A stretch of DNA of 42,224 nt from a virus. Below, one piece after another: positions 1-42,224 of the stretch. The DNA lies in IMG/VR virus record IMGVR_UViG_3300025652_000153, positions 1 to 42,224 of that record; one strand, written 5' to 3'. Numbering within the stretch: the stretch's first letter is position 1; every line of letters starts with the position of its first letter. A program made the position numbers and the translations under genes. The notes under the pieces are model-generated. The model did no database searches, was not told where the DNA came from, and saw only the letters and a program-made list of their open reading frames with translations.

Positions 1-471
1 TCTTTTGGTAGAACTGCATGGATTGACAGGGGCATTTTTGATTTCCCTTTTGCAGCAAACGCTGACGGTTATATTTATGAGCATGAAATCGGATTTGACG
101 ATGGTACAACTAATCCAACCACACCAATTAATGCCTTCATACAGTCTAGCCCTATAGATATAGGGGATGGCGAGCAATTTATGTTGCTCCGTAAGATGAT
201 ACCCGATGTTGATTTTAAAAACTCATCAGCAACTTTGCCTGATGTAAACATAACATTAGACGTTAAAAACGTGCCTGACGGCACATATTCTAATACACAG
301 ACAGATGCGTTTGTAAAAACACAAGCAGCCGCATTAAACGCAAGGACTGAGCAATTGTTTTTTAGATTGCGTGGTAGGCAGATGAGATTTAAAATATCTT
401 CAGATGATCTTGGTGTGACTTGGAGACTAGGTTCTCCACGCCTAGATATAAGACCTGATGGGAGGCGCTGA
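1..471 (+). CDS. C-terminal part of a phage structural (stabilisation/tail-type) protein, 5' end cut by the window
   Basis: The frame is open from the first base, so only the last 156 residues are present. The C-terminus is the most recognisable part: an arginine-rich FRLRGRQMRFKI segment followed by WRLGSPRLDIRPDGRR. This style of ending is familiar from packaged-DNA stabilisation or tail-knob proteins of short-tailed phages (P22 gp10-like context); that is recall, not a search. An internal ATG at 181 is not the true start, because coding continues upstream of it. The stop overlaps the next start (TGATG at 469-473), so it is the first visible gene of the plus-strand structural operon. Phage structural role is fairly sure; the exact family is not. 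Confidence 0.6.
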   Translation, partial: SFGRTAWIDRGIFDFPFAANADGYIYEHEIGFDDGTTNPTTPINAFIQSSPIDIGDGEQFMLLRKMIPDVDFKNSSATLPDVNITLDVKNVPDGTYSNTQTDAFVKTQAAALNARTEQLFFRLRGRQMRFKISSDDLGVTWRLGSPRLDIRPDGRR

Positions 472-767
472 TGTCCAGACGTTTATCCCGTCCATATTTC
501 CCTATACCCCCAGATCAGTACCAAAGAACGTACTTTAGTGAGGTTATTCGTGCATTTTCTGTGTTTTTGGAACAGATTCAAAATCCAGGTGACGTTAGGG
601 CAACAGAGATAACTATCACCAATTTGCCCACAGATGACAGTGGACTTGAAACTGGGACTTTATTTCAACATGATGGTTATGTTAGAGTACCTTTAACCCA
701 TTCTGCTTTTCTTCGTGGATCTCAAGGCACAGGGACAGTAGGAACAGTAACAGTGAGCACAACATGA
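471..767 (+). CDS. Small phage structural-operon protein, function unknown
   Basis: 98 residues. The N-terminus reads PYFPIPPDQYQRTYFSEVIR, followed by an amphipathic helix and a beta-rich, glycine/threonine-rich C-terminus ending in GTVGTVTVSTT. There is no signal peptide or membrane segment. The start overlaps the previous stop (TGATG), and its own stop overlaps the next ATG at 764, so translation is tightly coupled. Small proteins in this place between tail/stabilisation proteins and the lysis cassette are common in aquatic podovirus-like genomes. I do not recognise the family; a minor virion component is an inference from position only. Confidence 0.6.
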   Translation: MSRRLSRPYFPIPPDQYQRTYFSEVIRAFSVFLEQIQNPGDVRATEITITNLPTDDSGLETGTLFQHDGYVRVPLTHSAFLRGSQGTGTVGTVTVSTT

Positions 768-994
768 GCGATGAACATATTATAGTAATAGGCGATGGTT
801 CTAGGTTTAGACCGTCAACATCTGTAGATAGGTTACAGTGCCATCACTGTGATAATGTGGTAGACACACCAGAAGAAGTTGCCTCATACCCAGATGGAAC
901 TTGTCCTGACTGCGGAAAGTCTTGGACAGCAGAAACTAAACGGCACACGGCTATTACGGTAACCGCGCCCGAAGCAATATCAGGAGAAGCATAA
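764..994 (+). CDS. Small zinc-ribbon protein in the structural operon
   Basis: 76 residues with two CxxC knuckles, CHHC (residues 25-28) and CPDC (about 47-50). This pattern is typical of a single zinc ribbon binding one zinc ion. The N-terminus is a short beta-like stretch with GDGSRFRP, and the C-terminus is beta-like with no motif. It overlaps both neighbours by a few bases (ATGA at 764, TAATG at 994), so it is part of the same translational unit. A zinc ribbon might bind nucleic acid or serve as a small structural domain; neither can be decided here. The zinc site is seen in the sequence, the role is unknown. Confidence 0.65.
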   Translation: MSDEHIIVIGDGSRFRPSTSVDRLQCHHCDNVVDTPEEVASYPDGTCPDCGKSWTAETKRHTAITVTAPEAISGEA

Positions 995-2205
995 TGCCCG
1001 ATTATGGTACTACAAGTGGTTCAGGTACAGGTGCATCAAGTGGTTATGGAGGCGGCTCTGGTTACACTACTAGTAGTCAAGCATCAAGCGGCGGTTCTAA
1101 AGCTGCACAAAAAAGAAAAAAAGCAGCAATCCAAGCGAGACAAAGAGCAGAGAAAGCACTTGCAGATCAGAAAAAAATAGATGCAGCAAAGGCTAAAGCT
1201 CCGATACGAACAACAGCAGTAGTATCAAATCAAGAACAGCAGCGTTTAGCGGCTGAAGCTGCAAATGCTCGTCAAGCTTTACAAGACTTAGGTGGTATGA
1301 CAGGTAACGTACCAATAAGTTCTATAAACCAGAGTAGTGCATCAAGACCATCTACAGCATATGATAGTTCTAGTCAGCAAACATCTAAAATAATAACAGG
1401 AGAACACTCCAACAAAAGCGCATTTGAAAAAGCCAGAGACGATCTTTTAATGGACATAGGCGCTAAAGATAAAGATGCAGATTATTACTACCGATTGTCT
1501 GATCGCACAAACGATGCGAAAGACAGGGCAAAAGCAGCGACACAAATCACTACAGACGGCCCAAGCACACGTTTACCCGTAGCTCCACCCGTAGCTCCAC
1601 CCGTAGCTCCACCCGTAGCTCCACCTGTAGCCCCACCTGTAGCCCCACCTACTGTCATGCCGCCTGTATTGCCACCATATGTGACACCGCAACGTCCAAC
1701 TTATGGTGGTGGTGGATTAGGTGCTTTTGGATATAGCCCTGCCTTAATGCAATACGAATCACAACAAGGAGCAGGTCAGGTTCCATACTACATGGCAGCA
1801 GCAAGAAACTCTATGAACCCAAACATGAGTCCTGCATTTATGCATGCTGCTAGGAACTATGACATACTTGGTGGAATGCAAAGAATCATGCCCCGACCTA
1901 TAGAAATGATGAGCGCAAGAGAACGTGCTGAAATCATGAACATGGGAAGTAACTTTAATACACCTAACTATAACTCACCTTATTATCAGCCTTCTCCACA
2001 AAGTGAGTTTGATTACTTTAGTAATATGGTTAGTGGCAGAAGACGTGCACCACTAGCAGATATATTTCAGGGAAAGATGCCTGGAAGAGATTTTTCTTTT
2101 GGAGGGCCAGGAAAAGGTGCACCTAGACCTATGCCTCAAGACCAACGAAACAGAGCTATGGCAGGTGGTTTAGCTGCTTTAATGAATAGTGGGATGTTTG
2201 GATAA
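994..2205 (+). CDS. Low-complexity virion protein with a VAPP repeat linker
   Basis: 403 residues. The N-terminus is rich in Gly/Ser/Thr. It is followed by a lysine/alanine-rich, probably helical stretch (about residues 30-95), then a proline hinge made of six VAPP repeats (about residues 196-219), and a C-terminal Gly/Met/Asn/Tyr-rich part with AFGYSPALMQY and MQRIMPRPIEMM. A good ribosome-binding site (AGGAG) precedes the ATG, which overlaps the upstream stop (TAATG). The composition suggests an extended or internal virion component rather than an enzyme. It lies just before the membrane/lysis cluster. I do not recognise a family. Confidence 0.6.
   Translation: MPDYGTTSGSGTGASSGYGGGSGYTTSSQASSGGSKAAQKRKKAAIQARQRAEKALADQKKIDAAKAKAPIRTTAVVSNQEQQRLAAEAANARQALQDLGGMTGNVPISSINQSSASRPSTAYDSSSQQTSKIITGEHSNKSAFEKARDDLLMDIGAKDKDADYYYRLSDRTNDAKDRAKAATQITTDGPSTRLPVAPPVAPPVAPPVAPPVAPPVAPPTVMPPVLPPYVTPQRPTYGGGGLGAFGYSPALMQYESQQGAGQVPYYMAAARNSMNPNMSPAFMHAARNYDILGGMQRIMPRPIEMMSARERAEIMNMGSNFNTPNYNSPYYQPSPQSEFDYFSNMVSGRRRAPLADIFQGKMPGRDFSFGGPGKGAPRPMPQDQRNRAMAGGLAALMNSGMFG
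1576..1647 (+). repeat. 12-bp coding tandem repeat, six copies
   Basis: The unit CCCGTAGCTCCA is repeated six times. The first four copies are identical, apart from a C-to-T change as copy four runs into copy five. The last two read CCTGTAGCCCCA. It encodes (PVAP)n and keeps the reading frame. The identical copies suggest recent slippage expansion, so copy number may vary between relatives. Confidence 0.9.
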
Positions 2206-2438
2206 TGCCTGCTACTGTTTTAGATGATTGGAAAATTCTACCACGTCTAATGATGTTGGCAGTTACGATCCTTACATATCAGGCAGTACATTGGTTTATG
2301 GGATTGCCTGATCCATCTGTTGCACAGAGTGGTCTAGTATCTGTTTGCATGGGTGCTCTTACTGGTTGCTTTGGCATATGGATGGGTAAAGAATCCACGT
2401 CTGCAAAGAAAAAAGTTGTTGAGGAGGAAGAGCTATGA
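2205..2438 (+). CDS. Small membrane protein, holin-like
   Basis: 77 residues with two hydrophobic segments, about residues 13-32 (LPRLMMLAVTILTYQAVHWF) and 42-60 (GLVSVCMGALTGCFGIWMG). The charged tail has lysines followed by EEEEL. The start overlaps the previous stop (TAATG at 2202-2206) and the end overlaps the next ATG. It is the first of three or four small membrane proteins before the endolysin, which fits a holin or holin-accessory function. The two-segment topology and charged tail are typical of class II holins, but with several candidates next to each other I cannot say which one triggers lysis. Confidence 0.6.
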   Translation: MPATVLDDWKILPRLMMLAVTILTYQAVHWFMGLPDPSVAQSGLVSVCMGALTGCFGIWMGKESTSAKKKVVEEEEL

Positions 2439-2815
2439 TTGCTCAACTGATAGGGCCGATAGCTAATCTAGCAGGTGGGTGGCTCAAAGGTAAAGCAGAT
2501 GCAAATGCTGCAAATGCAAAGTTAAAGCTAACAGAGGCAGAAGCGAAAGCAAAAATCATGCTCTCAAAAGAGACATCGATTGCCGACTGGGAGCGCATCA
2601 TGGCACAAGGCTCTCAGTCGAGTTGGAAGGACGAATATTTTGTAATTATTTTAAGTATTCCATTAATCTTATGTTGGATTCCAGGAACGGAAGGATGGGT
2701 TGATCGTGGTTTTGAACAGCTCTCCAAAGCACCAGACTGGTATTTTTACAGCCTTGGAATTGCAATTTCAGCAAGTTTTGGTGTGCGTGGCGTACAGAAG
2801 TTCTTTAAGAGGTAG
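2435..2815 (+). CDS. Holin of the three-transmembrane GTA type (probable)
   Basis: 126 residues. The N-terminal half is an alanine/lysine-rich helix (about residues 18-50). The sequence SSWKDEYFVIILSIPLILCWIPG then begins the membrane part, with segments near residues 66-84 and 101-119 and a basic end (VRGVQKFFKR). The WKDE-hydrophobic-P-x-x-L-C pattern and the FGVRG ending match what I know of the 3TM holin family found in gene transfer agents and marine phages (Pfam GTA_holin_3TM, by recall). A strong GAGGAGG ribosome-binding site precedes the ATG. Its expected role is a cytoplasmic-membrane pore that releases the endolysin encoded downstream. Confidence 0.7.
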   Translation: MIAQLIGPIANLAGGWLKGKADANAANAKLKLTEAEAKAKIMLSKETSIADWERIMAQGSQSSWKDEYFVIILSIPLILCWIPGTEGWVDRGFEQLSKAPDWYFYSLGIAISASFGVRGVQKFFKR

Positions 2816-2817
2816 CG

Positions 2818-3021
2818 ATGAAGTATATGAAAGACATCGTGGTATTAGTACTTGCTGTAGGACTTATGGGAATACTTGGTTTAATTGTCTACGATGAATT
2901 TAAGATGGCTAATGAACATGGTGGTGAGCTAGACGAGAACATTATAGGCTTACTACAAATGTCAATGACTGGTGTGATCGGAGTTGTTGGTGGTTATATA
3001 GGTGGCAAGTCAAATGGCTGA
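2818..3021 (+). CDS. Small two-segment membrane protein of the lysis cluster
   Basis: 67 residues. One hydrophobic segment lies at about residues 5-25 (IVVLVLAVGLMGILGLIVY). The short loop is acidic (GGELDEN), and a second glycine-rich segment (about 46-62) ends in GGYIGGKSNG. It starts two bases after the upstream stop with a GAGG ribosome-binding site and overlaps the next gene by 8 bases. The short loop and two membrane helices are compatible with a holin, antiholin or accessory channel protein. No family recognised. Confidence 0.6.
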   Translation: MKYMKDIVVLVLAVGLMGILGLIVYDEFKMANEHGGELDENIIGLLQMSMTGVIGVVGGYIGGKSNG

Positions 3022-3283
3022 TATGAAGATACCTGTTGCTTTAGTCTTTGCTATGGCTGTGCAATTGGTAGCGTTAGTCTGGTATATTTCTGGGATGGTT
3101 CATGACATCGAACATCTTGAGGGAACAGTATCTGCACAACAAGATATTATCGACTTACTTAATGATGATGTAAATAATTTGTGGGAGTTTTGCACCTTTA
3201 CTGAAAACAAATGGGCAGAGAGTTATACCTCTGACATGGTCTATGAACGTGTCTGTGGCACGAAGGAGTTTATAGATGAGTGA
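3014..3283 (+). CDS. Membrane-anchored coiled-coil protein, spanin-like candidate
   Basis: 89 residues from the ATG at 3014. An in-frame GTG at 3002 exists, but the ATG is preferred: MADMKIPVAL begins just before the membrane segment and gives an 8-base overlap with the upstream gene. There is one hydrophobic segment (about residues 5-27), then a predicted coiled coil (HDIEHLEGTVSAQQDIIDLL, about 31-50), and a C-terminus with two cysteines. A single N-terminal anchor with a periplasmic coiled coil next to a holin and endolysin is the layout of an inner-membrane spanin. No outer-membrane lipoprotein partner was found beside it, so the role is an inference. Confidence 0.55.
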   Translation: MADMKIPVALVFAMAVQLVALVWYISGMVHDIEHLEGTVSAQQDIIDLLNDDVNNLWEFCTFTENKWAESYTSDMVYERVCGTKEFIDE

Positions 3284-3884
3284 AGCACTAAAGACATTAC
3301 AGGAAAAGATTGGATCTACACCTGATGGTTCGTTTGGGCCTAACACTGCAAAGAAGATCTGTGACCACTACGTTTTAAACCCAGAGCGTGGAGCACATTT
3401 TCTTGGGCAGCTTGTTCATGAAAGCGGTACGTTTCGTTATACACAAGAGAACCTAAACTATAGTAAAGAATCTATACTAGCAGTGTTTGGTAAATACTTT
3501 AAGTCAGAGAGCGATGCTGAAAGCTGTGCTCGTAACCCGCAGGCTCTAGCTGACCGTGTATACGGTGACAGAATGCAAAATGACGGACAAGGATGGCTAT
3601 ATCGAGGACGCGGATTTTTACAATGTACTGGAAAAATGAACTACTCTCAGTTTGCAGCAGACATGGATCTACCAGAGATTATGAAAGACCCTGATCTTGT
3701 AGCAACAAAATATCCTATGGAGAGTGCAATTTGGTTCTTTAAAAGAAATAAACTGTGGGATATTTGCGATGAAGGTGTGAACGATGAAACAATTAAGCGC
3801 CTGACAAAACGTATCAACGGTGGATACAATGGGTTAAAGCATCGCAAAGAAGAGACTAAAAAGATATATGAATGGTTAACGTAA
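3276..3884 (+). CDS. Endolysin, glycoside hydrolase family 19 type
   Basis: 202 residues. The GH19 (chitinase-like) lysozyme core is clear: HFLGQLVHESG with the likely general acid Glu49, a second acidic residue in TQENLNYS (Glu58), then ADRVYGDRMQNDGQGWLYRGRGFLQCTGKMNY-type motifs (written here in parts, residues about 92-121), and an N-terminal peptidoglycan-binding-like stretch (residues 1-30, TPDGSFGPNTAKKI). It cleaves the glycan strands of peptidoglycan. There is no signal peptide, so export depends on the holin-type proteins encoded just upstream. A ribosome-binding site AAGGAG precedes the ATG, which overlaps the previous gene by 8 bases. Length is typical for phage GH19 lysozymes. 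Confidence 0.93.
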   Translation: MSEALKTLQEKIGSTPDGSFGPNTAKKICDHYVLNPERGAHFLGQLVHESGTFRYTQENLNYSKESILAVFGKYFKSESDAESCARNPQALADRVYGDRMQNDGQGWLYRGRGFLQCTGKMNYSQFAADMDLPEIMKDPDLVATKYPMESAIWFFKRNKLWDICDEGVNDETIKRLTKRINGGYNGLKHRKEETKKIYEWLT

Positions 3885-3908
3885 TTGATAGTTTGAACTT
3901 TTAGTGTT

Positions 3909-3927
3909 AAAGTTCAATAGAACTTTT
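3909..3927 (+). promoter_or_regulatory. Dispersed dyad AGTTC-N4-GAACT, copy 1
   Basis: AAAGTTCAATAGAACTTTT, with core 3911-3924. It lies between the endolysin stop and the next gene's ribosome-binding site (GGAG at 3928). A partial right arm (TTGAACTTTT) sits about 20 bases upstream at 3894-3903. It belongs to the dyad family described in the findings and is probably a protein-binding site or an RNA hairpin. Confidence 0.6.
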
Positions 3928-3937
3928 GGAGATTTAA

Positions 3938-5014
3938 ATGGTTCTTCCTCTACTGTTTAGCTTAGGACTACCTGCACTAGCAGGTACAGGTGCTCTTGGG
4001 GCTACCCTTGGTGCTTTTTCAGTGCCTGCATTAGCAGGTATGGGAGCAGGGTTAGGATCATTTATACAAACAGGAGACATAGGTAAAGGCATTCAAACAG
4101 GAATGGCTTCTTTTTTAGGGGGAAAAGTACTTGGTGGTTTGTCTGGATCTACAAGTGGGGCGGCAAGTGCAGCAGCGCAGGGTGCACCTACGTCAGGATT
4201 CTTGAGCGCAATGCCCAAGGCTACAGAGGTTGCAGCGCAAGGCGCAAGTGGGATGGGCGCTAATCTTTTAGGCCCAGAACTAGCATCAAAGAAGTTATTT
4301 GATTCTACAATAGGCGGTGCTTTAAATGTAGGTCAACAAGCCTTTATGCCTGCTATGATAGGTCAGACAATGGCAGACATGCAGATGATTGAGAATCGTG
4401 CAGCAAAAGATGATGACGATGATGAAACTCAAATACCTATGCCAAATCCGATGGTAAGAAGTTACAATCCTAATCCTTACGGGGGAAGCCCAGGGGAAGG
4501 TATGTATTTTCAGTATCAAAGAAGACCTAGAGTAGATGGCACAGTCCCACAACCACCATATTATTATGCAGAAGGTGGTGAGGTAGAGGTCGATGAGATG
4601 ATGGAAGACAATGGCATGAATGAGAAAGATGTTATTGTCGAGGCGATTAAAGCAATTAAAGGAATGTCTGATCAACCAGAAATAGTCTTGGCTATGTTTG
4701 TTCAGAAGTACGGCGAGGAAGCATTACGCGATCTTGTCGGGCGAGTGCAGTCGGGTGAGTTAGATGATACTGTAGCTCGTTTTGAAGAAGGTGATAAAGG
4801 AATGGTTAGAGGCCCAGGAGATGGTTCTGGAGTTGATGACATGGTTCCTGCAACACTTGAGGGAGAGCAAGATGTTCTCCTGTCTGATGGGGAGTTTGTG
4901 CTGAGGAAGAATACTACTGATGCTCTGGAGAAAGCATATGGTGGTGGATTTCTTGACGTTATTAATCGTGCTGAAGAGGAAGCTCCTGAGAAACTTGAAC
5001 AAATGGTGGGATAA
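3938..5014 (+). CDS. Internal/structural virion protein with a C-terminal GPGDGSGVDDMVPATLEGE-type domain
   Basis: 358 residues. The N-terminal half (1-150) is Gly/Ala-rich and hydrophobic, like other phage proteins thought to be injected. An acidic DDDDDE patch lies at about residues 157-162. The C-terminal part has AEGGEVEVDEMM, then RGPGDGSGVDDMVPA, LSDGEFVL and YGGGFLDVI. The G-x-G-x-x-D-x-(I/M)-P-A followed by DGEFV is a recurrent motif in structural proteins of aquatic phages (recalled). The gene starts a new block after the lysis cassette, preceded by a dyad element and a GGAG ribosome-binding site. The exact virion position is unknown. Confidence 0.65.
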   Translation: MVLPLLFSLGLPALAGTGALGATLGAFSVPALAGMGAGLGSFIQTGDIGKGIQTGMASFLGGKVLGGLSGSTSGAASAAAQGAPTSGFLSAMPKATEVAAQGASGMGANLLGPELASKKLFDSTIGGALNVGQQAFMPAMIGQTMADMQMIENRAAKDDDDDETQIPMPNPMVRSYNPNPYGGSPGEGMYFQYQRRPRVDGTVPQPPYYYAEGGEVEVDEMMEDNGMNEKDVIVEAIKAIKGMSDQPEIVLAMFVQKYGEEALRDLVGRVQSGELDDTVARFEEGDKGMVRGPGDGSGVDDMVPATLEGEQDVLLSDGEFVLRKNTTDALEKAYGGGFLDVINRAEEEAPEKLEQMVG

Positions 5015-5428
5015 TTGAGAGTTAGCTTAGTGCCTCAAGAGGCAGTTGGCAGTGTATGGAAGGATGTTGATGGAATACTAAAAAGAGCAGTAGAAACTGT
5101 TAATGATAAGTCTAATGTAATAGATGTATTAGATGGAGTCTTTGATGGCACATATGTTCTTTGGGTTGTACTAGATGATGCAGATAAAATAATAGCCGCA
5201 TTTACTACAAGACTTATAGTATATCCTCAACGGAAAGCATTGGCCTTAGACTGGGTAGGCGGAACGCAAATGAAAGAATGGGAAGATCAATTGATTGATA
5301 CTATGAAGCGTTACGCAAATGAGTTAGGATGTAGTCATCTAGAAGGCTATGGAAGAAAAGGTTGGGGTAGAGCTTTGAAGAAATATGGATTCTATCCTGA
5401 GTATATAGCTTACCGAATGGAGTTATAA
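5015..5428 (+). CDS. GNAT-like protein of the internal-virion block
   Basis: 137 residues starting at TTG 5015, immediately after the upstream TAA. A GTG at 5030 is the alternative. The fold signature is GNAT-like: a beta hairpin around VLWVVLDDADKIIAAF, a long helix (MKEWEDQLIDTMKRYANELG), then LEGYGRKGWGRALKKYGF near the C-terminus. The G(R)xGWxRxLxxxGF ending is familiar from small GNAT-type proteins encoded beside internal virion genes in podoviruses, some compared with T7 gp13 (recalled). The classical acetyl-CoA loop (Q/RxxGxG/A) is weak, so enzymatic activity is doubtful and a structural role is possible. Confidence 0.65.
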   Translation: MRVSLVPQEAVGSVWKDVDGILKRAVETVNDKSNVIDVLDGVFDGTYVLWVVLDDADKIIAAFTTRLIVYPQRKALALDWVGGTQMKEWEDQLIDTMKRYANELGCSHLEGYGRKGWGRALKKYGFYPEYIAYRMEL

Positions 5429-5429
5429 G

Positions 5430-6470
5430 ATGGGAAAAGGCAGACAAACACAGGGCGATACAACGATCCGTAATACCAACTTACCTGAGTATGCAGATCC
5501 GTATTATAAAAGACTTCTTCAGGGTGCTGAAGATGCCATGATTCCTTATGACCCTCTTACTGGTCAGTCTAGATACACTCCATATCGTGGTGAGAGATTA
5601 GCAGAATCAGGAATGTATGGTGATATAGGTGCTTCTCGTGCTATGACTAGAGGCATTGCTCAAACTGGTATTGCAGGTATGCCAGAAGCTATGCAGGCAG
5701 GCAGACAGGGAATGGCTGCTACTGGACGTGGGATTGGTTATACAGATCAAAGTGTAAATCGTTTACGTCAAACAGGGCAATACAATCCTACAACCTTTAC
5801 TGGTGATTCAGTAAATCAGTACATGTCTCCGTACATGCAGAACGTTGTAGACATTCAAAAACAACAAGCAAGATCAGACTTTGATAGATCTCAAGCACAA
5901 AGAGATGCAGACGCTGTAAGTGCAGGTGCGTTTGGTGGTTCTCGTAGAGGTGTTGTCGATGCCTTGGCAGAAGAATCATTGCAAAGTCAGCTTGGAGAAA
6001 TACAGGCTATGGGTCAGCAACAAGCATTTGACCAAGCCTCTCGTCAGTTTGAAGCTGATCGTGCAGATAGACAGTTTGGTATAGGTCAGGCTCTTGCAGG
6101 TGAGCAGGCAGCATTAGGTGCAGCTAGTCAACTGGGCAGCATGGGTCAACAGTTTGCTAATCTGGGCGCAGGTTTGTCTGGTTTGGGTGAACGTCAACGT
6201 GCTGCTGATATACAAGGCGCACAACTACTTGATACTGTTGGTCGTGATATTAGATCGGAGGATCAGGCTCGTGCTGATCTTTCTTACGAAGACTTCTTAC
6301 GACAAAGAGACTTTGCACAAAGACAATATGAGAGAATAGGATCACTGCTACAAGGTGTGCCTGTAACTCCTAATGTAGAAGAGCAGCGTATGGTTGCGTA
6401 TAACCCGATACAACAGGCACTTGGTGCAGGTATATCTGCATTAGGTCTATATAAAGGTCTAGCGGGATGA
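5430..6470 (+). CDS. Helical internal virion protein
   Basis: 346 residues, largely helical and rich in Gln, Ala, Arg and Gly. Characteristic points are NQYMSPYMQNVVDIQKQQAR, then GAFGGSRRGVVDALAEE, followed by a long Q/A-rich helix (about residues 190-300) and a C-terminus NPIQQALGAGISALGLYKG. The GAFGGSR motif between helical arms is typical of a common structural protein in marine phage genomes (recalled, no family name). The start has GGAG at good spacing, and the end overlaps the next gene (ATGA). Together with its neighbours it likely forms part of the DNA ejection machinery inside the head. Confidence 0.65.
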   Translation: MGKGRQTQGDTTIRNTNLPEYADPYYKRLLQGAEDAMIPYDPLTGQSRYTPYRGERLAESGMYGDIGASRAMTRGIAQTGIAGMPEAMQAGRQGMAATGRGIGYTDQSVNRLRQTGQYNPTTFTGDSVNQYMSPYMQNVVDIQKQQARSDFDRSQAQRDADAVSAGAFGGSRRGVVDALAEESLQSQLGEIQAMGQQQAFDQASRQFEADRADRQFGIGQALAGEQAALGAASQLGSMGQQFANLGAGLSGLGERQRAADIQGAQLLDTVGRDIRSEDQARADLSYEDFLRQRDFAQRQYERIGSLLQGVPVTPNVEEQRMVAYNPIQQALGAGISALGLYKGLAG

Positions 6471-8656
6471 ACATAATAGAGCTTCAAGACAACCTAAAGG
6501 ACTTACCAGATCGTAGGCTAATTCAAGAAATGCAAACGCCAACGGGTAACATGCCTCAGTTTCTGGTTCTTAGTGAGCTTACAAGACGCAAGAGAATGCG
6601 TGATGATTATAATCGTCAAGACGCAGCGAATATGCCTACAGTAGCAGAAGAAGTTATGACCGCAGCAGGTGTGCCGCAAGGTGGGATAACTGCAATCGCA
6701 AGGAACATGGCTCCAAATAGTTCAATTGCACAAAACACAAGTGCAGACATGGCAGTTCAGAGGGAGCCTACCCGTGCTCCTCAGATGATGGCTGATGGTG
6801 GAATATTAGAAATGAATGAAGGTGGCGGATTGTCAGGATTGCTTCAGGGAATCTTTGGCTTTGGTCGCGGTGATGAAGATATAGGAAAACCTGTACAGCC
6901 ATATCCAGAGAACTCTCCAAACCCTCGTGATAGATCTACATGGATGAGAATGTATGGAGAAACACATAATCTTGATGGCTCTCCAAAAACAATGTCTCCT
7001 AACATCTCAGAAATAAACAAGCCAACAGACTATAAAAGTCCTTTTGTAAGCGATGTTAGTGCAGATGTTGGAGACTTTACGCCAACTGTTCCTGGGGCAG
7101 CGCAAGATCCATCAACCGATTTAGACATAGGTAACATATTGGCAGGCTCACAGAAGTTTGGTTTTGATAGGATTCCTAATCAAGACACTACTAGTGGATT
7201 GCCAGTTGCTGCTCCTGACTTTGATGCTACAGACGAAGAAGATTTTCTTGATGCAGAGTCAGAAAGACTTGATCAGCTAGATGTTGCTGCTGCAAACATG
7301 GGTGATCAGCCTCTACCTGATGTATCACAAATAGATCCTGAAACTAATCTAGATATATCTGCCGCTTTAGGCATAGGAAGCTTAGGCACAAACCTAGCAG
7401 ACGCTATGAATAATCCAATTGGAGACTTACCGTTTTTACCCCCTCCTACTCGTGACACTAGAGAACCTAGCTCTCCTACTGATGCCACTATCGGCAGCTA
7501 TGGCAGGACTACTGTCGGTCAAACAAAAGATGAAATAGAAAGAATGAATCAAATGCTGGATTTGGAAGGCATTGGGCCAAGCACCGCAGGTGAAATTATT
7601 TCTAGCGCAATAACGGAAGAACAAAATAATAGAGAGTCTAGCGATTCTACTTTAAGTGGTAATAATTTTAGCAACGATCCAACCACAGGATACTCTTACC
7701 CGACAGACGTACTTCCGCTTGATCCCAGAATGGAGGGAAGGCAGGTTGCAGGGAGAGTAATAGATGCGTTGACAGAGGGTGAAGGTGGCGGTCTGCCCGA
7801 AGATATTTACGGTGGATTTGAAGATCCAGAAGCAATAGCGAGACGACAAGAAAGTCTCCGTAAACCGACAGGTTTACCAGATGAACTCAGATACGATGAT
7901 CCAGATATTTCAGAATTTCTCACGCCATCACTAGGGCAAACCACAGGAACAGGACTTAGTCTAGAGGGTGGCGTAGAATCACTTCTCCCACCATCACTCA
8001 CAGGTAGTGATACAGGTGATGGCTTAGGTGATGATGGCTTAGGTGGTGATACAGGGGGAGGTGCAGGTAGCACAGTTGGAGATTCCTATAGCACACTTGA
8101 GGGTCGTATTGCTAAGATGCTTGCGGATCGTGAGAAGTCAGCAGAGTCAGATAAATACTTGGCACTTGCTCAGGCAGGCCTAGCGTTAATGGCATCTGAT
8201 AGCCCAACATTAGGTGGTGCTATAGGTGAAGCAGGTCTCGTTGGCATTAGCCAAATGAGGGAAGCTCGTAATCAATACGACAAAGACATCCTTGGTTTAC
8301 TAGGAACACAAGCAGATATAGATGCTGCAAGAAGAGATGCTTCTTTATCAGAGAGACAGTTTGGCCTTAAAGAAAGAGAGTTGGAGTTAGCAGAAGCTGA
8401 AGCCGCTCTACCACCAGGATTATCTGCCAGTGAAAAGAATGCATTCTTGAGGGAGTCAGGTGATTTGTTTAGTGAGTTAAACTCCTTAAACACTATTATT
8501 GAAAGTGGTATTAGACAAGGAGAGTATGGCCCTGAGACAATATCAGAAGCAGAAAAGAACGCTTTGATTAAAGAACGTAATGCATTACAATCTCAGTACA
8601 ATAAATTTATAGGTTTGGTTAATCCTAATTTGGCTAACATCCAAACTGCTGAGTAA
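6467..8656 (+). CDS. Large Gly/Asp-rich internal virion protein
   Basis: 729 residues. The N-terminal region has LPDRRLIQEMQ and PQFLVLSELTRRKRMRDD, a short conserved-looking helix pair that often opens this kind of virion protein. The centre is long, low-complexity and rich in Asp, Pro, Ser, Thr and Gly (about 130-540). The C-terminal part is helical, with ALAQAGLALMASDSPTLG and GLVGISQMREA, followed by a coiled coil (about 610-700). It overlaps the preceding gene by ATGA. Role inferred: internal core or ejection protein acting with the 346-residue and 2828-residue products. Confidence 0.65.
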   Translation: MNIIELQDNLKDLPDRRLIQEMQTPTGNMPQFLVLSELTRRKRMRDDYNRQDAANMPTVAEEVMTAAGVPQGGITAIARNMAPNSSIAQNTSADMAVQREPTRAPQMMADGGILEMNEGGGLSGLLQGIFGFGRGDEDIGKPVQPYPENSPNPRDRSTWMRMYGETHNLDGSPKTMSPNISEINKPTDYKSPFVSDVSADVGDFTPTVPGAAQDPSTDLDIGNILAGSQKFGFDRIPNQDTTSGLPVAAPDFDATDEEDFLDAESERLDQLDVAAANMGDQPLPDVSQIDPETNLDISAALGIGSLGTNLADAMNNPIGDLPFLPPPTRDTREPSSPTDATIGSYGRTTVGQTKDEIERMNQMLDLEGIGPSTAGEIISSAITEEQNNRESSDSTLSGNNFSNDPTTGYSYPTDVLPLDPRMEGRQVAGRVIDALTEGEGGGLPEDIYGGFEDPEAIARRQESLRKPTGLPDELRYDDPDISEFLTPSLGQTTGTGLSLEGGVESLLPPSLTGSDTGDGLGDDGLGGDTGGGAGSTVGDSYSTLEGRIAKMLADREKSAESDKYLALAQAGLALMASDSPTLGGAIGEAGLVGISQMREARNQYDKDILGLLGTQADIDAARRDASLSERQFGLKERELELAEAEAALPPGLSASEKNAFLRESGDLFSELNSLNTIIESGIRQGEYGPETISEAEKNALIKERNALQSQYNKFIGLVNPNLANIQTAE

Positions 8657-8668
8657 TCTGGAGGCTAC

Positions 8669-11600
8669 ATGGGTGTTATCTTTGTAAAAGATCCACAAAC
8701 AGGAATAGATTACTCTGTAAACATTGCAGGAAGTTCTCCAACAGAATCTGAAAAATCCAGAATAAATAAGTTTTTATCAGATAAGAGAACACAAGCTCCA
8801 GTTGTAACTCAGCAATCAGTTCAACCAGTGCAACAGGAAGCAGAGGGTGGCTTTGGTACTGCTGTTGGCATGGGGATCGATCAGCTACAGAAAGCATACG
8901 GCTCATCACTTGAGGGCATAGGTAGTATTAGTGGATTAACTGGTTTAGAAAATTACGGTCAGTCTGTAATAGAAGCTAATGAACAGCAGATAGCTGAGAA
9001 AGCCCAGAGCCTTACACAACGTGAAGATATAGATAGCGTAGGAGATGCGTTAAAATTTTACGTTGAGACATTAGGTCAGCAAGTTCCACAGCTTGGCACA
9101 ACTTTAACAGGTGCAGCGGCAGGTGCAGCAGCAGGAAGTTTTGTGCCATTTGTTGGAACTACTATAGGTGGTATCGTTGGTGGTGCACTTGCGAACATTC
9201 CTTATTTCTACGGTGATAATCGTGAGGCACAGAAAGATGCTATTGATCGTGGACTAAGAACAGAGATGAGCGAAGGTACTGCATTTTTATCAGCCCTTCC
9301 TCAAGCTGCACTGGACTCAATCGCTGATAGATTATTGATAGGTAAGGTTCTTAATCCTTCAGTCATAAGATCAGGTGGTATATTCACTCGTGCAGCAAAA
9401 GGTATTGGTGTTGGTACTATAGCTGAAGTGCCTACTGAGATTGGTCAAGAGGTTATCAATCGATATCAAGCAGGTCTTCCTATCGCTGATGAGGAAGCAT
9501 TTAAGGTATACGAAGATGTCGCTATAGCAGCAGGTCTTACAGGTGGTACTGTTCGAGGTGCTACGAATGTTATTGGTGGTGATATTCGTAAAGAGCAGAA
9601 AGCTAAGGAAGAAGAAGAAGCATTTAAACAGCTTCAAGAAGATGCAGAAGAAGATTCTGCTCGTACTTTAGAGAACATTAATCGTATCAAAGAGTCAGAG
9701 CAAAGAGAAGATGAGGATCTGATTATAGATCCTGTTGAGGAACAAGAAAAATTAAAAGCAAGACAAGATGAAATAGAAACAATATCTGGCGTTAAATACA
9801 CTAAAGCCTTACCTTCTCCATCTGTACCAAAGCCACAAGATACTGATAGACTAACACCACAAGAGGAAATGATTGCTCTTGGTCAGGCTGCTCGTGAGTC
9901 AACCCTACCTTTTAATCCTGTAGAAATGTCTGAGCTTCCTATTAGTGAACGTATACTTATACAAAATGCGAGAAGAGTTCAGGGAACAGATCAGACTCAA
10001 CCTGCATCTCTTGATGAGATAAGACGTATCCTTGGTGAAGAGGTAGCATCTAGAGAAGCCATAAAGCAAAAGCCTTTATCTGGTGGAACGTCTCGCTTTC
10101 AGCCAGTTGAAAACAAATCATTTACACAAGATCAGTTTGATCGTGCTGTCGAAGAAATAAAAGGACAAAAGAAATATACATTTCCTGCCATACAAAAAGC
10201 TATTAGATCAACTGGCGTATCTAAAGTACCAAGGTCAATGGTTCTTGATGTTCGTGATGAGATGGTTAACCGTGGCATACTAAGACGATCTGATAAATCA
10301 AGAAATGGATACGAGGTTGAGCCAGATGTCGAGGCGGTCTCAGATGAGATATCTTCTTATCGCAAGACAGTGTCTGATATTAACAAAAGCATACAGGCAG
10401 CAAAGAAAGAGCGCGTTGGAGTTCTTGAGGCAGCTAGACGTGCACAACAACTGGAAAGAAACCCGCGTAAAGCTCGTGAGCTAAACCTAAGAGCAGATCA
10501 AATCGAGGGAGAGATAGCTAAAGCAGAGCAGAATAAAGCAGAAGTCGAGCAAAGAATAGAGCAAGACCCATTGTCTAGGACAATGCCAACTACTGAAAAC
10601 CCAAAAACAATATTACCTTCTGATGTGGTAACGGAAGAAACTACTGAGGGACAAAGGGCTGCGCTCGCTCAGTCTGTTTTAAACTATGATCGTGATATAA
10701 AATTACAGAAACAAAACTTAGCAAAGTTAAAGAGACAAGCTAAAAAGGCAAAGCTTCCTCAAGTAGAAAATGAATTAGTCTCTGAAATAGAAGCAGACAT
10801 TGAAAAGAAAACATATCTTAGAGATGCTGCACAATCTAGGCTTGAAGCTCCATCATCTCCAGTCCAAGTTGCACCTGAAAAAGCAGAGGCAAGTGCTGCG
10901 AGATCATTGTCTAGTAGGGCTGCAAACACCACACGCAAATCTTCTTTCGATGCCAGAAGGCAGCAGGTGTTCAACGCTCTACGTCAAAGACTAACAAGGC
11001 TTGGTTTGCCTGATGTTAACTTAACTGCTGAAAAAATAGTTGCCCCTGAATTGTTGCAGGAAGATAGCCCTGCTTTAGTAGAGGGTGTGTTTAGCAGCAG
11101 TGATTCAAATAAAATGATAGCTTTGTCTATGGAGATAGTTGATCCAACAAAGTCACCTCAAGAACAATTTGATGTTTTAAAAAGTGTTATGAATCATGAG
11201 GTAATCCATGCGCTGAAGAACTTAGGATTGTTCTCAGATGCAGAATGGAACTCATTAAGAAGGTCTGTAGCGGAACGCAAGTACGTTCACATAAAAGATG
11301 GCAAGCCAGTAGAGCGTAAGTACACATACCTTGATCGTGCCAAATCTATGTACACAGGCATGGGTCTTAATGATGCATCGATAGAAGAAGAAGCAATCGC
11401 TGAGATGTTTAGAGATTACGCAGACGGCAAGATAAAAATAGCAGGCCGTCCAAGAACATTGTTCGAGCGGATTAAAGATTTCTTTGGCGCTATCTTTGGA
11501 GCTAATCAAGATGCAGGTTTCAATAGTGTCGAAGACATATTTGATAATGTAAGAAGCGGTAAGGTCGGTGGTCGTGAGCGTGTTGCTGCGAATCCAGAAG

Positions 11601-14600
11601 CAGAAGTAGAGGCTGAGTCCAGAGCGTTCTCTCTTAAACGATTTACTCCTGAGCTACCAATGGCTCCTCCCGAAGCAAGGGCGCACAAGTTACCATATGA
11701 ATTACTGATTGAGGGTAACGGTCAAGATCCTATCGTTCCAATTACTCAGAAGTTTACTCCTGCAAACGCAGATAGGAACAATAGTGCAATTGAACTAATC
11801 ATGGAGAACAACCCAGATGCTATGATGTCTGTAGGCAACTGGGCTAAGGCAATGCAAGAAGCACTAGGAGGTGACTTCATACCTGCTCCACCACTTGTAG
11901 GAATTGAATATTCTCAGAATCCACAGGTCATGGCTGACAAATTAAAGCAGCTTACACCTGAGCTAAAGAATGGTGTCGATGAAGGCTTTGCTTTTGTAGA
12001 TCAGATAAGAGACATTTATGAAAGCGGTAATGCCACCCCGCGAATGACAATGGATTTGTTTGTATGGGGTATTCTGTCGAGAGGTGCAGGCCCAGTTCAG
12101 CAAGAGGGTGCTTTTATAGATGTTATAGATAGTGCCTATCCAATACTAGAGAAGGCAACTCGTGAGCCGCTCACTGATGATGACGTTGATCGTTGGATGA
12201 CTACTGTTTCGTCAGTAATTCCCGAAGGCTCCCCAGGCAAGCAAGTGACAATGAACGTAAACGCAGCGGCTAAACTTGTTAAGGCTATGTCTGAGTTTGT
12301 TGGTGACTCTAATAGAACTGTCATTGATTTAATACACGAAGGTATGTCTGATCCTAATACATCAGCAGCAAGCATAAGAGATTTATTCTTGTCTACGACT
12401 GAGGGCGCGGGCATCGATAACAAAGTGCTATCGTTTATACTTCTTGTTGGCGGTAAGGATGACGTTCTTGTTATGGATAGAATACAAGGTCGTCACCTGT
12501 GGGATGACGGACGATATGGCGGTGCTAATATATACGATGGTATTGGCCCCAACAAAGAAGGTCTTAATGGTATATTCCGTGGGCCAAGAGGCATACTGAC
12601 TACTCGTATCCTAGAAGATGGTATGCGTAAGAACGTACAGAAAGCGTATGAACTAGCAGGAAGACCAGAGGATGCTAGTTTAGGACGTTGGCATTGGGAG
12701 ACATGGGTTATCGAAGGTGAGCAGGTTGTTAATCACGGCACACTACAAGCCATAATCAATGGCTCACCCATAGGAACATCTGTAACTGAAGGTAAGACAG
12801 ACACATTCTCATCTGGTATGACGTATATCAGAGGACAGAATGCACCTGTGGTAGAGTATCCTTTATCTGATGGTGGCGTTGTTTATATGTCACCCACTAG
12901 GATGAAAGAGTTTGAAGCCTTTATAAAAAACCCAAAGAATGGGGTGATACCAAAGGGGTTTAAGGTCACGGCTCGTGCTGACATACCTTGGTATGAACGC
13001 AAAGAAGTTGATCGTGAGAAATTAGACAATACAGCGAGGGAGTATGAAAATGCAAAATCCAATGGAGCAATTCTTAGGAGCGATGAGAGGACTGGAGAAG
13101 GTCAGGACGCCTCTAGACGGGGAAACTCCCCCATCGACAGACGCTACACAACAGAGCCAGAAGGAATCACAGAATACATCGTTACAGAAGATGAAACCAA
13201 AACAGCAGATGTAGACCTAGAAAGTTCAACTGAACTTTTCGATGAGCTTCTTTCTAACGAAGAAACTACCAATGAAACAAAGTTTTCTGTTGCACCTACC
13301 AATCCTAATGCACTTGTAAACAGGATTGTAGACGGGAAGCCGACTCCAGTATTCGGATCTATCTTTGAAAAAGGTAAGCTTAGACCAGTGATCTTGCCCG
13401 CAGGAAATCATTTAAGAACAGAAAGAAGAGATGGAACTCTGTTGGAAAGGGGCAGCGGTCTCTATCATATAGAGCAGCGTAGACATGACAAAGAATTAGA
13501 AAGGTTCTCTTATACCTCAGATGTGAGAAGGGTTATAGGAGACATAATGGACATATGGCGTAGGCAAGGATTTGAAGACGATAGAAAGGTTGTCTCTACG
13601 CCAACCAGAGATGGGTATAATCTTGAGTGGATTAATGAAGTAACGGATGGCAAGCCTCCTATTACACTAGTACTAAAAGAAAGAAAGCTAGGCTCAGAAT
13701 ATGTCTTTGATGTTCAGACATTGTTCATGCCTACTCTTCCCAAGAAAGACCGTGCTGTTATAGATGGCAGAACAAAGTATAGCATCGCAGCAGCAACAGA
13801 CTCAGCACAATTCTTTAATGATGCAGCATTAAGACAAGCTGCAAATCAAAACGATAGGTCTCGTGAGATACTTTCTACAATGCCAATACAAAACTTTTTG
13901 TCAGCAGCTTTATCTGGCAGAAGCATAGAAAAAGAAACGACAACCGAAAGACTTCTTAAGTCAGGAGAAAAATTTGAAAGCATTCCTGTGCTATACGTTA
14001 GCAATAATGGAGATGGAACTGGAACTGTAACTGGTCATGAAGGTCGTCATCGTGCCAGAGCTATAGCAAAACTTGGCTACAAAGAAATGCCAGTTAAGAT
14101 AATAAGTCAAGGTGGTGATGGTCGTGCGATACGTTGGGGTCAGCAAGACGATGTAAACAACTTTGATTATGTGCCGCCAAATGAGCGTCCTAATATTTTA
14201 ATTGGCGAAGACGGTGACACTGTTCCAATGCCAGACGTTAAGTACGATTTTAATACAGAAGCTTACAGCATAGCCCCAACTAAATTTAGTCTTAACACTA
14301 CAGCAGGTCAGATCTTTCAGAAAGAAGTGGATTTAAATTACGCTCGTGCGTCTAACTTTTTATCTAAAGGCTTGGGTATAGTTGTTGGTAAAGACAAAGC
14401 ACAAAATGCAGCAGATAAAATACTAACTAACTTCCAAGATCGTATGCTGCCAGTTGGTAGAATGATTCAAGACCTAAAAGCAAAGGGTCTAACCATAGTT
14501 GATGCTATGGATACATATTTAAAAGAGGAATTGTTTCACGGTATTGTTGGGAGTGAAATAACAAAAAGAGAAAACACAATATATAAATCTGCCGTTGATG

Positions 14601-17155
14601 CAGTTAAGCTTATTAACATATCGAAGAGCCAAATTAATAACTTAAAATCTGTATCTGACAGGGCTGCTAACGGTAGGGGTTTTGTTAGTCAGGCAATAGA
14701 AACATCTGGCAGTGATAGCTTAACTCTTGTTGATACATATCTTTATGCCAAACACGCTAAAGAACGTAACGCATATGTCCGTTCTATAAATCCAAACAAT
14801 GACAGTGGCTCAGGCATGACTGACGCTGAGGCTAATGCAATACTTACATGGTTCTCAAATCTTGATAACAATAATAGTGTAGCACTTGGCTCTCTTGATA
14901 GAGCGGTTCGGGAGATCGTAAAGAATACAAACGAAACTCGCGTGAACGCAGGTCTTATACCTTCTGACTTTGATGAGGTTCAACTTGAAGATGGTTCGGT
15001 TGTTCGTAGATCAAGCTATGATTTCTATGTTCCCCTTAGAGGTAAGATCGATCCTGATAATGACAATCCTGATCCTAGCAGACCAAGAAGATCAGCGCCT
15101 TACGGTGTTAAAGGAAGAGAAGATCCAAGGGTAACAGGTAGATATGACTATGCAACAAACATACTTGCCACCACTATAAATCAAAACCAAAACTCAGTAT
15201 CTCGTGGTGAGAGAAACATAGTTGGTCAATCTTTCTTAAAGTTATTGAGAGCAGATCCAGAAAAGACTAGAGAGTTTGGCACTATACTTGAGACACTTCC
15301 AAAGTCAGAACAGCTTAGAAGTGGGAGGGTCGTAAAAGCTACAGACCCAATGGCCTTCCTTGATCCGTTTATCTATACAGTAAAAGAGAACGGTCAGGAT
15401 GTTTATGTAAGGCTTGAAGACGAGCGTATTGCTAAAGCATTAAAAGGTGAAACTGGTTACGGATCAGGCCCACTTGATTATGTTCTTAGAGGTATGGGTA
15501 AAGTAAATAGATACCTCTCAAACATAAACACATCTTACAACCCTGAGTTTTTTATAACTAACCTTCTTAGAGACTTGCAAACAGCAGGTGTAAACGTAGC
15601 TCAGTTTAACGAGAAAGGTCTAACAACTCAGGTCATTAAGGATTTGAAGAGCGCATTGCTTGGTATAAAAAGATCCATTAGAAACAATGACGATTCATCT
15701 GAGTGGTCAAAGATATACAAAGATTTTGTTGAGGCAGGTGGTCAGAATGCCACCAACCAGATGAACACAATCTCTGATCAGATGGAAGACATCCAAGGAA
15801 TACTTGGAGATATATCTGATCAAGGAGTCAGGGGTAAATGGAACTCTGTAAAGAATAGTTTTATTGGTAAGAAAACTGGATCTCTTCTAAGTATGGTAGA
15901 GAACTATAACACTATAGTTGAGAATGGTATCCGTGTATCTACATATAAAAGCTTACTTGATCGTGGTTTTTCCAGAGAACGTGCAGCTCAAGCCGCTCGA
16001 AATGTAACTGTTAACTTTGCCAAAGGTGGTGAGTACAAGCAGTTCATGAATGCGTTCTATCTATTCTACAACGCATCACTGCAAGGTTCATTTGCACTTT
16101 TAAATGCTGCGCTCAGATCGAAGAAAGTTCAAAAGTTATGGGGTGGCGTGATCGCAGCGGGGTTCTTACAGGATCAACTTAACGCTGTTCTTTCTGAAGA
16201 AGACGAAGATGGCAAGCGAATATACGACAAGATCCCTGACTATATTCTTGAGCACAATCTAATACTGCCTGATCCATTTGGATTTACTGAGAGATCATAC
16301 ATAGCAATACCAATGCCGTATGGTTTAAACATGGCGCACAACATTGGACGTGCTACTGGTCAAGTGGCGAGAGGCGGAACAACTATAGGTAAAGGCACAT
16401 CATCTATCGTGGGAACTATTGTAGACACAATAAACCCAATAGGTGGGACTGAAAGCTTTGCTAATCTAGCTGCCCCAACAGTTGCTGATCCTTTCATTGA
16501 TGTTCTTGAGAACGAAGACTTTGCAAAAAAACCAATATATAAGGAAGGCTTCCCAGGGGATCGCGGCCCTGACAGCCAAAGATATTGGTCTACAACAAAT
16601 CCATCTGCGGTGTGGGTATCAAACACACTAAATAATATCTCTGGTGGTACAAGTGAGATCAAAGGTTTTATCGATGTATCTCCTGATGTTTTAAATTTTT
16701 GGTTAGAGTATGCGACAGGTGGCGTTGGGCGGTTCGTACAACGTACAGCAGAGCTTCCTGTAAGAGTTGCAACTGAAGGGTTTGATGAAGAGATATACCG
16801 TGAGGTTCCATTTATCCGTAAGGTAATAGGAAGTGTGTCTGATCGTGAAGACTATGGATCTTTCATTGAGAAAAGAGACAGAATACTTTCTATCGGTGAT
16901 GAGCTAAGGGCTGCTGCAAAATCTGGAGATAGAGATAGGATTCTAAGAACAAGACAAGAGTACCCAGAAGAGGTTAAGTTCCTGCCAAGGATCAAGGCAA
17001 TCGATAGTGCTCTTACAAAAATCAGCAGACAGATGAACGCTATCAAAGACAACAAGCGTATACCTGATACTCAAAAGGAACTGTTGCTTGAGAAATTAGA
17101 TGAGAAAAAACAAAGTCTAATAGCAAGAGCGAATAAGATACTCGCAGACTTTTAG
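8669..17155 (+). CDS. Giant polyvalent virion protein: metallopeptidase, BECR-like and ParB-like segments, LPD38-like C-terminus
   Basis: 2828 residues, ribosome-binding site GGAGG. Segments in order: an N-terminal Gly/Ala hydrophobic region (about 131-185); a charged coiled-coil region (300-760); a zincin-like motif HEVIH at 843-847 with EEEAIAE at 906-912; a conserved-looking region with RWHWETWV (about 1185-1480); a possible BECR-fold nuclease segment with GLYHIEQRRHDKE (about 1545-1700); a ParB/Srx-like segment with GHEGRHRARA (1789-1798); HAKERNAYVRSINPN near 2024; and NPEFFITNLLRDLQTAG near 2291 followed by an LPD38-like domain to about 2570. Such multi-domain proteins (polyvalent proteins) are packaged and injected with DNA, where they protect it or modify the host. 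The last gene of the structural operon, it fills a fifth of the window. The metallopeptidase motif is seen directly; the nuclease and LPD38 assignments are by recall and less sure. Confidence 0.8.
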   Translation: MGVIFVKDPQTGIDYSVNIAGSSPTESEKSRINKFLSDKRTQAPVVTQQSVQPVQQEAEGGFGTAVGMGIDQLQKAYGSSLEGIGSISGLTGLENYGQSVIEANEQQIAEKAQSLTQREDIDSVGDALKFYVETLGQQVPQLGTTLTGAAAGAAAGSFVPFVGTTIGGIVGGALANIPYFYGDNREAQKDAIDRGLRTEMSEGTAFLSALPQAALDSIADRLLIGKVLNPSVIRSGGIFTRAAKGIGVGTIAEVPTEIGQEVINRYQAGLPIADEEAFKVYEDVAIAAGLTGGTVRGATNVIGGDIRKEQKAKEEEEAFKQLQEDAEEDSARTLENINRIKESEQREDEDLIIDPVEEQEKLKARQDEIETISGVKYTKALPSPSVPKPQDTDRLTPQEEMIALGQAARESTLPFNPVEMSELPISERILIQNARRVQGTDQTQPASLDEIRRILGEEVASREAIKQKPLSGGTSRFQPVENKSFTQDQFDRAVEEIKGQKKYTFPAIQKAIRSTGVSKVPRSMVLDVRDEMVNRGILRRSDKSRNGYEVEPDVEAVSDEISSYRKTVSDINKSIQAAKKERVGVLEAARRAQQLERNPRKARELNLRADQIEGEIAKAEQNKAEVEQRIEQDPLSRTMPTTENPKTILPSDVVTEETTEGQRAALAQSVLNYDRDIKLQKQNLAKLKRQAKKAKLPQVENELVSEIEADIEKKTYLRDAAQSRLEAPSSPVQVAPEKAEASAARSLSSRAANTTRKSSFDARRQQVFNALRQRLTRLGLPDVNLTAEKIVAPELLQEDSPALVEGVFSSSDSNKMIALSMEIVDPTKSPQEQFDVLKSVMNHEVIHALKNLGLFSDAEWNSLRRSVAERKYVHIKDGKPVERKYTYLDRAKSMYTGMGLNDASIEEEAIAEMFRDYADGKIKIAGRPRTLFERIKDFFGAIFGANQDAGFNSVEDIFDNVRSGKVGGRERVAANPEAEVEAESRAFSLKRFTPELPMAPPEARAHKLPYELLIEGNGQDPIVPITQKFTPANADRNNSAIELIMENNPDAMMSVGNWAKAMQEALGGDFIPAPPLVGIEYSQNPQVMADKLKQLTPELKNGVDEGFAFVDQIRDIYESGNATPRMTMDLFVWGILSRGAGPVQQEGAFIDVIDSAYPILEKATREPLTDDDVDRWMTTVSSVIPEGSPGKQVTMNVNAAAKLVKAMSEFVGDSNRTVIDLIHEGMSDPNTSAASIRDLFLSTTEGAGIDNKVLSFILLVGGKDDVLVMDRIQGRHLWDDGRYGGANIYDGIGPNKEGLNGIFRGPRGILTTRILEDGMRKNVQKAYELAGRPEDASLGRWHWETWVIEGEQVVNHGTLQAIINGSPIGTSVTEGKTDTFSSGMTYIRGQNAPVVEYPLSDGGVVYMSPTRMKEFEAFIKNPKNGVIPKGFKVTARADIPWYERKEVDREKLDNTAREYENAKSNGAILRSDERTGEGQDASRRGNSPIDRRYTTEPEGITEYIVTEDETKTADVDLESSTELFDELLSNEETTNETKFSVAPTNPNALVNRIVDGKPTPVFGSIFEKGKLRPVILPAGNHLRTERRDGTLLERGSGLYHIEQRRHDKELERFSYTSDVRRVIGDIMDIWRRQGFEDDRKVVSTPTRDGYNLEWINEVTDGKPPITLVLKERKLGSEYVFDVQTLFMPTLPKKDRAVIDGRTKYSIAAATDSAQFFNDAALRQAANQNDRSREILSTMPIQNFLSAALSGRSIEKETTTERLLKSGEKFESIPVLYVSNNGDGTGTVTGHEGRHRARAIAKLGYKEMPVKIISQGGDGRAIRWGQQDDVNNFDYVPPNERPNILIGEDGDTVPMPDVKYDFNTEAYSIAPTKFSLNTTAGQIFQKEVDLNYARASNFLSKGLGIVVGKDKAQNAADKILTNFQDRMLPVGRMIQDLKAKGLTIVDAMDTYLKEELFHGIVGSEITKRENTIYKSAVDAVKLINISKSQINNLKSVSDRAANGRGFVSQAIETSGSDSLTLVDTYLYAKHAKERNAYVRSINPNNDSGSGMTDAEANAILTWFSNLDNNNSVALGSLDRAVREIVKNTNETRVNAGLIPSDFDEVQLEDGSVVRRSSYDFYVPLRGKIDPDNDNPDPSRPRRSAPYGVKGREDPRVTGRYDYATNILATTINQNQNSVSRGERNIVGQSFLKLLRADPEKTREFGTILETLPKSEQLRSGRVVKATDPMAFLDPFIYTVKENGQDVYVRLEDERIAKALKGETGYGSGPLDYVLRGMGKVNRYLSNINTSYNPEFFITNLLRDLQTAGVNVAQFNEKGLTTQVIKDLKSALLGIKRSIRNNDDSSEWSKIYKDFVEAGGQNATNQMNTISDQMEDIQGILGDISDQGVRGKWNSVKNSFIGKKTGSLLSMVENYNTIVENGIRVSTYKSLLDRGFSRERAAQAARNVTVNFAKGGEYKQFMNAFYLFYNASLQGSFALLNAALRSKKVQKLWGGVIAAGFLQDQLNAVLSEEDEDGKRIYDKIPDYILEHNLILPDPFGFTERSYIAIPMPYGLNMAHNIGRATGQVARGGTTIGKGTSSIVGTIVDTINPIGGTESFANLAAPTVADPFIDVLENEDFAKKPIYKEGFPGDRGPDSQRYWSTTNPSAVWVSNTLNNISGGTSEIKGFIDVSPDVLNFWLEYATGGVGRFVQRTAELPVRVATEGFDEEIYREVPFIRKVIGSVSDREDYGSFIEKRDRILSIGDELRAAAKSGDRDRILRTRQEYPEEVKFLPRIKAIDSALTKISRQMNAIKDNKRIPDTQKELLLEKLDEKKQSLIARANKILADF

Positions 17156-17167
17156 TTCAATTGAACA
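17154..17167 (+). promoter_or_regulatory. Dispersed dyad AGTTC-N4-GAACA, copy 2, between convergent genes
   Basis: AGTTCAATTGAACATTTT. The element overlaps the stop codons of both convergent genes (plus TAG 17153-17155, minus TGA 17157-17159), leaving a one-base gap between the coding regions. As RNA in either direction it could form a short stem-loop. No conventional terminator was seen at this convergent junction. Confidence 0.6.
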
Positions 17168-17579
17168 TTTTAAATCTGTCTATTGGTATCAGTCCGATTG
17201 CTTCTATATCTGATGGATCGTTCCGCCTGTTCCAACCTTCACTGCTATACTCAATCTCGCATTGCATATCTAGGTTGCAGTACCCAGTGACATCAGTCCA
17301 CTGAACGACAAACAAACACGGCACATTACAAACATTCTTTAGGTTCTGTGCCATAAGTAATTTAGTTAAAGATATAAAACATGTAGGGTATTTGTTATGC
17401 TCCACACCACGGTGACGCATCTCTACAAACGCCTGTATCTTTTTCCCTCGCAGCGCAACGTAATCAAACTGTGCGTACTTCATCTGTCGCTGCATCTGGC
17501 ATTGCCACTTCCTTTCTAGCAATGAGGCAAGCTGTCTTTCGTTGACCTCATCACCAGAGTTTTCATACGTTGGCTTCAT
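17157..17579 (-). CDS. PD-(D/E)XK-like nuclease-fold protein (tentative)
   Basis: 140 residues. An N-terminal helix (NERQLASLLERKW) is followed by FDYVALRGKKIQAFVEMRHRG. This Asp, beta-strand, then E-x-R arrangement resembles the D...ExK core of restriction-endonuclease-like folds, although Arg replaces the usual Lys. The next helix has FISLTKLLMAQNL, then a strand LFVVQW. The gene is last in the leftward nuclease/recombination cassette, overlaps the AlpA-like gene upstream by 17 bases, and ends inside the dyad element at the junction with the giant gene. The fold assignment is by pattern only; a non-catalytic relative is possible. Confidence 0.5.
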   Translation of the reverse strand: MKPTYENSGDEVNERQLASLLERKWQCQMQRQMKYAQFDYVALRGKKIQAFVEMRHRGVEHNKYPTCFISLTKLLMAQNLKNVCNVPCLFVVQWTDVTGYCNLDMQCEIEYSSEGWNRRNDPSDIEAIGLIPIDRFKMFN

Positions 17580-17751
17580 CTTTACTTTCTATCCACTTAA
17601 TTACTGATGAATACTTCCATCGCTTGACCCTCTCACTAAACACTATTGGGTCTGGGAAGTTATCTTCTTTCTTAATTATCTTTCTTGCAGACTTGGGGTG
17701 CATCGACATCATTCGAGCAACCTCATTCAAATCAATTAGTTTTTCTTCCAT
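17563..17751 (-). CDS. AlpA/excisionase-like helix-turn-helix protein
   Basis: 62 residues. LIDLNEVARMMSMHPKSARKII forms the MerR/AlpA-type helix-turn-helix (residues about 5-26), followed by the wing FPDPIVFSERVKRWKYSSVIKW, which is diagnostic of AlpA-like regulators and excisionases. It overlaps the upstream gene by 16 bases and the downstream nuclease-like gene by 17, so it is co-transcribed. It may control phage transcription or bend DNA; no integrase is present in the window, so a true excisionase role has no support. The family call is firm, the target unknown. Confidence 0.75.
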   Translation of the reverse strand: MEEKLIDLNEVARMMSMHPKSARKIIKKEDNFPDPIVFSERVKRWKYSSVIKWIESKDEANV

Positions 17752-18182
17752 GTCTTAAAGTCCTCTCTAAGTTGTTCAAATTTCTTACGAGCTTCTGGGT
17801 CACTTCTAAACTCTGATCTAGACTTTATATTGCAGTACTTCCTTATGCTGTTCGTAACTGCCTCTTCAACCTTTACTGGATCATGTTCATCTATGTGACC
17901 TGCATCATTCATATACTTTCCAAAATCTATATTACGGCACAGTAAACCTGCTGATGCTATCAGTCTTTCAATATACTGATTCTCTTCTCTTGTCTCTGGT
18001 TCGTCCTGATCATTCAGTCTAACCATTGCCACAACATATCTTGTTCCTACCCAGTCAGTGTGTAGTTCTTGTGGGCAATCATTAGGGTGTACGTTAAGAC
18101 GTAGTATGATACCGTTCCTGTCCTGCGACATTGATACCTTTACCGCCTCAAAGTTCATGGCTGCATCTCTAATGTTATCCAT
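17736..18182 (-). CDS. Conserved-looking phage protein of the recombination cassette, function unknown
   Basis: 148 residues from the ATG at 18182, chosen because GGAGG lies 6 bases upstream. A longer reading to 18230 would add an arginine run that is really the end of the zinc microgene in another frame. The sequence has a beta-rich N-terminal half (GIILRLNVHPNDCPQELHTD, VGTRYVVAMVRLND) and a helical C-terminal half ending in REDFKTWKKN. It may bind nucleic acid by analogy with its neighbours, but no motif proves it. Overlaps the genes on both sides. Confidence 0.6.
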   Translation of the reverse strand: MDNIRDAAMNFEAVKVSMSQDRNGIILRLNVHPNDCPQELHTDWVGTRYVVAMVRLNDQDEPETREENQYIERLIASAGLLCRNIDFGKYMNDAGHIDEHDPVKVEEAVTNSIRKYCNIKSRSEFRSDPEARKKFEQLREDFKTWKKN

Positions 18183-18288
18183 CCTTGTCCTCCTTCTTCT
18201 TACCACTACAGTGCTTGCAGTATTCTCCACTTACAGCCCCACACTTACGGCAGGGTTCGTTTAGCTTTCTAAGGTTTGGCGATGTCAT
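18175..18288 (-). CDS. 37-residue zinc-ribbon microprotein
   Basis: A short gene with a TAGGAG ribosome-binding site 6 bases before ATG 18288. The product has CRKC (residues 13-16) and CKHC (24-27), spaced like a compact zinc ribbon, and a lysine-rich tail. Its start overlaps the upstream stop (ATGA) and its stop lies inside the start region of the downstream gene, giving a continuous overlapping chain. It could be a small nucleic-acid or protein-binding adaptor. The overlaps and paired CxxC motifs make chance unlikely. Confidence 0.65.
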   Translation of the reverse strand: MTSPNLRKLNEPCRKCGAVSGEYCKHCSGKKKEDKDG

Positions 18289-18491
18289 CTCTCACTCCTA
18301 TGGAAAACTTTCTTCCCAGTATATCTTTTGTCAGGGGGTACATCATCACTGTTGAAATGAAACTGAGCAGCATGAAGCCTATCTACATGGCTCTTTGTTT
18401 TATCTTTCTTGTGACCGCAAGACTGACCAGACTGTGCTCCACATGCAGGACATTCTACTTGCTGAACCATTGCTTTAGTTACTGTCACCAT
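18285..18491 (-). CDS. Phage DNA-binding zinc-finger-type small protein
   Basis: 68 residues. CPACGAQSGQSCGHKKD followed by SHVDRLHAAQFH is the pattern CPxCGAxxGxxC...HxxR seen in small phage zinc-binding proteins annotated as DNA-binding phage zinc fingers (recalled). The start at 18491 lies inside the end of the HNH gene (17-base overlap), with GGGAAAG upstream. The stop overlaps the next microgene by ATGA. A second in-frame ATG at residue 8 is an alternative start. Metal binding is well supported; function is inferred. Confidence 0.7.
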   Translation of the reverse strand: MVTVTKAMVQQVECPACGAQSGQSCGHKKDKTKSHVDRLHAAQFHFNSDDVPPDKRYTGKKVFHRSER

Positions 18492-18765
18492 TGAATCTTT
18501 CCCAGTTTCTTTTTGCCCATCCTATTGAGTCAACCCCAGTTAAATCCCACCATGTTCTTTCACTACCAAAACGGTGTAGTTCTGTATGGCAGGTGCGGCA
18601 CAGAGGTACAGCGAAGTTATCTCCCGACTTCATGCCTATTCCACGTTCCCCAACATGTTGTAGGTGGTGCGCCTCTGCACCGCGTCTGCACACTAAGCAA
18701 GGAGATCCTCGCAAAGTATTCAGATACTTCTCATCCCGAATGTTTTTATGTTTCGGAATGAGCAT
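18475..18765 (-). CDS. HNH-type nuclease, DUF968-like
   Basis: 96 residues. The HNH/zinc pattern is clear: CLVC (residues 23-26), AEAHHLQHVG (His33/His34), then DNFAVPLCRTCHTELHRFG with the second Cys pair and the final histidine, followed by the WWDLTGVD...W segment typical of the DUF968 family (recalled). It would cut or nick DNA, and in phages is often found with recombination genes. GGAG precedes the ATG and actually lies within the stop region of the ParB-like gene. Catalytic histidines and cysteines appear intact. Confidence 0.8.
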   Translation of the reverse strand: MLIPKHKNIRDEKYLNTLRGSPCLVCRRGAEAHHLQHVGERGIGMKSGDNFAVPLCRTCHTELHRFGSERTWWDLTGVDSIGWAKRNWERFNGDSN

Positions 18766-18768
18766 AGT

Positions 18769-19578
18769 TTACTCCAGACCACACTGTTTAAGTGTCCATC
18801 CTTCCATACGATATGAGTCACTTGGTATCTTGGCTTGCCGAAGTGGTTCGCCTCTACAGAATTTATTCCAAGAAAGCATGATCAAATTTAACCTATGCTC
18901 AAGTGTCATTTTCTTTATTCGGACATTGTCTTTTAATATTTTTTCCCTAATAGCAACAACGGGATCGTTTTCGTAATTGTTTTGTCCATCTTTATAAGTT
19001 TTGATGAAGGCGTCAGCCTCGTCCTCATAACCAGTCTGCTTTCCTATGTAGTGTATCGCTGCAAGAAGAGCGTTATTGTAAAAAGTTCCTTTTGCAAACG
19101 AAGCACTACTAGTTAACTCTGGGTTTTTTTCTATAATTTTATCTAAGTCTGACATTGTAAACTGACTTACATTTTTAGATTTTCCAATTGCTATTAAACC
19201 AAGTTGCGATACAGCAGCCGCAACTAAACTTGCGTTAGGGTACTCTCTGATTTGAAGTTGATTGGCAAAGGTTCTACTCCTTCCAGTGTCTATTGTGACC
19301 ATTGCTTTTTCATCAAGATTCTCAACGAGGATAGTCCAAAATGGTTTCTTGGTTTCAACACTTGCCATTAATCTTTGTTGACCGTCTAAAAGAATATCAT
19401 TTTCTGAAACACATATAGTGTGTCCATTGTAATTAAAGTGACCACCCTTCATGTCTTTCCCATATTGATATACAGCAGACTTATTAAACTTCCTGTTCTT
19501 TGTGTTAAATTTAAGAAGATCACTAGCCATCTCTGGTGTGACCAATGTTAATTCATATTTTATGTTTGGTTTTTTCAT
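18769..19578 (-). CDS. ParB/Srx-like (DGQxR) nuclease-fold protein
   Basis: 269 residues. The motif ILLDGQQRLMASVE (about residues 62-75) is the ParB/sulfiredoxin-like DGQHR signature. It is preceded by KFNKSAVYQYGKDMKGGHF, typical of phage ParB-like proteins with a C-terminal helical domain. The domain is used for nucleotide-dependent DNA binding or nuclease activity in different families. The partition partner ParA is absent, so plasmid-type segregation is unlikely. GGAG precedes the start. It sits in the leftward operon between the SSB-like gene and HNH gene, suggesting a role in DNA processing or in replacing or modifying host DNA. Fold is confident, activity unknown. Confidence 0.7.
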   Translation of the reverse strand: MKKPNIKYELTLVTPEMASDLLKFNTKNRKFNKSAVYQYGKDMKGGHFNYNGHTICVSENDILLDGQQRLMASVETKKPFWTILVENLDEKAMVTIDTGRSRTFANQLQIREYPNASLVAAAVSQLGLIAIGKSKNVSQFTMSDLDKIIEKNPELTSSASFAKGTFYNNALLAAIHYIGKQTGYEDEADAFIKTYKDGQNNYENDPVVAIREKILKDNVRIKKMTLEHRLNLIMLSWNKFCRGEPLRQAKIPSDSYRMEGWTLKQCGLE

Positions 19579-19601
19579 TTTTTTTCTCCACTCTGTTATA
19601 A

Positions 19602-19919
19602 TTAAAAAGGTATTTCATCGTCCATATCATTTGATACAGATCCTTGTGTGTTACTGTTGTTAGAAGATCTATTGTGACCACCATTGCGCTCGTAAAAAAC
19701 ACTAGAGTTTAAAGATAGAAAGTTCATACCTGATTTAGATTGTCTGATCCAAGCAGATAGATCTGCCTTTGGATGTTTAACACCCTCATTTAACTGAGCC
19801 ATCAAGTCTCTAACGACATCACCATCAACCTCAATGTTGCCAGTGTAGTCAGGTTGTCTTTCATTTTGTTTCTTTCTGTTCTTAAACAGTGCGCCTGATG
19901 CTTTATCATAATCAGCCAT
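19602..19919 (-). CDS. SSB-like protein with acidic DDEIPF tail
   Basis: 105 residues. It starts with a conserved-looking stretch (DKASGALFKNRKKQNERQPD) followed by beta strands containing TGNIEVDG and MNFLSLNSSVF. A disordered Ser/Asn-rich linker and the tail MDDEIPF follow. The acidic D-D-x-I-P-F tip is the hallmark of bacterial single-stranded DNA-binding proteins, where it recruits replication and repair partners. The body is shorter than a full SSB OB-fold, so it may be a divergent phage version. AAAGGAG ribosome-binding site; starts inside the end of the annealing-protein gene (8-base overlap), consistent with joint function. Confidence 0.7.
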   Translation of the reverse strand: MADYDKASGALFKNRKKQNERQPDYTGNIEVDGDVVRDLMAQLNEGVKHPKADLSAWIRQSKSGMNFLSLNSSVFYERNGGHNRSSNNSNTQGSVSNDMDDEIPF

Positions 19920-20640
19920 TATCTTTCTCCTTTAGTTCTTTTGCACGTTTCTTAAAATTAGTTAGAAGTTCTTCATAGTCGCTTGGTCTATTGGTTTCTA
20001 GCAAGTTCAAAGTTGATTTGTTTTTCTTCCAAAGCTTACCAAGACTTTCATAAGTATTGTGTACCTTCATAAGCTCAGTGAAGGCATCGGTTACCATATC
20101 CCAACCGTTAGTCTTCTCAACCGTATCATCCTTAGCACTTAGTACATCTGGTGTAGTGCTCTCAGGGGGCGGTGGAGTGGGGGTAGTCTCTTGTATAGTG
20201 TCAACCACCTCTTTAGTCTTTACCTTACTCTGCCGCTCCTCTCCGTCGCTCTGAGGTAGATCTTCACCTGCATATATGTAATGACCTAGACCATGATAAG
20301 CTATCGCCTTGGCTAAACCACGCTGAAGGGCAGTGTTAACCTCGAAAGCATTTGGGTTTTGTATCGGTTTGTTATTGTAATTAAGAACAGGAAAAAGTTC
20401 AGTTGCACTAATTCCCTCGACAGTCACAGTGACCTCAACGAAAGCATTACCCTTTTCATCTTTTATATATGCCATGCCATCGTGAATATGTTTTTTAAAT
20501 GTTGCTTCTGGATAATTATCTTTCAGCTTACCCCAAGCCCAAGCCCACGAAAGGTATGTCATACCGTTTTTCTCTTCAGCCTTATCGTTGACATCGATAG
20601 CCGACAGTGTTTCCCACACTGATTTCTTTTCTTTACTCAT
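19912..20640 (-). CDS. Single-strand annealing protein, Sak/DUF1071 (Rad52-like)
   Basis: 242 residues from the ATG at 20640, chosen because GGAG lies at good spacing and the ATG overlaps the upstream stop (TAATG). A GTG/ATG four codons earlier lies inside the exonuclease gene. Motifs: MTYLSWAWAWGKLKDNYP (about residues 26-43), FEVNTALQRGLAKAIAYHG and LGHYIYAGEDLP (about 98-128), which match the DUF1071/Sak family of phage recombinases by recall. The C-terminal part is a Pro/Thr linker and a helical domain. It would anneal strands made by the exonuclease upstream. A coding variant of the dyad sits at 20396-20409. Confidence 0.85.
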   Translation of the reverse strand: MSKEKKSVWETLSAIDVNDKAEEKNGMTYLSWAWAWGKLKDNYPEATFKKHIHDGMAYIKDEKGNAFVEVTVTVEGISATELFPVLNYNNKPIQNPNAFEVNTALQRGLAKAIAYHGLGHYIYAGEDLPQSDGEERQSKVKTKEVVDTIQETTPTPPPPESTTPDVLSAKDDTVEKTNGWDMVTDAFTELMKVHNTYESLGKLWKKNKSTLNLLETNRPSDYEELLTNFKKRAKELKEKDNG

Positions 20641-21530
20641 TAATTTCTCCATCCGTTAAATTGTTCGCAGAACTCTGACACTCCGCAGTAATTACCTTGG
20701 CATCTGGTTAGTTCACCCTTACGATGCTCTATTATCAAACTAATCTCCTCTTTGTTTATGTGATCGATAGCTTCTTGCTCTGTCTCATAGACACGCAGTG
20801 CTCTTTTCACGCTCTTCTTTTTTACAGCCCATGTATCAGGCTTCGCCCACTGTTCTTCTGGTGTGCATAGTTGCTCCTTGTCGAACAGATCGTAGTTAGC
20901 TTGAGCCTCTTGGTGCTCATGCATCTTTCCATAAATGTATTCTTCACGTTCTGCCTCACTCCAAAGGGGCAGATCAATTATAACTATGGGTGATTGAGGA
21001 TAGTCTTTATCGAACTCAGCCTTACGTCTCTGCCAGTCTCTAAGGATTGCACAGATACGAATGTTGCTGACCTTCCTAAATTTATTCTTGCCATCCTCTG
21101 AGTTTTCTATGAGCCAAGCGTAGCAGTTCTGCTGTCTCTCCCAATCTTTCTTACCCAAGATAACAGACCATGCAGACGTAACCTTGTAGTCTGTAATCTG
21201 TACAGTGCCATCAGGTAAAACTTCTTGGTGATCAAGTGCGCCTGATAAGATCCAGTCCAGTACCTTGGCGTAAAGTCTTTCCTCTACCACCACGTTCTCA
21301 GGATCATCTGCGCTTTCGAGAATATGATGAACCGCTGTACCAAACAAAGGCCAGATCATATCGACAACATCCTTTGACATCTCGCCCTTGTTCTTCTCGC
21401 GTAATAATCGAACACGAGGAGAGTCGATCAGCGTGGTTACACTGATGTCGGACTTGCCCTTGGAGTACTTATCGTCTCTTGCAAAATTAAGAAAGGCATC
21501 AGGCAACTGATGCTCGTTGGTTATTTTCAT
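20640..21530 (-). CDS. RecB/Cas4-like PD-(D/E)XK exonuclease
   Basis: 296 residues. The ATG at 21530 has GGAG 7 bases upstream and is preferred over the GTG at 21542. Core motifs: an N-terminal SVTTLIDSPRVRLL; the GTAVHHILE histidine motif; LSGALDHQEV; QITDYKVTSAW, supplying the D and D-x-K of PD-(D/E)XK; and QNCYAWL for the QxxxY helix. Near the C-terminus RCQGNYCGVSEFC gives a C-x4-C-x5-C cluster reminiscent of the iron-sulphur site of Cas4/AddB nucleases, together with an upstream cysteine. It likely resects DNA ends for the annealing protein encoded next. First gene of the leftward recombination operon, close to a divergent promoter. Confidence 0.85.
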   Translation of the reverse strand: MKITNEHQLPDAFLNFARDDKYSKGKSDISVTTLIDSPRVRLLREKNKGEMSKDVVDMIWPLFGTAVHHILESADDPENVVVEERLYAKVLDWILSGALDHQEVLPDGTVQITDYKVTSAWSVILGKKDWERQQNCYAWLIENSEDGKNKFRKVSNIRICAILRDWQRRKAEFDKDYPQSPIVIIDLPLWSEAEREEYIYGKMHEHQEAQANYDLFDKEQLCTPEEQWAKPDTWAVKKKSVKRALRVYETEQEAIDHINKEEISLIIEHRKGELTRCQGNYCGVSEFCEQFNGWRN

Positions 21531-21551
21531 TGTATTCTCCACTCTCTTATG

Positions 21552-21580
21552 GTTAAATCATATAAGGAACATAATGTCAA
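21552..21580 (-). promoter_or_regulatory. Candidate sigma-70-type promoter for the leftward recombination operon
   Basis: On the minus strand, a perfect TTGACA (complement of 21575-21580) is separated by 17 bases from TTTAAC (complement of 21552-21557, four of six matches). Transcription would start about 15 bases before ATG 21530. It lies in the 70-bp divergent gap between the exonuclease and resolvase genes, where a promoter is expected. Confidence 0.5.
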
Positions 21581-21602
21581 ATAAGATATTTTAAGGGTAC
21601 AT

Positions 21603-22019
21603 ATGGATAACTTTGACAAGACCTTCACAATATATGGTGAACCTGCCTCGAAAGCTAACTCACGAAAGATGGTAGTGATTAGAGGCAAACCTGCCCTAAT
21701 CAAATCAACAAAGGCTAGAGGCTACGTCAAGATGTTCGAGCAGCAATGTCCTGTTATGGAAGTGCCAACAACAGATGATGTTGTGGTTGAGATGATGATC
21801 TATTACGCAAGTCGTAGACCTGACCTAGACGAAAGTCTTATCCTTGATTGTATGCAGAACCGTATCTACAAAAATGATAGGCAGGTAAAACAAAAAATTA
21901 TTTACTGGGGTTTGGATAAAGAAAATCCAAGATCAATCATCAGAGTTAGATCTTGTGATGTAGATAAAGTTCCCTTCTATTTATCTTATGATACTATTCT
22001 AATAAAGAAATCTAGTTAG
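21603..22019 (+). CDS. rusA: RusA-like Holliday junction resolvase
   Basis: 138 residues. The core RRPDLDESLILDCMQ and IYKNDRQV (Asp74, Asp76, Asp82, Asp92) and the late NPRSIIRV match the RusA family, in which a D-x-D pair and a D-D/N-D-x-Q-V loop bind metal. An oddity: by simple alignment the catalytic lysine four residues after the second Asp of E. coli RusA corresponds to Ile80 here, so activity or alignment should be checked. AAGGG ribosome-binding site; transcribed away from the exonuclease and into the AT tract and primase-helicase gene. It would resolve recombination or replication branches before packaging. Confidence 0.85.
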   Translation: MDNFDKTFTIYGEPASKANSRKMVVIRGKPALIKSTKARGYVKMFEQQCPVMEVPTTDDVVVEMMIYYASRRPDLDESLILDCMQNRIYKNDRQVKQKIIYWGLDKENPRSIIRVRSCDVDKVPFYLSYDTILIKKSS

Positions 22020-22075
22020 TATAATATATATATAATATTAATATATATATAATATATATAATATATATATAAATA
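22020..22075. repeat. 56-bp pure A/T tract upstream of primase-helicase
   Basis: Only A and T from 22020 to 22075, made of TATA/AATATT units. The block 22023-22051 is identical to 34327-34355 and in the same orientation. It directly follows the resolvase stop and precedes the primase-helicase start by about 75 bases. It could be a DNA unwinding element of an origin, or a promoter region. Confidence 0.8.
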
Positions 22076-22150
22076 CTCTCGAAAAATTCTTGCTTGACGC
22101 ATCGGCATTCCTTCCTCTATGTTCGTCGGATCAGAGTAGGAGAACAAGTC

Positions 22151-23929
22151 GTGCAAATCGAACATCAAGTTCGTGGCGAGGCTTATAGATTGGGTGAAGG
22201 TCAACATAAAGTTAAGTGCCCAAGCTGTAGTCACAGCCGCAAAAACAAAACCGATAAGACGCTTTCTCTCCGCATAGAACAAGACAAAACTTTATATCAG
22301 TGTTGGCACTGTGGTCAGCAAGGTATTGTTTCTATGCGAGAGGAGTTACCAGAGATAAAGAGAGAACCAACAATGTCCATTGCAAAAAAAGTTCAAAGAA
22401 AAGAATTAACGGAAAGCTCCCTGGGATGGCTGCAAGAACGAGGGATAAGTAAAGAAACCGCTACTAAAGCAGGGTTAGTTTCAACGCATCATTGGATACA
22501 GGCACTAGGAAAAGAAACTGAATGCATCATGTTTCCGTACACCAACGAGGGTCAAGATTATGCGTACAAGATTAGATCGATAGAAGGTAAAGGCTTCGCA
22601 TGTAGCGGTGCACCTCAAACATTTTTTAACATGCAAGGTGTAGAACGTAACGATGATATGATCATTTGTGAGGGCGAGATGGATGCCCTTGCGTTTATCG
22701 AAACAGGTTACGACAGCGTTGTGTCAGTACCAAATGGTGCGGTCATGAAGGTTGTCGATGGACAGATAGATCCTAAAGAAGATAATAAATTCAAGTTCTT
22801 ATGGGCTGCAAAGAAAAAAATAGATTCGGCTGCTCGTATCATAATCGCCACTGATGCAGACAGTGCAGGTCAGGCAATGGCGGAAGAGATAGCCAGACGT
22901 ATTGGCAAAGATCGATGCTTCAAGATAGAGTTTCCAGAGGGATGCAAGGATGCCAACGATGTGCTTCTCAAGCATGGCAAGGACGGTATCGATAAAGTTG
23001 TAGTTGATTGTAAACCTTGGCCTGTCGCGGGATTGTATGACGCTTCTCATTTCTATGAACAACTTGATGAAATTTACGAGAACGGTATGGGTAGAGGTGA
23101 GAGCACTGGCTACGACAATGTAGATGAATTATATTCTATTGTTGCAGGTCAACTCACAGTAGTCACTGGTCACCCATCTTCTGGTAAGTCAGAGTTCGTA
23201 GATCAGATCATGATGAACATGGCACAAGAGAAGGGTTGGAAGTTTGCAATATGTTCCTTTGAAAACGAGCCAAGGATTCACATAGCAAAGCTAATCAGTA
23301 AGTATATTCGTAAGCCTTTCTTCCAAGGCTCAATGAAAAGACTTAGCCATAAAGAATTATCAGACGGAAAAGAATTTGTTCAATCGCACTTTTCTTTTTT
23401 GTATCAAGCTGATGGGTCAATGTCTTCAATTGATAGCATCATCGAAAGACTAAAGATAGCAGTGCTTAGACATGGTGTAAGAGGGGCTATCATAGACCCA
23501 TACAATTACATTCAAAAGGGAAGGGATGTAAGTGAGACTGAGTGGGTATCAGACATACTGACAAAGCTCAGAGTATTTGCTCAGGCTCATGGTATACACT
23601 TGTGGTTCGTAGCTCATCCGACAAAGATGATGCGAGGAACAGATGGCAAAGTACCTGCACCAAGAGGATATGATATATCTGGTAGTGCAGCATGGTTTGC
23701 TAAGGCTGACGTTGGTCTTACTGTGCATAGACCACACCCATCTGGATCTCCTGTATCAGAGATACACATATGGAAGTGCCGCTTCTCATGGGTTGGTAAG
23801 CAAGGAGAGACTGAGCTTGACTTCGATGTTCCGACATCGACCTACAGGAAGCATGTACCTGATGAGTTCCTTGATGTGCCAAATGATTATAATGATGTAG
23901 ATAATGATGATGATCCCCTCCCATTCTAA
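22151..23929 (+). CDS. Bifunctional primase-helicase (T7 gp4/Twinkle type)
   Basis: 592 residues from GTG 22151, which has GGAGAA at the right distance. A TTG at 22094 is in frame but lacks a ribosome-binding site. Domains: zinc-binding CPSC (23-26) and CWHC (51-54); TOPRIM with CEGEMDA (Glu174) and DAD (Asp235/Asp237); DnaB-type helicase with Walker A GHPSSGKS (340-347) and a Walker B strand GAIIDPYNYI (about 460). It makes primers and unwinds DNA at the fork. The last residues, DNDDDPLPF, mimic an SSB-type acidic tail. No DNA polymerase gene is visible in the window. The gene follows the AT tract and overlaps a microgene at its end. Confidence 0.93.
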   Translation: MQIEHQVRGEAYRLGEGQHKVKCPSCSHSRKNKTDKTLSLRIEQDKTLYQCWHCGQQGIVSMREELPEIKREPTMSIAKKVQRKELTESSLGWLQERGISKETATKAGLVSTHHWIQALGKETECIMFPYTNEGQDYAYKIRSIEGKGFACSGAPQTFFNMQGVERNDDMIICEGEMDALAFIETGYDSVVSVPNGAVMKVVDGQIDPKEDNKFKFLWAAKKKIDSAARIIIATDADSAGQAMAEEIARRIGKDRCFKIEFPEGCKDANDVLLKHGKDGIDKVVVDCKPWPVAGLYDASHFYEQLDEIYENGMGRGESTGYDNVDELYSIVAGQLTVVTGHPSSGKSEFVDQIMMNMAQEKGWKFAICSFENEPRIHIAKLISKYIRKPFFQGSMKRLSHKELSDGKEFVQSHFSFLYQADGSMSSIDSIIERLKIAVLRHGVRGAIIDPYNYIQKGRDVSETEWVSDILTKLRVFAQAHGIHLWFVAHPTKMMRGTDGKVPAPRGYDISGSAAWFAKADVGLTVHRPHPSGSPVSEIHIWKCRFSWVGKQGETELDFDVPTSTYRKHVPDEFLDVPNDYNDVDNDDDPLPF

Positions 23930-24077
23930 AAAGTTTTTGATTGTTCGTGAGGGAGAAGAAGCACCAGTCATTCACGTCTATGTAGACGGTGAAGAGGTGG
24001 CAGTGCTTGAGCTTACGCATCATGAAACACTGAGACTCGTCAGCAACTTGTGTGATAAGATGATCGAAAGTATTTGA
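23904..24077 (+). CDS. 57-residue protein overlapping the helicase end
   Basis: ATG 23904 (two further ATGs follow directly) begins a frame that overlaps the last 26 bases of the primase-helicase and ends in TGA. The product has FLIVREGEEAPVIHVYVDGE followed by VAVLELTHHETLRLVSNLCD, a small alpha-beta protein without a membrane segment. Such overlap implies coupled translation with the helicase. I do not recognise a family. It is the last gene before the intrinsic terminator, so it completes the rightward replication transcript. Confidence 0.6.
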   Translation: MMMIPSHSKKFLIVREGEEAPVIHVYVDGEEVAVLELTHHETLRLVSNLCDKMIESI

Positions 24078-24087
24078 CGTTATGATA

Positions 24088-24181
24088 TCGGAGTGCTAGA
24101 TGTTGCGTCAGGACATCGGTTCAGACATACATCTGGATTTCTCCACTCTGATACTGGGACGCCTTTGGGCGTCCCTTTTTT
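24088..24181 (+). ncRNA. Candidate structured RNA ahead of the terminator
   Basis: No good gene lies between the microgene stop and the terminator, but the interval can fold. GAGTG (24091-24095) pairs with CACTC (24144-24148), and AGATGT (24098-24103) with ACATCT (24129-24134). An alternative GATGT/ACATC hairpin (24099-24103 with 24113-24117) is also possible. The block ends in a strong intrinsic terminator, so it is either a 3' untranslated structure or a small RNA released by processing. Confidence 0.35.
24156..24181 (+). terminator. Rho-independent terminator of the replication transcript
   Basis: GGGACGCC (24156-24163), loop TTTG, GGCGTCCC (24168-24175) and a run of six T (24176-24181). 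A perfect eight-base GC-rich stem with a U-tract, placed between convergent units. The minus-strand transcripts arriving from the other side have no U-tract here. Confidence 0.93.
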
Positions 24182-24182
24182 A

Positions 24183-24464
24183 TTAATACTTTTTATATTT
24201 TACTTTGTCTTTAGAAAACTCTCCACGAGATCCTCTAAAAACAATTTGATCTAATCCACCAGTTGAACCTCTGCGTTCTTGCATTGGTATCATGGATTGA
24301 ACCTTCTCAATAACCAAGTCATCACCATCTTTTAATTTTGCAGAAGGATCAGCGTGATCTTTAATTTTATCAGCGTAAGTATTCATAATTTTCTCAAACT
24401 CCAAAGCAGTTTGTAAGTTACTTACTTCAATGTCTGCTATAATAATTGCTCTTAGTTTAGCCAT
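24183..24464 (-). CDS. Small protein, related in its N-terminus to the upstream neighbour
   Basis: 93 residues from ATG 24464; the longer reading to 24542 lies inside the upstream gene. The start overlaps the stop of that gene by 8 bases, with AAGGA upstream. The N-terminus KLRAIIIADIEVSN resembles KLRVVAVIEIDATV of the gene upstream, followed by a helix in both, which suggests a duplicated beta-strand/helix unit. The C-terminus is basic (SKDKVKYKKY). Function unknown. It is the last gene of the leftward accessory cluster and ends against the terminator. Confidence 0.6.
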   Translation of the reverse strand: MAKLRAIIIADIEVSNLQTALEFEKIMNTYADKIKDHADPSAKLKDGDDLVIEKVQSMIPMQERRGSTGGLDQIVFRGSRGEFSKDKVKYKKY

Positions 24465-24705
24465 TTTTTTTCTTATCCTTTTTAATTCTTTTTCCTGTAT
24501 ACGGATCATATGTTGAGCTTCTAAACGAAATATTATCAACACTTTCTAAAGCAACAGATCCTTGCTTTACTGTACCAACTATAGAGTTAGTAACCCTTTT
24601 ATCATTGCTGAAAAGATCAGTTATAGATCTGAACTCATCCTCAATATGAGATGCATATTTTACCGTGGCATCTATCTCTATTACTGCCACCACCCTTAAC
24701 TTCAT
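24457..24705 (-). CDS. Small protein, tandem relative of the following gene
   Basis: 82 residues; GGAG lies 6 bases before ATG 24705. The N-terminus is a strand (KLRVVAVIEIDATVKYASHI), then a helix (EDEFRSITDLF), then a beta-rich middle and a lysine-rich tail. Its opening strand and spacing match the next gene, so the two are probably paralogues that arose by tandem duplication. The tail KRIKKDKKKNG overlaps the next start. No family recognised. Confidence 0.65.
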   Translation of the reverse strand: MKLRVVAVIEIDATVKYASHIEDEFRSITDLFSNDKRVTNSIVGTVKQGSVALESVDNISFRSSTYDPYTGKRIKKDKKKNG

Positions 24706-24773
24706 TTTTTCTCCATCATTTAATTAATGTAATTGTTATTGCATTAATAATATAATTAGTCAAATAAAAAACA

Positions 24774-24861
24774 CGCAGGGAGAAGAGCAGCGTTCTCAAC
24801 CTGCGCTAGTTTAACGATAGTATAGTGAGGTCAACCTGATGAGAGGTTTCTGTACTATCGT
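24774..24861 (-). other. Two hairpins in the 155-bp intergenic region
   Basis: First, CGCAGGGAGAA (24774-24784) pairs with TTCTC-AA-CCTGCG (24793-24805), a stem of about 11 pairs with a two-base bulge. Second, ACGATAGTA (24814-24822) pairs with TACTATCGT (24853-24861), and the latter includes part of the upstream stop codon. No U-tract follows in the leftward direction. They belong to the post-stop hairpin pattern. The rest of the gap is AT-rich (24720-24770), which may hold a promoter for the next pair of genes. Confidence 0.6.
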
Positions 24862-25067
24862 CAGTGTATGGTCACATTCTCTATGTTTTCGTCATTAAGC
24901 TGCTCAAGAACATGACCAATGCTGACCGCAATATGAAACCAGTTTTCTCCCATACCGTATACTTCCATAATATTTACGATAAGATTTATAACTTGTTCGC
25001 CAGTTGCCTTGGGTGGTAGCTGACTAACAAGATCAATGAGAGCTTCTTGATTTAATTCTTTGTGCAT
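24861..25067 (-). CDS. Small acidic helical protein, unknown
   Basis: 68 residues, predicted mainly helical: EALIDLVSQLPPKATGEQVI, then an amphipathic helix and ENWFHIAVSIGHVLEQL. It has no cysteine-based or catalytic motif. The ribosome-binding site before ATG 25067 is weak. The gene stands alone between structured gaps (hairpin at 25116 upstream, hairpins at 24774-24861 downstream). A regulator or host-interaction protein would fit the size, but nothing in the sequence proves this. Confidence 0.5.
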   Translation of the reverse strand: MHKELNQEALIDLVSQLPPKATGEQVINLIVNIMEVYGMGENWFHIAVSIGHVLEQLNDENIENVTIH

Positions 25068-25115
25068 TTTATTTTTTATGTTACCCTATAATTGTTTTTC
25101 ATTTTGCTCCAACTA

Positions 25116-25133
25116 GGGCGGCTCTTGCCGCCC
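25116..25133 (-). other. Post-stop hairpin GGGCGGC-TCTT-GCCGCCC
   Basis: A perfect seven-base GC stem starts 6 bases downstream of the stop of the gene at 25139. In that gene's sense direction the stem is not followed by U, so it is not a classical terminator. In the plus direction it is followed by CTCTTTT, but no plus-strand gene precedes it. Confidence 0.7.
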
Positions 25134-25138
25134 CTCTT

Positions 25139-25891
25139 TTAGAAGTCCACAAGTTCCTTCACAACGGTATCCTTGATCCTTCTTTTAAGCAAGCTCTCTG
25201 CGCGAGAGAACTCTTGATGCGTAGCAAGTATAGTATCGTCATACGTTTCGTACTTGAATACCCAACCTTTTTCTATGGTGGCATTATCACGGTAAACTTT
25301 AAGAACTTCACATTGGTAAGCAACGACACCATCCTTGACTAGTCTACCAAGGTTTTTCTTAGTGGCACTCATGATAAATCTTTCGCCATCACCTGCTTTG
25401 ACAGTGGCAATACCCTCTGCGTATACAGTCTTGCCCCAACCAAGAGGTATATCGACATTGAAGTTGTTGCCGTATCTACCTGTTTGTCTCTCAGCATAAG
25501 GCTTACTGCCTCTCTCGCACCTGACCTCCCAACCTCTAGATGGAAATGCTTCATTGAGTACACTGGTTGCCCATACAGTATTGCTTTCGATGGCTTTCTT
25601 GATAACACTTTTATCTTCTACATACTTAGCTTTACTTCTGTGACCCTTGATCAACTCCAAAAAACTATGAGCATATAGAACTACATTCCTGATGTTGTCT
25701 CTGCCTATGCTGTCGCTCATTAGCTTGAAAACTGTGGGCGCTCCATCATAATCAAAGTTTTTCCAGTTGTATGAACTGGCATCTCGACAAAACTCTTTGA
25801 TCTCATCACCAGAAAAACCATACGTCTTGAAGAACCTAATCAGTTCTTCCCTTGCGTGTTCTATTACTTTTAGATTGTTCTTGTATTCCAT
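25139..25891 (-). CDS. 250-residue phage protein of unknown function
   Basis: ATG 25891 is chosen (EYKNNLKVIEHARE); an in-frame GTG three codons earlier has less support. The N-terminal third is helical (EHAREELIRFFKTYGF, GDEIKEFCRDASSYNW). The C-terminal part is beta-rich, with basic/aromatic segments such as SRGWEVRCERGSKPYAERQ and FNVDIPLGWGKTVYAEGIA. That segment might be a nucleic-acid or ligand-binding beta domain. I do not recognise the family. The gene begins within the end of a short overlapping gene that carries a dyad copy, so its expression may be controlled there. Confidence 0.6.
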   Translation of the reverse strand: MEYKNNLKVIEHAREELIRFFKTYGFSGDEIKEFCRDASSYNWKNFDYDGAPTVFKLMSDSIGRDNIRNVVLYAHSFLELIKGHRSKAKYVEDKSVIKKAIESNTVWATSVLNEAFPSRGWEVRCERGSKPYAERQTGRYGNNFNVDIPLGWGKTVYAEGIATVKAGDGERFIMSATKKNLGRLVKDGVVAYQCEVLKVYRDNATIEKGWVFKYETYDDTILATHQEFSRAESLLKRRIKDTVVKELVDF

Positions 25892-26027
25892 TTTTCTCAC
25901 TCTCTGTTTTTAGTTCTATTGAACTTTTTTCCCAAGGTGCTTTTGATAACGACACCTTCATATTATTATTGGCAAGCTTACGTTTGTAACCTAACCATTC
26001 TTTTTCGACTGTTGTGAAACGCTTCAT
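25836..26027 (-). CDS. 63-residue basic protein overlapping two neighbours
   Basis: Starts at ATG 26027, overlapping the upstream stop (ATGA), and runs 56 bases into the start of the 250-residue gene. The first half (FTTVEKEWLGYKRKLANNN) looks like normal coding sequence. The second half is lysine/glutamate-rich and reads through the dyad at 25911-25924, where it encodes SSIEL. Either it is a real gene that hosts a regulatory site, or the true product is shorter in a related phage. Moderate confidence only. Confidence 0.45.
   Translation of the reverse strand: MKRFTTVEKEWLGYKRKLANNNMKVSLSKAPWEKSSIELKTESEKNGIQEQSKSNRTRKGRTD
25911..25924 (+). promoter_or_regulatory. Dispersed dyad AGTTC-N4-GAACT, copy 3
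   Basis: TTTTTAGTTCTATTGAACTTTTTT; loop TATT, perfect arms. It lies 20 bases upstream (in the leftward sense) of ATG 25891, within the short overlapping gene. Confidence 0.6.
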
Positions 26028-26212
26028 ATCTTTACACCATTCACTCTTAGCTTTGAGACAAACGACTTTAGATCTTCACGCGCATGAAACAAATCTTGTT
26101 GTACATTAGGACGAGCATCGAACCGATACAGTTCTTCTTCTAGTCTATTCACTTGCTGCTTTAAGAAACGATACTCAAACTTTTGGGCAGGGCTTAGTGC
26201 TTCATCTCCCAT
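26024..26212 (-). CDS. 62-residue coiled-coil protein
   Basis: The sequence KFEYRFLKQQVNRLEEELYR is a strong heptad-type coiled coil, followed by a second helix (QQDLFHAREDLKSFVSKL). It is soluble with no motif. The start overlaps the upstream stop (TAATG at 26210-26214) and its stop overlaps the next start (ATGA), so it sits in a chain of coupled small genes. It may dimerise; role unknown. Confidence 0.6.
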   Translation of the reverse strand: MGDEALSPAQKFEYRFLKQQVNRLEEELYRFDARPNVQQDLFHAREDLKSFVSKLRVNGVKI

Positions 26213-26424
26213 TATGGTCTCACCTTTGGCTTGACCAGTTTGTTAGATGCAACCTCAGTACCCTTGCAATATATCGTCACTTCATCATGTTGGTTTTCCA
26301 TCATGAAGTACATGGCTTCTTTGCTATAACTACAATCGTCATAGCTTTTAAATAGTATGTTGTGTGTTACCTGTTCGCCTTGAACAAAGTAACTTAGTAC
26401 CATGAACGTAAAATATTTAATCAT
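26212..26424 (-). CDS. Small exported protein (signal-peptide-like N-terminus)
   Basis: 70 residues from ATG 26424, which has GGGGAG at good spacing and overlaps the upstream stop (TGATG). The N-terminus MIKYFTFMVLSYFVQGEQ looks like a short signal peptide. The mature part has two cysteines (SYDDCSYSKEAM and VTIYCKGTE) that could form a disulfide. The layout, signal then Y-x-x-C...V-x-x-x-C, is shared with the 53-residue gene at 33001-33162, which may point to a small family of periplasmic phage proteins. Function unknown. Confidence 0.6.
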   Translation of the reverse strand: MIKYFTFMVLSYFVQGEQVTHNILFKSYDDCSYSKEAMYFMMENQHDEVTIYCKGTEVASNKLVKPKVRP

Positions 26425-26768
26425 CAAACTACTCCCCTTAAAGAACTTGCATTTAATTTTTTTATCTTATTATTTTTACGATGTTCTTTACCTATGTTTA
26501 GTTTTCTCATCCAGTTCTTACATGTTTGAGCACTGTTAAGACCAAGCACCCTATAACAATCATTGATCTTCCAGTTATGTTCGTCAAGAACTCTGATAAT
26601 ATAGTGTCTTGCTACCTCATTTATAATTGAGGGAAGATCAAGGTCATCATTAATTCTGCGATTGAGAATTGTACATTCATTGGATCTATTCCTGTACTTG
26701 ATTGCAATGTCCATCATCTCTTCAATAGCTTCTGGCATTGCATCGTTAATAGATATATCGATATTCAT
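26424..26768 (-). CDS. Fis/NtrC-type helix-turn-helix protein
   Basis: 114 residues. The centre ARHYIIRVLDEHNWKINDCY followed by RVLGLNSAQTCKNWMRKLNI (about residues 53-92) is the Fis-like HTH of NtrC-type activators: a long helix, then W-x-(I/V)-x-x-(A/C)-x-x-L-G-(L/I)-x-x-x-T...W-(M/I)-x-K-L. There is no AAA+ or sigma-54 interaction domain, so it resembles a stand-alone Fis-like DNA-binding protein with a basic C-terminal tail (KNNKIKKLNASSLRG). It is a candidate to bind the dispersed dyads or to bend DNA. The ATG is followed by a short acidic N-terminal region. Confidence 0.75.
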   Translation of the reverse strand: MNIDISINDAMPEAIEEMMDIAIKYRNRSNECTILNRRINDDLDLPSIINEVARHYIIRVLDEHNWKINDCYRVLGLNSAQTCKNWMRKLNIGKEHRKNNKIKKLNASSLRGVV

Positions 26769-26804
26769 ATTGCACTCACTTTCTTTTGTTATTAGATTGA
26801 TTGA

Positions 26805-26825
26805 GGGGCAGTCCTCCGCTGCCCC
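26805..26825 (-). other. Post-stop hairpin GGGGCAG-N7-CTGCCCC
   Basis: Seven perfect pairs, beginning 6 bases after the stop of the cysteine-rich gene at 26832 (leftward). The following leftward sequence is AT-rich but lacks a U-tract. It lies in the gap before the Fis-like gene. Confidence 0.65.
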
Positions 26826-26831
26826 ACGACT

Positions 26832-27038
26832 TCACTCTGGTAAGCAATCAAAGCACCATATCTCACCGTCATCATGAGGTGGGTGACCCCATTCGATAAC
26901 ATCTTGATGGCACTTATCACACTCGACACACTGACAATCAGCGCATATAAAAAACCCACTCTCCGCAGGTAGTCGGTTGACGAACTTACCGCTGCCCCAC
27001 GCAACGCTATCGCCACAGTCCTTGCACTCCTCAGTCAC
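26832..27038 (-). CDS. Cysteine-rich double zinc-knuckle protein
   Basis: 68 residues, GTG start at 27038. Repeated C-x2-C motifs (CKDC, CADC, CVECDKC, and CFDC near the end) give eight or nine cysteines plus His, enough for two zinc sites, arranged like a LIM/zinc-ribbon tandem. The start lies 8 bases inside the upstream microgene, and GGAG is located just after the start region, so initiation probably depends on coupling. It may bind nucleic acid or a host protein. Zinc binding is seen in the sequence; function unknown. Confidence 0.65.
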   Translation of the reverse strand: MTEECKDCGDSVAWGSGKFVNRLPAESGFFICADCQCVECDKCHQDVIEWGHPPHDDGEIWCFDCLPE

Positions 27039-27180
27039 TAGAAGCTTCTATTTTTTTGTCTACTGGAATTAAAATTTTGACGTGGATAAATCCACCAGAC
27101 ATTGAGCTAATGCTGTATGCATAGGGGCAGGTCTTTACCCATTGTAAAAACCCTTCCATGTTTTCAATCTGAAAATTCAT
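27031..27180 (-). CDS. 49-residue small protein
   Basis: AAAGGAAAC precedes ATG 27180. The product reads like ordinary alpha-beta coding sequence: MEGFLQWVKTCPYAYSISS, then SGGFIHVKILIPVDKK. It overlaps the next gene's GTG start by 8 bases. A single amphipathic helix plus a beta hairpin would fit. It is too short for a family call. Supported by the ribosome-binding site, the overlap and balanced composition. Confidence 0.55.
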   Translation of the reverse strand: MNFQIENMEGFLQWVKTCPYAYSISSMSGGFIHVKILIPVDKKIEASSD

Positions 27181-27194
27181 TTTGTTTCCTTTAT

Positions 27195-27272
27195 TTAAAT
27201 GTTCCACCATCCTAATGCTGCACCCACTGACCAGAGGATGCAGATTGTTATTGTTGCCGCACTATAAAACAT
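27195..27272 (-). CDS. 25-residue single-pass membrane microprotein (candidate)
   Basis: ATG 27272, 8 bases after the stop of the VWA gene, with AGGTG upstream. The product is one hydrophobic helix (AATITICILWSVGAALGWW) with almost no extramembrane part. The ribosome-binding site is in the 3' arm of a CACCTAC/GTAGGTG hairpin that also contains the VWA stop codon, so a terminating ribosome would open it. Small and without homology evidence, so tentative. Confidence 0.4.
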   Translation of the reverse strand: MFYSAATITICILWSVGAALGWWNI

Positions 27273-27277
27273 GAGGT

Positions 27278-27299
27278 CACCTACGTTGTTAGGTAGGTG
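27278..27299 (-). promoter_or_regulatory. Hairpin covering the VWA stop codon and the next ribosome-binding site
   Basis: CACCTAC (27278-27284) and GTAGGTG (27293-27299) form a perfect seven-base stem with an eight-base loop. In the leftward mRNA the 3' arm contains the AGGTG used by the 25-codon gene, and the stop codon (complement of 27281-27283) lies in the stem. This suggests translational coupling. Confidence 0.5.
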
Positions 27300-28408
27300 G
27301 TGTCTCCCCAAGGTGCTTCCTTAGACCCTAGATATGATGAGACCCACAGTGTCGGGTAGTGTGGTGGGTTCTCTGGGTAATCCCAGATCTCCAGATCACT
27401 GAGGTAAACCATGTTGTCTACTTGCAACTGGTGCTCTTCAATGTAATCGAACACTGGTCTCACTCTCGTGCCACCACGACCATTGATCTCAATCTTTTCG
27501 ATCTCCTCACCTTGCTCGTAACGTCTGACCGTTTGTATCTGAGCATCACAAGTGATCACCGTGATTGATCGTGGCTTGATGTCCTCACTGATAGCGTTGA
27601 TCTCACCAAGGAAAAACTTTAGCTCTTTCCTTGTGACAGATCCACTTGTATCGATGCCGACAACCACATCACCTGCACCAATCTTTTCGATAGAGGGCGA
27701 GATGATACCAGTCATGTGATACATCTTCTTCTGAGGCTTGCGAAAGCTGTAGTCATCTGGCTGATCACCGCCAACAAATCTACGCATCACGTCACGCCAG
27801 TCAACTTGACTGCGCTCCATCTCCTCAATCAAAGACTTGATAGCAGAGGGTAGCTTGCCGATTGCCTTAGCTCCAGATGCAGCCATCATTACCTTGGTAT
27901 CAATGTCTGCTTCCATCTGCTTGACCTCAGCCTCTGACATGTCACCGCCATCATCCTTCTTGGCATCCTTGACCTCGCCCATAGCAGCGCCTTGAGCATA
28001 CTTTTTCTTGGCATCATCAGGTAGTCGATCAAAGATAGCCTCTGCACTTAGACCCTTGTACTCTGGATCAATCAGCCCACCCTCTGGGAGAGTAAAGCCG
28101 TTGTCCACAAGAACTTGGTTGATTGCAAAGTCAGTCGCAATATTCCAAAGCTCAGGGTCACGCACACCACGTCTGAGGTGATGCTTGAATACAATGTGCA
28201 AGACCTCATGAGCCATGACACCTACGGTCTCTTCTTGATCCATTGTATCAACGAATGATGGTGACCATAGGATAGACTTGCCATCAGTACACATAGTAGG
28301 GATATCATCCTCTGACTTGACGTTGATTGACAGGCACATTGACCCAAAGAAGGGATGCTTGACAACTAGGCGCGTAACAGCGCGAGACACTTTCATTTGT
28401 GCGTCCAT
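27281..28408 (-). CDS. VWA-domain protein with N-terminal zincin motif (DUF2201 type), partner of the MoxR ATPase
   Basis: 375 residues. The N-terminal putative metallopeptidase domain has VMAHEVLHIVFKHH (His67, Glu68, His71, with further His76/77). The C-terminal VWA-like domain has a full MIDAS: DTSGS (253-257), GGT (312-314) and SDLE (Asp338). The arrangement corresponds to the DUF2201 N- and C-terminal families (recalled). Such proteins are usually encoded with a MoxR AAA+ ATPase, which is exactly the gene upstream. The pair likely remodels or activates a target protein. AGGAG precedes ATG 28408. A dyad copy and a hairpin lie in the gap upstream. Substrate unknown. Confidence 0.88.
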   Translation of the reverse strand: MDAQMKVSRAVTRLVVKHPFFGSMCLSINVKSEDDIPTMCTDGKSILWSPSFVDTMDQEETVGVMAHEVLHIVFKHHLRRGVRDPELWNIATDFAINQVLVDNGFTLPEGGLIDPEYKGLSAEAIFDRLPDDAKKKYAQGAAMGEVKDAKKDDGGDMSEAEVKQMEADIDTKVMMAASGAKAIGKLPSAIKSLIEEMERSQVDWRDVMRRFVGGDQPDDYSFRKPQKKMYHMTGIISPSIEKIGAGDVVVGIDTSGSVTRKELKFFLGEINAISEDIKPRSITVITCDAQIQTVRRYEQGEEIEKIEINGRGGTRVRPVFDYIEEHQLQVDNMVYLSDLEIWDYPENPPHYPTLWVSSYLGSKEAPWGDTTYLTT

Positions 28409-28424
28409 AATTTTCTCCTAAAAA

Positions 28425-28438
28425 AGTTCAATAGAACT
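28425..28438 (-). promoter_or_regulatory. Dispersed dyad AGTTC-N4-GAACT, copy 4
   Basis: AAAAAAGTTCAATAGAACTAAAAG, 16 bases upstream of the VWA gene's start. Immediately downstream in the leftward sense is T6AGGAG, that is, the ribosome-binding site. Confidence 0.6.
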
Positions 28439-28453
28439 AAAAGCTGAAATGGT

Positions 28454-28483
28454 AAGCAGGCATATTGACGTGTATGCCTGCTT
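28454..28483 (-). other. Post-stop hairpin AAGCAGGCATA / TATGCCTGCTT
   Basis: Eleven perfect base pairs with an eight-base loop (28465-28472), beginning 9 bases after the stop of the MoxR ATPase gene. It is the longest stem of the series. No U-tract follows in the leftward direction; the dyad follows 15 bases later. Confidence 0.75.
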
Positions 28484-28491
28484 TACTGTGA

Positions 28492-29505
28492 TTAAAGGAT
28501 AAGGTTCTTGCCTACTGACATGATCCATTCTCTGATCGATGCATCAGCCTTGAGGTCTCGCTTGAGATCCTCAGTGCGGTTCATTGCATCCTTGATCACA
28601 AAGGCAGCAAACTCCTGCTGAGGTAGCCGCTTGAGATATGTCACGATGTTCTTAGCGTTCTTGCCAGTCATCTTGGCTGACAGTGCAGCGCATACAGCGT
28701 ACTGAACATCAGGTGCATCAGGAATATCTGCACTTGCAGGATTAGCAATCAGCTTATCGATATCAGGTACAATATCGTACACCTTGAGGAAGCCATTAAA
28801 CTCAGCCGTAGCCGCACGTCCAACCTGACCTGCGATAGCTTCAATCTGATTGACTGGATCAAGAGACCATTTGAGGATAGTAGAGACACGCTCCCAACCT
28901 CTAGGAGATGCACAAGCATTCTCATCACGGTTGAACTTGTGCAACCACTCAGGTCTAAAGCGCAGGAATGCAGGAATGCATTCATGCATTCGCTTCTTGT
29001 AGCAGTAGGCAATAGCATCCTCTAGGTCAGCCTCAATCTCTAGGAACATCAAGCGATCTTTGAGGTGAGAAGGCATGTTGTTTGTACCTGCCCGATCTGA
29101 CATGCGGTTACCTGCCGCAATGATATGCCAACCCTCTGGAAGGTGATGCTTGCCTATGCGTCTCTCATTGACCAACTGTGCGGCAATGTTTTGGTTAGAC
29201 ACTGGGGCTTGTGGTAGCTCATCAAGGAATAAGATACCCTTGCCATCTCGTGGCATCCAGTCAGGACATCTGCGATCCATCGTCTCGCCATCAGCATTGG
29301 GTAGCACCCAACCTGCAAGCTCACCTGCATCATACTGAGCCAGTGATAATATCTGGCAACCAATACCTAGCTCCTTGGCGATCTCATGGACAATGGAAGT
29401 CTTGCCAATCCCTGCACCTGATACAAGGTACGGCACACAATCTAATGTGTCAGTCTTGACTGTGATAGCGGCCTTAGCAATGGCCTTTGCTTGTGATAAT
29501 TTCAT
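28492..29505 (-). CDS. MoxR-family AAA+ ATPase
   Basis: 337 residues. Walker A SGAGIGKTS (29-37), Walker B ILFLDE (91-96), sensor-1 AAGNR (Asn133), and an arginine-finger region LKDRLMF near 150; the spacing and the LAQYDAGELAGW segment are typical of MoxR proteins. The C-terminal half is helical. These ATPases work as chaperone-like rings with VWA proteins; the VWA partner is encoded directly downstream. Starts by overlap with the preceding stop (TAATG). In phages the target of such pairs is not established as far as I know; assembly of a virion component or host takeover are both possible. Confidence 0.9.
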   Translation of the reverse strand: MKLSQAKAIAKAAITVKTDTLDCVPYLVSGAGIGKTSIVHEIAKELGIGCQILSLAQYDAGELAGWVLPNADGETMDRRCPDWMPRDGKGILFLDELPQAPVSNQNIAAQLVNERRIGKHHLPEGWHIIAAGNRMSDRAGTNNMPSHLKDRLMFLEIEADLEDAIAYCYKKRMHECIPAFLRFRPEWLHKFNRDENACASPRGWERVSTILKWSLDPVNQIEAIAGQVGRAATAEFNGFLKVYDIVPDIDKLIANPASADIPDAPDVQYAVCAALSAKMTGKNAKNIVTYLKRLPQQEFAAFVIKDAMNRTEDLKRDLKADASIREWIMSVGKNLIL

Positions 29506-29756
29506 TAGGATTTTCCCTCTAAGGTTGAAAGCAGTTCATCTGCTTTTCTGATTGCGATTACAAAATTTAGACATTCGATTTTTACAGAGCATGTCTCTAC
29601 TCTATCCTGTTTGGAGCGTAGACCGCTCTCTCTTACTTCTTTTACAGCGTTGTCAAAATCTTCATTAGCTTTAACAAGCATCTGGTTTAACTCTTGCACA
29701 CTGAAATTTTTGTATGCTTCCACAATGTTTGTGGAGTAAGTGTCTTCTAGTTCCAT
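29505..29756 (-). CDS. Small helical protein ahead of the MoxR gene
   Basis: 83 residues, almost wholly helical: VQELNQMLVKANEDFDNAVK, then a second long helix (CSVKIECLNFVIAIRKADELL). GAGAGGTG lies before ATG 29756. Its stop overlaps the MoxR ATG (TAATG), so it is expressed with the ATPase/VWA pair and may be a small accessory factor of that system. A dyad copy lies about 20 bases upstream. No family recognised. Confidence 0.6.
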   Translation of the reverse strand: MELEDTYSTNIVEAYKNFSVQELNQMLVKANEDFDNAVKEVRESGLRSKQDRVETCSVKIECLNFVIAIRKADELLSTLEGKS

Positions 29757-29774
29757 TGTTCACCTCTCTGAAAA

Positions 29775-29788
29775 AGTTCTATTGCACT
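29775..29788 (-). promoter_or_regulatory. Dispersed dyad AGTTC-N4-GCACT, copy 5
   Basis: AAAAAGTTCTATTGCACTTAAAAA, right arm variant GCACT. Located between the hairpin at 29797-29814 and the ribosome-binding site of the 83-residue gene. Confidence 0.6.
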
Positions 29789-29796
29789 TAAAAATT

Positions 29797-29814
29797 CAGC
29801 CCCCGAAAGGGCTG
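29797..29814 (-). other. Post-stop hairpin CAGCCC...GGGCTG
   Basis: Six GC-rich pairs starting 4 bases after the stop of the 36-codon gene. In the leftward RNA the loop is UUUCGG. Sequence-related to the hairpins at 30668-30683 and 31143-31158. Confidence 0.7.
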
Positions 29815-29817
29815 AGA

Positions 29818-29928
29818 TTAAAATGCAAGTACTACTATGAGTATGCCCACTGTTAAGGCAGTGAAGGCGATGCCAGAAGCAACGCCCTCAATAAAGATGA
29901 TGCGCTTTTCGCGCTTGCTCAGTCTCAT
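29818..29928 (-). CDS. 36-residue single-pass membrane microprotein
   Basis: ATG 29928 overlaps the stop of the upstream gene (ATGA). The product has a basic N-terminus (RLSKREKRI) and one long hydrophobic segment (SGIAFTALTVGILIVVLAF), so its topology would be N-in/C-out by the positive-inside rule. It is co-translated with the 228-residue gene. Small membrane proteins of this kind can alter the host envelope or exclude other phages, but there is no direct evidence here. Confidence 0.6.
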   Translation of the reverse strand: MRLSKREKRIIFIEGVASGIAFTALTVGILIVVLAF

Positions 29929-30611
29929 GCTGCTTCAGTGAACTCAGCAACTGTGCTATCAACTGCTACATTTTCCTCAGCAGCCTCAGCCTCAGCAGCC
30001 TTAGCAGCCTCTGAGTTGCGGTATGCTGTACGAGCAGCTTTAAGCTCACGCATAGCGTTCTCGAACTCGTCAAGCTCTTCATCAGTCAGGCCATCTTTGA
30101 ATACATCACCTTGTACTCTGTTGCCCTTGTCATCTTTTTTGCTTGAGAATTTACCAACAACCTGCTCCGCAAGACGTTGCGCTTTTGACTTGTCAGGCTC
30201 ACCCTTAACAGCCTTAGCAAGCTTGTTCTCGCTGTCGATCTCTAGCGTTGCTAGATCCTTGACGATGGCATCAGGTGTGTACTGAGTTGGTATCTCAGCA
30301 AAATGATCCTTGAGCAATCGAACAGCCCCTACAGAATTTTCAAGGTAGCGTTTGGCAGTAGCCTCTTTGACACCTGCCTGTTCAACCAATGCGCTCTTGA
30401 GGATCTTAGAGTTGGCGCGTGGCAAGTTGCCCTTGACTAGTTTGACCTGAGCAATGGCAGCGATAACCTCGCCATAGGCTGACATCTTTGCGCTGTTAGC
30501 AGCAACATTATTGTCTTTGTTTACACCCTTGAGAGAGGCGATCTCTTGCTCTGCGCTGTAAACGTTGTTGATTGCAGTATCGGAAACGGTAAAAGTTTTT
30601 GAATTTGTCAT
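29925..30611 (-). CDS. 228-residue early protein of unknown function
   Basis: ATG 30611 is chosen; the ATG at 30620 sits too close to its AAGG. The first part is helical with NVYSAEQEIASLKGVN. A middle segment SALVEQAGVKEATAKRYLEN (about residues 74-93) resembles a small helix-turn-helix. The C-terminal half is strongly charged, then alanine/glutamate-rich. The long mRNA leader carries three to four hairpins, so expression may be controlled at RNA level. It might bind DNA, but the HTH is weak evidence. The stop overlaps the membrane microgene. Confidence 0.6.
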   Translation of the reverse strand: MTNSKTFTVSDTAINNVYSAEQEIASLKGVNKDNNVAANSAKMSAYGEVIAAIAQVKLVKGNLPRANSKILKSALVEQAGVKEATAKRYLENSVGAVRLLKDHFAEIPTQYTPDAIVKDLATLEIDSENKLAKAVKGEPDKSKAQRLAEQVVGKFSSKKDDKGNRVQGDVFKDGLTDEELDEFENAMRELKAARTAYRNSEAAKAAEAEAAEENVAVDSTVAEFTEAA

Positions 30612-30632
30612 CTGGTTCATCCTTTTTGGCTG

Positions 30633-30683
30633 ACAAGTTTCTTGTTATCGGCATGATGCCGCGACTACAGCCCCGAAGGGCTG
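30633..30683 (-). promoter_or_regulatory. Hairpin-rich leader upstream of the 228-residue gene
   Basis: Three consecutive inverted repeats: CAGCCCCGAAGGGCTG (30668-30683; leftward RNA loop UUCG closed by C-G), CGGCATGATGCCG (30649-30661) and ACAAG-TTT-CTTGT (30633-30645). The first is also the post-stop hairpin of the 65-residue gene. The CGGCATGATGC core recurs at about 42142 before the last, truncated gene. Confidence 0.55.
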
Positions 30684-30694
30684 CACTCATGGTC

Positions 30695-30892
30695 TCATGA
30701 TTTATTTCCTTTGTTTCTTATTCCAAACTCTTCTAGATAAGCTTCTGTAAAACAGTCTAAACATTCATTTGTTTTAAGCATGTCAGTCACGTCATCAGTG
30801 GACATATATGACAGGCAAGCTCTCAATAAACTCTCGTGTGTTTCATAAGTTTTTTCTATTAAATCCATTGCGAAATCTCTTGAATTTTCCAT
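30695..30892 (-). CDS. 65-residue acidic helical protein
   Basis: ATG 30892 overlaps the upstream stop (TAATG) with GGGAG at ideal spacing. The sequence is helical and acidic, with two cysteines in NECLDCFTEAYLEEFGI that are too few for a zinc ribbon. A short basic end (RNKGNKS) follows. It is probably a soluble early protein; no family recognised. A post-stop hairpin follows 11 bases downstream. Confidence 0.55.
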   Translation of the reverse strand: MENSRDFAMDLIEKTYETHESLLRACLSYMSTDDVTDMLKTNECLDCFTEAYLEEFGIRNKGNKS

Positions 30893-31116
30893 TATTTTAC
30901 TCCCATGATATAACGTGTGTCATCTACTCTATACTCAGCCCTGAGACCGCCTAAGCAATCCTCAACATAAATGATGTCTACAACTTCATTATTTAAAAAT
31001 GGTGACCTTGCTGCCTTACGAGCCATCAGTCTGGCTTTTTGTTTTGCAAGGTATTCTGTTTTTGCGTAGTCATATGCGACTGCACCACGATGGTTTATTT
31101 TGATTTTAAATGTCAT
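30892..31116 (-). CDS. 74-residue basic alpha-beta protein
   Basis: GAGGAG precedes ATG 31116. Layout: strand (TFKIKINHRGAVAYDYAK), helix rich in Lys/Arg/Ala (EYLAKQKARLMARKAAR), then strands (EVVDIIYVEDCLGGLRAEYR and VDDTRYIMGVK). The strand-helix-strand pattern with a basic helix could suit nucleic-acid binding. Translationally coupled to the next gene by TAATG. No family recognised. Confidence 0.55.
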   Translation of the reverse strand: MTFKIKINHRGAVAYDYAKTEYLAKQKARLMARKAARSPFLNNEVVDIIYVEDCLGGLRAEYRVDDTRYIMGVK

Positions 31117-31142
31117 AAGACGCTCCTCATAAAGTTAATGAT

Positions 31143-31158
31143 GCAGCCCGTAGGCTGC
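31143..31158 (-). other. Post-stop hairpin GCAGCC-CGTA-GGCTGC
   Basis: Perfect six-base GC stem; leftward RNA loop UACG closed by C-G, a UNCG-type tetraloop. Begins 10 bases after the stop of the 104-residue gene. Flanking TTAA/TTAA extend the pairing weakly. Confidence 0.75.
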
Positions 31159-31168
31159 ACTGTTAATC

Positions 31169-31483
31169 TTATGCTGCTATTGGTGCAGGGAAACGCTTGC
31201 CTGTTTGCTTTACCTTGCCAGTAATAAAGGCAATGTGAGAAATGCAATCAGGATCAAATTCCTCATGAGAATACATGTGATCCAATGTTACATGTAAAAA
31301 GTCATCAGTTCGCAGTACATAGCGATCACCATCAAAATCAGTGTAGGTGTATGTCCAAGCGGTTCTAACACCGCCTGATCTGATTTTAAGAACTGCTTCC
31401 CTGCCAGTATCGCCAACTATTTTAGTTGCAGTTTCAATTCCAAACATTGAGATTGAAGTGATTTTAGTATTGATTGATGCCAT
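31169..31483 (-). CDS. 104-residue beta-rich early protein
   Basis: A strong GGAGG precedes ATG 31483. The product is beta-rich, with VRTAWTYTYTDFDGDRYVLR and DFLHVTLDHMYSHEEFDPD, and ends in a basic stretch (GKVKQTGKRFPAPIAA). It has no known catalytic motif. It is the first gene of the leftward accessory cluster and sits about 390 bases downstream of a candidate promoter, after a structured leader, so it is probably expressed early and strongly. Function unknown. Confidence 0.55.
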   Translation of the reverse strand: MASINTKITSISMFGIETATKIVGDTGREAVLKIRSGGVRTAWTYTYTDFDGDRYVLRTDDFLHVTLDHMYSHEEFDPDCISHIAFITGKVKQTGKRFPAPIAA

Positions 31484-31729
31484 TGTGGTTTACCTCCGTT
31501 AAATGAAACCATGACAACGGCAACCAGTAAGCTGCCGCTCTCGAAAATTTCACTTTGATCTTTTATGACAATAAAGGCGATCAACCTTGCCTAGTCTTTT
31601 TCACCCACTCTAGGCTGATAGATGGGTTCAACATGTCTTGGTCTATATCCGAAAAACAGCGGTTGAGATTTTTAACATATTCTATATTTCACTTTATTTT
31701 TTTACACATGCATTGTCGTTCAGTCCTAC

Positions 31730-31879
31730 TTGCATCTCTCTTTTACAGACCGTCCAGTATATCTGGTGGCGTGTGCCTCGCAGCGAGGTGCTTTGGTGAG
31801 CCTATTGGCAGGGCTTGTGAGCCATATGTTCGTGGGATTGTGAGGATCAAAGCCTCGTTGCTTCCCTGCGTCTGTCATC
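31730..31879 (-). ncRNA. GC-rich structured leader or small RNA (candidate)
   Basis: The gap 31484-31977 holds no convincing gene. Within it, about 150 bases are clearly more GC-rich than the surroundings and rich in inverted repeats: GTGCCTCG/CGAGGTGC (31773-31780 with 31784-31791, loop CAG), GCAGGG/CCCTGC (31808-31813 with 31864-31869), and GAGG/CCTC (31842-31845 with 31853-31856). It would be transcribed leftward from the promoter at 31880-31908. It does not fit a tRNA. Confidence 0.4.
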
Positions 31880-31908
31880 CTTAGACACTATCTAGCAAAC
31901 AATGTAAA
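31880..31908 (-). promoter_or_regulatory. Candidate leftward promoter of the accessory cluster
   Basis: On the minus strand TTTACA (complement of 31903-31908), 17-base spacer, TCTAAG (complement of 31880-31885). Immediately upstream is a helically phased 10-bp A/T repeat that could act as an UP element. It would drive the 24183-31483 cluster. Confidence 0.5.
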
Positions 31909-31910
31909 CC

Positions 31911-31950
31911 CTTATATTCCCTTTTATTCTCTTTTATTCTCTTATTATCA
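31911..31950. repeat. Four 10-bp A/T-rich units in helical phase
   Basis: CTTATATTCC, CTTTTATTCT, CTTTTATTCT, CTTATTATCA in direct succession. The two central units are identical. The 10-bp period places A-tracts on one face of the helix, next to the candidate -35 box, as in UP elements or curved DNA. Confidence 0.6.
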
Positions 31951-32013
31951 GTATTAGCCAATAAAATAAGGGATATCGTGACAAAAAAAAATTTAGATGT
32001 TAGAGTAAAAAAA

Positions 32014-32027
32014 AGTTCTATTGCACT
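32014..32027 (+). promoter_or_regulatory. Dispersed dyad AGTTC-N4-GCACT, copy 6
   Basis: AAAAAGTTCTATTGCACTTTTT. Loop and right arm are the same as the copy at 29775. It lies about 100 bases upstream of the terminase small-subunit start, in the control region. Confidence 0.6.
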
Positions 32028-32127
32028 TTTTCTGGATATCGCCTGCCCCAGATTAGGTGAAAATATTAGGGTGATTCGTTTTGCCCAAAATCCCGAAGGC
32101 AAGCGCAGCGTTAGAAGGATGGTTATA

Positions 32128-32634
32128 ATGAGTAATAAGAAACCTAAGTTAAGAGTAGTAGGTAGTAATAAGAAACATACAGGCACTAGGAAAAAGAGTG
32201 CCACCAGTAAAAGAACAGGGTTAACAGATAAACAAGAAGCATTCGCTCTTGCAGTGTTTGAGGGTAATAACTTTAGTGAAAGTTATAGGATAGCATATGA
32301 TGCTTCAAACATGAGTGCAGCATGTATCCATACAGAGGCTTGTCTACTAGTACAGAACCCAAAGGTATCCGAAAGGTTAGAGGTCTTAAACGCTGATAGA
32401 GTTAAGCAGCAGCGCATGTTGAGCCTCTCTCGAAGTGACTTTGTTTTGAAACAGCTAACAGATGAAGCAACCAATCAAGACAACTCAGATGGTGCAAGAG
32501 TAAGAGCACTTGAGCTTCTAGGAAAATCGGTAGCACTGTTTACGGACAAGGTAGAGACTGAAGATAAGACAGAGCGAGACCCTGATACAATCAAAGCTGA
32601 GTTAGAGGCTAGACTGAACAGGCTGTTGGGATAG
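32128..32634 (+). CDS. terS: Terminase small subunit
   Basis: 168 residues from ATG 32128, with AAGGATGG about 8 bases upstream; an open frame to 31978 exists but crosses the control region with a dyad. The N-terminal tail is basic (SNKKPKLRVVGSNKKHTGTR). It is followed by LTDKQEAFALAVFEGNNFSE and SYRIAYDASNMSAACI, the helix-turn-helix region typical of phage small terminases, then the K-x-x-E-R-L repeat. The C-terminal half is helical and acidic. It recognises the packaging site. It is separated from the large subunit by 1.8 kb with a convergent operon, which is unusual. A dyad overlaps its stop codon. Confidence 0.85.
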   Translation: MSNKKPKLRVVGSNKKHTGTRKKSATSKRTGLTDKQEAFALAVFEGNNFSESYRIAYDASNMSAACIHTEACLLVQNPKVSERLEVLNADRVKQQRMLSLSRSDFVLKQLTDEATNQDNSDGARVRALELLGKSVALFTDKVETEDKTERDPDTIKAELEARLNRLLG

Positions 32635-32646
32635 TTCGATTGAACT
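32633..32646 (+). promoter_or_regulatory. Dispersed dyad AGTTC-N4-GAACT, copy 7
   Basis: AGTTCGATTGAACTTTT, overlapping the terminase small-subunit TAG stop. Loop GATT; arms perfect. Begins the 208-bp gap between convergent genes. Confidence 0.6.
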
Positions 32647-32842
32647 TTTCAGTATGTGTTTTGGTTTGAGGTCTGGGTGTTAAATTTAAAATGAGTTTGC
32701 TTACCCCCACCTACCCCCGACCCCCCTGTCTGCGTGACGCCCACGCTCGTACGTATACATGATGTTCCACACAAACGATTACAAACCCCCAGGAATCCTA
32801 CACCCCCTCTATAATATACATTCAAAAAACGAAATATGTTAA
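32647..32842. other. Convergent noncoding gap with five C-runs; candidate packaging site
   Basis: Five runs of at least five C lie at 32704-32708, 32714-32718, 32721-32726, 32786-32790 and 32803-32807. The minus strand thus has closely spaced G-runs that could fold into a quadruplex. Between them are overlapping short palindromes (CGTACG, TACGTA, GTATAC at about 32749-32758). No gene is present. The place next to terS makes a cos/pac or packaging-initiation site plausible. Confidence 0.4.
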
Positions 32843-33004
32843 TTACTTAGACTGTGCTCGCCTGTTATATTTCTTTTTATAGCGAGCTTTTTTTATTATT
32901 GGTGCATTGGTTCTAACTATATTGGAACTACTGCTGATTATTAGGATAGTGCCGTCATCATCTAGTGCCGCCCACTTGTATTTGTTCAATTGAACTAATT
33001 TCAA
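32843..33004 (-). CDS. 53-residue protein with basic C-terminus
   Basis: A frame from TTG 33004, whose start overlaps the previous stop (TTGA). It continues through KWAALDDDGTILIISSSSNI to the very basic KKARYKKKYNRRAQSK. The GTILIISSSSNIV part is a regular beta pattern and the composition looks coding. The dyad at 32983-32996 lies inside and encodes VQLN. A second TTG at residue 6 is an alternative start. The tail may bind nucleic acid. Last gene of a leftward operon of small proteins. Confidence 0.55.
   Translation of the reverse strand: MKLVQLNKYKWAALDDDGTILIISSSSNIVRTNAPIIKKARYKKKYNRRAQSK
32856..32894 (+). terminator. Possible rho-independent terminator for the terminase small-subunit transcript
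   Basis: GCTCGC (32856-32861), 20-base loop, GCGAGC (32882-32887) followed by seven T. The long loop weakens it, and the sequence also encodes the basic tail of the minus-strand microgene, so the pairing could be accidental. Confidence 0.4.
32983..32996 (+). promoter_or_regulatory. Dispersed dyad TGTTC-N4-GAACT, copy 8
   Basis: TTTGTTCAATTGAACTAATTT. The 12-base core GTTCAATTGAAC is a perfect palindrome. It overlaps the N-terminus of the 53-residue minus-strand gene. Confidence 0.55.
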
Positions 33005-33162
33005 AGCTCTATTTTAATACACACAATCTTTGCTTTGTCGCTAGTCACTAAGACTTTGGCGTCTTCTTTAGCTAATTCGCACACTTCTTGCTTGGTATAG
33101 CTACCGATATGGTAGTGTTCCAGTCCTGCTGTTGCTAATTGAACCCATAATAATACCCACAT
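33001..33162 (-). CDS. 53-residue exported-type small protein
   Basis: GGGAG is located 7 bases before ATG 33162. The N-terminus WVLLWVQLATAGLEHYH looks like a short signal or anchor, and the mature part has EVCELAKEDAKVLV and KAKIVCIKIEL with two cysteines. The layout recalls the protein at 26212-26424. It follows the 26-codon membrane gene directly and overlaps the next TTG start. Probably periplasmic or membrane-associated; function unknown. Confidence 0.6.
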   Translation of the reverse strand: MWVLLWVQLATAGLEHYHIGSYTKQEVCELAKEDAKVLVTSDKAKIVCIKIEL

Positions 33163-33243
33163 TTAAATACTCCCAAAAATCATATATAAAAATGGAGATG
33201 TTGCTACAAACATTAAAAACAAAACAGTTAATACTAATTTCAT
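33163..33243 (-). CDS. 26-residue hydrophobic membrane microprotein
   Basis: ATG 33243 overlaps the upstream stop (TAATG) with AGGTGG upstream. Nearly the entire product is one hydrophobic helix (KLVLTVLFLMFVATSPFLYM). Its stop directly precedes the next ATG. The tight packing on both sides supports a real gene even though it is tiny. A membrane modulator or holin-like peptide is possible. Confidence 0.55.
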   Translation of the reverse strand: MKLVLTVLFLMFVATSPFLYMIFGSI

Positions 33244-33695
33244 TACCACCTACCCTGCCATTGACCTAGAAAATAGAAAGAAACAAACAATATGCCCCCA
33301 CCTATTAGGAATATTGTAGCACCAATAGCAAAATTTATCATGGCATCTACCTGTTCTTGCTTACGATACAGCTCATCCTTGCGCTGTTTACGCATTCTTG
33401 CCTCTATTGACAGGACCTCCTTCCAGGCACTTGGGCCATATGTCCAAGATATGTGATCTTTTATCTCTGCCCGCATTTGCTCCATCTTTTTCTTTTGAGC
33501 AAAGATCTCTATGGCAGTCTCTTCATCAGATCCCTTGAATGTCTTCTTCCAGAACGGAGGATTCTTTTCTCGTTCTTCTATATTTGTAAAGTCAGAGAAA
33601 GCTTTGCCCCAATTAGCAAGCTGTCCTGTCATTTGTTGTAAATCTTTTCCCGCACCAATGGCTGCTTTGAGACCTTTAAAAGCACCTGTTGCCAT
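33243..33695 (-). CDS. Conserved-type phage protein with C-terminal membrane anchor
   Basis: 150 residues from ATG 33695. It is helical and charged up to about residue 115, including NPPFWKKTFKGSDEETA and WTYGPSAWKEVLSIEARMRK, then has one C-terminal membrane segment (FAIGATIFLIGGGILFVSFY). I recall the same layout from many marine phage genomes without a known function. The annotated ATG has no ribosome-binding site; the open frame continues upstream with IDPISCVAM, which looks like the true N-terminus but lacks a standard start codon (see findings). Confidence 0.65.
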   Translation of the reverse strand: MATGAFKGLKAAIGAGKDLQQMTGQLANWGKAFSDFTNIEEREKNPPFWKKTFKGSDEETAIEIFAQKKKMEQMRAEIKDHISWTYGPSAWKEVLSIEARMRKQRKDELYRKQEQVDAMINFAIGATIFLIGGGILFVSFYFLGQWQGRW

Positions 33696-33749
33696 TGCGA
33701 CACAACTAATCGGATCGATGCCTACACCCTAACCGAATATCTCCCGTCT

Positions 33750-33980
33750 TCAGACCTTTTCTGCTAGTTTATCTATCTTTCCTTCTAATCTAACCAGATG
33801 GTCTACCACCCTAGACAGTTCTGATTGATGATCTTCTCGTTTAATATAACTCTCACGAGTCATGTTTAGCAAGATGTTGAGTCGTTTTACCTCACTGCTC
33901 ATCTGACTAATCCACCACCCCATAGGCACTACAACTAAAGCAACAATGATGTTCCATATCATAGGTATTGAAAGTTCCAT
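33750..33980 (-). CDS. Membrane-anchored coiled-coil protein, spanin-like
   Basis: 76 residues from ATG 33980, which overlaps the upstream stop (TAATG). One N-terminal membrane segment (MIWNIIVALVVVPMGWWI, residues about 7-24) is followed by a long coiled coil (SSEVKRLNILLNM, then SRVVDHLVRLEGKIDKL). Same topology as the protein at 3014-3283. It could be an inner-membrane spanin or a small virion/host membrane adaptor. The strongly regular heptads support a real protein. Confidence 0.65.
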   Translation of the reverse strand: MELSIPMIWNIIVALVVVPMGWWISQMSSEVKRLNILLNMTRESYIKREDHQSELSRVVDHLVRLEGKIDKLAEKV

Positions 33981-34291
33981 TATGGTGCTTTCCCACCTTC
34001 CCATGCTTCGTTTATATCAGGCGTGTCAGGATTGTCTCCGACAAGCTGCCCTTTAGAATTTCTTGCTCGCTTAGGCTCACCTGTAGACTTAGGTTTCGCA
34101 GGCCAGTCAGCATCTTTTAGATTAGGCCAGTTATCATGTACCATCAGGTTACGCAAAGCATCACTGTAAACAGACCAATCATTTTTTTCATCATCTGTTA
34201 ATGAACTATCGTTTGCCTGTTTCCAATCGGATTCTGCAAGTAACGTGTTGCGTTTTAACTTAACAACATCTGCTTCACTAGATTCTGTCAT
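33980..34291 (-). CDS. Phage tail assembly chaperone-like protein
   Basis: 103 residues, AGGAGG ribosome-binding site. The pattern KRNTLLAESDWKQANDSSLT, then WSVYSDALRNLM and NWPNLKDADWPAKP matches the short domain R-x-x-L-L-A-E-x-D-W...W-x-x-Y-R-x-x-L-R that is annotated as tail assembly chaperone (Pfam Phage_tail_APC, recalled) and is usually found near tail-fibre genes. Here it begins a leftward operon next to terminase, away from the structural genes. The C-terminus is disordered. Family fairly sure; role in assembly inferred. Confidence 0.7.
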   Translation of the reverse strand: MTESSEADVVKLKRNTLLAESDWKQANDSSLTDDEKNDWSVYSDALRNLMVHDNWPNLKDADWPAKPKSTGEPKRARNSKGQLVGDNPDTPDINEAWEGGKAP

Positions 34292-34302
34292 TGTGCCTCC
34301 TG

Positions 34303-34390
34303 TAATATATATAATATATATAATATAATATATATATAATATTAATATATATATATACTTAAAATATATATATTAGTATATACTATATTT
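34303..34390. repeat. 55-bp pure A/T tract plus flanking TATA sequence upstream of terminase large subunit
   Basis: 34303-34357 contains only A and T; a further mostly A/T segment runs to about 34390. 34327-34355 repeats 22023-22051 exactly. It lies between the divergent chaperone-like gene and the terminase large-subunit gene, so it probably contains promoters; an origin function is also possible. Confidence 0.75.
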
Positions 34391-34473
34391 TGAGATAGAA
34401 ATTCTCCCTTATCTATCTCTTGGTAGGTGGGCAACCCCACCCTTCGCCTGCCTACCTTACAAACGGAGAAAAG

Positions 34474-35967
34474 ATGCAGAAACTTGCTGCAATGAAAGAT
34501 AAGATATCCCAGTTACCTGTAGAGCAGCAGGTAGAACTACTGGATCTTCTGGCAGAACTAGAGGAAGTGGAAAACAAATCTGCTTCCAAAGACGACTTCA
34601 TCAGCTTCGTGAGGATGATGTGGCCTAGTTTTATATCAGGCACTCACCATCAAAAGATGGCTAATGCTTTCGAGAGGGTAGCCAAGGGCGAACTAAAACG
34701 TTTGATCATCAACATGCCACCTCGACATACCAAGTCAGAGTTTGCTTCTTATCTTTTGCCTGCATGGTTTCTTGGAAAGTACCCAGAAAAAAAAGTTATT
34801 CAAACGGCACACACAGCAGAACTGGCAGTGGGATTTGGTCGTAAGGTTAGAAACCTGATACAATCAGAAGACTTTCAGAAAGTTTTTAGTGGCATCACCC
34901 TGTCATCAGACTCCAAAGCTGCGGGTAGATGGAACACAAACAAGCGAGGTGATTACTTTGCGATTGGTGTTGGCGGTGCGGTTACGGGTAAAGGTGCGGA
35001 TCTTTTGATCATAGATGACCCTCACAGCGAACAGGACGCGCAACAAGGGCAGTTTAACGCCGATGTCTACGACAGAGTGTACGAATGGTACACATCAGGC
35101 CCACGACAGCGTCTACAGCCAGGAGGAGCTATCATTGTTGTGATGACCAGATGGTCTAAAAAGGATCTCACTGGTCAGATTTTACAATCAACATCAGACA
35201 GACAGGGAATGGATGACTGGGAAGTGATAGAGTTTCCTGCGATCATGCCGTCAGGTAAACCTCTATGGCCTGAGTTCTGGTCTCAAGATGAGCTAGATGC
35301 ACTAAAGGCAGAACTTCCTGTATCAAAATGGTCAGCTCAGTATCAACAAGATCCCACATCTGAGGAAGGTGCTCTCATCAAACGAGAGTGGTGGCAGGAA
35401 TGGGAGAACGATAGACCGCCACCGTGTGAGGCTATCATACAATCTTGGGATACAGCGTTTCTTAAAACCCAAAGATCAGACTACAGTGCCTGTACAACAT
35501 GGGGTGTGTTCTACATTGAGGGTAAGCCCAATGTAATTTTGCTTGATGCCTACAAAGAAAAGCTAGAGTTCCCTGAATTGAAACGTGCAGCATACGATAA
35601 GTACCAAGAGTTTGAGCCTGATCAGATGATTGTGGAGAAGAAAGCCTCTGGTGCACCCTTGATATTTGAGCTTAGAGCTATGGGTATTCCAGTAACAGAG
35701 TTTACACCTTCGCGTGGACAAGATAAGATTGCTAGAGTAAATGCAGTAACAGACCTATTCGCAAGCGGCTCAATATGGTATCTTCCCACTAGATGGTCGG
35801 AAGAAGTAATTGAAGAGTGTGCATCATTTCCTTCTGGGGATCATGATGATTTAGTGGACTCCACCACACAAGCTCTGCTAAGGTTCAGGCAAGGCGGTTG
35901 GGTGAGAGCCGAAATGGATGACTGGGATGACGAGCCAAAATATCAAAGACCAGTCGAGTATTACTAG
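34474..35967 (+). CDS. terL: Terminase large subunit
   Basis: 497 residues; GGAGAAAAG precedes ATG 34474, and the upstream GTG at 34420 lacks a site. ATPase part: Walker A-like MPPRHTKSE (81-89), adenine-side motifs TAHTAELAVGFGRKVRN, Walker B LLIIDD (177-182) followed by PHSEQDA. Nuclease part: SWDTAF with Asp326, and the late DHDDLVD with Asp456/Asp458/Asp459, in an RNase H-like fold. It packages DNA through the portal and cuts it. First gene of the late rightward operon, 10 bases before the portal gene. The Terminase_6-like motif set (R-H-x-K-S Walker A) is typical of many podo- and siphoviruses. Confidence 0.95.
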   Translation: MQKLAAMKDKISQLPVEQQVELLDLLAELEEVENKSASKDDFISFVRMMWPSFISGTHHQKMANAFERVAKGELKRLIINMPPRHTKSEFASYLLPAWFLGKYPEKKVIQTAHTAELAVGFGRKVRNLIQSEDFQKVFSGITLSSDSKAAGRWNTNKRGDYFAIGVGGAVTGKGADLLIIDDPHSEQDAQQGQFNADVYDRVYEWYTSGPRQRLQPGGAIIVVMTRWSKKDLTGQILQSTSDRQGMDDWEVIEFPAIMPSGKPLWPEFWSQDELDALKAELPVSKWSAQYQQDPTSEEGALIKREWWQEWENDRPPPCEAIIQSWDTAFLKTQRSDYSACTTWGVFYIEGKPNVILLDAYKEKLEFPELKRAAYDKYQEFEPDQMIVEKKASGAPLIFELRAMGIPVTEFTPSRGQDKIARVNAVTDLFASGSIWYLPTRWSEEVIEECASFPSGDHDDLVDSTTQALLRFRQGGWVRAEMDDWDDEPKYQRPVEYY

Positions 35968-35976
35968 GAGATAGTC

Positions 35977-38421
35977 ATGGCTATTGAAAAGCAAATGGAA
36001 CCTTCGGATCTAGAAATCGAAGAAACGGATGCTGAAAATATTGAAGTAGAGATTATAAATCCTGATGCTGTATCGATAGATACTGGTGACGGTGGTGTGA
36101 TCATAGACTTTGAAGGGGATATAAGCGAAAGCATTACAGGCCCAGAGCATGACGCAAACCTAGCTGACTTTATTGATGAAGCTGAATTACAATCATTGGC
36201 ATCTGAACTTGTAGGAGAATTTAATTCTGATCGTGAATCCAGAAGAGACTGGGCAAGATCATACGTCAAAGGATTAGATCTTCTTGGAATGAAGATAGAA
36301 GATCGTAGCCAACCGTGGCAAGGGGCATCTGGTGTGTTCCATCCAGTTCTTACAGAAGCTGTTGTAAGGTTTCAGGCACAGGCAATGGGAGAGTTATTTC
36401 CTGCGTCTGGGCCAGTAAGAACCAAGATTATGGGTAAATTAACCCCAGAAAAGACAGATCAGGCAGACAGAATAGAAACAGAAATGAACTATCTTCTGAC
36501 TGAAGAGATGACAGAATACCGTGATGAGACGGAACAAATGCTTTTCAAGCTACCACTTGCAGGGTCTGCTTTCAAAAAGGTTTACTATGATCCGTTAGAG
36601 GATAGACCTGTAGCTATGTTTGTTCCCGCAGAAGACTTTGTTGCTTCCTATGGCGCATCAGATCTGGCTTCCTGTCCTAGATATACACACATCATGAAGA
36701 AGACAGCTAACGAAATCCTAGAGTTACAGGTTGCAGGGTTTTATAGAGAAGTAGATCTTCCTGATCCAGAGCCAGACTTTTCAGACATACAGGAGAAGTA
36801 CGACGAGCTTGATGGAGAGAGTGCAGTTATAGAAGATGATGATCGTCATACAATTCTAGAGATGCATGTCACCATGAACATGCCAGATGAGTTTGATGAT
36901 CCAGATGGAATAGCCAGACCTTACGTTGTAACGATTGATAAGTCTTCAAAAGAAGTATTGGCGATAAGAAAAAACTGGTATCAAGAAGATGAAAAGAAAA
37001 AGAAAAGATTACATTTCGTACATTACAAATATCTACCTGGATTGGGTTTCTACGGCACAGGTCTTATACATCTCATTGGTGGATTGGCTAAGTCAGCGAC
37101 TTCGATCCTTCGTCAACTTATTGATGCGGGTACATTATCTAATTTGCCTGCGGGTCTTAAAGCTCGCGGTCTCCGCATTAAAGGTGATGACACTCCGCTT
37201 ATGCCAGGTGAGTTCAGGGACGTGGATGTTCCAGGTGGTGCGATACGGGATTCAATTACGTTCATCCCTTACAAAGAGCCATCAGGCGTTCTATACTCGT
37301 TACTTGGCAACATTGTCGAAGAAGGACGTAGGATAGGTTCCGTTGCTGATATACAGGTTGGAGATACAAATGCTCAAGCACCTGTAGGCACAACACTCGC
37401 TCTAATGGAACGCAGCATGAAAGTTATGTCTGGTGTGCAAGCTCGTATGCATGCAGCCATGAAAAACGAACTACGCTTGCTGTCAAAGATTATACGCGAT
37501 TACATGCCATCAGAATATGCTTATGAAATGGATGGTGACTTTGATAGGCAGAAAGACTTTGATGCACGAGTAGATGTTATACCTGTCTCAGATCCTAACG
37601 CTGCAACAATGGCTCAAAGAATTATGCAGTATCAGGCAGCTTTGCAGCTATCTCAACAAGCACCTCAGCTATACGACATGGGCAAGTTGCACCGTCAGAT
37701 GCTAGAAGTCTTGGGAATACAGGACGCAAGCGATATAATTAAACTACCTGATGACATTAAGCCTGCTGATCCTGTTACAGAAAACATGATGATGCTCAAG
37801 CAAGAGCCAACCAAAGCATTCAAGTATCAAGATCATGAAGCGCACATAGCAGTTCACATGGCTGCGATAGAAGATCCTAAGATGCGAGAGCTTGTAGGGC
37901 AGTCACCGTTTGCACAAGCTATTGGTGCGGCTATGGCAGCGCATGTTACAGAACATGTTGCGTTCCAGTACAGACGTGAGATGGAAAAGATGCTTGGTGT
38001 CGAATTGCCAAACGAAGATCAACCACTACCAGAAGATGTAGAGGTAGAGATCTCAAGGCTTGCAAAAGAAGCAGCAGAGAAGCTGTTGCAGAAAGGTCAA
38101 GTCGAAGCGCAACAAGAGCAGATTCAACAACAACAACAAGATCCTGTTGTACAAATGCAACAAGTAGAACTGCAAATGAAGCAAAGAGAGCTAGAGCACA
38201 AGATTCAAATGGATACGCAGAAGTTGCAGCTTGATGCGATGGCAAAAAGTTCAAATGCACAAATTCAACAGGAACGTATTTCCGCTGAGAACCAACGTGA
38301 GGGTGCACGTCTTGGCGTAAAACTAGCCACCGATCTGGATAATTCACAACGTAGTGACCAGAAAGAGGGCGCAAAACTAGGTATTGAAATAGCGAAGGAG
38401 CTTGTAAAGGGAGATGAGTGA
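35977..38421 (+). CDS. Portal protein (large podovirus type)
   Basis: 814 residues, AGGAG ribosome-binding site. Recognisable parts: SRRDWARSYVKGLDLLGMKI, then FHPVLTEAVVRFQAQAMGEL and GPVRTKIMGKLTPEKTDQ, LPLAGSAFKKVYYDPL, followed by the stem/wing region up to about residue 600. The C-terminal 120 residues form a Gln-rich coiled coil (QVEAQQEQIQQQQQD and further heptads). These match large portal proteins of podovirus-like marine phages (recalled). Twelve copies form the DNA channel in the head vertex. The long coiled coil is consistent with a barrel extension. The end overlaps the next gene by 8 bases. Confidence 0.9.
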   Translation: MAIEKQMEPSDLEIEETDAENIEVEIINPDAVSIDTGDGGVIIDFEGDISESITGPEHDANLADFIDEAELQSLASELVGEFNSDRESRRDWARSYVKGLDLLGMKIEDRSQPWQGASGVFHPVLTEAVVRFQAQAMGELFPASGPVRTKIMGKLTPEKTDQADRIETEMNYLLTEEMTEYRDETEQMLFKLPLAGSAFKKVYYDPLEDRPVAMFVPAEDFVASYGASDLASCPRYTHIMKKTANEILELQVAGFYREVDLPDPEPDFSDIQEKYDELDGESAVIEDDDRHTILEMHVTMNMPDEFDDPDGIARPYVVTIDKSSKEVLAIRKNWYQEDEKKKKRLHFVHYKYLPGLGFYGTGLIHLIGGLAKSATSILRQLIDAGTLSNLPAGLKARGLRIKGDDTPLMPGEFRDVDVPGGAIRDSITFIPYKEPSGVLYSLLGNIVEEGRRIGSVADIQVGDTNAQAPVGTTLALMERSMKVMSGVQARMHAAMKNELRLLSKIIRDYMPSEYAYEMDGDFDRQKDFDARVDVIPVSDPNAATMAQRIMQYQAALQLSQQAPQLYDMGKLHRQMLEVLGIQDASDIIKLPDDIKPADPVTENMMMLKQEPTKAFKYQDHEAHIAVHMAAIEDPKMRELVGQSPFAQAIGAAMAAHVTEHVAFQYRREMEKMLGVELPNEDQPLPEDVEVEISRLAKEAAEKLLQKGQVEAQQEQIQQQQQDPVVQMQQVELQMKQRELEHKIQMDTQKLQLDAMAKSSNAQIQQERISAENQREGARLGVKLATDLDNSQRSDQKEGAKLGIEIAKELVKGDE

Positions 38422-38602
38422 TAGTGTGTTTTCGCTGTTAGGGCGAAAGCTTGATGAGTATGAAGAAGATATTAAGACATATCTTGCATCTGGTCAGGCA
38501 GAAGATCTTGGTTCGTATAATCGTTTGGTCGGAAGATGCGATCTAGTAAAAATTATACGACAAGATTTAGAAGACATAGAAAAAAGATATATTGAAAGTT
38601 AA
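38414..38602 (+). CDS. Small helical protein between portal and GroES-like gene
   Basis: 62 residues. Starts 8 bases inside the portal gene (GGGAG upstream). Helical and charged: SLLGRKLDEYEEDIKTYLAS, then SYNRLVGRCDLVKIIRQDLE. Such small helical proteins commonly follow the portal gene in phages of this type, and may assist portal or scaffold assembly. No family recognised. Confidence 0.65.
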   Translation: MSDSVFSLLGRKLDEYEEDIKTYLASGQAEDLGSYNRLVGRCDLVKIIRQDLEDIEKRYIES

Positions 38603-38652
38603 AAAATTTTTTACTATTGTCCAAATTAGGGAGTATTCGTGGATGTCCACGC
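38601..38652 (+). other. A6T6 tract and CGTGGA-TG-TCCACG inverted repeat in the 90-bp gap
   Basis: A6T6 (38601-38612) directly after the stop, then a perfect six-base inverted repeat (38638-38651). The hairpin lacks a U-tract, so it may be an operator or mRNA processing site upstream of the GroES-like gene. Confidence 0.45.
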
Positions 38653-38692
38653 AAGGTGACTGTGAACCTTTAAATCACTGCAAGGTATTAAA

Positions 38693-39061
38693 ATGTATAC
38701 AGGGAATGCGACTACAGAAGAAAAGGTAGCTACTAAACTACCACAGCCAAAAGGATACAAGATTCTTATTGGCGTACCAGAAATCAGCGACAAGACAGAA
38801 GGTGGGGTTCTTATGCCTGATGGGATTAAAGCATCAGAAGAGACTGCTTCTATTATTGGTTTTGTTATGGAGCTAGGCGAAGATGCCTATGCTGATAAAG
38901 AAAAATTTCCACATGGATCGTATTGCAAGAAGGGAGACTTTGTAATCTTCCGATCTTACTCAGGCACTAGATTTAAAGTACATGGGAAAGAGTTTCGTCT
39001 TATTAACGATGACACTGTTGAGGCAGTTGTGGAAGATCCAAGGGGGTATTCAAGAGCATGA
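38693..39061 (+). CDS. GroES-like co-chaperonin
   Basis: 122 residues. PKGYKILIGVPEISDKTEGG followed by VLMPDG corresponds to the N-terminal strand and mobile loop of GroES (TxGGIxLP in cellular proteins). IGFVMELGEDAYADKEKFPHG, then CKKGDFVIFRSYSGTRFKV and RLINDDTVEAVVEDP match the body of the Cpn10 fold. It probably replaces host GroES when the host GroEL folds capsid protein, as T4 gp31 does. Placement between portal and scaffold supports a role in head assembly. No GroEL gene is present. The end overlaps the next gene (ATGA). Confidence 0.85.
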   Translation: MYTGNATTEEKVATKLPQPKGYKILIGVPEISDKTEGGVLMPDGIKASEETASIIGFVMELGEDAYADKEKFPHGSYCKKGDFVIFRSYSGTRFKVHGKEFRLINDDTVEAVVEDPRGYSRA

Positions 39062-40038
39062 ATAACGCAGCAGAACAAGAAGTAGAATTTGAAGAAGAAA
39101 CAGTAGCAGAAGCTATTGAATCTTCAAAAGGAAAACCAGATCAGGAAGATGATGGCTTTGAAATAGAAGTTGTTGATGACACTCCTGAGCAAGATAAGGG
39201 AAAACCCAGAAGGGCTGAGGGCAGTGAGCCACAGATTCCTAACGATGAAGAAATAGAAAATTATAATGAGAATGTTCAAAAAAGAATTAAGCAATTAAAA
39301 TATGAATTTCATGAGGAAAGAAGAGCAAAGGAAGAAGCTGCTCGACTCCAGGATGAGGCTTTGCGTTACGCAGAGCAAATCAAACAGGAGAACGATAATC
39401 TCAAAAGAACCATCAATGATGGTGAGGTAGTTCTGGTTAATCAAGCTAAAAGTAGAGTGGATGCTCAGTTAGAAAAAGCTGAGGCTGCTTACAAATCAGC
39501 TTATGAAACAGGAGATCCTGATGCTTTGATAGAAGCTCAGAAATCTATTGCAAAGCTAAGTGTAGAAAAAGATAAGTATGATTCATATAGACCTAAGCCT
39601 GCACCCAAGCCTGCACCACAACCTCAGTACCAACAACAAGCTGAACAGCCACCAAAACCTAGTCAGATGGGTATTGAATGGGCTAATAAAAACTCTTGGT
39701 TTGGGCCTCACAGTACTGGGTATGATCCTGAGATGACAGGATATGCTTATGGCGTTCATGAAAAACTTATTAGAAGTGGTATTGCGCCAGACACTGAAGC
39801 GTACTATAATCAAATCGATGATGCTATGAGAAGCGTCTTCCCGAATAAGTTTGACGATGGGTCTTTTGAGGAGTTAGCACCCCAACGTCAGGCGGGCAAC
39901 GTGGTTGCCCCTGCTGCTAGAAGCGGCAAAAGACCACGCAAAGTGCAACTGACCTCAACGCAGGTTTCTCTCGCCAAGAGACTTGGTCTGTCAAATGAAC
40001 AATATGCGGCGCAATTAATGAAGGAAGTGAAATCATGA
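39058..40038 (+). CDS. Scaffolding protein (probable)
   Basis: 326 residues. A very acidic N-terminus, a long charged coiled coil (about residues 68-175, including VQKRIKQLKYEFHEERRAKE), then a Pro/Gln-rich hinge (PKPAPKPAPQPQYQQQ), and a basic C-terminus (GKRPRKVQLTSTQVSLAKRL). This order, acidic/coiled coil/hinge/basic helix, is characteristic of phage scaffolds, whose C-terminus binds the capsid protein. Located three genes before the major capsid protein. Overlaps neighbours by ATGA on both sides. Confidence 0.75.
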   Translation: MNNAAEQEVEFEEETVAEAIESSKGKPDQEDDGFEIEVVDDTPEQDKGKPRRAEGSEPQIPNDEEIENYNENVQKRIKQLKYEFHEERRAKEEAARLQDEALRYAEQIKQENDNLKRTINDGEVVLVNQAKSRVDAQLEKAEAAYKSAYETGDPDALIEAQKSIAKLSVEKDKYDSYRPKPAPKPAPQPQYQQQAEQPPKPSQMGIEWANKNSWFGPHSTGYDPEMTGYAYGVHEKLIRSGIAPDTEAYYNQIDDAMRSVFPNKFDDGSFEELAPQRQAGNVVAPAARSGKRPRKVQLTSTQVSLAKRLGLSNEQYAAQLMKEVKS

Positions 40039-40478
40039 CGAACCGAAACTCACGCAACACAGAGACTCGTGAAGAGTCAAAACGTAAGGTGTCGTGGACG
40101 AGACCTTCGTTGTTACCAACCCCCGAACCCAAAGATGGTATTGAATACCGTTGGATTCGCACATCAACACTTGGGAACAGTGACAATACGAATGTATCTT
40201 CCAGATTTCGTGAGGGATGGACACCTGTTCGGAAAGAGGAACACCCAAACCTTCAAGTTGTGTCTGATATCGATTCTCGATTTACAGACAATATTGAGGT
40301 CGGTGGATTGCTGCTATGTCAGAATACTACCGAAAATGTGCAAGCTAGACGTGATGCACAGCTCCTACAGGCAGAAAGCCAAATGGATGCTGTGGATAAC
40401 AGCTACTTGCGTAACTCAGACCCTCGTATGCCAGTTCTGAAACCAGAGCGAAGCACACGGAACTCGTTTGGCAAGTGA
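40035..40478 (+). CDS. Head-region protein, unknown
   Basis: 147 residues. The N-terminus is charged and disordered, followed by KVSWTRPSLLPTPEPKDGIE and RWIRTSTLGNSDNTNVSSRF, a beta-rich part with EGWTPVRKEEHPNL, and a helical region ENVQARRDAQLLQAESQMD. The FREGW-(T/V)-P-V motif is familiar from a widespread phage protein near scaffold genes (recalled, unnamed). Starts by ATGA overlap with the scaffold. Possibly a minor head or scaffold-associated protein. Confidence 0.65.
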   Translation: MTNRNSRNTETREESKRKVSWTRPSLLPTPEPKDGIEYRWIRTSTLGNSDNTNVSSRFREGWTPVRKEEHPNLQVVSDIDSRFTDNIEVGGLLLCQNTTENVQARRDAQLLQAESQMDAVDNSYLRNSDPRMPVLKPERSTRNSFGK

Positions 40479-40526
40479 CTCGAAAGGGTAGCTTGTCGTA
40501 ATTTTAAACTTTTAGGAGTATGAGAC

Positions 40527-41138
40527 ATGGCTACTACAGCAGCTCCCTACGGTCTACGTCCGATCAGACGATCAGATGGAATGCCGTATGCAGGTTCTAC
40601 GAACCAATATCTCATCGATCCCGCAGGTGAAGGTACAAACCTATTTTATGGTCAAGCCGTCATCATTGGGGCAGATGGGTACATTGCGTTGGCTACAGGT
40701 TCAGGTGCAGACCTAACCTCCAATAGCATATCAGGCACTTCAGGCGTTGGCGCAATAGGCGTTTTCGTTGGTTGTGAATACGTTAACTCTTCAGGTCAAC
40801 TGATACAAGATCAGCATTATCCAACTGGTACATCCAACGGTGATGCTATTAAAGCCTATGTGATTGATGATCCAAATGTATTATTCCAAGCACAGCTTGA
40901 TGGTGCAGGTGCTCAAACAATCATTGGCACAAACACATTCTTTGCGGCAGTACAGTCTACTTCGACAGGTTCTACCTCGACAGGTAACTCTACATCTGCA
41001 TTGGATGCTACTGTAAAAACGGCTGCGGCAGCATTCCGCATCGTTTCTCATGTGTCACCTGCTAGTGATGCGTTTCCAGATGTACTTGTAAAGTTCAATC
41101 CAGGCGCTCACCAGATGACAAATAACGTTGGCTTATAA
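40527..41138 (+). CDS. Head decoration/structural protein
   Basis: 203 residues, strong AGGAG ribosome-binding site. The opening ATTAAPYGLRPIRRSDGMPY is a recurrent N-terminus of structural proteins encoded just before the capsid gene. The rest is beta-rich with many Gly/Ser/Thr residues and a STSTGSTSTGNSTS loop, ending in VLVKFNPGAHQM. A surface decoration or capsid-stabilising protein is the best reading. It stands 12 bases ahead of the major capsid gene and would be made in similar amounts. Confidence 0.7.
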   Translation: MATTAAPYGLRPIRRSDGMPYAGSTNQYLIDPAGEGTNLFYGQAVIIGADGYIALATGSGADLTSNSISGTSGVGAIGVFVGCEYVNSSGQLIQDQHYPTGTSNGDAIKAYVIDDPNVLFQAQLDGAGAQTIIGTNTFFAAVQSTSTGSTSTGNSTSALDATVKTAAAAFRIVSHVSPASDAFPDVLVKFNPGAHQMTNNVGL

Positions 41139-41150
41139 GGAGTTTAGACG

Positions 41151-42056
41151 ATGGCTATATCACGCGCACAGCTCCTCAAAGAGCTATTACCAGGACTTAA
41201 CGCATTATTCGGTTTAGAGTACGAGAAGTACGAGGGCGAACATGCAGAGGTCTATGAAACTGAGAACTCAGATCGCAGTTTTGAAGAAGAAGTGAAGTTG
41301 TCAGGATTTGGCGCTGCCCCAGTGAAAGCTGAAGGCGCATCAATATCTTACGACAATGCACAAGAATCATTCACAGCTCGTTACAACCACGAAACGGTTG
41401 CAATGGGATTTTCCATTACTGAAGAAGCAATGGAAGACAATCTGTATGATTCACTATCTGCTCGTTATACCAAAGCATTAGCTAGAGGTATGGCATATAC
41501 AAAGCAGGTTAAAGCGGCATCTTTGCTTAATACAGGCTTTACTACATTCAACTCAGGGGACGGTGTAACTTTGTTTTCAACCAGTCACCCAACAGTTGAA
41601 GGTGGTTCAAACGCAAACCGTCCTGCGGTTGCGGCTGACTTGAACGAAACATCTTTAGAGCAAGCGGTTATTAATATTGCTGCGTTCACTGACGAACGTG
41701 GTTTATTGATTGCGGCACGTCCTCGTAAGTTGATCGTTCCGCCTGCATTGATGTTTGTTGCGACTCGCTTGTTGCAGACAGATCTTCGTGTCGGAACAGC
41801 AGATAACGATATTAACGCACTTAATACCAATGGCTCCATACCAGAAGGTTACCGTGTAAATCATTATCTAACTGATAACGATGCGTTCTTCTTAACCACA
41901 GATGTTCCAAACGGCATGAAGCACTTTGTGCGTACTGCTATGCAGACATCTATGGACGGAGACTTCGATACAGGAAACGTTCGCTACAAAGCGAGAGAGC
42001 GTTACTCTTTCGGTGTATCAGATCCATTAGGAATGTATGGATCTCCAGGTGCATAA
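41151..42056 (+). CDS. Major capsid protein (HK97 fold, Mu gpT-like)
   Basis: 301 residues, with AAGGAG before the ATG. AISRAQLLKELLPGLNALFG and EYEKYEGEHAEVYETENSDR resemble the N-terminal arm and E-loop of Mu gpT-type capsid proteins, followed by MGFSITEEAMEDNLYD, then LFSTSHP, and RPRKLIVPPALMFVATRLL in the P/A-domain. The C-terminus has RYKARERYSFGVSDPLGMYG, a usual ending for this family. It forms the icosahedral shell. Followed at once by a dyad that overlaps its stop, and by a terminator, as expected for a highly expressed late gene. Confidence 0.88.
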   Translation: MAISRAQLLKELLPGLNALFGLEYEKYEGEHAEVYETENSDRSFEEEVKLSGFGAAPVKAEGASISYDNAQESFTARYNHETVAMGFSITEEAMEDNLYDSLSARYTKALARGMAYTKQVKAASLLNTGFTTFNSGDGVTLFSTSHPTVEGGSNANRPAVAADLNETSLEQAVINIAAFTDERGLLIAARPRKLIVPPALMFVATRLLQTDLRVGTADNDINALNTNGSIPEGYRVNHYLTDNDAFFLTTDVPNGMKHFVRTAMQTSMDGDFDTGNVRYKARERYSFGVSDPLGMYGSPGA

Positions 42057-42069
42057 GTTCAATTGAACT
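42056..42069 (+). promoter_or_regulatory. Dispersed dyad AGTTC-N4-GAACT, copy 9
   Basis: AAGTTCAATTGAACTTTT, a perfect palindrome overlapping the last base of the capsid stop codon and located 5 bases before the terminator stem. Confidence 0.65.
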
Positions 42070-42074
42070 TTTAC

Positions 42075-42107
42075 AGGGGCGGGTTTACTCGCCCCTTTCT
42101 TTTTTCG
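42075..42107 (+). terminator. Rho-independent terminator after the capsid gene
   Basis: AGGGGCG (42075-42081) pairs with CGCCCCT (42090-42096), extended by G-C and G-T pairs around a TTTA loop, followed by TTCTTTTTT. It probably reduces transcription into the following gene, leaving the capsid as the most abundant product. Confidence 0.85.
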
Positions 42108-42181
42108 TAAGATATGTTATTGTTAATTTATCCCTGACAGCGGCATGATGCTGCTGACGTAACCCAAGACAGGAGATCAAC

Positions 42182-42224
42182 ATGGGTACTACAACTTTCT
42201 CAGGCCCGATTCGGGCAGGTAATA
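42182..42224 (+). CDS. Start of a further structural gene, cut by the window end
   Basis: AGGAG precedes ATG 42182; only 14 codons are present, reading GTTTFSGPIRAGN. An opening like this is common in small virion proteins that follow the capsid gene in marine phages (recalled). In the gap before it, GACAGCGGCATGATGCTGCTG contains an imperfect inverted repeat related to 30649-30661. Confidence 0.6.
   Translation, partial: MGTTTFSGPIRAGN

Follow-up and report, generated by a model that had tools for sequence, protein, structure and literature searches.

Stop codon-associated RNA hairpins under compensatory selection in a group of uncultured phages

Introduction

Punctuation of the early transcript by processing is textbook knowledge for phage T7, in which RNase III sites (R0.3, R0.5, R1, R1.1, and R1.3) occupy gene spacers of the early region; T7 also has late RNase III sites. 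To our knowledge, such punctuation has seldom been documented for early transcripts of other phages. Hairpins between genes are otherwise known as intrinsic terminators and as intercistronic mRNA-stabilizing elements, for example, in the Rhodobacter puf operon and among REP elements.

Here we describe hairpins at gene ends, mostly on the minus strand, in IMG/VR record IMGVR_UViG_3300025652_000153 (positions 1 to 42,224, this whole stretch of 42,224 nucleotides being called the window). The record belongs to a group of uncultured bacterial viruses, probably marine, and the phage group carrying the hairpins is widespread. An earlier note made from the sequence alone had listed such hairpins behind the minus-strand genes and had interpreted them as processing or stabilizing signals of one early transcript.

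Results

The cobS gene (Table 1) was used as the anchor for finding relatives, and 17 related genomes were compared, with their strands referred to as the cobS strand and the other strand. Among named isolates, the window had no megablast match, the best element match had an E value of 5, and the 29925 protein had no relative. The minus-strand hairpin spacers of the window belong to one compact gene block closed by a U-run terminator, and the order of the genes suggests that this block is transcribed as one early unit.

Table 1. Hairpins, terminators, and anchor genes of the window, with the coordinates of perfect upper stems in brackets
Element	Feature	Coordinates	Strand	Structure or domain matches
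31143	Hairpin after gene 31169-31483	31126..31174	-	Lower stem CAUAAGAUUAA/UUAACUUUAUG, stop codon UAA in 5' arm; 2x2 mismatched internal loop CA/CA; upper stem GUGCAGCC/GGCUGCAU (31142-31159); UACG loop
30668	Second copy of 31143 element, after gene 30695-30892	30650..30700	-	Upper stem UGCAGCCC-UUCG-GGGCUGUA (30668-30683); internal loops; lower stem CAUGA/UCAUG, stop codon UGA in 5' arm
29797	Hairpin after small ORF 29818-29927	29782..29828	-	Lower stem UUGCAUUU/AAGUGCAA plus AA/UU; internal loop; upper stem UCAGCCC..GGGGCUGA (29796-29815)
28454	Hairpin between cobS and cobT	28452..28486	-	11 perfect pairs AAGCAGGCAUA/UAUGCCUGCUU, loop CACGUCAA (28454-28483)
27278	Hairpin across cobT stop codon	27278..27299	-	CACCUAC-CUAACAAC-GUAGGUG; UAG in 3' arm
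26805	Hairpin after gene 26832-27038	26805..26825	-	GGGGCAG-CGGAGGA-CUGCCCC (26805-26825)
25116	Hairpin after gene 25139-25900	25116..25133	-	GGGCGGC-AAGA-GCCGCCC (25116-25133)
24812	Hairpin after gene 24861-25067	24812..24863	-	11-pair outer stem UGACGAUAGUA/UACUAUCGUUA from stop codon onward; short inner stem; conserved 3' internal loop around GCCUC (window: ACCUC)
24774	Intrinsic terminator closing the putative early operon	24766..24805	-	GCGCAGG..CCCUGCGU stem, then UUUUUU
	Terminator downstream of primase/helicase gene	24156..24175	+	GGGACGCC-UUUG-GGCGUCCC-UUUUUU
	cobS/MoxR-type AAA ATPase gene	28492..29505	-	PF00004, phrog_1297
	cobT/VWA-like gene with metallopeptidase-like domain	27281..28408	-	PF13203, PF09967

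Of the 11 minus-strand spacers of at least 25 nt, 7 had a GC-rich hairpin lying no more than 12 nt from the stop codon, where 0.14 was expected and 500 dinucleotide shuffles yielded a maximum of 2; the plus strand had none in nine spacers. Six of the seven contain perfect upper stems beginning 2 to 11 nt past the stop codon, upholding far above chance the earlier claim of hairpins at minus-strand gene ends. The seventh, at 24156-24175, lies outside the range then covered and is the mirror of a plus-strand terminator. The claim failed at 24774, which is a terminator; the hairpin adjacent to the stop codon of the gene ending at 24861 is a longer, separate one at 24812-24863. The list had also missed the hairpin that spans the stop codon of cobT (27278-27299), with which all eight minus-strand spacers of at least 50 nt between 31.5 and 24.8 kb carry a hairpin touching or adjoining the stop codon. 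Overlapping genes of the window lack hairpins, as had been stated.

The same bias was evident in the 17 genomes, where hairpins were present in 37 of the 163 cobS-strand spacers (2.7 expected) and in 3 of 118 on the other strand (1.3 expected). Two-part hairpins, in which an internal loop separates the upper from the lower stem, numbered 35 in 133 cobS-strand spacers (1.2 expected) and 1 on the other strand (0.4 expected). The homologue of g30892 is followed by a hairpin where it closes a block (L003 and L035) and by none where it runs into the next gene (the window, L002, and L010). There are two to three copies of the hairpin element per phage, and it is also found in phage L113, which has no detectable window-type terminase or CobS.

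The reported absence of a terminator-like U run was borne out for the group, with a U run following just 2 of the 37 hairpins of the 17 genomes, but not at 24774-24805, which is followed by TTTTTT, and it is doubtful at 29797, where ATTTTTAAG after the upper stem was scored as terminator-like by the scan. On folding, this run pairs with the nucleotides surrounding the stop codon and forms the 3' arm of the lower stem. Terminators were therefore rejected except at 24774, where stem and U run occur at the same place in L003, L011, L012, L014, L016, L027, L030, and L036. Since U-run terminators are present at the operon ends of the same genomes, the absence of a U run at the hairpins is meaningful.

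The description of perfect stems placed just behind stop codons covers the upper stems alone. In the elements 31143, 30668, and 29797, the helix extends past an internal loop to form a lower stem; the lower stems of these three and the outer stem of 24812 enclose the stop codon within the 5' arm, as is the case in nearly all aligned sequences at 31143 (20 of the 21 with the stop codon in frame) and in all of them at 24812. The totals are 18 to 19 pairs at 31143, 30668, and 24812 and about 18 at 29797 (roughly 18 to 20 at 31143, 30668, and 29797 with lower stems), compared with 13 at 28454 and 7 to 8 at 26805, 25116, and 27278. The internal loop at 31143 is mostly 2x2, and its mismatch is kept in relatives while the letters vary. 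The noted GCAGCC/GGCTGC likeness of 31143 and 30668 proved to be homology, as a covariance model, R1, built without 30668 found this site with 28.4 bits (E value of 6.6e-4); the RNA at 30650..30700 folds into 18 pairs.

Compensatory changes in relatives, whose absence had been set beforehand as grounds for refutation, were found at four sites and exceeded slid and shuffled control structures. With the reservation that structures derived from the same sequences have an advantage over their slid versions, two-sided changes affected 7 pairs at 31143 (21 sequences; 38 two-sided cells versus at most 9 when slid), 9 pairs at 24812 (11 sequences; 33 versus at most 10), 5 pairs at 29797 (13 sequences, 97.4% of cells paired; 11 versus at most 2), and 4 pairs at 28454 (7 sequences, 100% paired; 7 versus at most 1). 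At 31143 the stop codon itself is involved, a change of UGA to UAA being accompanied by UCA to UUA in the opposite arm; a limited literature search found no description of a stop codon as a compensated part of a helix. Paired columns held 79 G-U cells versus 13 A-C cells, indicating that the constraint acts on the sense RNA, and a covariance model of the 31143 element scored 63.2 bits on the sense (minus) strand of 31126..31174, a site within its training set, versus 32.8 bits on the opposite strand. The compensatory change above controls and the strand-specific wobble establish that the hairpins are selected as RNA structure.

The variation at single junctions was of different kinds. Relatives fold a helix of 17 to 23 pairs at 29797, and the 3' arm at 29782..29828 contains the left half of a palindrome at 29776. 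The loop CACGUCAA at 28452..28486 is identical across the seven sequences compared, and more distant relatives have other hairpins at the cobS-cobT junction. The 27278..27299 hairpin is kept in L002, L003, L010, L025, and L027, which is weak evidence because it consists mostly of coding sequence. That at 26805..26825 is identical in L002, L003, L005, and L011, so covariation argues neither for nor against it, and that at 25116..25133 has a different loop but the same stem in L011, L027, and L030, with no compensatory pair.

Several other origins were considered. No Rfam family matched positions 23900-32200 even at an E value of 5, ruling out a known RNA family; the sole Rfam match within the window was Mu-gpT-DE at 42132-42184. 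Mirroring of plus-strand signals, true for 24156-24175, was ruled out for the others by the two model scores and the wobble. A host-derived repeat found no backing, two strict patterns of the element having no exact copy in 84,980 prokaryote species, although distant forms would escape patterns of this strictness. Model R1 gave nothing convincing in the sequence covered of T7, CRP-7 (first 12 kb), and HTVC027P (about 37 kb).

A palindrome, AAGTTCNNNNGAACTT, is dispersed in spacers throughout these genomes. It was rejected as an RNA stem: there were 69 perfect copies, 28 one-arm variants, and no doubly compensated GTGC/GCAC form, which makes a putative DNA-binding site the more likely reading. 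The small helix-turn-helix-like protein encoded at 26424-26768, which has only a weak HTH_28 match, is a candidate binder of GTTCAATAGAAC.

Discussion

Sequence comparison shows the structure of these hairpins, where they lie, their bias to one strand, their excess over chance, and their compensatory evolution; on this basis they are probably RNase III-type processing or 3'-end signals of an early transcript. One early minus-strand transcript would start near 31.5 to 31.9 kb and end at the 24.77-kb terminator, and the spacers between gene blocks would each form a double-stranded hairpin beginning at, or enclosing, the stop codon of the previous block. As happens in the early region of T7, a host double-strand-specific endonuclease (RNase III) would then cut the helices, yielding shorter mRNAs with a folded 3' end directly behind the coding sequence, and this folded end would stabilize the released mRNA. 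A phage-encoded RNase III was not seen among the scanned window proteins, which represent a subset of the genes. The earlier proposal of processing or stabilizing signals thus agrees with the covariation, the sense bias, the limitation to the cobS strand, and the T7-like architecture at three sites, which is clearer still in relatives, but not with 24774, a plain terminator.

Several features speak against RNase III: the internal loop is a symmetric 2x2 one, unlike the asymmetric loop of T7 sites, the stems of only 7 to 8 pairs at 26805 and 25116 are short for this enzyme, and the stable UNCG-type loops fit simple 3'-end protection equally well. As alphaproteobacterial RNase III has been reported to require longer double-stranded RNA than the E. 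coli enzyme (PMC6121014), not every element is necessarily a substrate, and processing at 26805 and 25116, where the stems are short and the variation uninformative, is a guess.

There is some chance, though a minor one, that the hairpins are 3'-end stabilizers only, acting as barriers to 3'-to-5' exonucleases behind the coding sequence, with the RNA ends generated by Rho-dependent termination or other nucleases. The stop-codon position, the GC-rich upper stems, the UNCG-type loops, and the absence of a U run would all be expected of stabilizers, and the short stems at 26805 and 25116 fit them better than they fit processing, but the conserved mismatched 2x2 loop with its long lower stem (31143, 29797, and 30668) and the restriction to one strand would be left unexplained.

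The stop codon within the lower stem suggests a more doubtful refinement of the processing model. A terminating ribosome must open this helix, so the site would be intact only while no ribosome is finishing the upstream gene, and cutting might in this manner sense the translation of each gene block. If so, cassettes with a hairpin at the end could pass from phage to phage as self-contained expression units, even across lineages without a detectable common terminase (L113); the hairpin borders suggest an explanation for cassette exchange without upset expression.

An effect on translation itself, with the buried stop codon insulating genes against re-initiation and coupling or pausing the terminating ribosome, appears improbable. 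The location of the stop codon in the 5' arm, the compensation of its change, and the lack of hairpins between overlapping, probably coupled genes are consistent with it. However, the stems at 28454, 26805, and 25116 begin 5 to 8 nt past the stop codon. A lower stem should in any case melt under a terminating ribosome, and no stem includes the Shine-Dalgarno site of the next gene.

Signals acting on polymerase, either U-less terminators or antitermination sites like the HK022 put RNA, would also be folded RNA within an early transcript, and 29797 is terminator-like by sequence. They are nevertheless very unlikely, given that true U-run terminators are present at operon ends, that eight successive terminators would silence the operon, and that the hairpins vary between junctions, unlike a polymerase-binding site. 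We give hardly any credence to DNA-level elements, that is, short palindromic repeats or recombination linkers bordering exchangeable cassettes: the hairpin 3' of g31169 is followed by four different genes among close relatives, cobT likewise by several, and the element occurs in L113, but the sense-strand wobble and the strand bias oppose this reading, as do the compensatory changes, whose outcome is a variety of sequences and not one uniform repeat, and use as a DNA linker could be a by-product.

In this group, the probable RNA punctuation is readable from sequence alone, compensatory evolution proving the RNA structure. The outcome is a covariance model, a set of RNAs ready for testing, and a practical route to RNA punctuation in other phages.

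Among described systems, the Rfam families include none alike. Intrinsic terminators share the GC-rich hairpin directly behind the stop codon, whereas an immediate U run was found only at 24774 and doubtfully at 29797 in the window, and the genomes of the group have U-run terminators at operon ends. Hairpins of the puf/REP type likewise lie between operon genes and may guard upstream RNA against 3'-to-5' decay, but the window elements have an internal loop, a stop codon in the stem, and one copy per spacer, and the two strict patterns found none of the many near-identical bacterial copies typical of REP elements.

The T7 RNase III sites, folded by the same procedure as a yardstick, look alike: they are irregular hairpins of about 20 pairs in early-transcript gene spacers, with upper and lower stems separated by an internal loop and without a U run. 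In the window, the irregular two-part form is seen at 31126-31174, 30650-30700, and 29782-29828, and about 20 pairs are reached at 31143, 30668, 24812, and 29797 but not at 26805, 25116, 27278, or 28454. The internal loop of T7 R1.1 is asymmetric (4/5 nt; PMC6121014), in contrast to the mostly symmetric 2x2 loop at 31143; that of 24812 is asymmetric but belongs to a different layout. Several window junctions have other, simpler hairpins, and cleavage here is a prediction. The window-group elements further differ from the T7 sites in lying almost exclusively on one strand and in holding within the 5' arm a stop codon whose change is compensated.

Gene organization and relatives

Structural and packaging genes (portal- and terminase-like) occupied the plus strand of the window, an IMG/VR virus record of 42,224 bases, and the minus strand carried a compact gene block from 31,483 down to 24,861, which we call early by analogy. 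No close named phage was found in the phage collection searched; by terminase, the nearest were Pelagibacter phages, phage DSL-LC04 and phage 023Pt_psg01 (52-59%). The chief comparison set was the 68 IMG/VR loci with a cobS relative (56-100% identity). The plus strand also held a single 2828-residue ORF (8669-17155), the C-terminal 900 residues of which resembled large phage proteins of unknown function, and an Rfam Mu-gpT-DE RNA (42132-42184, 66.1 bits) just 3' of gene 41151-42056.

Table. Coordinates of genes, hairpins and palindrome copies
Feature	Position	Strand	Remark
cobS-like AAA ATPase gene	28492-29505	-	within minus-strand block
cobT-like gene	27281-28408	-	within minus-strand block
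Hairpin across cobT stop codon	27278-27299	-	
Stop-codon hairpin copies	L113 7011-7044, 7262-7295	-	
Stop-codon hairpin copies	L111 8563-8596, 8810-8850	+	
Stop-codon hairpin copies	L112 5230-5263, 5480-5513	-	
WAAGTTCNNNNGAACTTTT in window	3912-3923, 17155-17166, 25913-25924, 28426-28437, 29776-29787, 32015-32026, 32634-32645, 32984-32995, 42057-42068		

Hairpins behind stop codons

The earlier note had described hairpins without U runs behind minus-strand stop codons. A scan for perfect stems (at least 6 pairs, at least 4 of them G-C) recovered these hairpins. Of the 11 minus-strand spacers of at least 25 nt, 7 had one that began no more than 12 nt from the stop codon, compared with a mean of 0.14 and a maximum of 2 in 500 dinucleotide shuffles. 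By the same criteria, none of the 9 plus-strand spacers had one. One of the seven, 24156-24175, is to be discounted as the mirror of a plus-strand terminator. When the hairpin across the cobT stop codon and 24812-24863 were counted, all eight spacers of at least 50 nt between 31.5 and 24.8 kb bore a hairpin. The lack of U runs did not extend to the element at 24774, which is an ordinary terminator, its U run being six long, and was also present in relatives.

In 17 records with genes called by our own home-made caller, close stop-codon hairpins were found at 37 of 163 spacers on the strand bearing cobS (2.7 expected) and at 3 of 118 on the opposite strand (1.3 expected), counts which are not independent because the genomes are related. 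A U run followed just 2 of the 37. Two-part hairpins (upper stem, internal loop, lower stem) numbered 35 on the cobS strand against 1.2 expected, and 1 on the opposite strand against 0.4. A small two-part hairpin, AUACUUUGCGAGG..CCUUGCUUAGUGU, at about 18690-18720 on the minus strand, possibly within ORF 18475-18765, was conserved in the related genomes G001, G003, G004 and G005 with varying stem letters.

Covariation of the stems

The hairpin at 31143 was compared among 21 different sequences from relatives. A 2x2 internal loop separated about 10 pairs of lower stem from an upper stem of 8 to 9 pairs, which was often capped by a UNCG-like loop. The internal loop was mismatched in all 21 despite letter changes (CA/CA, AA/CA, CU/UA, GU/UG and others). 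The lower 5' arm held the upstream stop codon, in frame in 20 of 21, UGA pairing with UCA and UAA with UUA; copies of this type stood behind different genes, yet the stop codon stayed in that arm. Seven pairs had two-sided changes (both bases changed, pairing kept) in 38 cells; sliding the partner arm gave at most 9, and shuffles never reached 38. A covariance model built from these sequences recovered the window's second copy (30650-30700), which was outside the training set, and new copies in further contigs.

At 24812-24863 (11 sequences), an outer stem beginning at or before the stop codon surrounded a conserved GCCUC loop and had 9 two-sided pairs; these amounted to 33 cells, and sliding gave no more than 10. 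The cobS-cobT spacer kept a stem of 11 pairs, 4 of them with two-sided changes, its loop CACGUCAA being unchanged in all 7 sequences. At 29797 (13 sequences) a long helix was kept with 5 two-sided pairs, and its 3' arm included half of an adjacent palindrome. The hairpins at 26805, 25116 and 27278 were kept in relatives, without informative variation. The covariation proposed as a check in the earlier note was thus found at four sites. In the four alignments pooled, in which the sequences are mutually related and also provided the structures used for counting, G-U cells exceeded A-C cells by 79 to 13, as expected if selection sees minus-strand RNA and not DNA. The four covarying sites are almost certainly selected RNA structures.

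A dispersed palindrome

The palindrome WAAGTTCNNNNGAACTTTT occurred on both strands, scattered among the spacers and often lying 0-3 nt past stops or about 14-21 nt ahead of starts. The 17 genomes held 74 exact copies in 54 kb of spacers versus 65 in 612 kb of genes. Since 28 variants were changed in one arm and none was doubly compensated, WAAGTTCNNNNGAACTTTT looks like a DNA-binding site; it brings to mind the stoperators of mycobacteriophages. A candidate for the binding protein is the small early protein encoded at 26424-26768 (minus strand), which matched a helix-turn-helix domain weakly (HTH_28, E value of 0.04). On the plus strand of loci L049 (5457-5504), L051 (6534-6581) and L063 (6632-6679), the GAAC half made up the lower 5' arm of a hairpin with 20 pairs; the AAGTTC half formed the 3' arm at 29797 and in L036. 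The palindrome and hairpin folds are mutually exclusive.

Movement between gene blocks

The same hairpin stood behind g31169 in close relatives, with four different genes coming next, and several different genes followed the cobT junction. At both junctions, hairpin spacers bordered exchangeable gene cassettes (window versus L005, L025, L068, L002 and L010). The homologue of g30892 in L003, 100% identical to that of the window over the matched stretch, had a hairpin behind it, whereas in the window the gene overlapped the next one. This contrast and the varied neighbors indicate that the hairpins belong to block ends rather than to individual genes. L113, which comes from a 55.9-kb record, carried the element twice, each time after a stop codon and with the same CA/CA loop; neither the terminase nor the CobS of the window was found in that record, a weak negative from a search run without a positive control. 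The L113, L111 and L112 copies are in a phage in which these two proteins were not found.

Proposed processing and comparison with T7

Burial of the stop codon in a helix is, tentatively, undescribed, as judged from a limited literature search. For the hairpins we infer cleavage, stabilization and timing: an RNase III-type cut would leave each coding block ending in a folded 3' end. T7 RNase III sites, at the positions of Dunn and Studier, gave 18-26 pairs in the folded stretch by the same folding procedure and, like the window elements, had an upper stem, internal loop and lower stem. R1.1, a 60-nt RNA of the T7 early region with an internal loop of 4/5 nt, is cut by the S. meliloti enzyme, although this requires dsRNA of greater length than its E. 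coli counterpart does (PMC6121014). A single cut leaving a folded 3' end stabilizes mRNA, and a double cut destabilizes it (PMC6993053). Given the T7-like build and these two reports, we moderately favor processing of the RNase III type, with every coding block ending in a folded 3' end.
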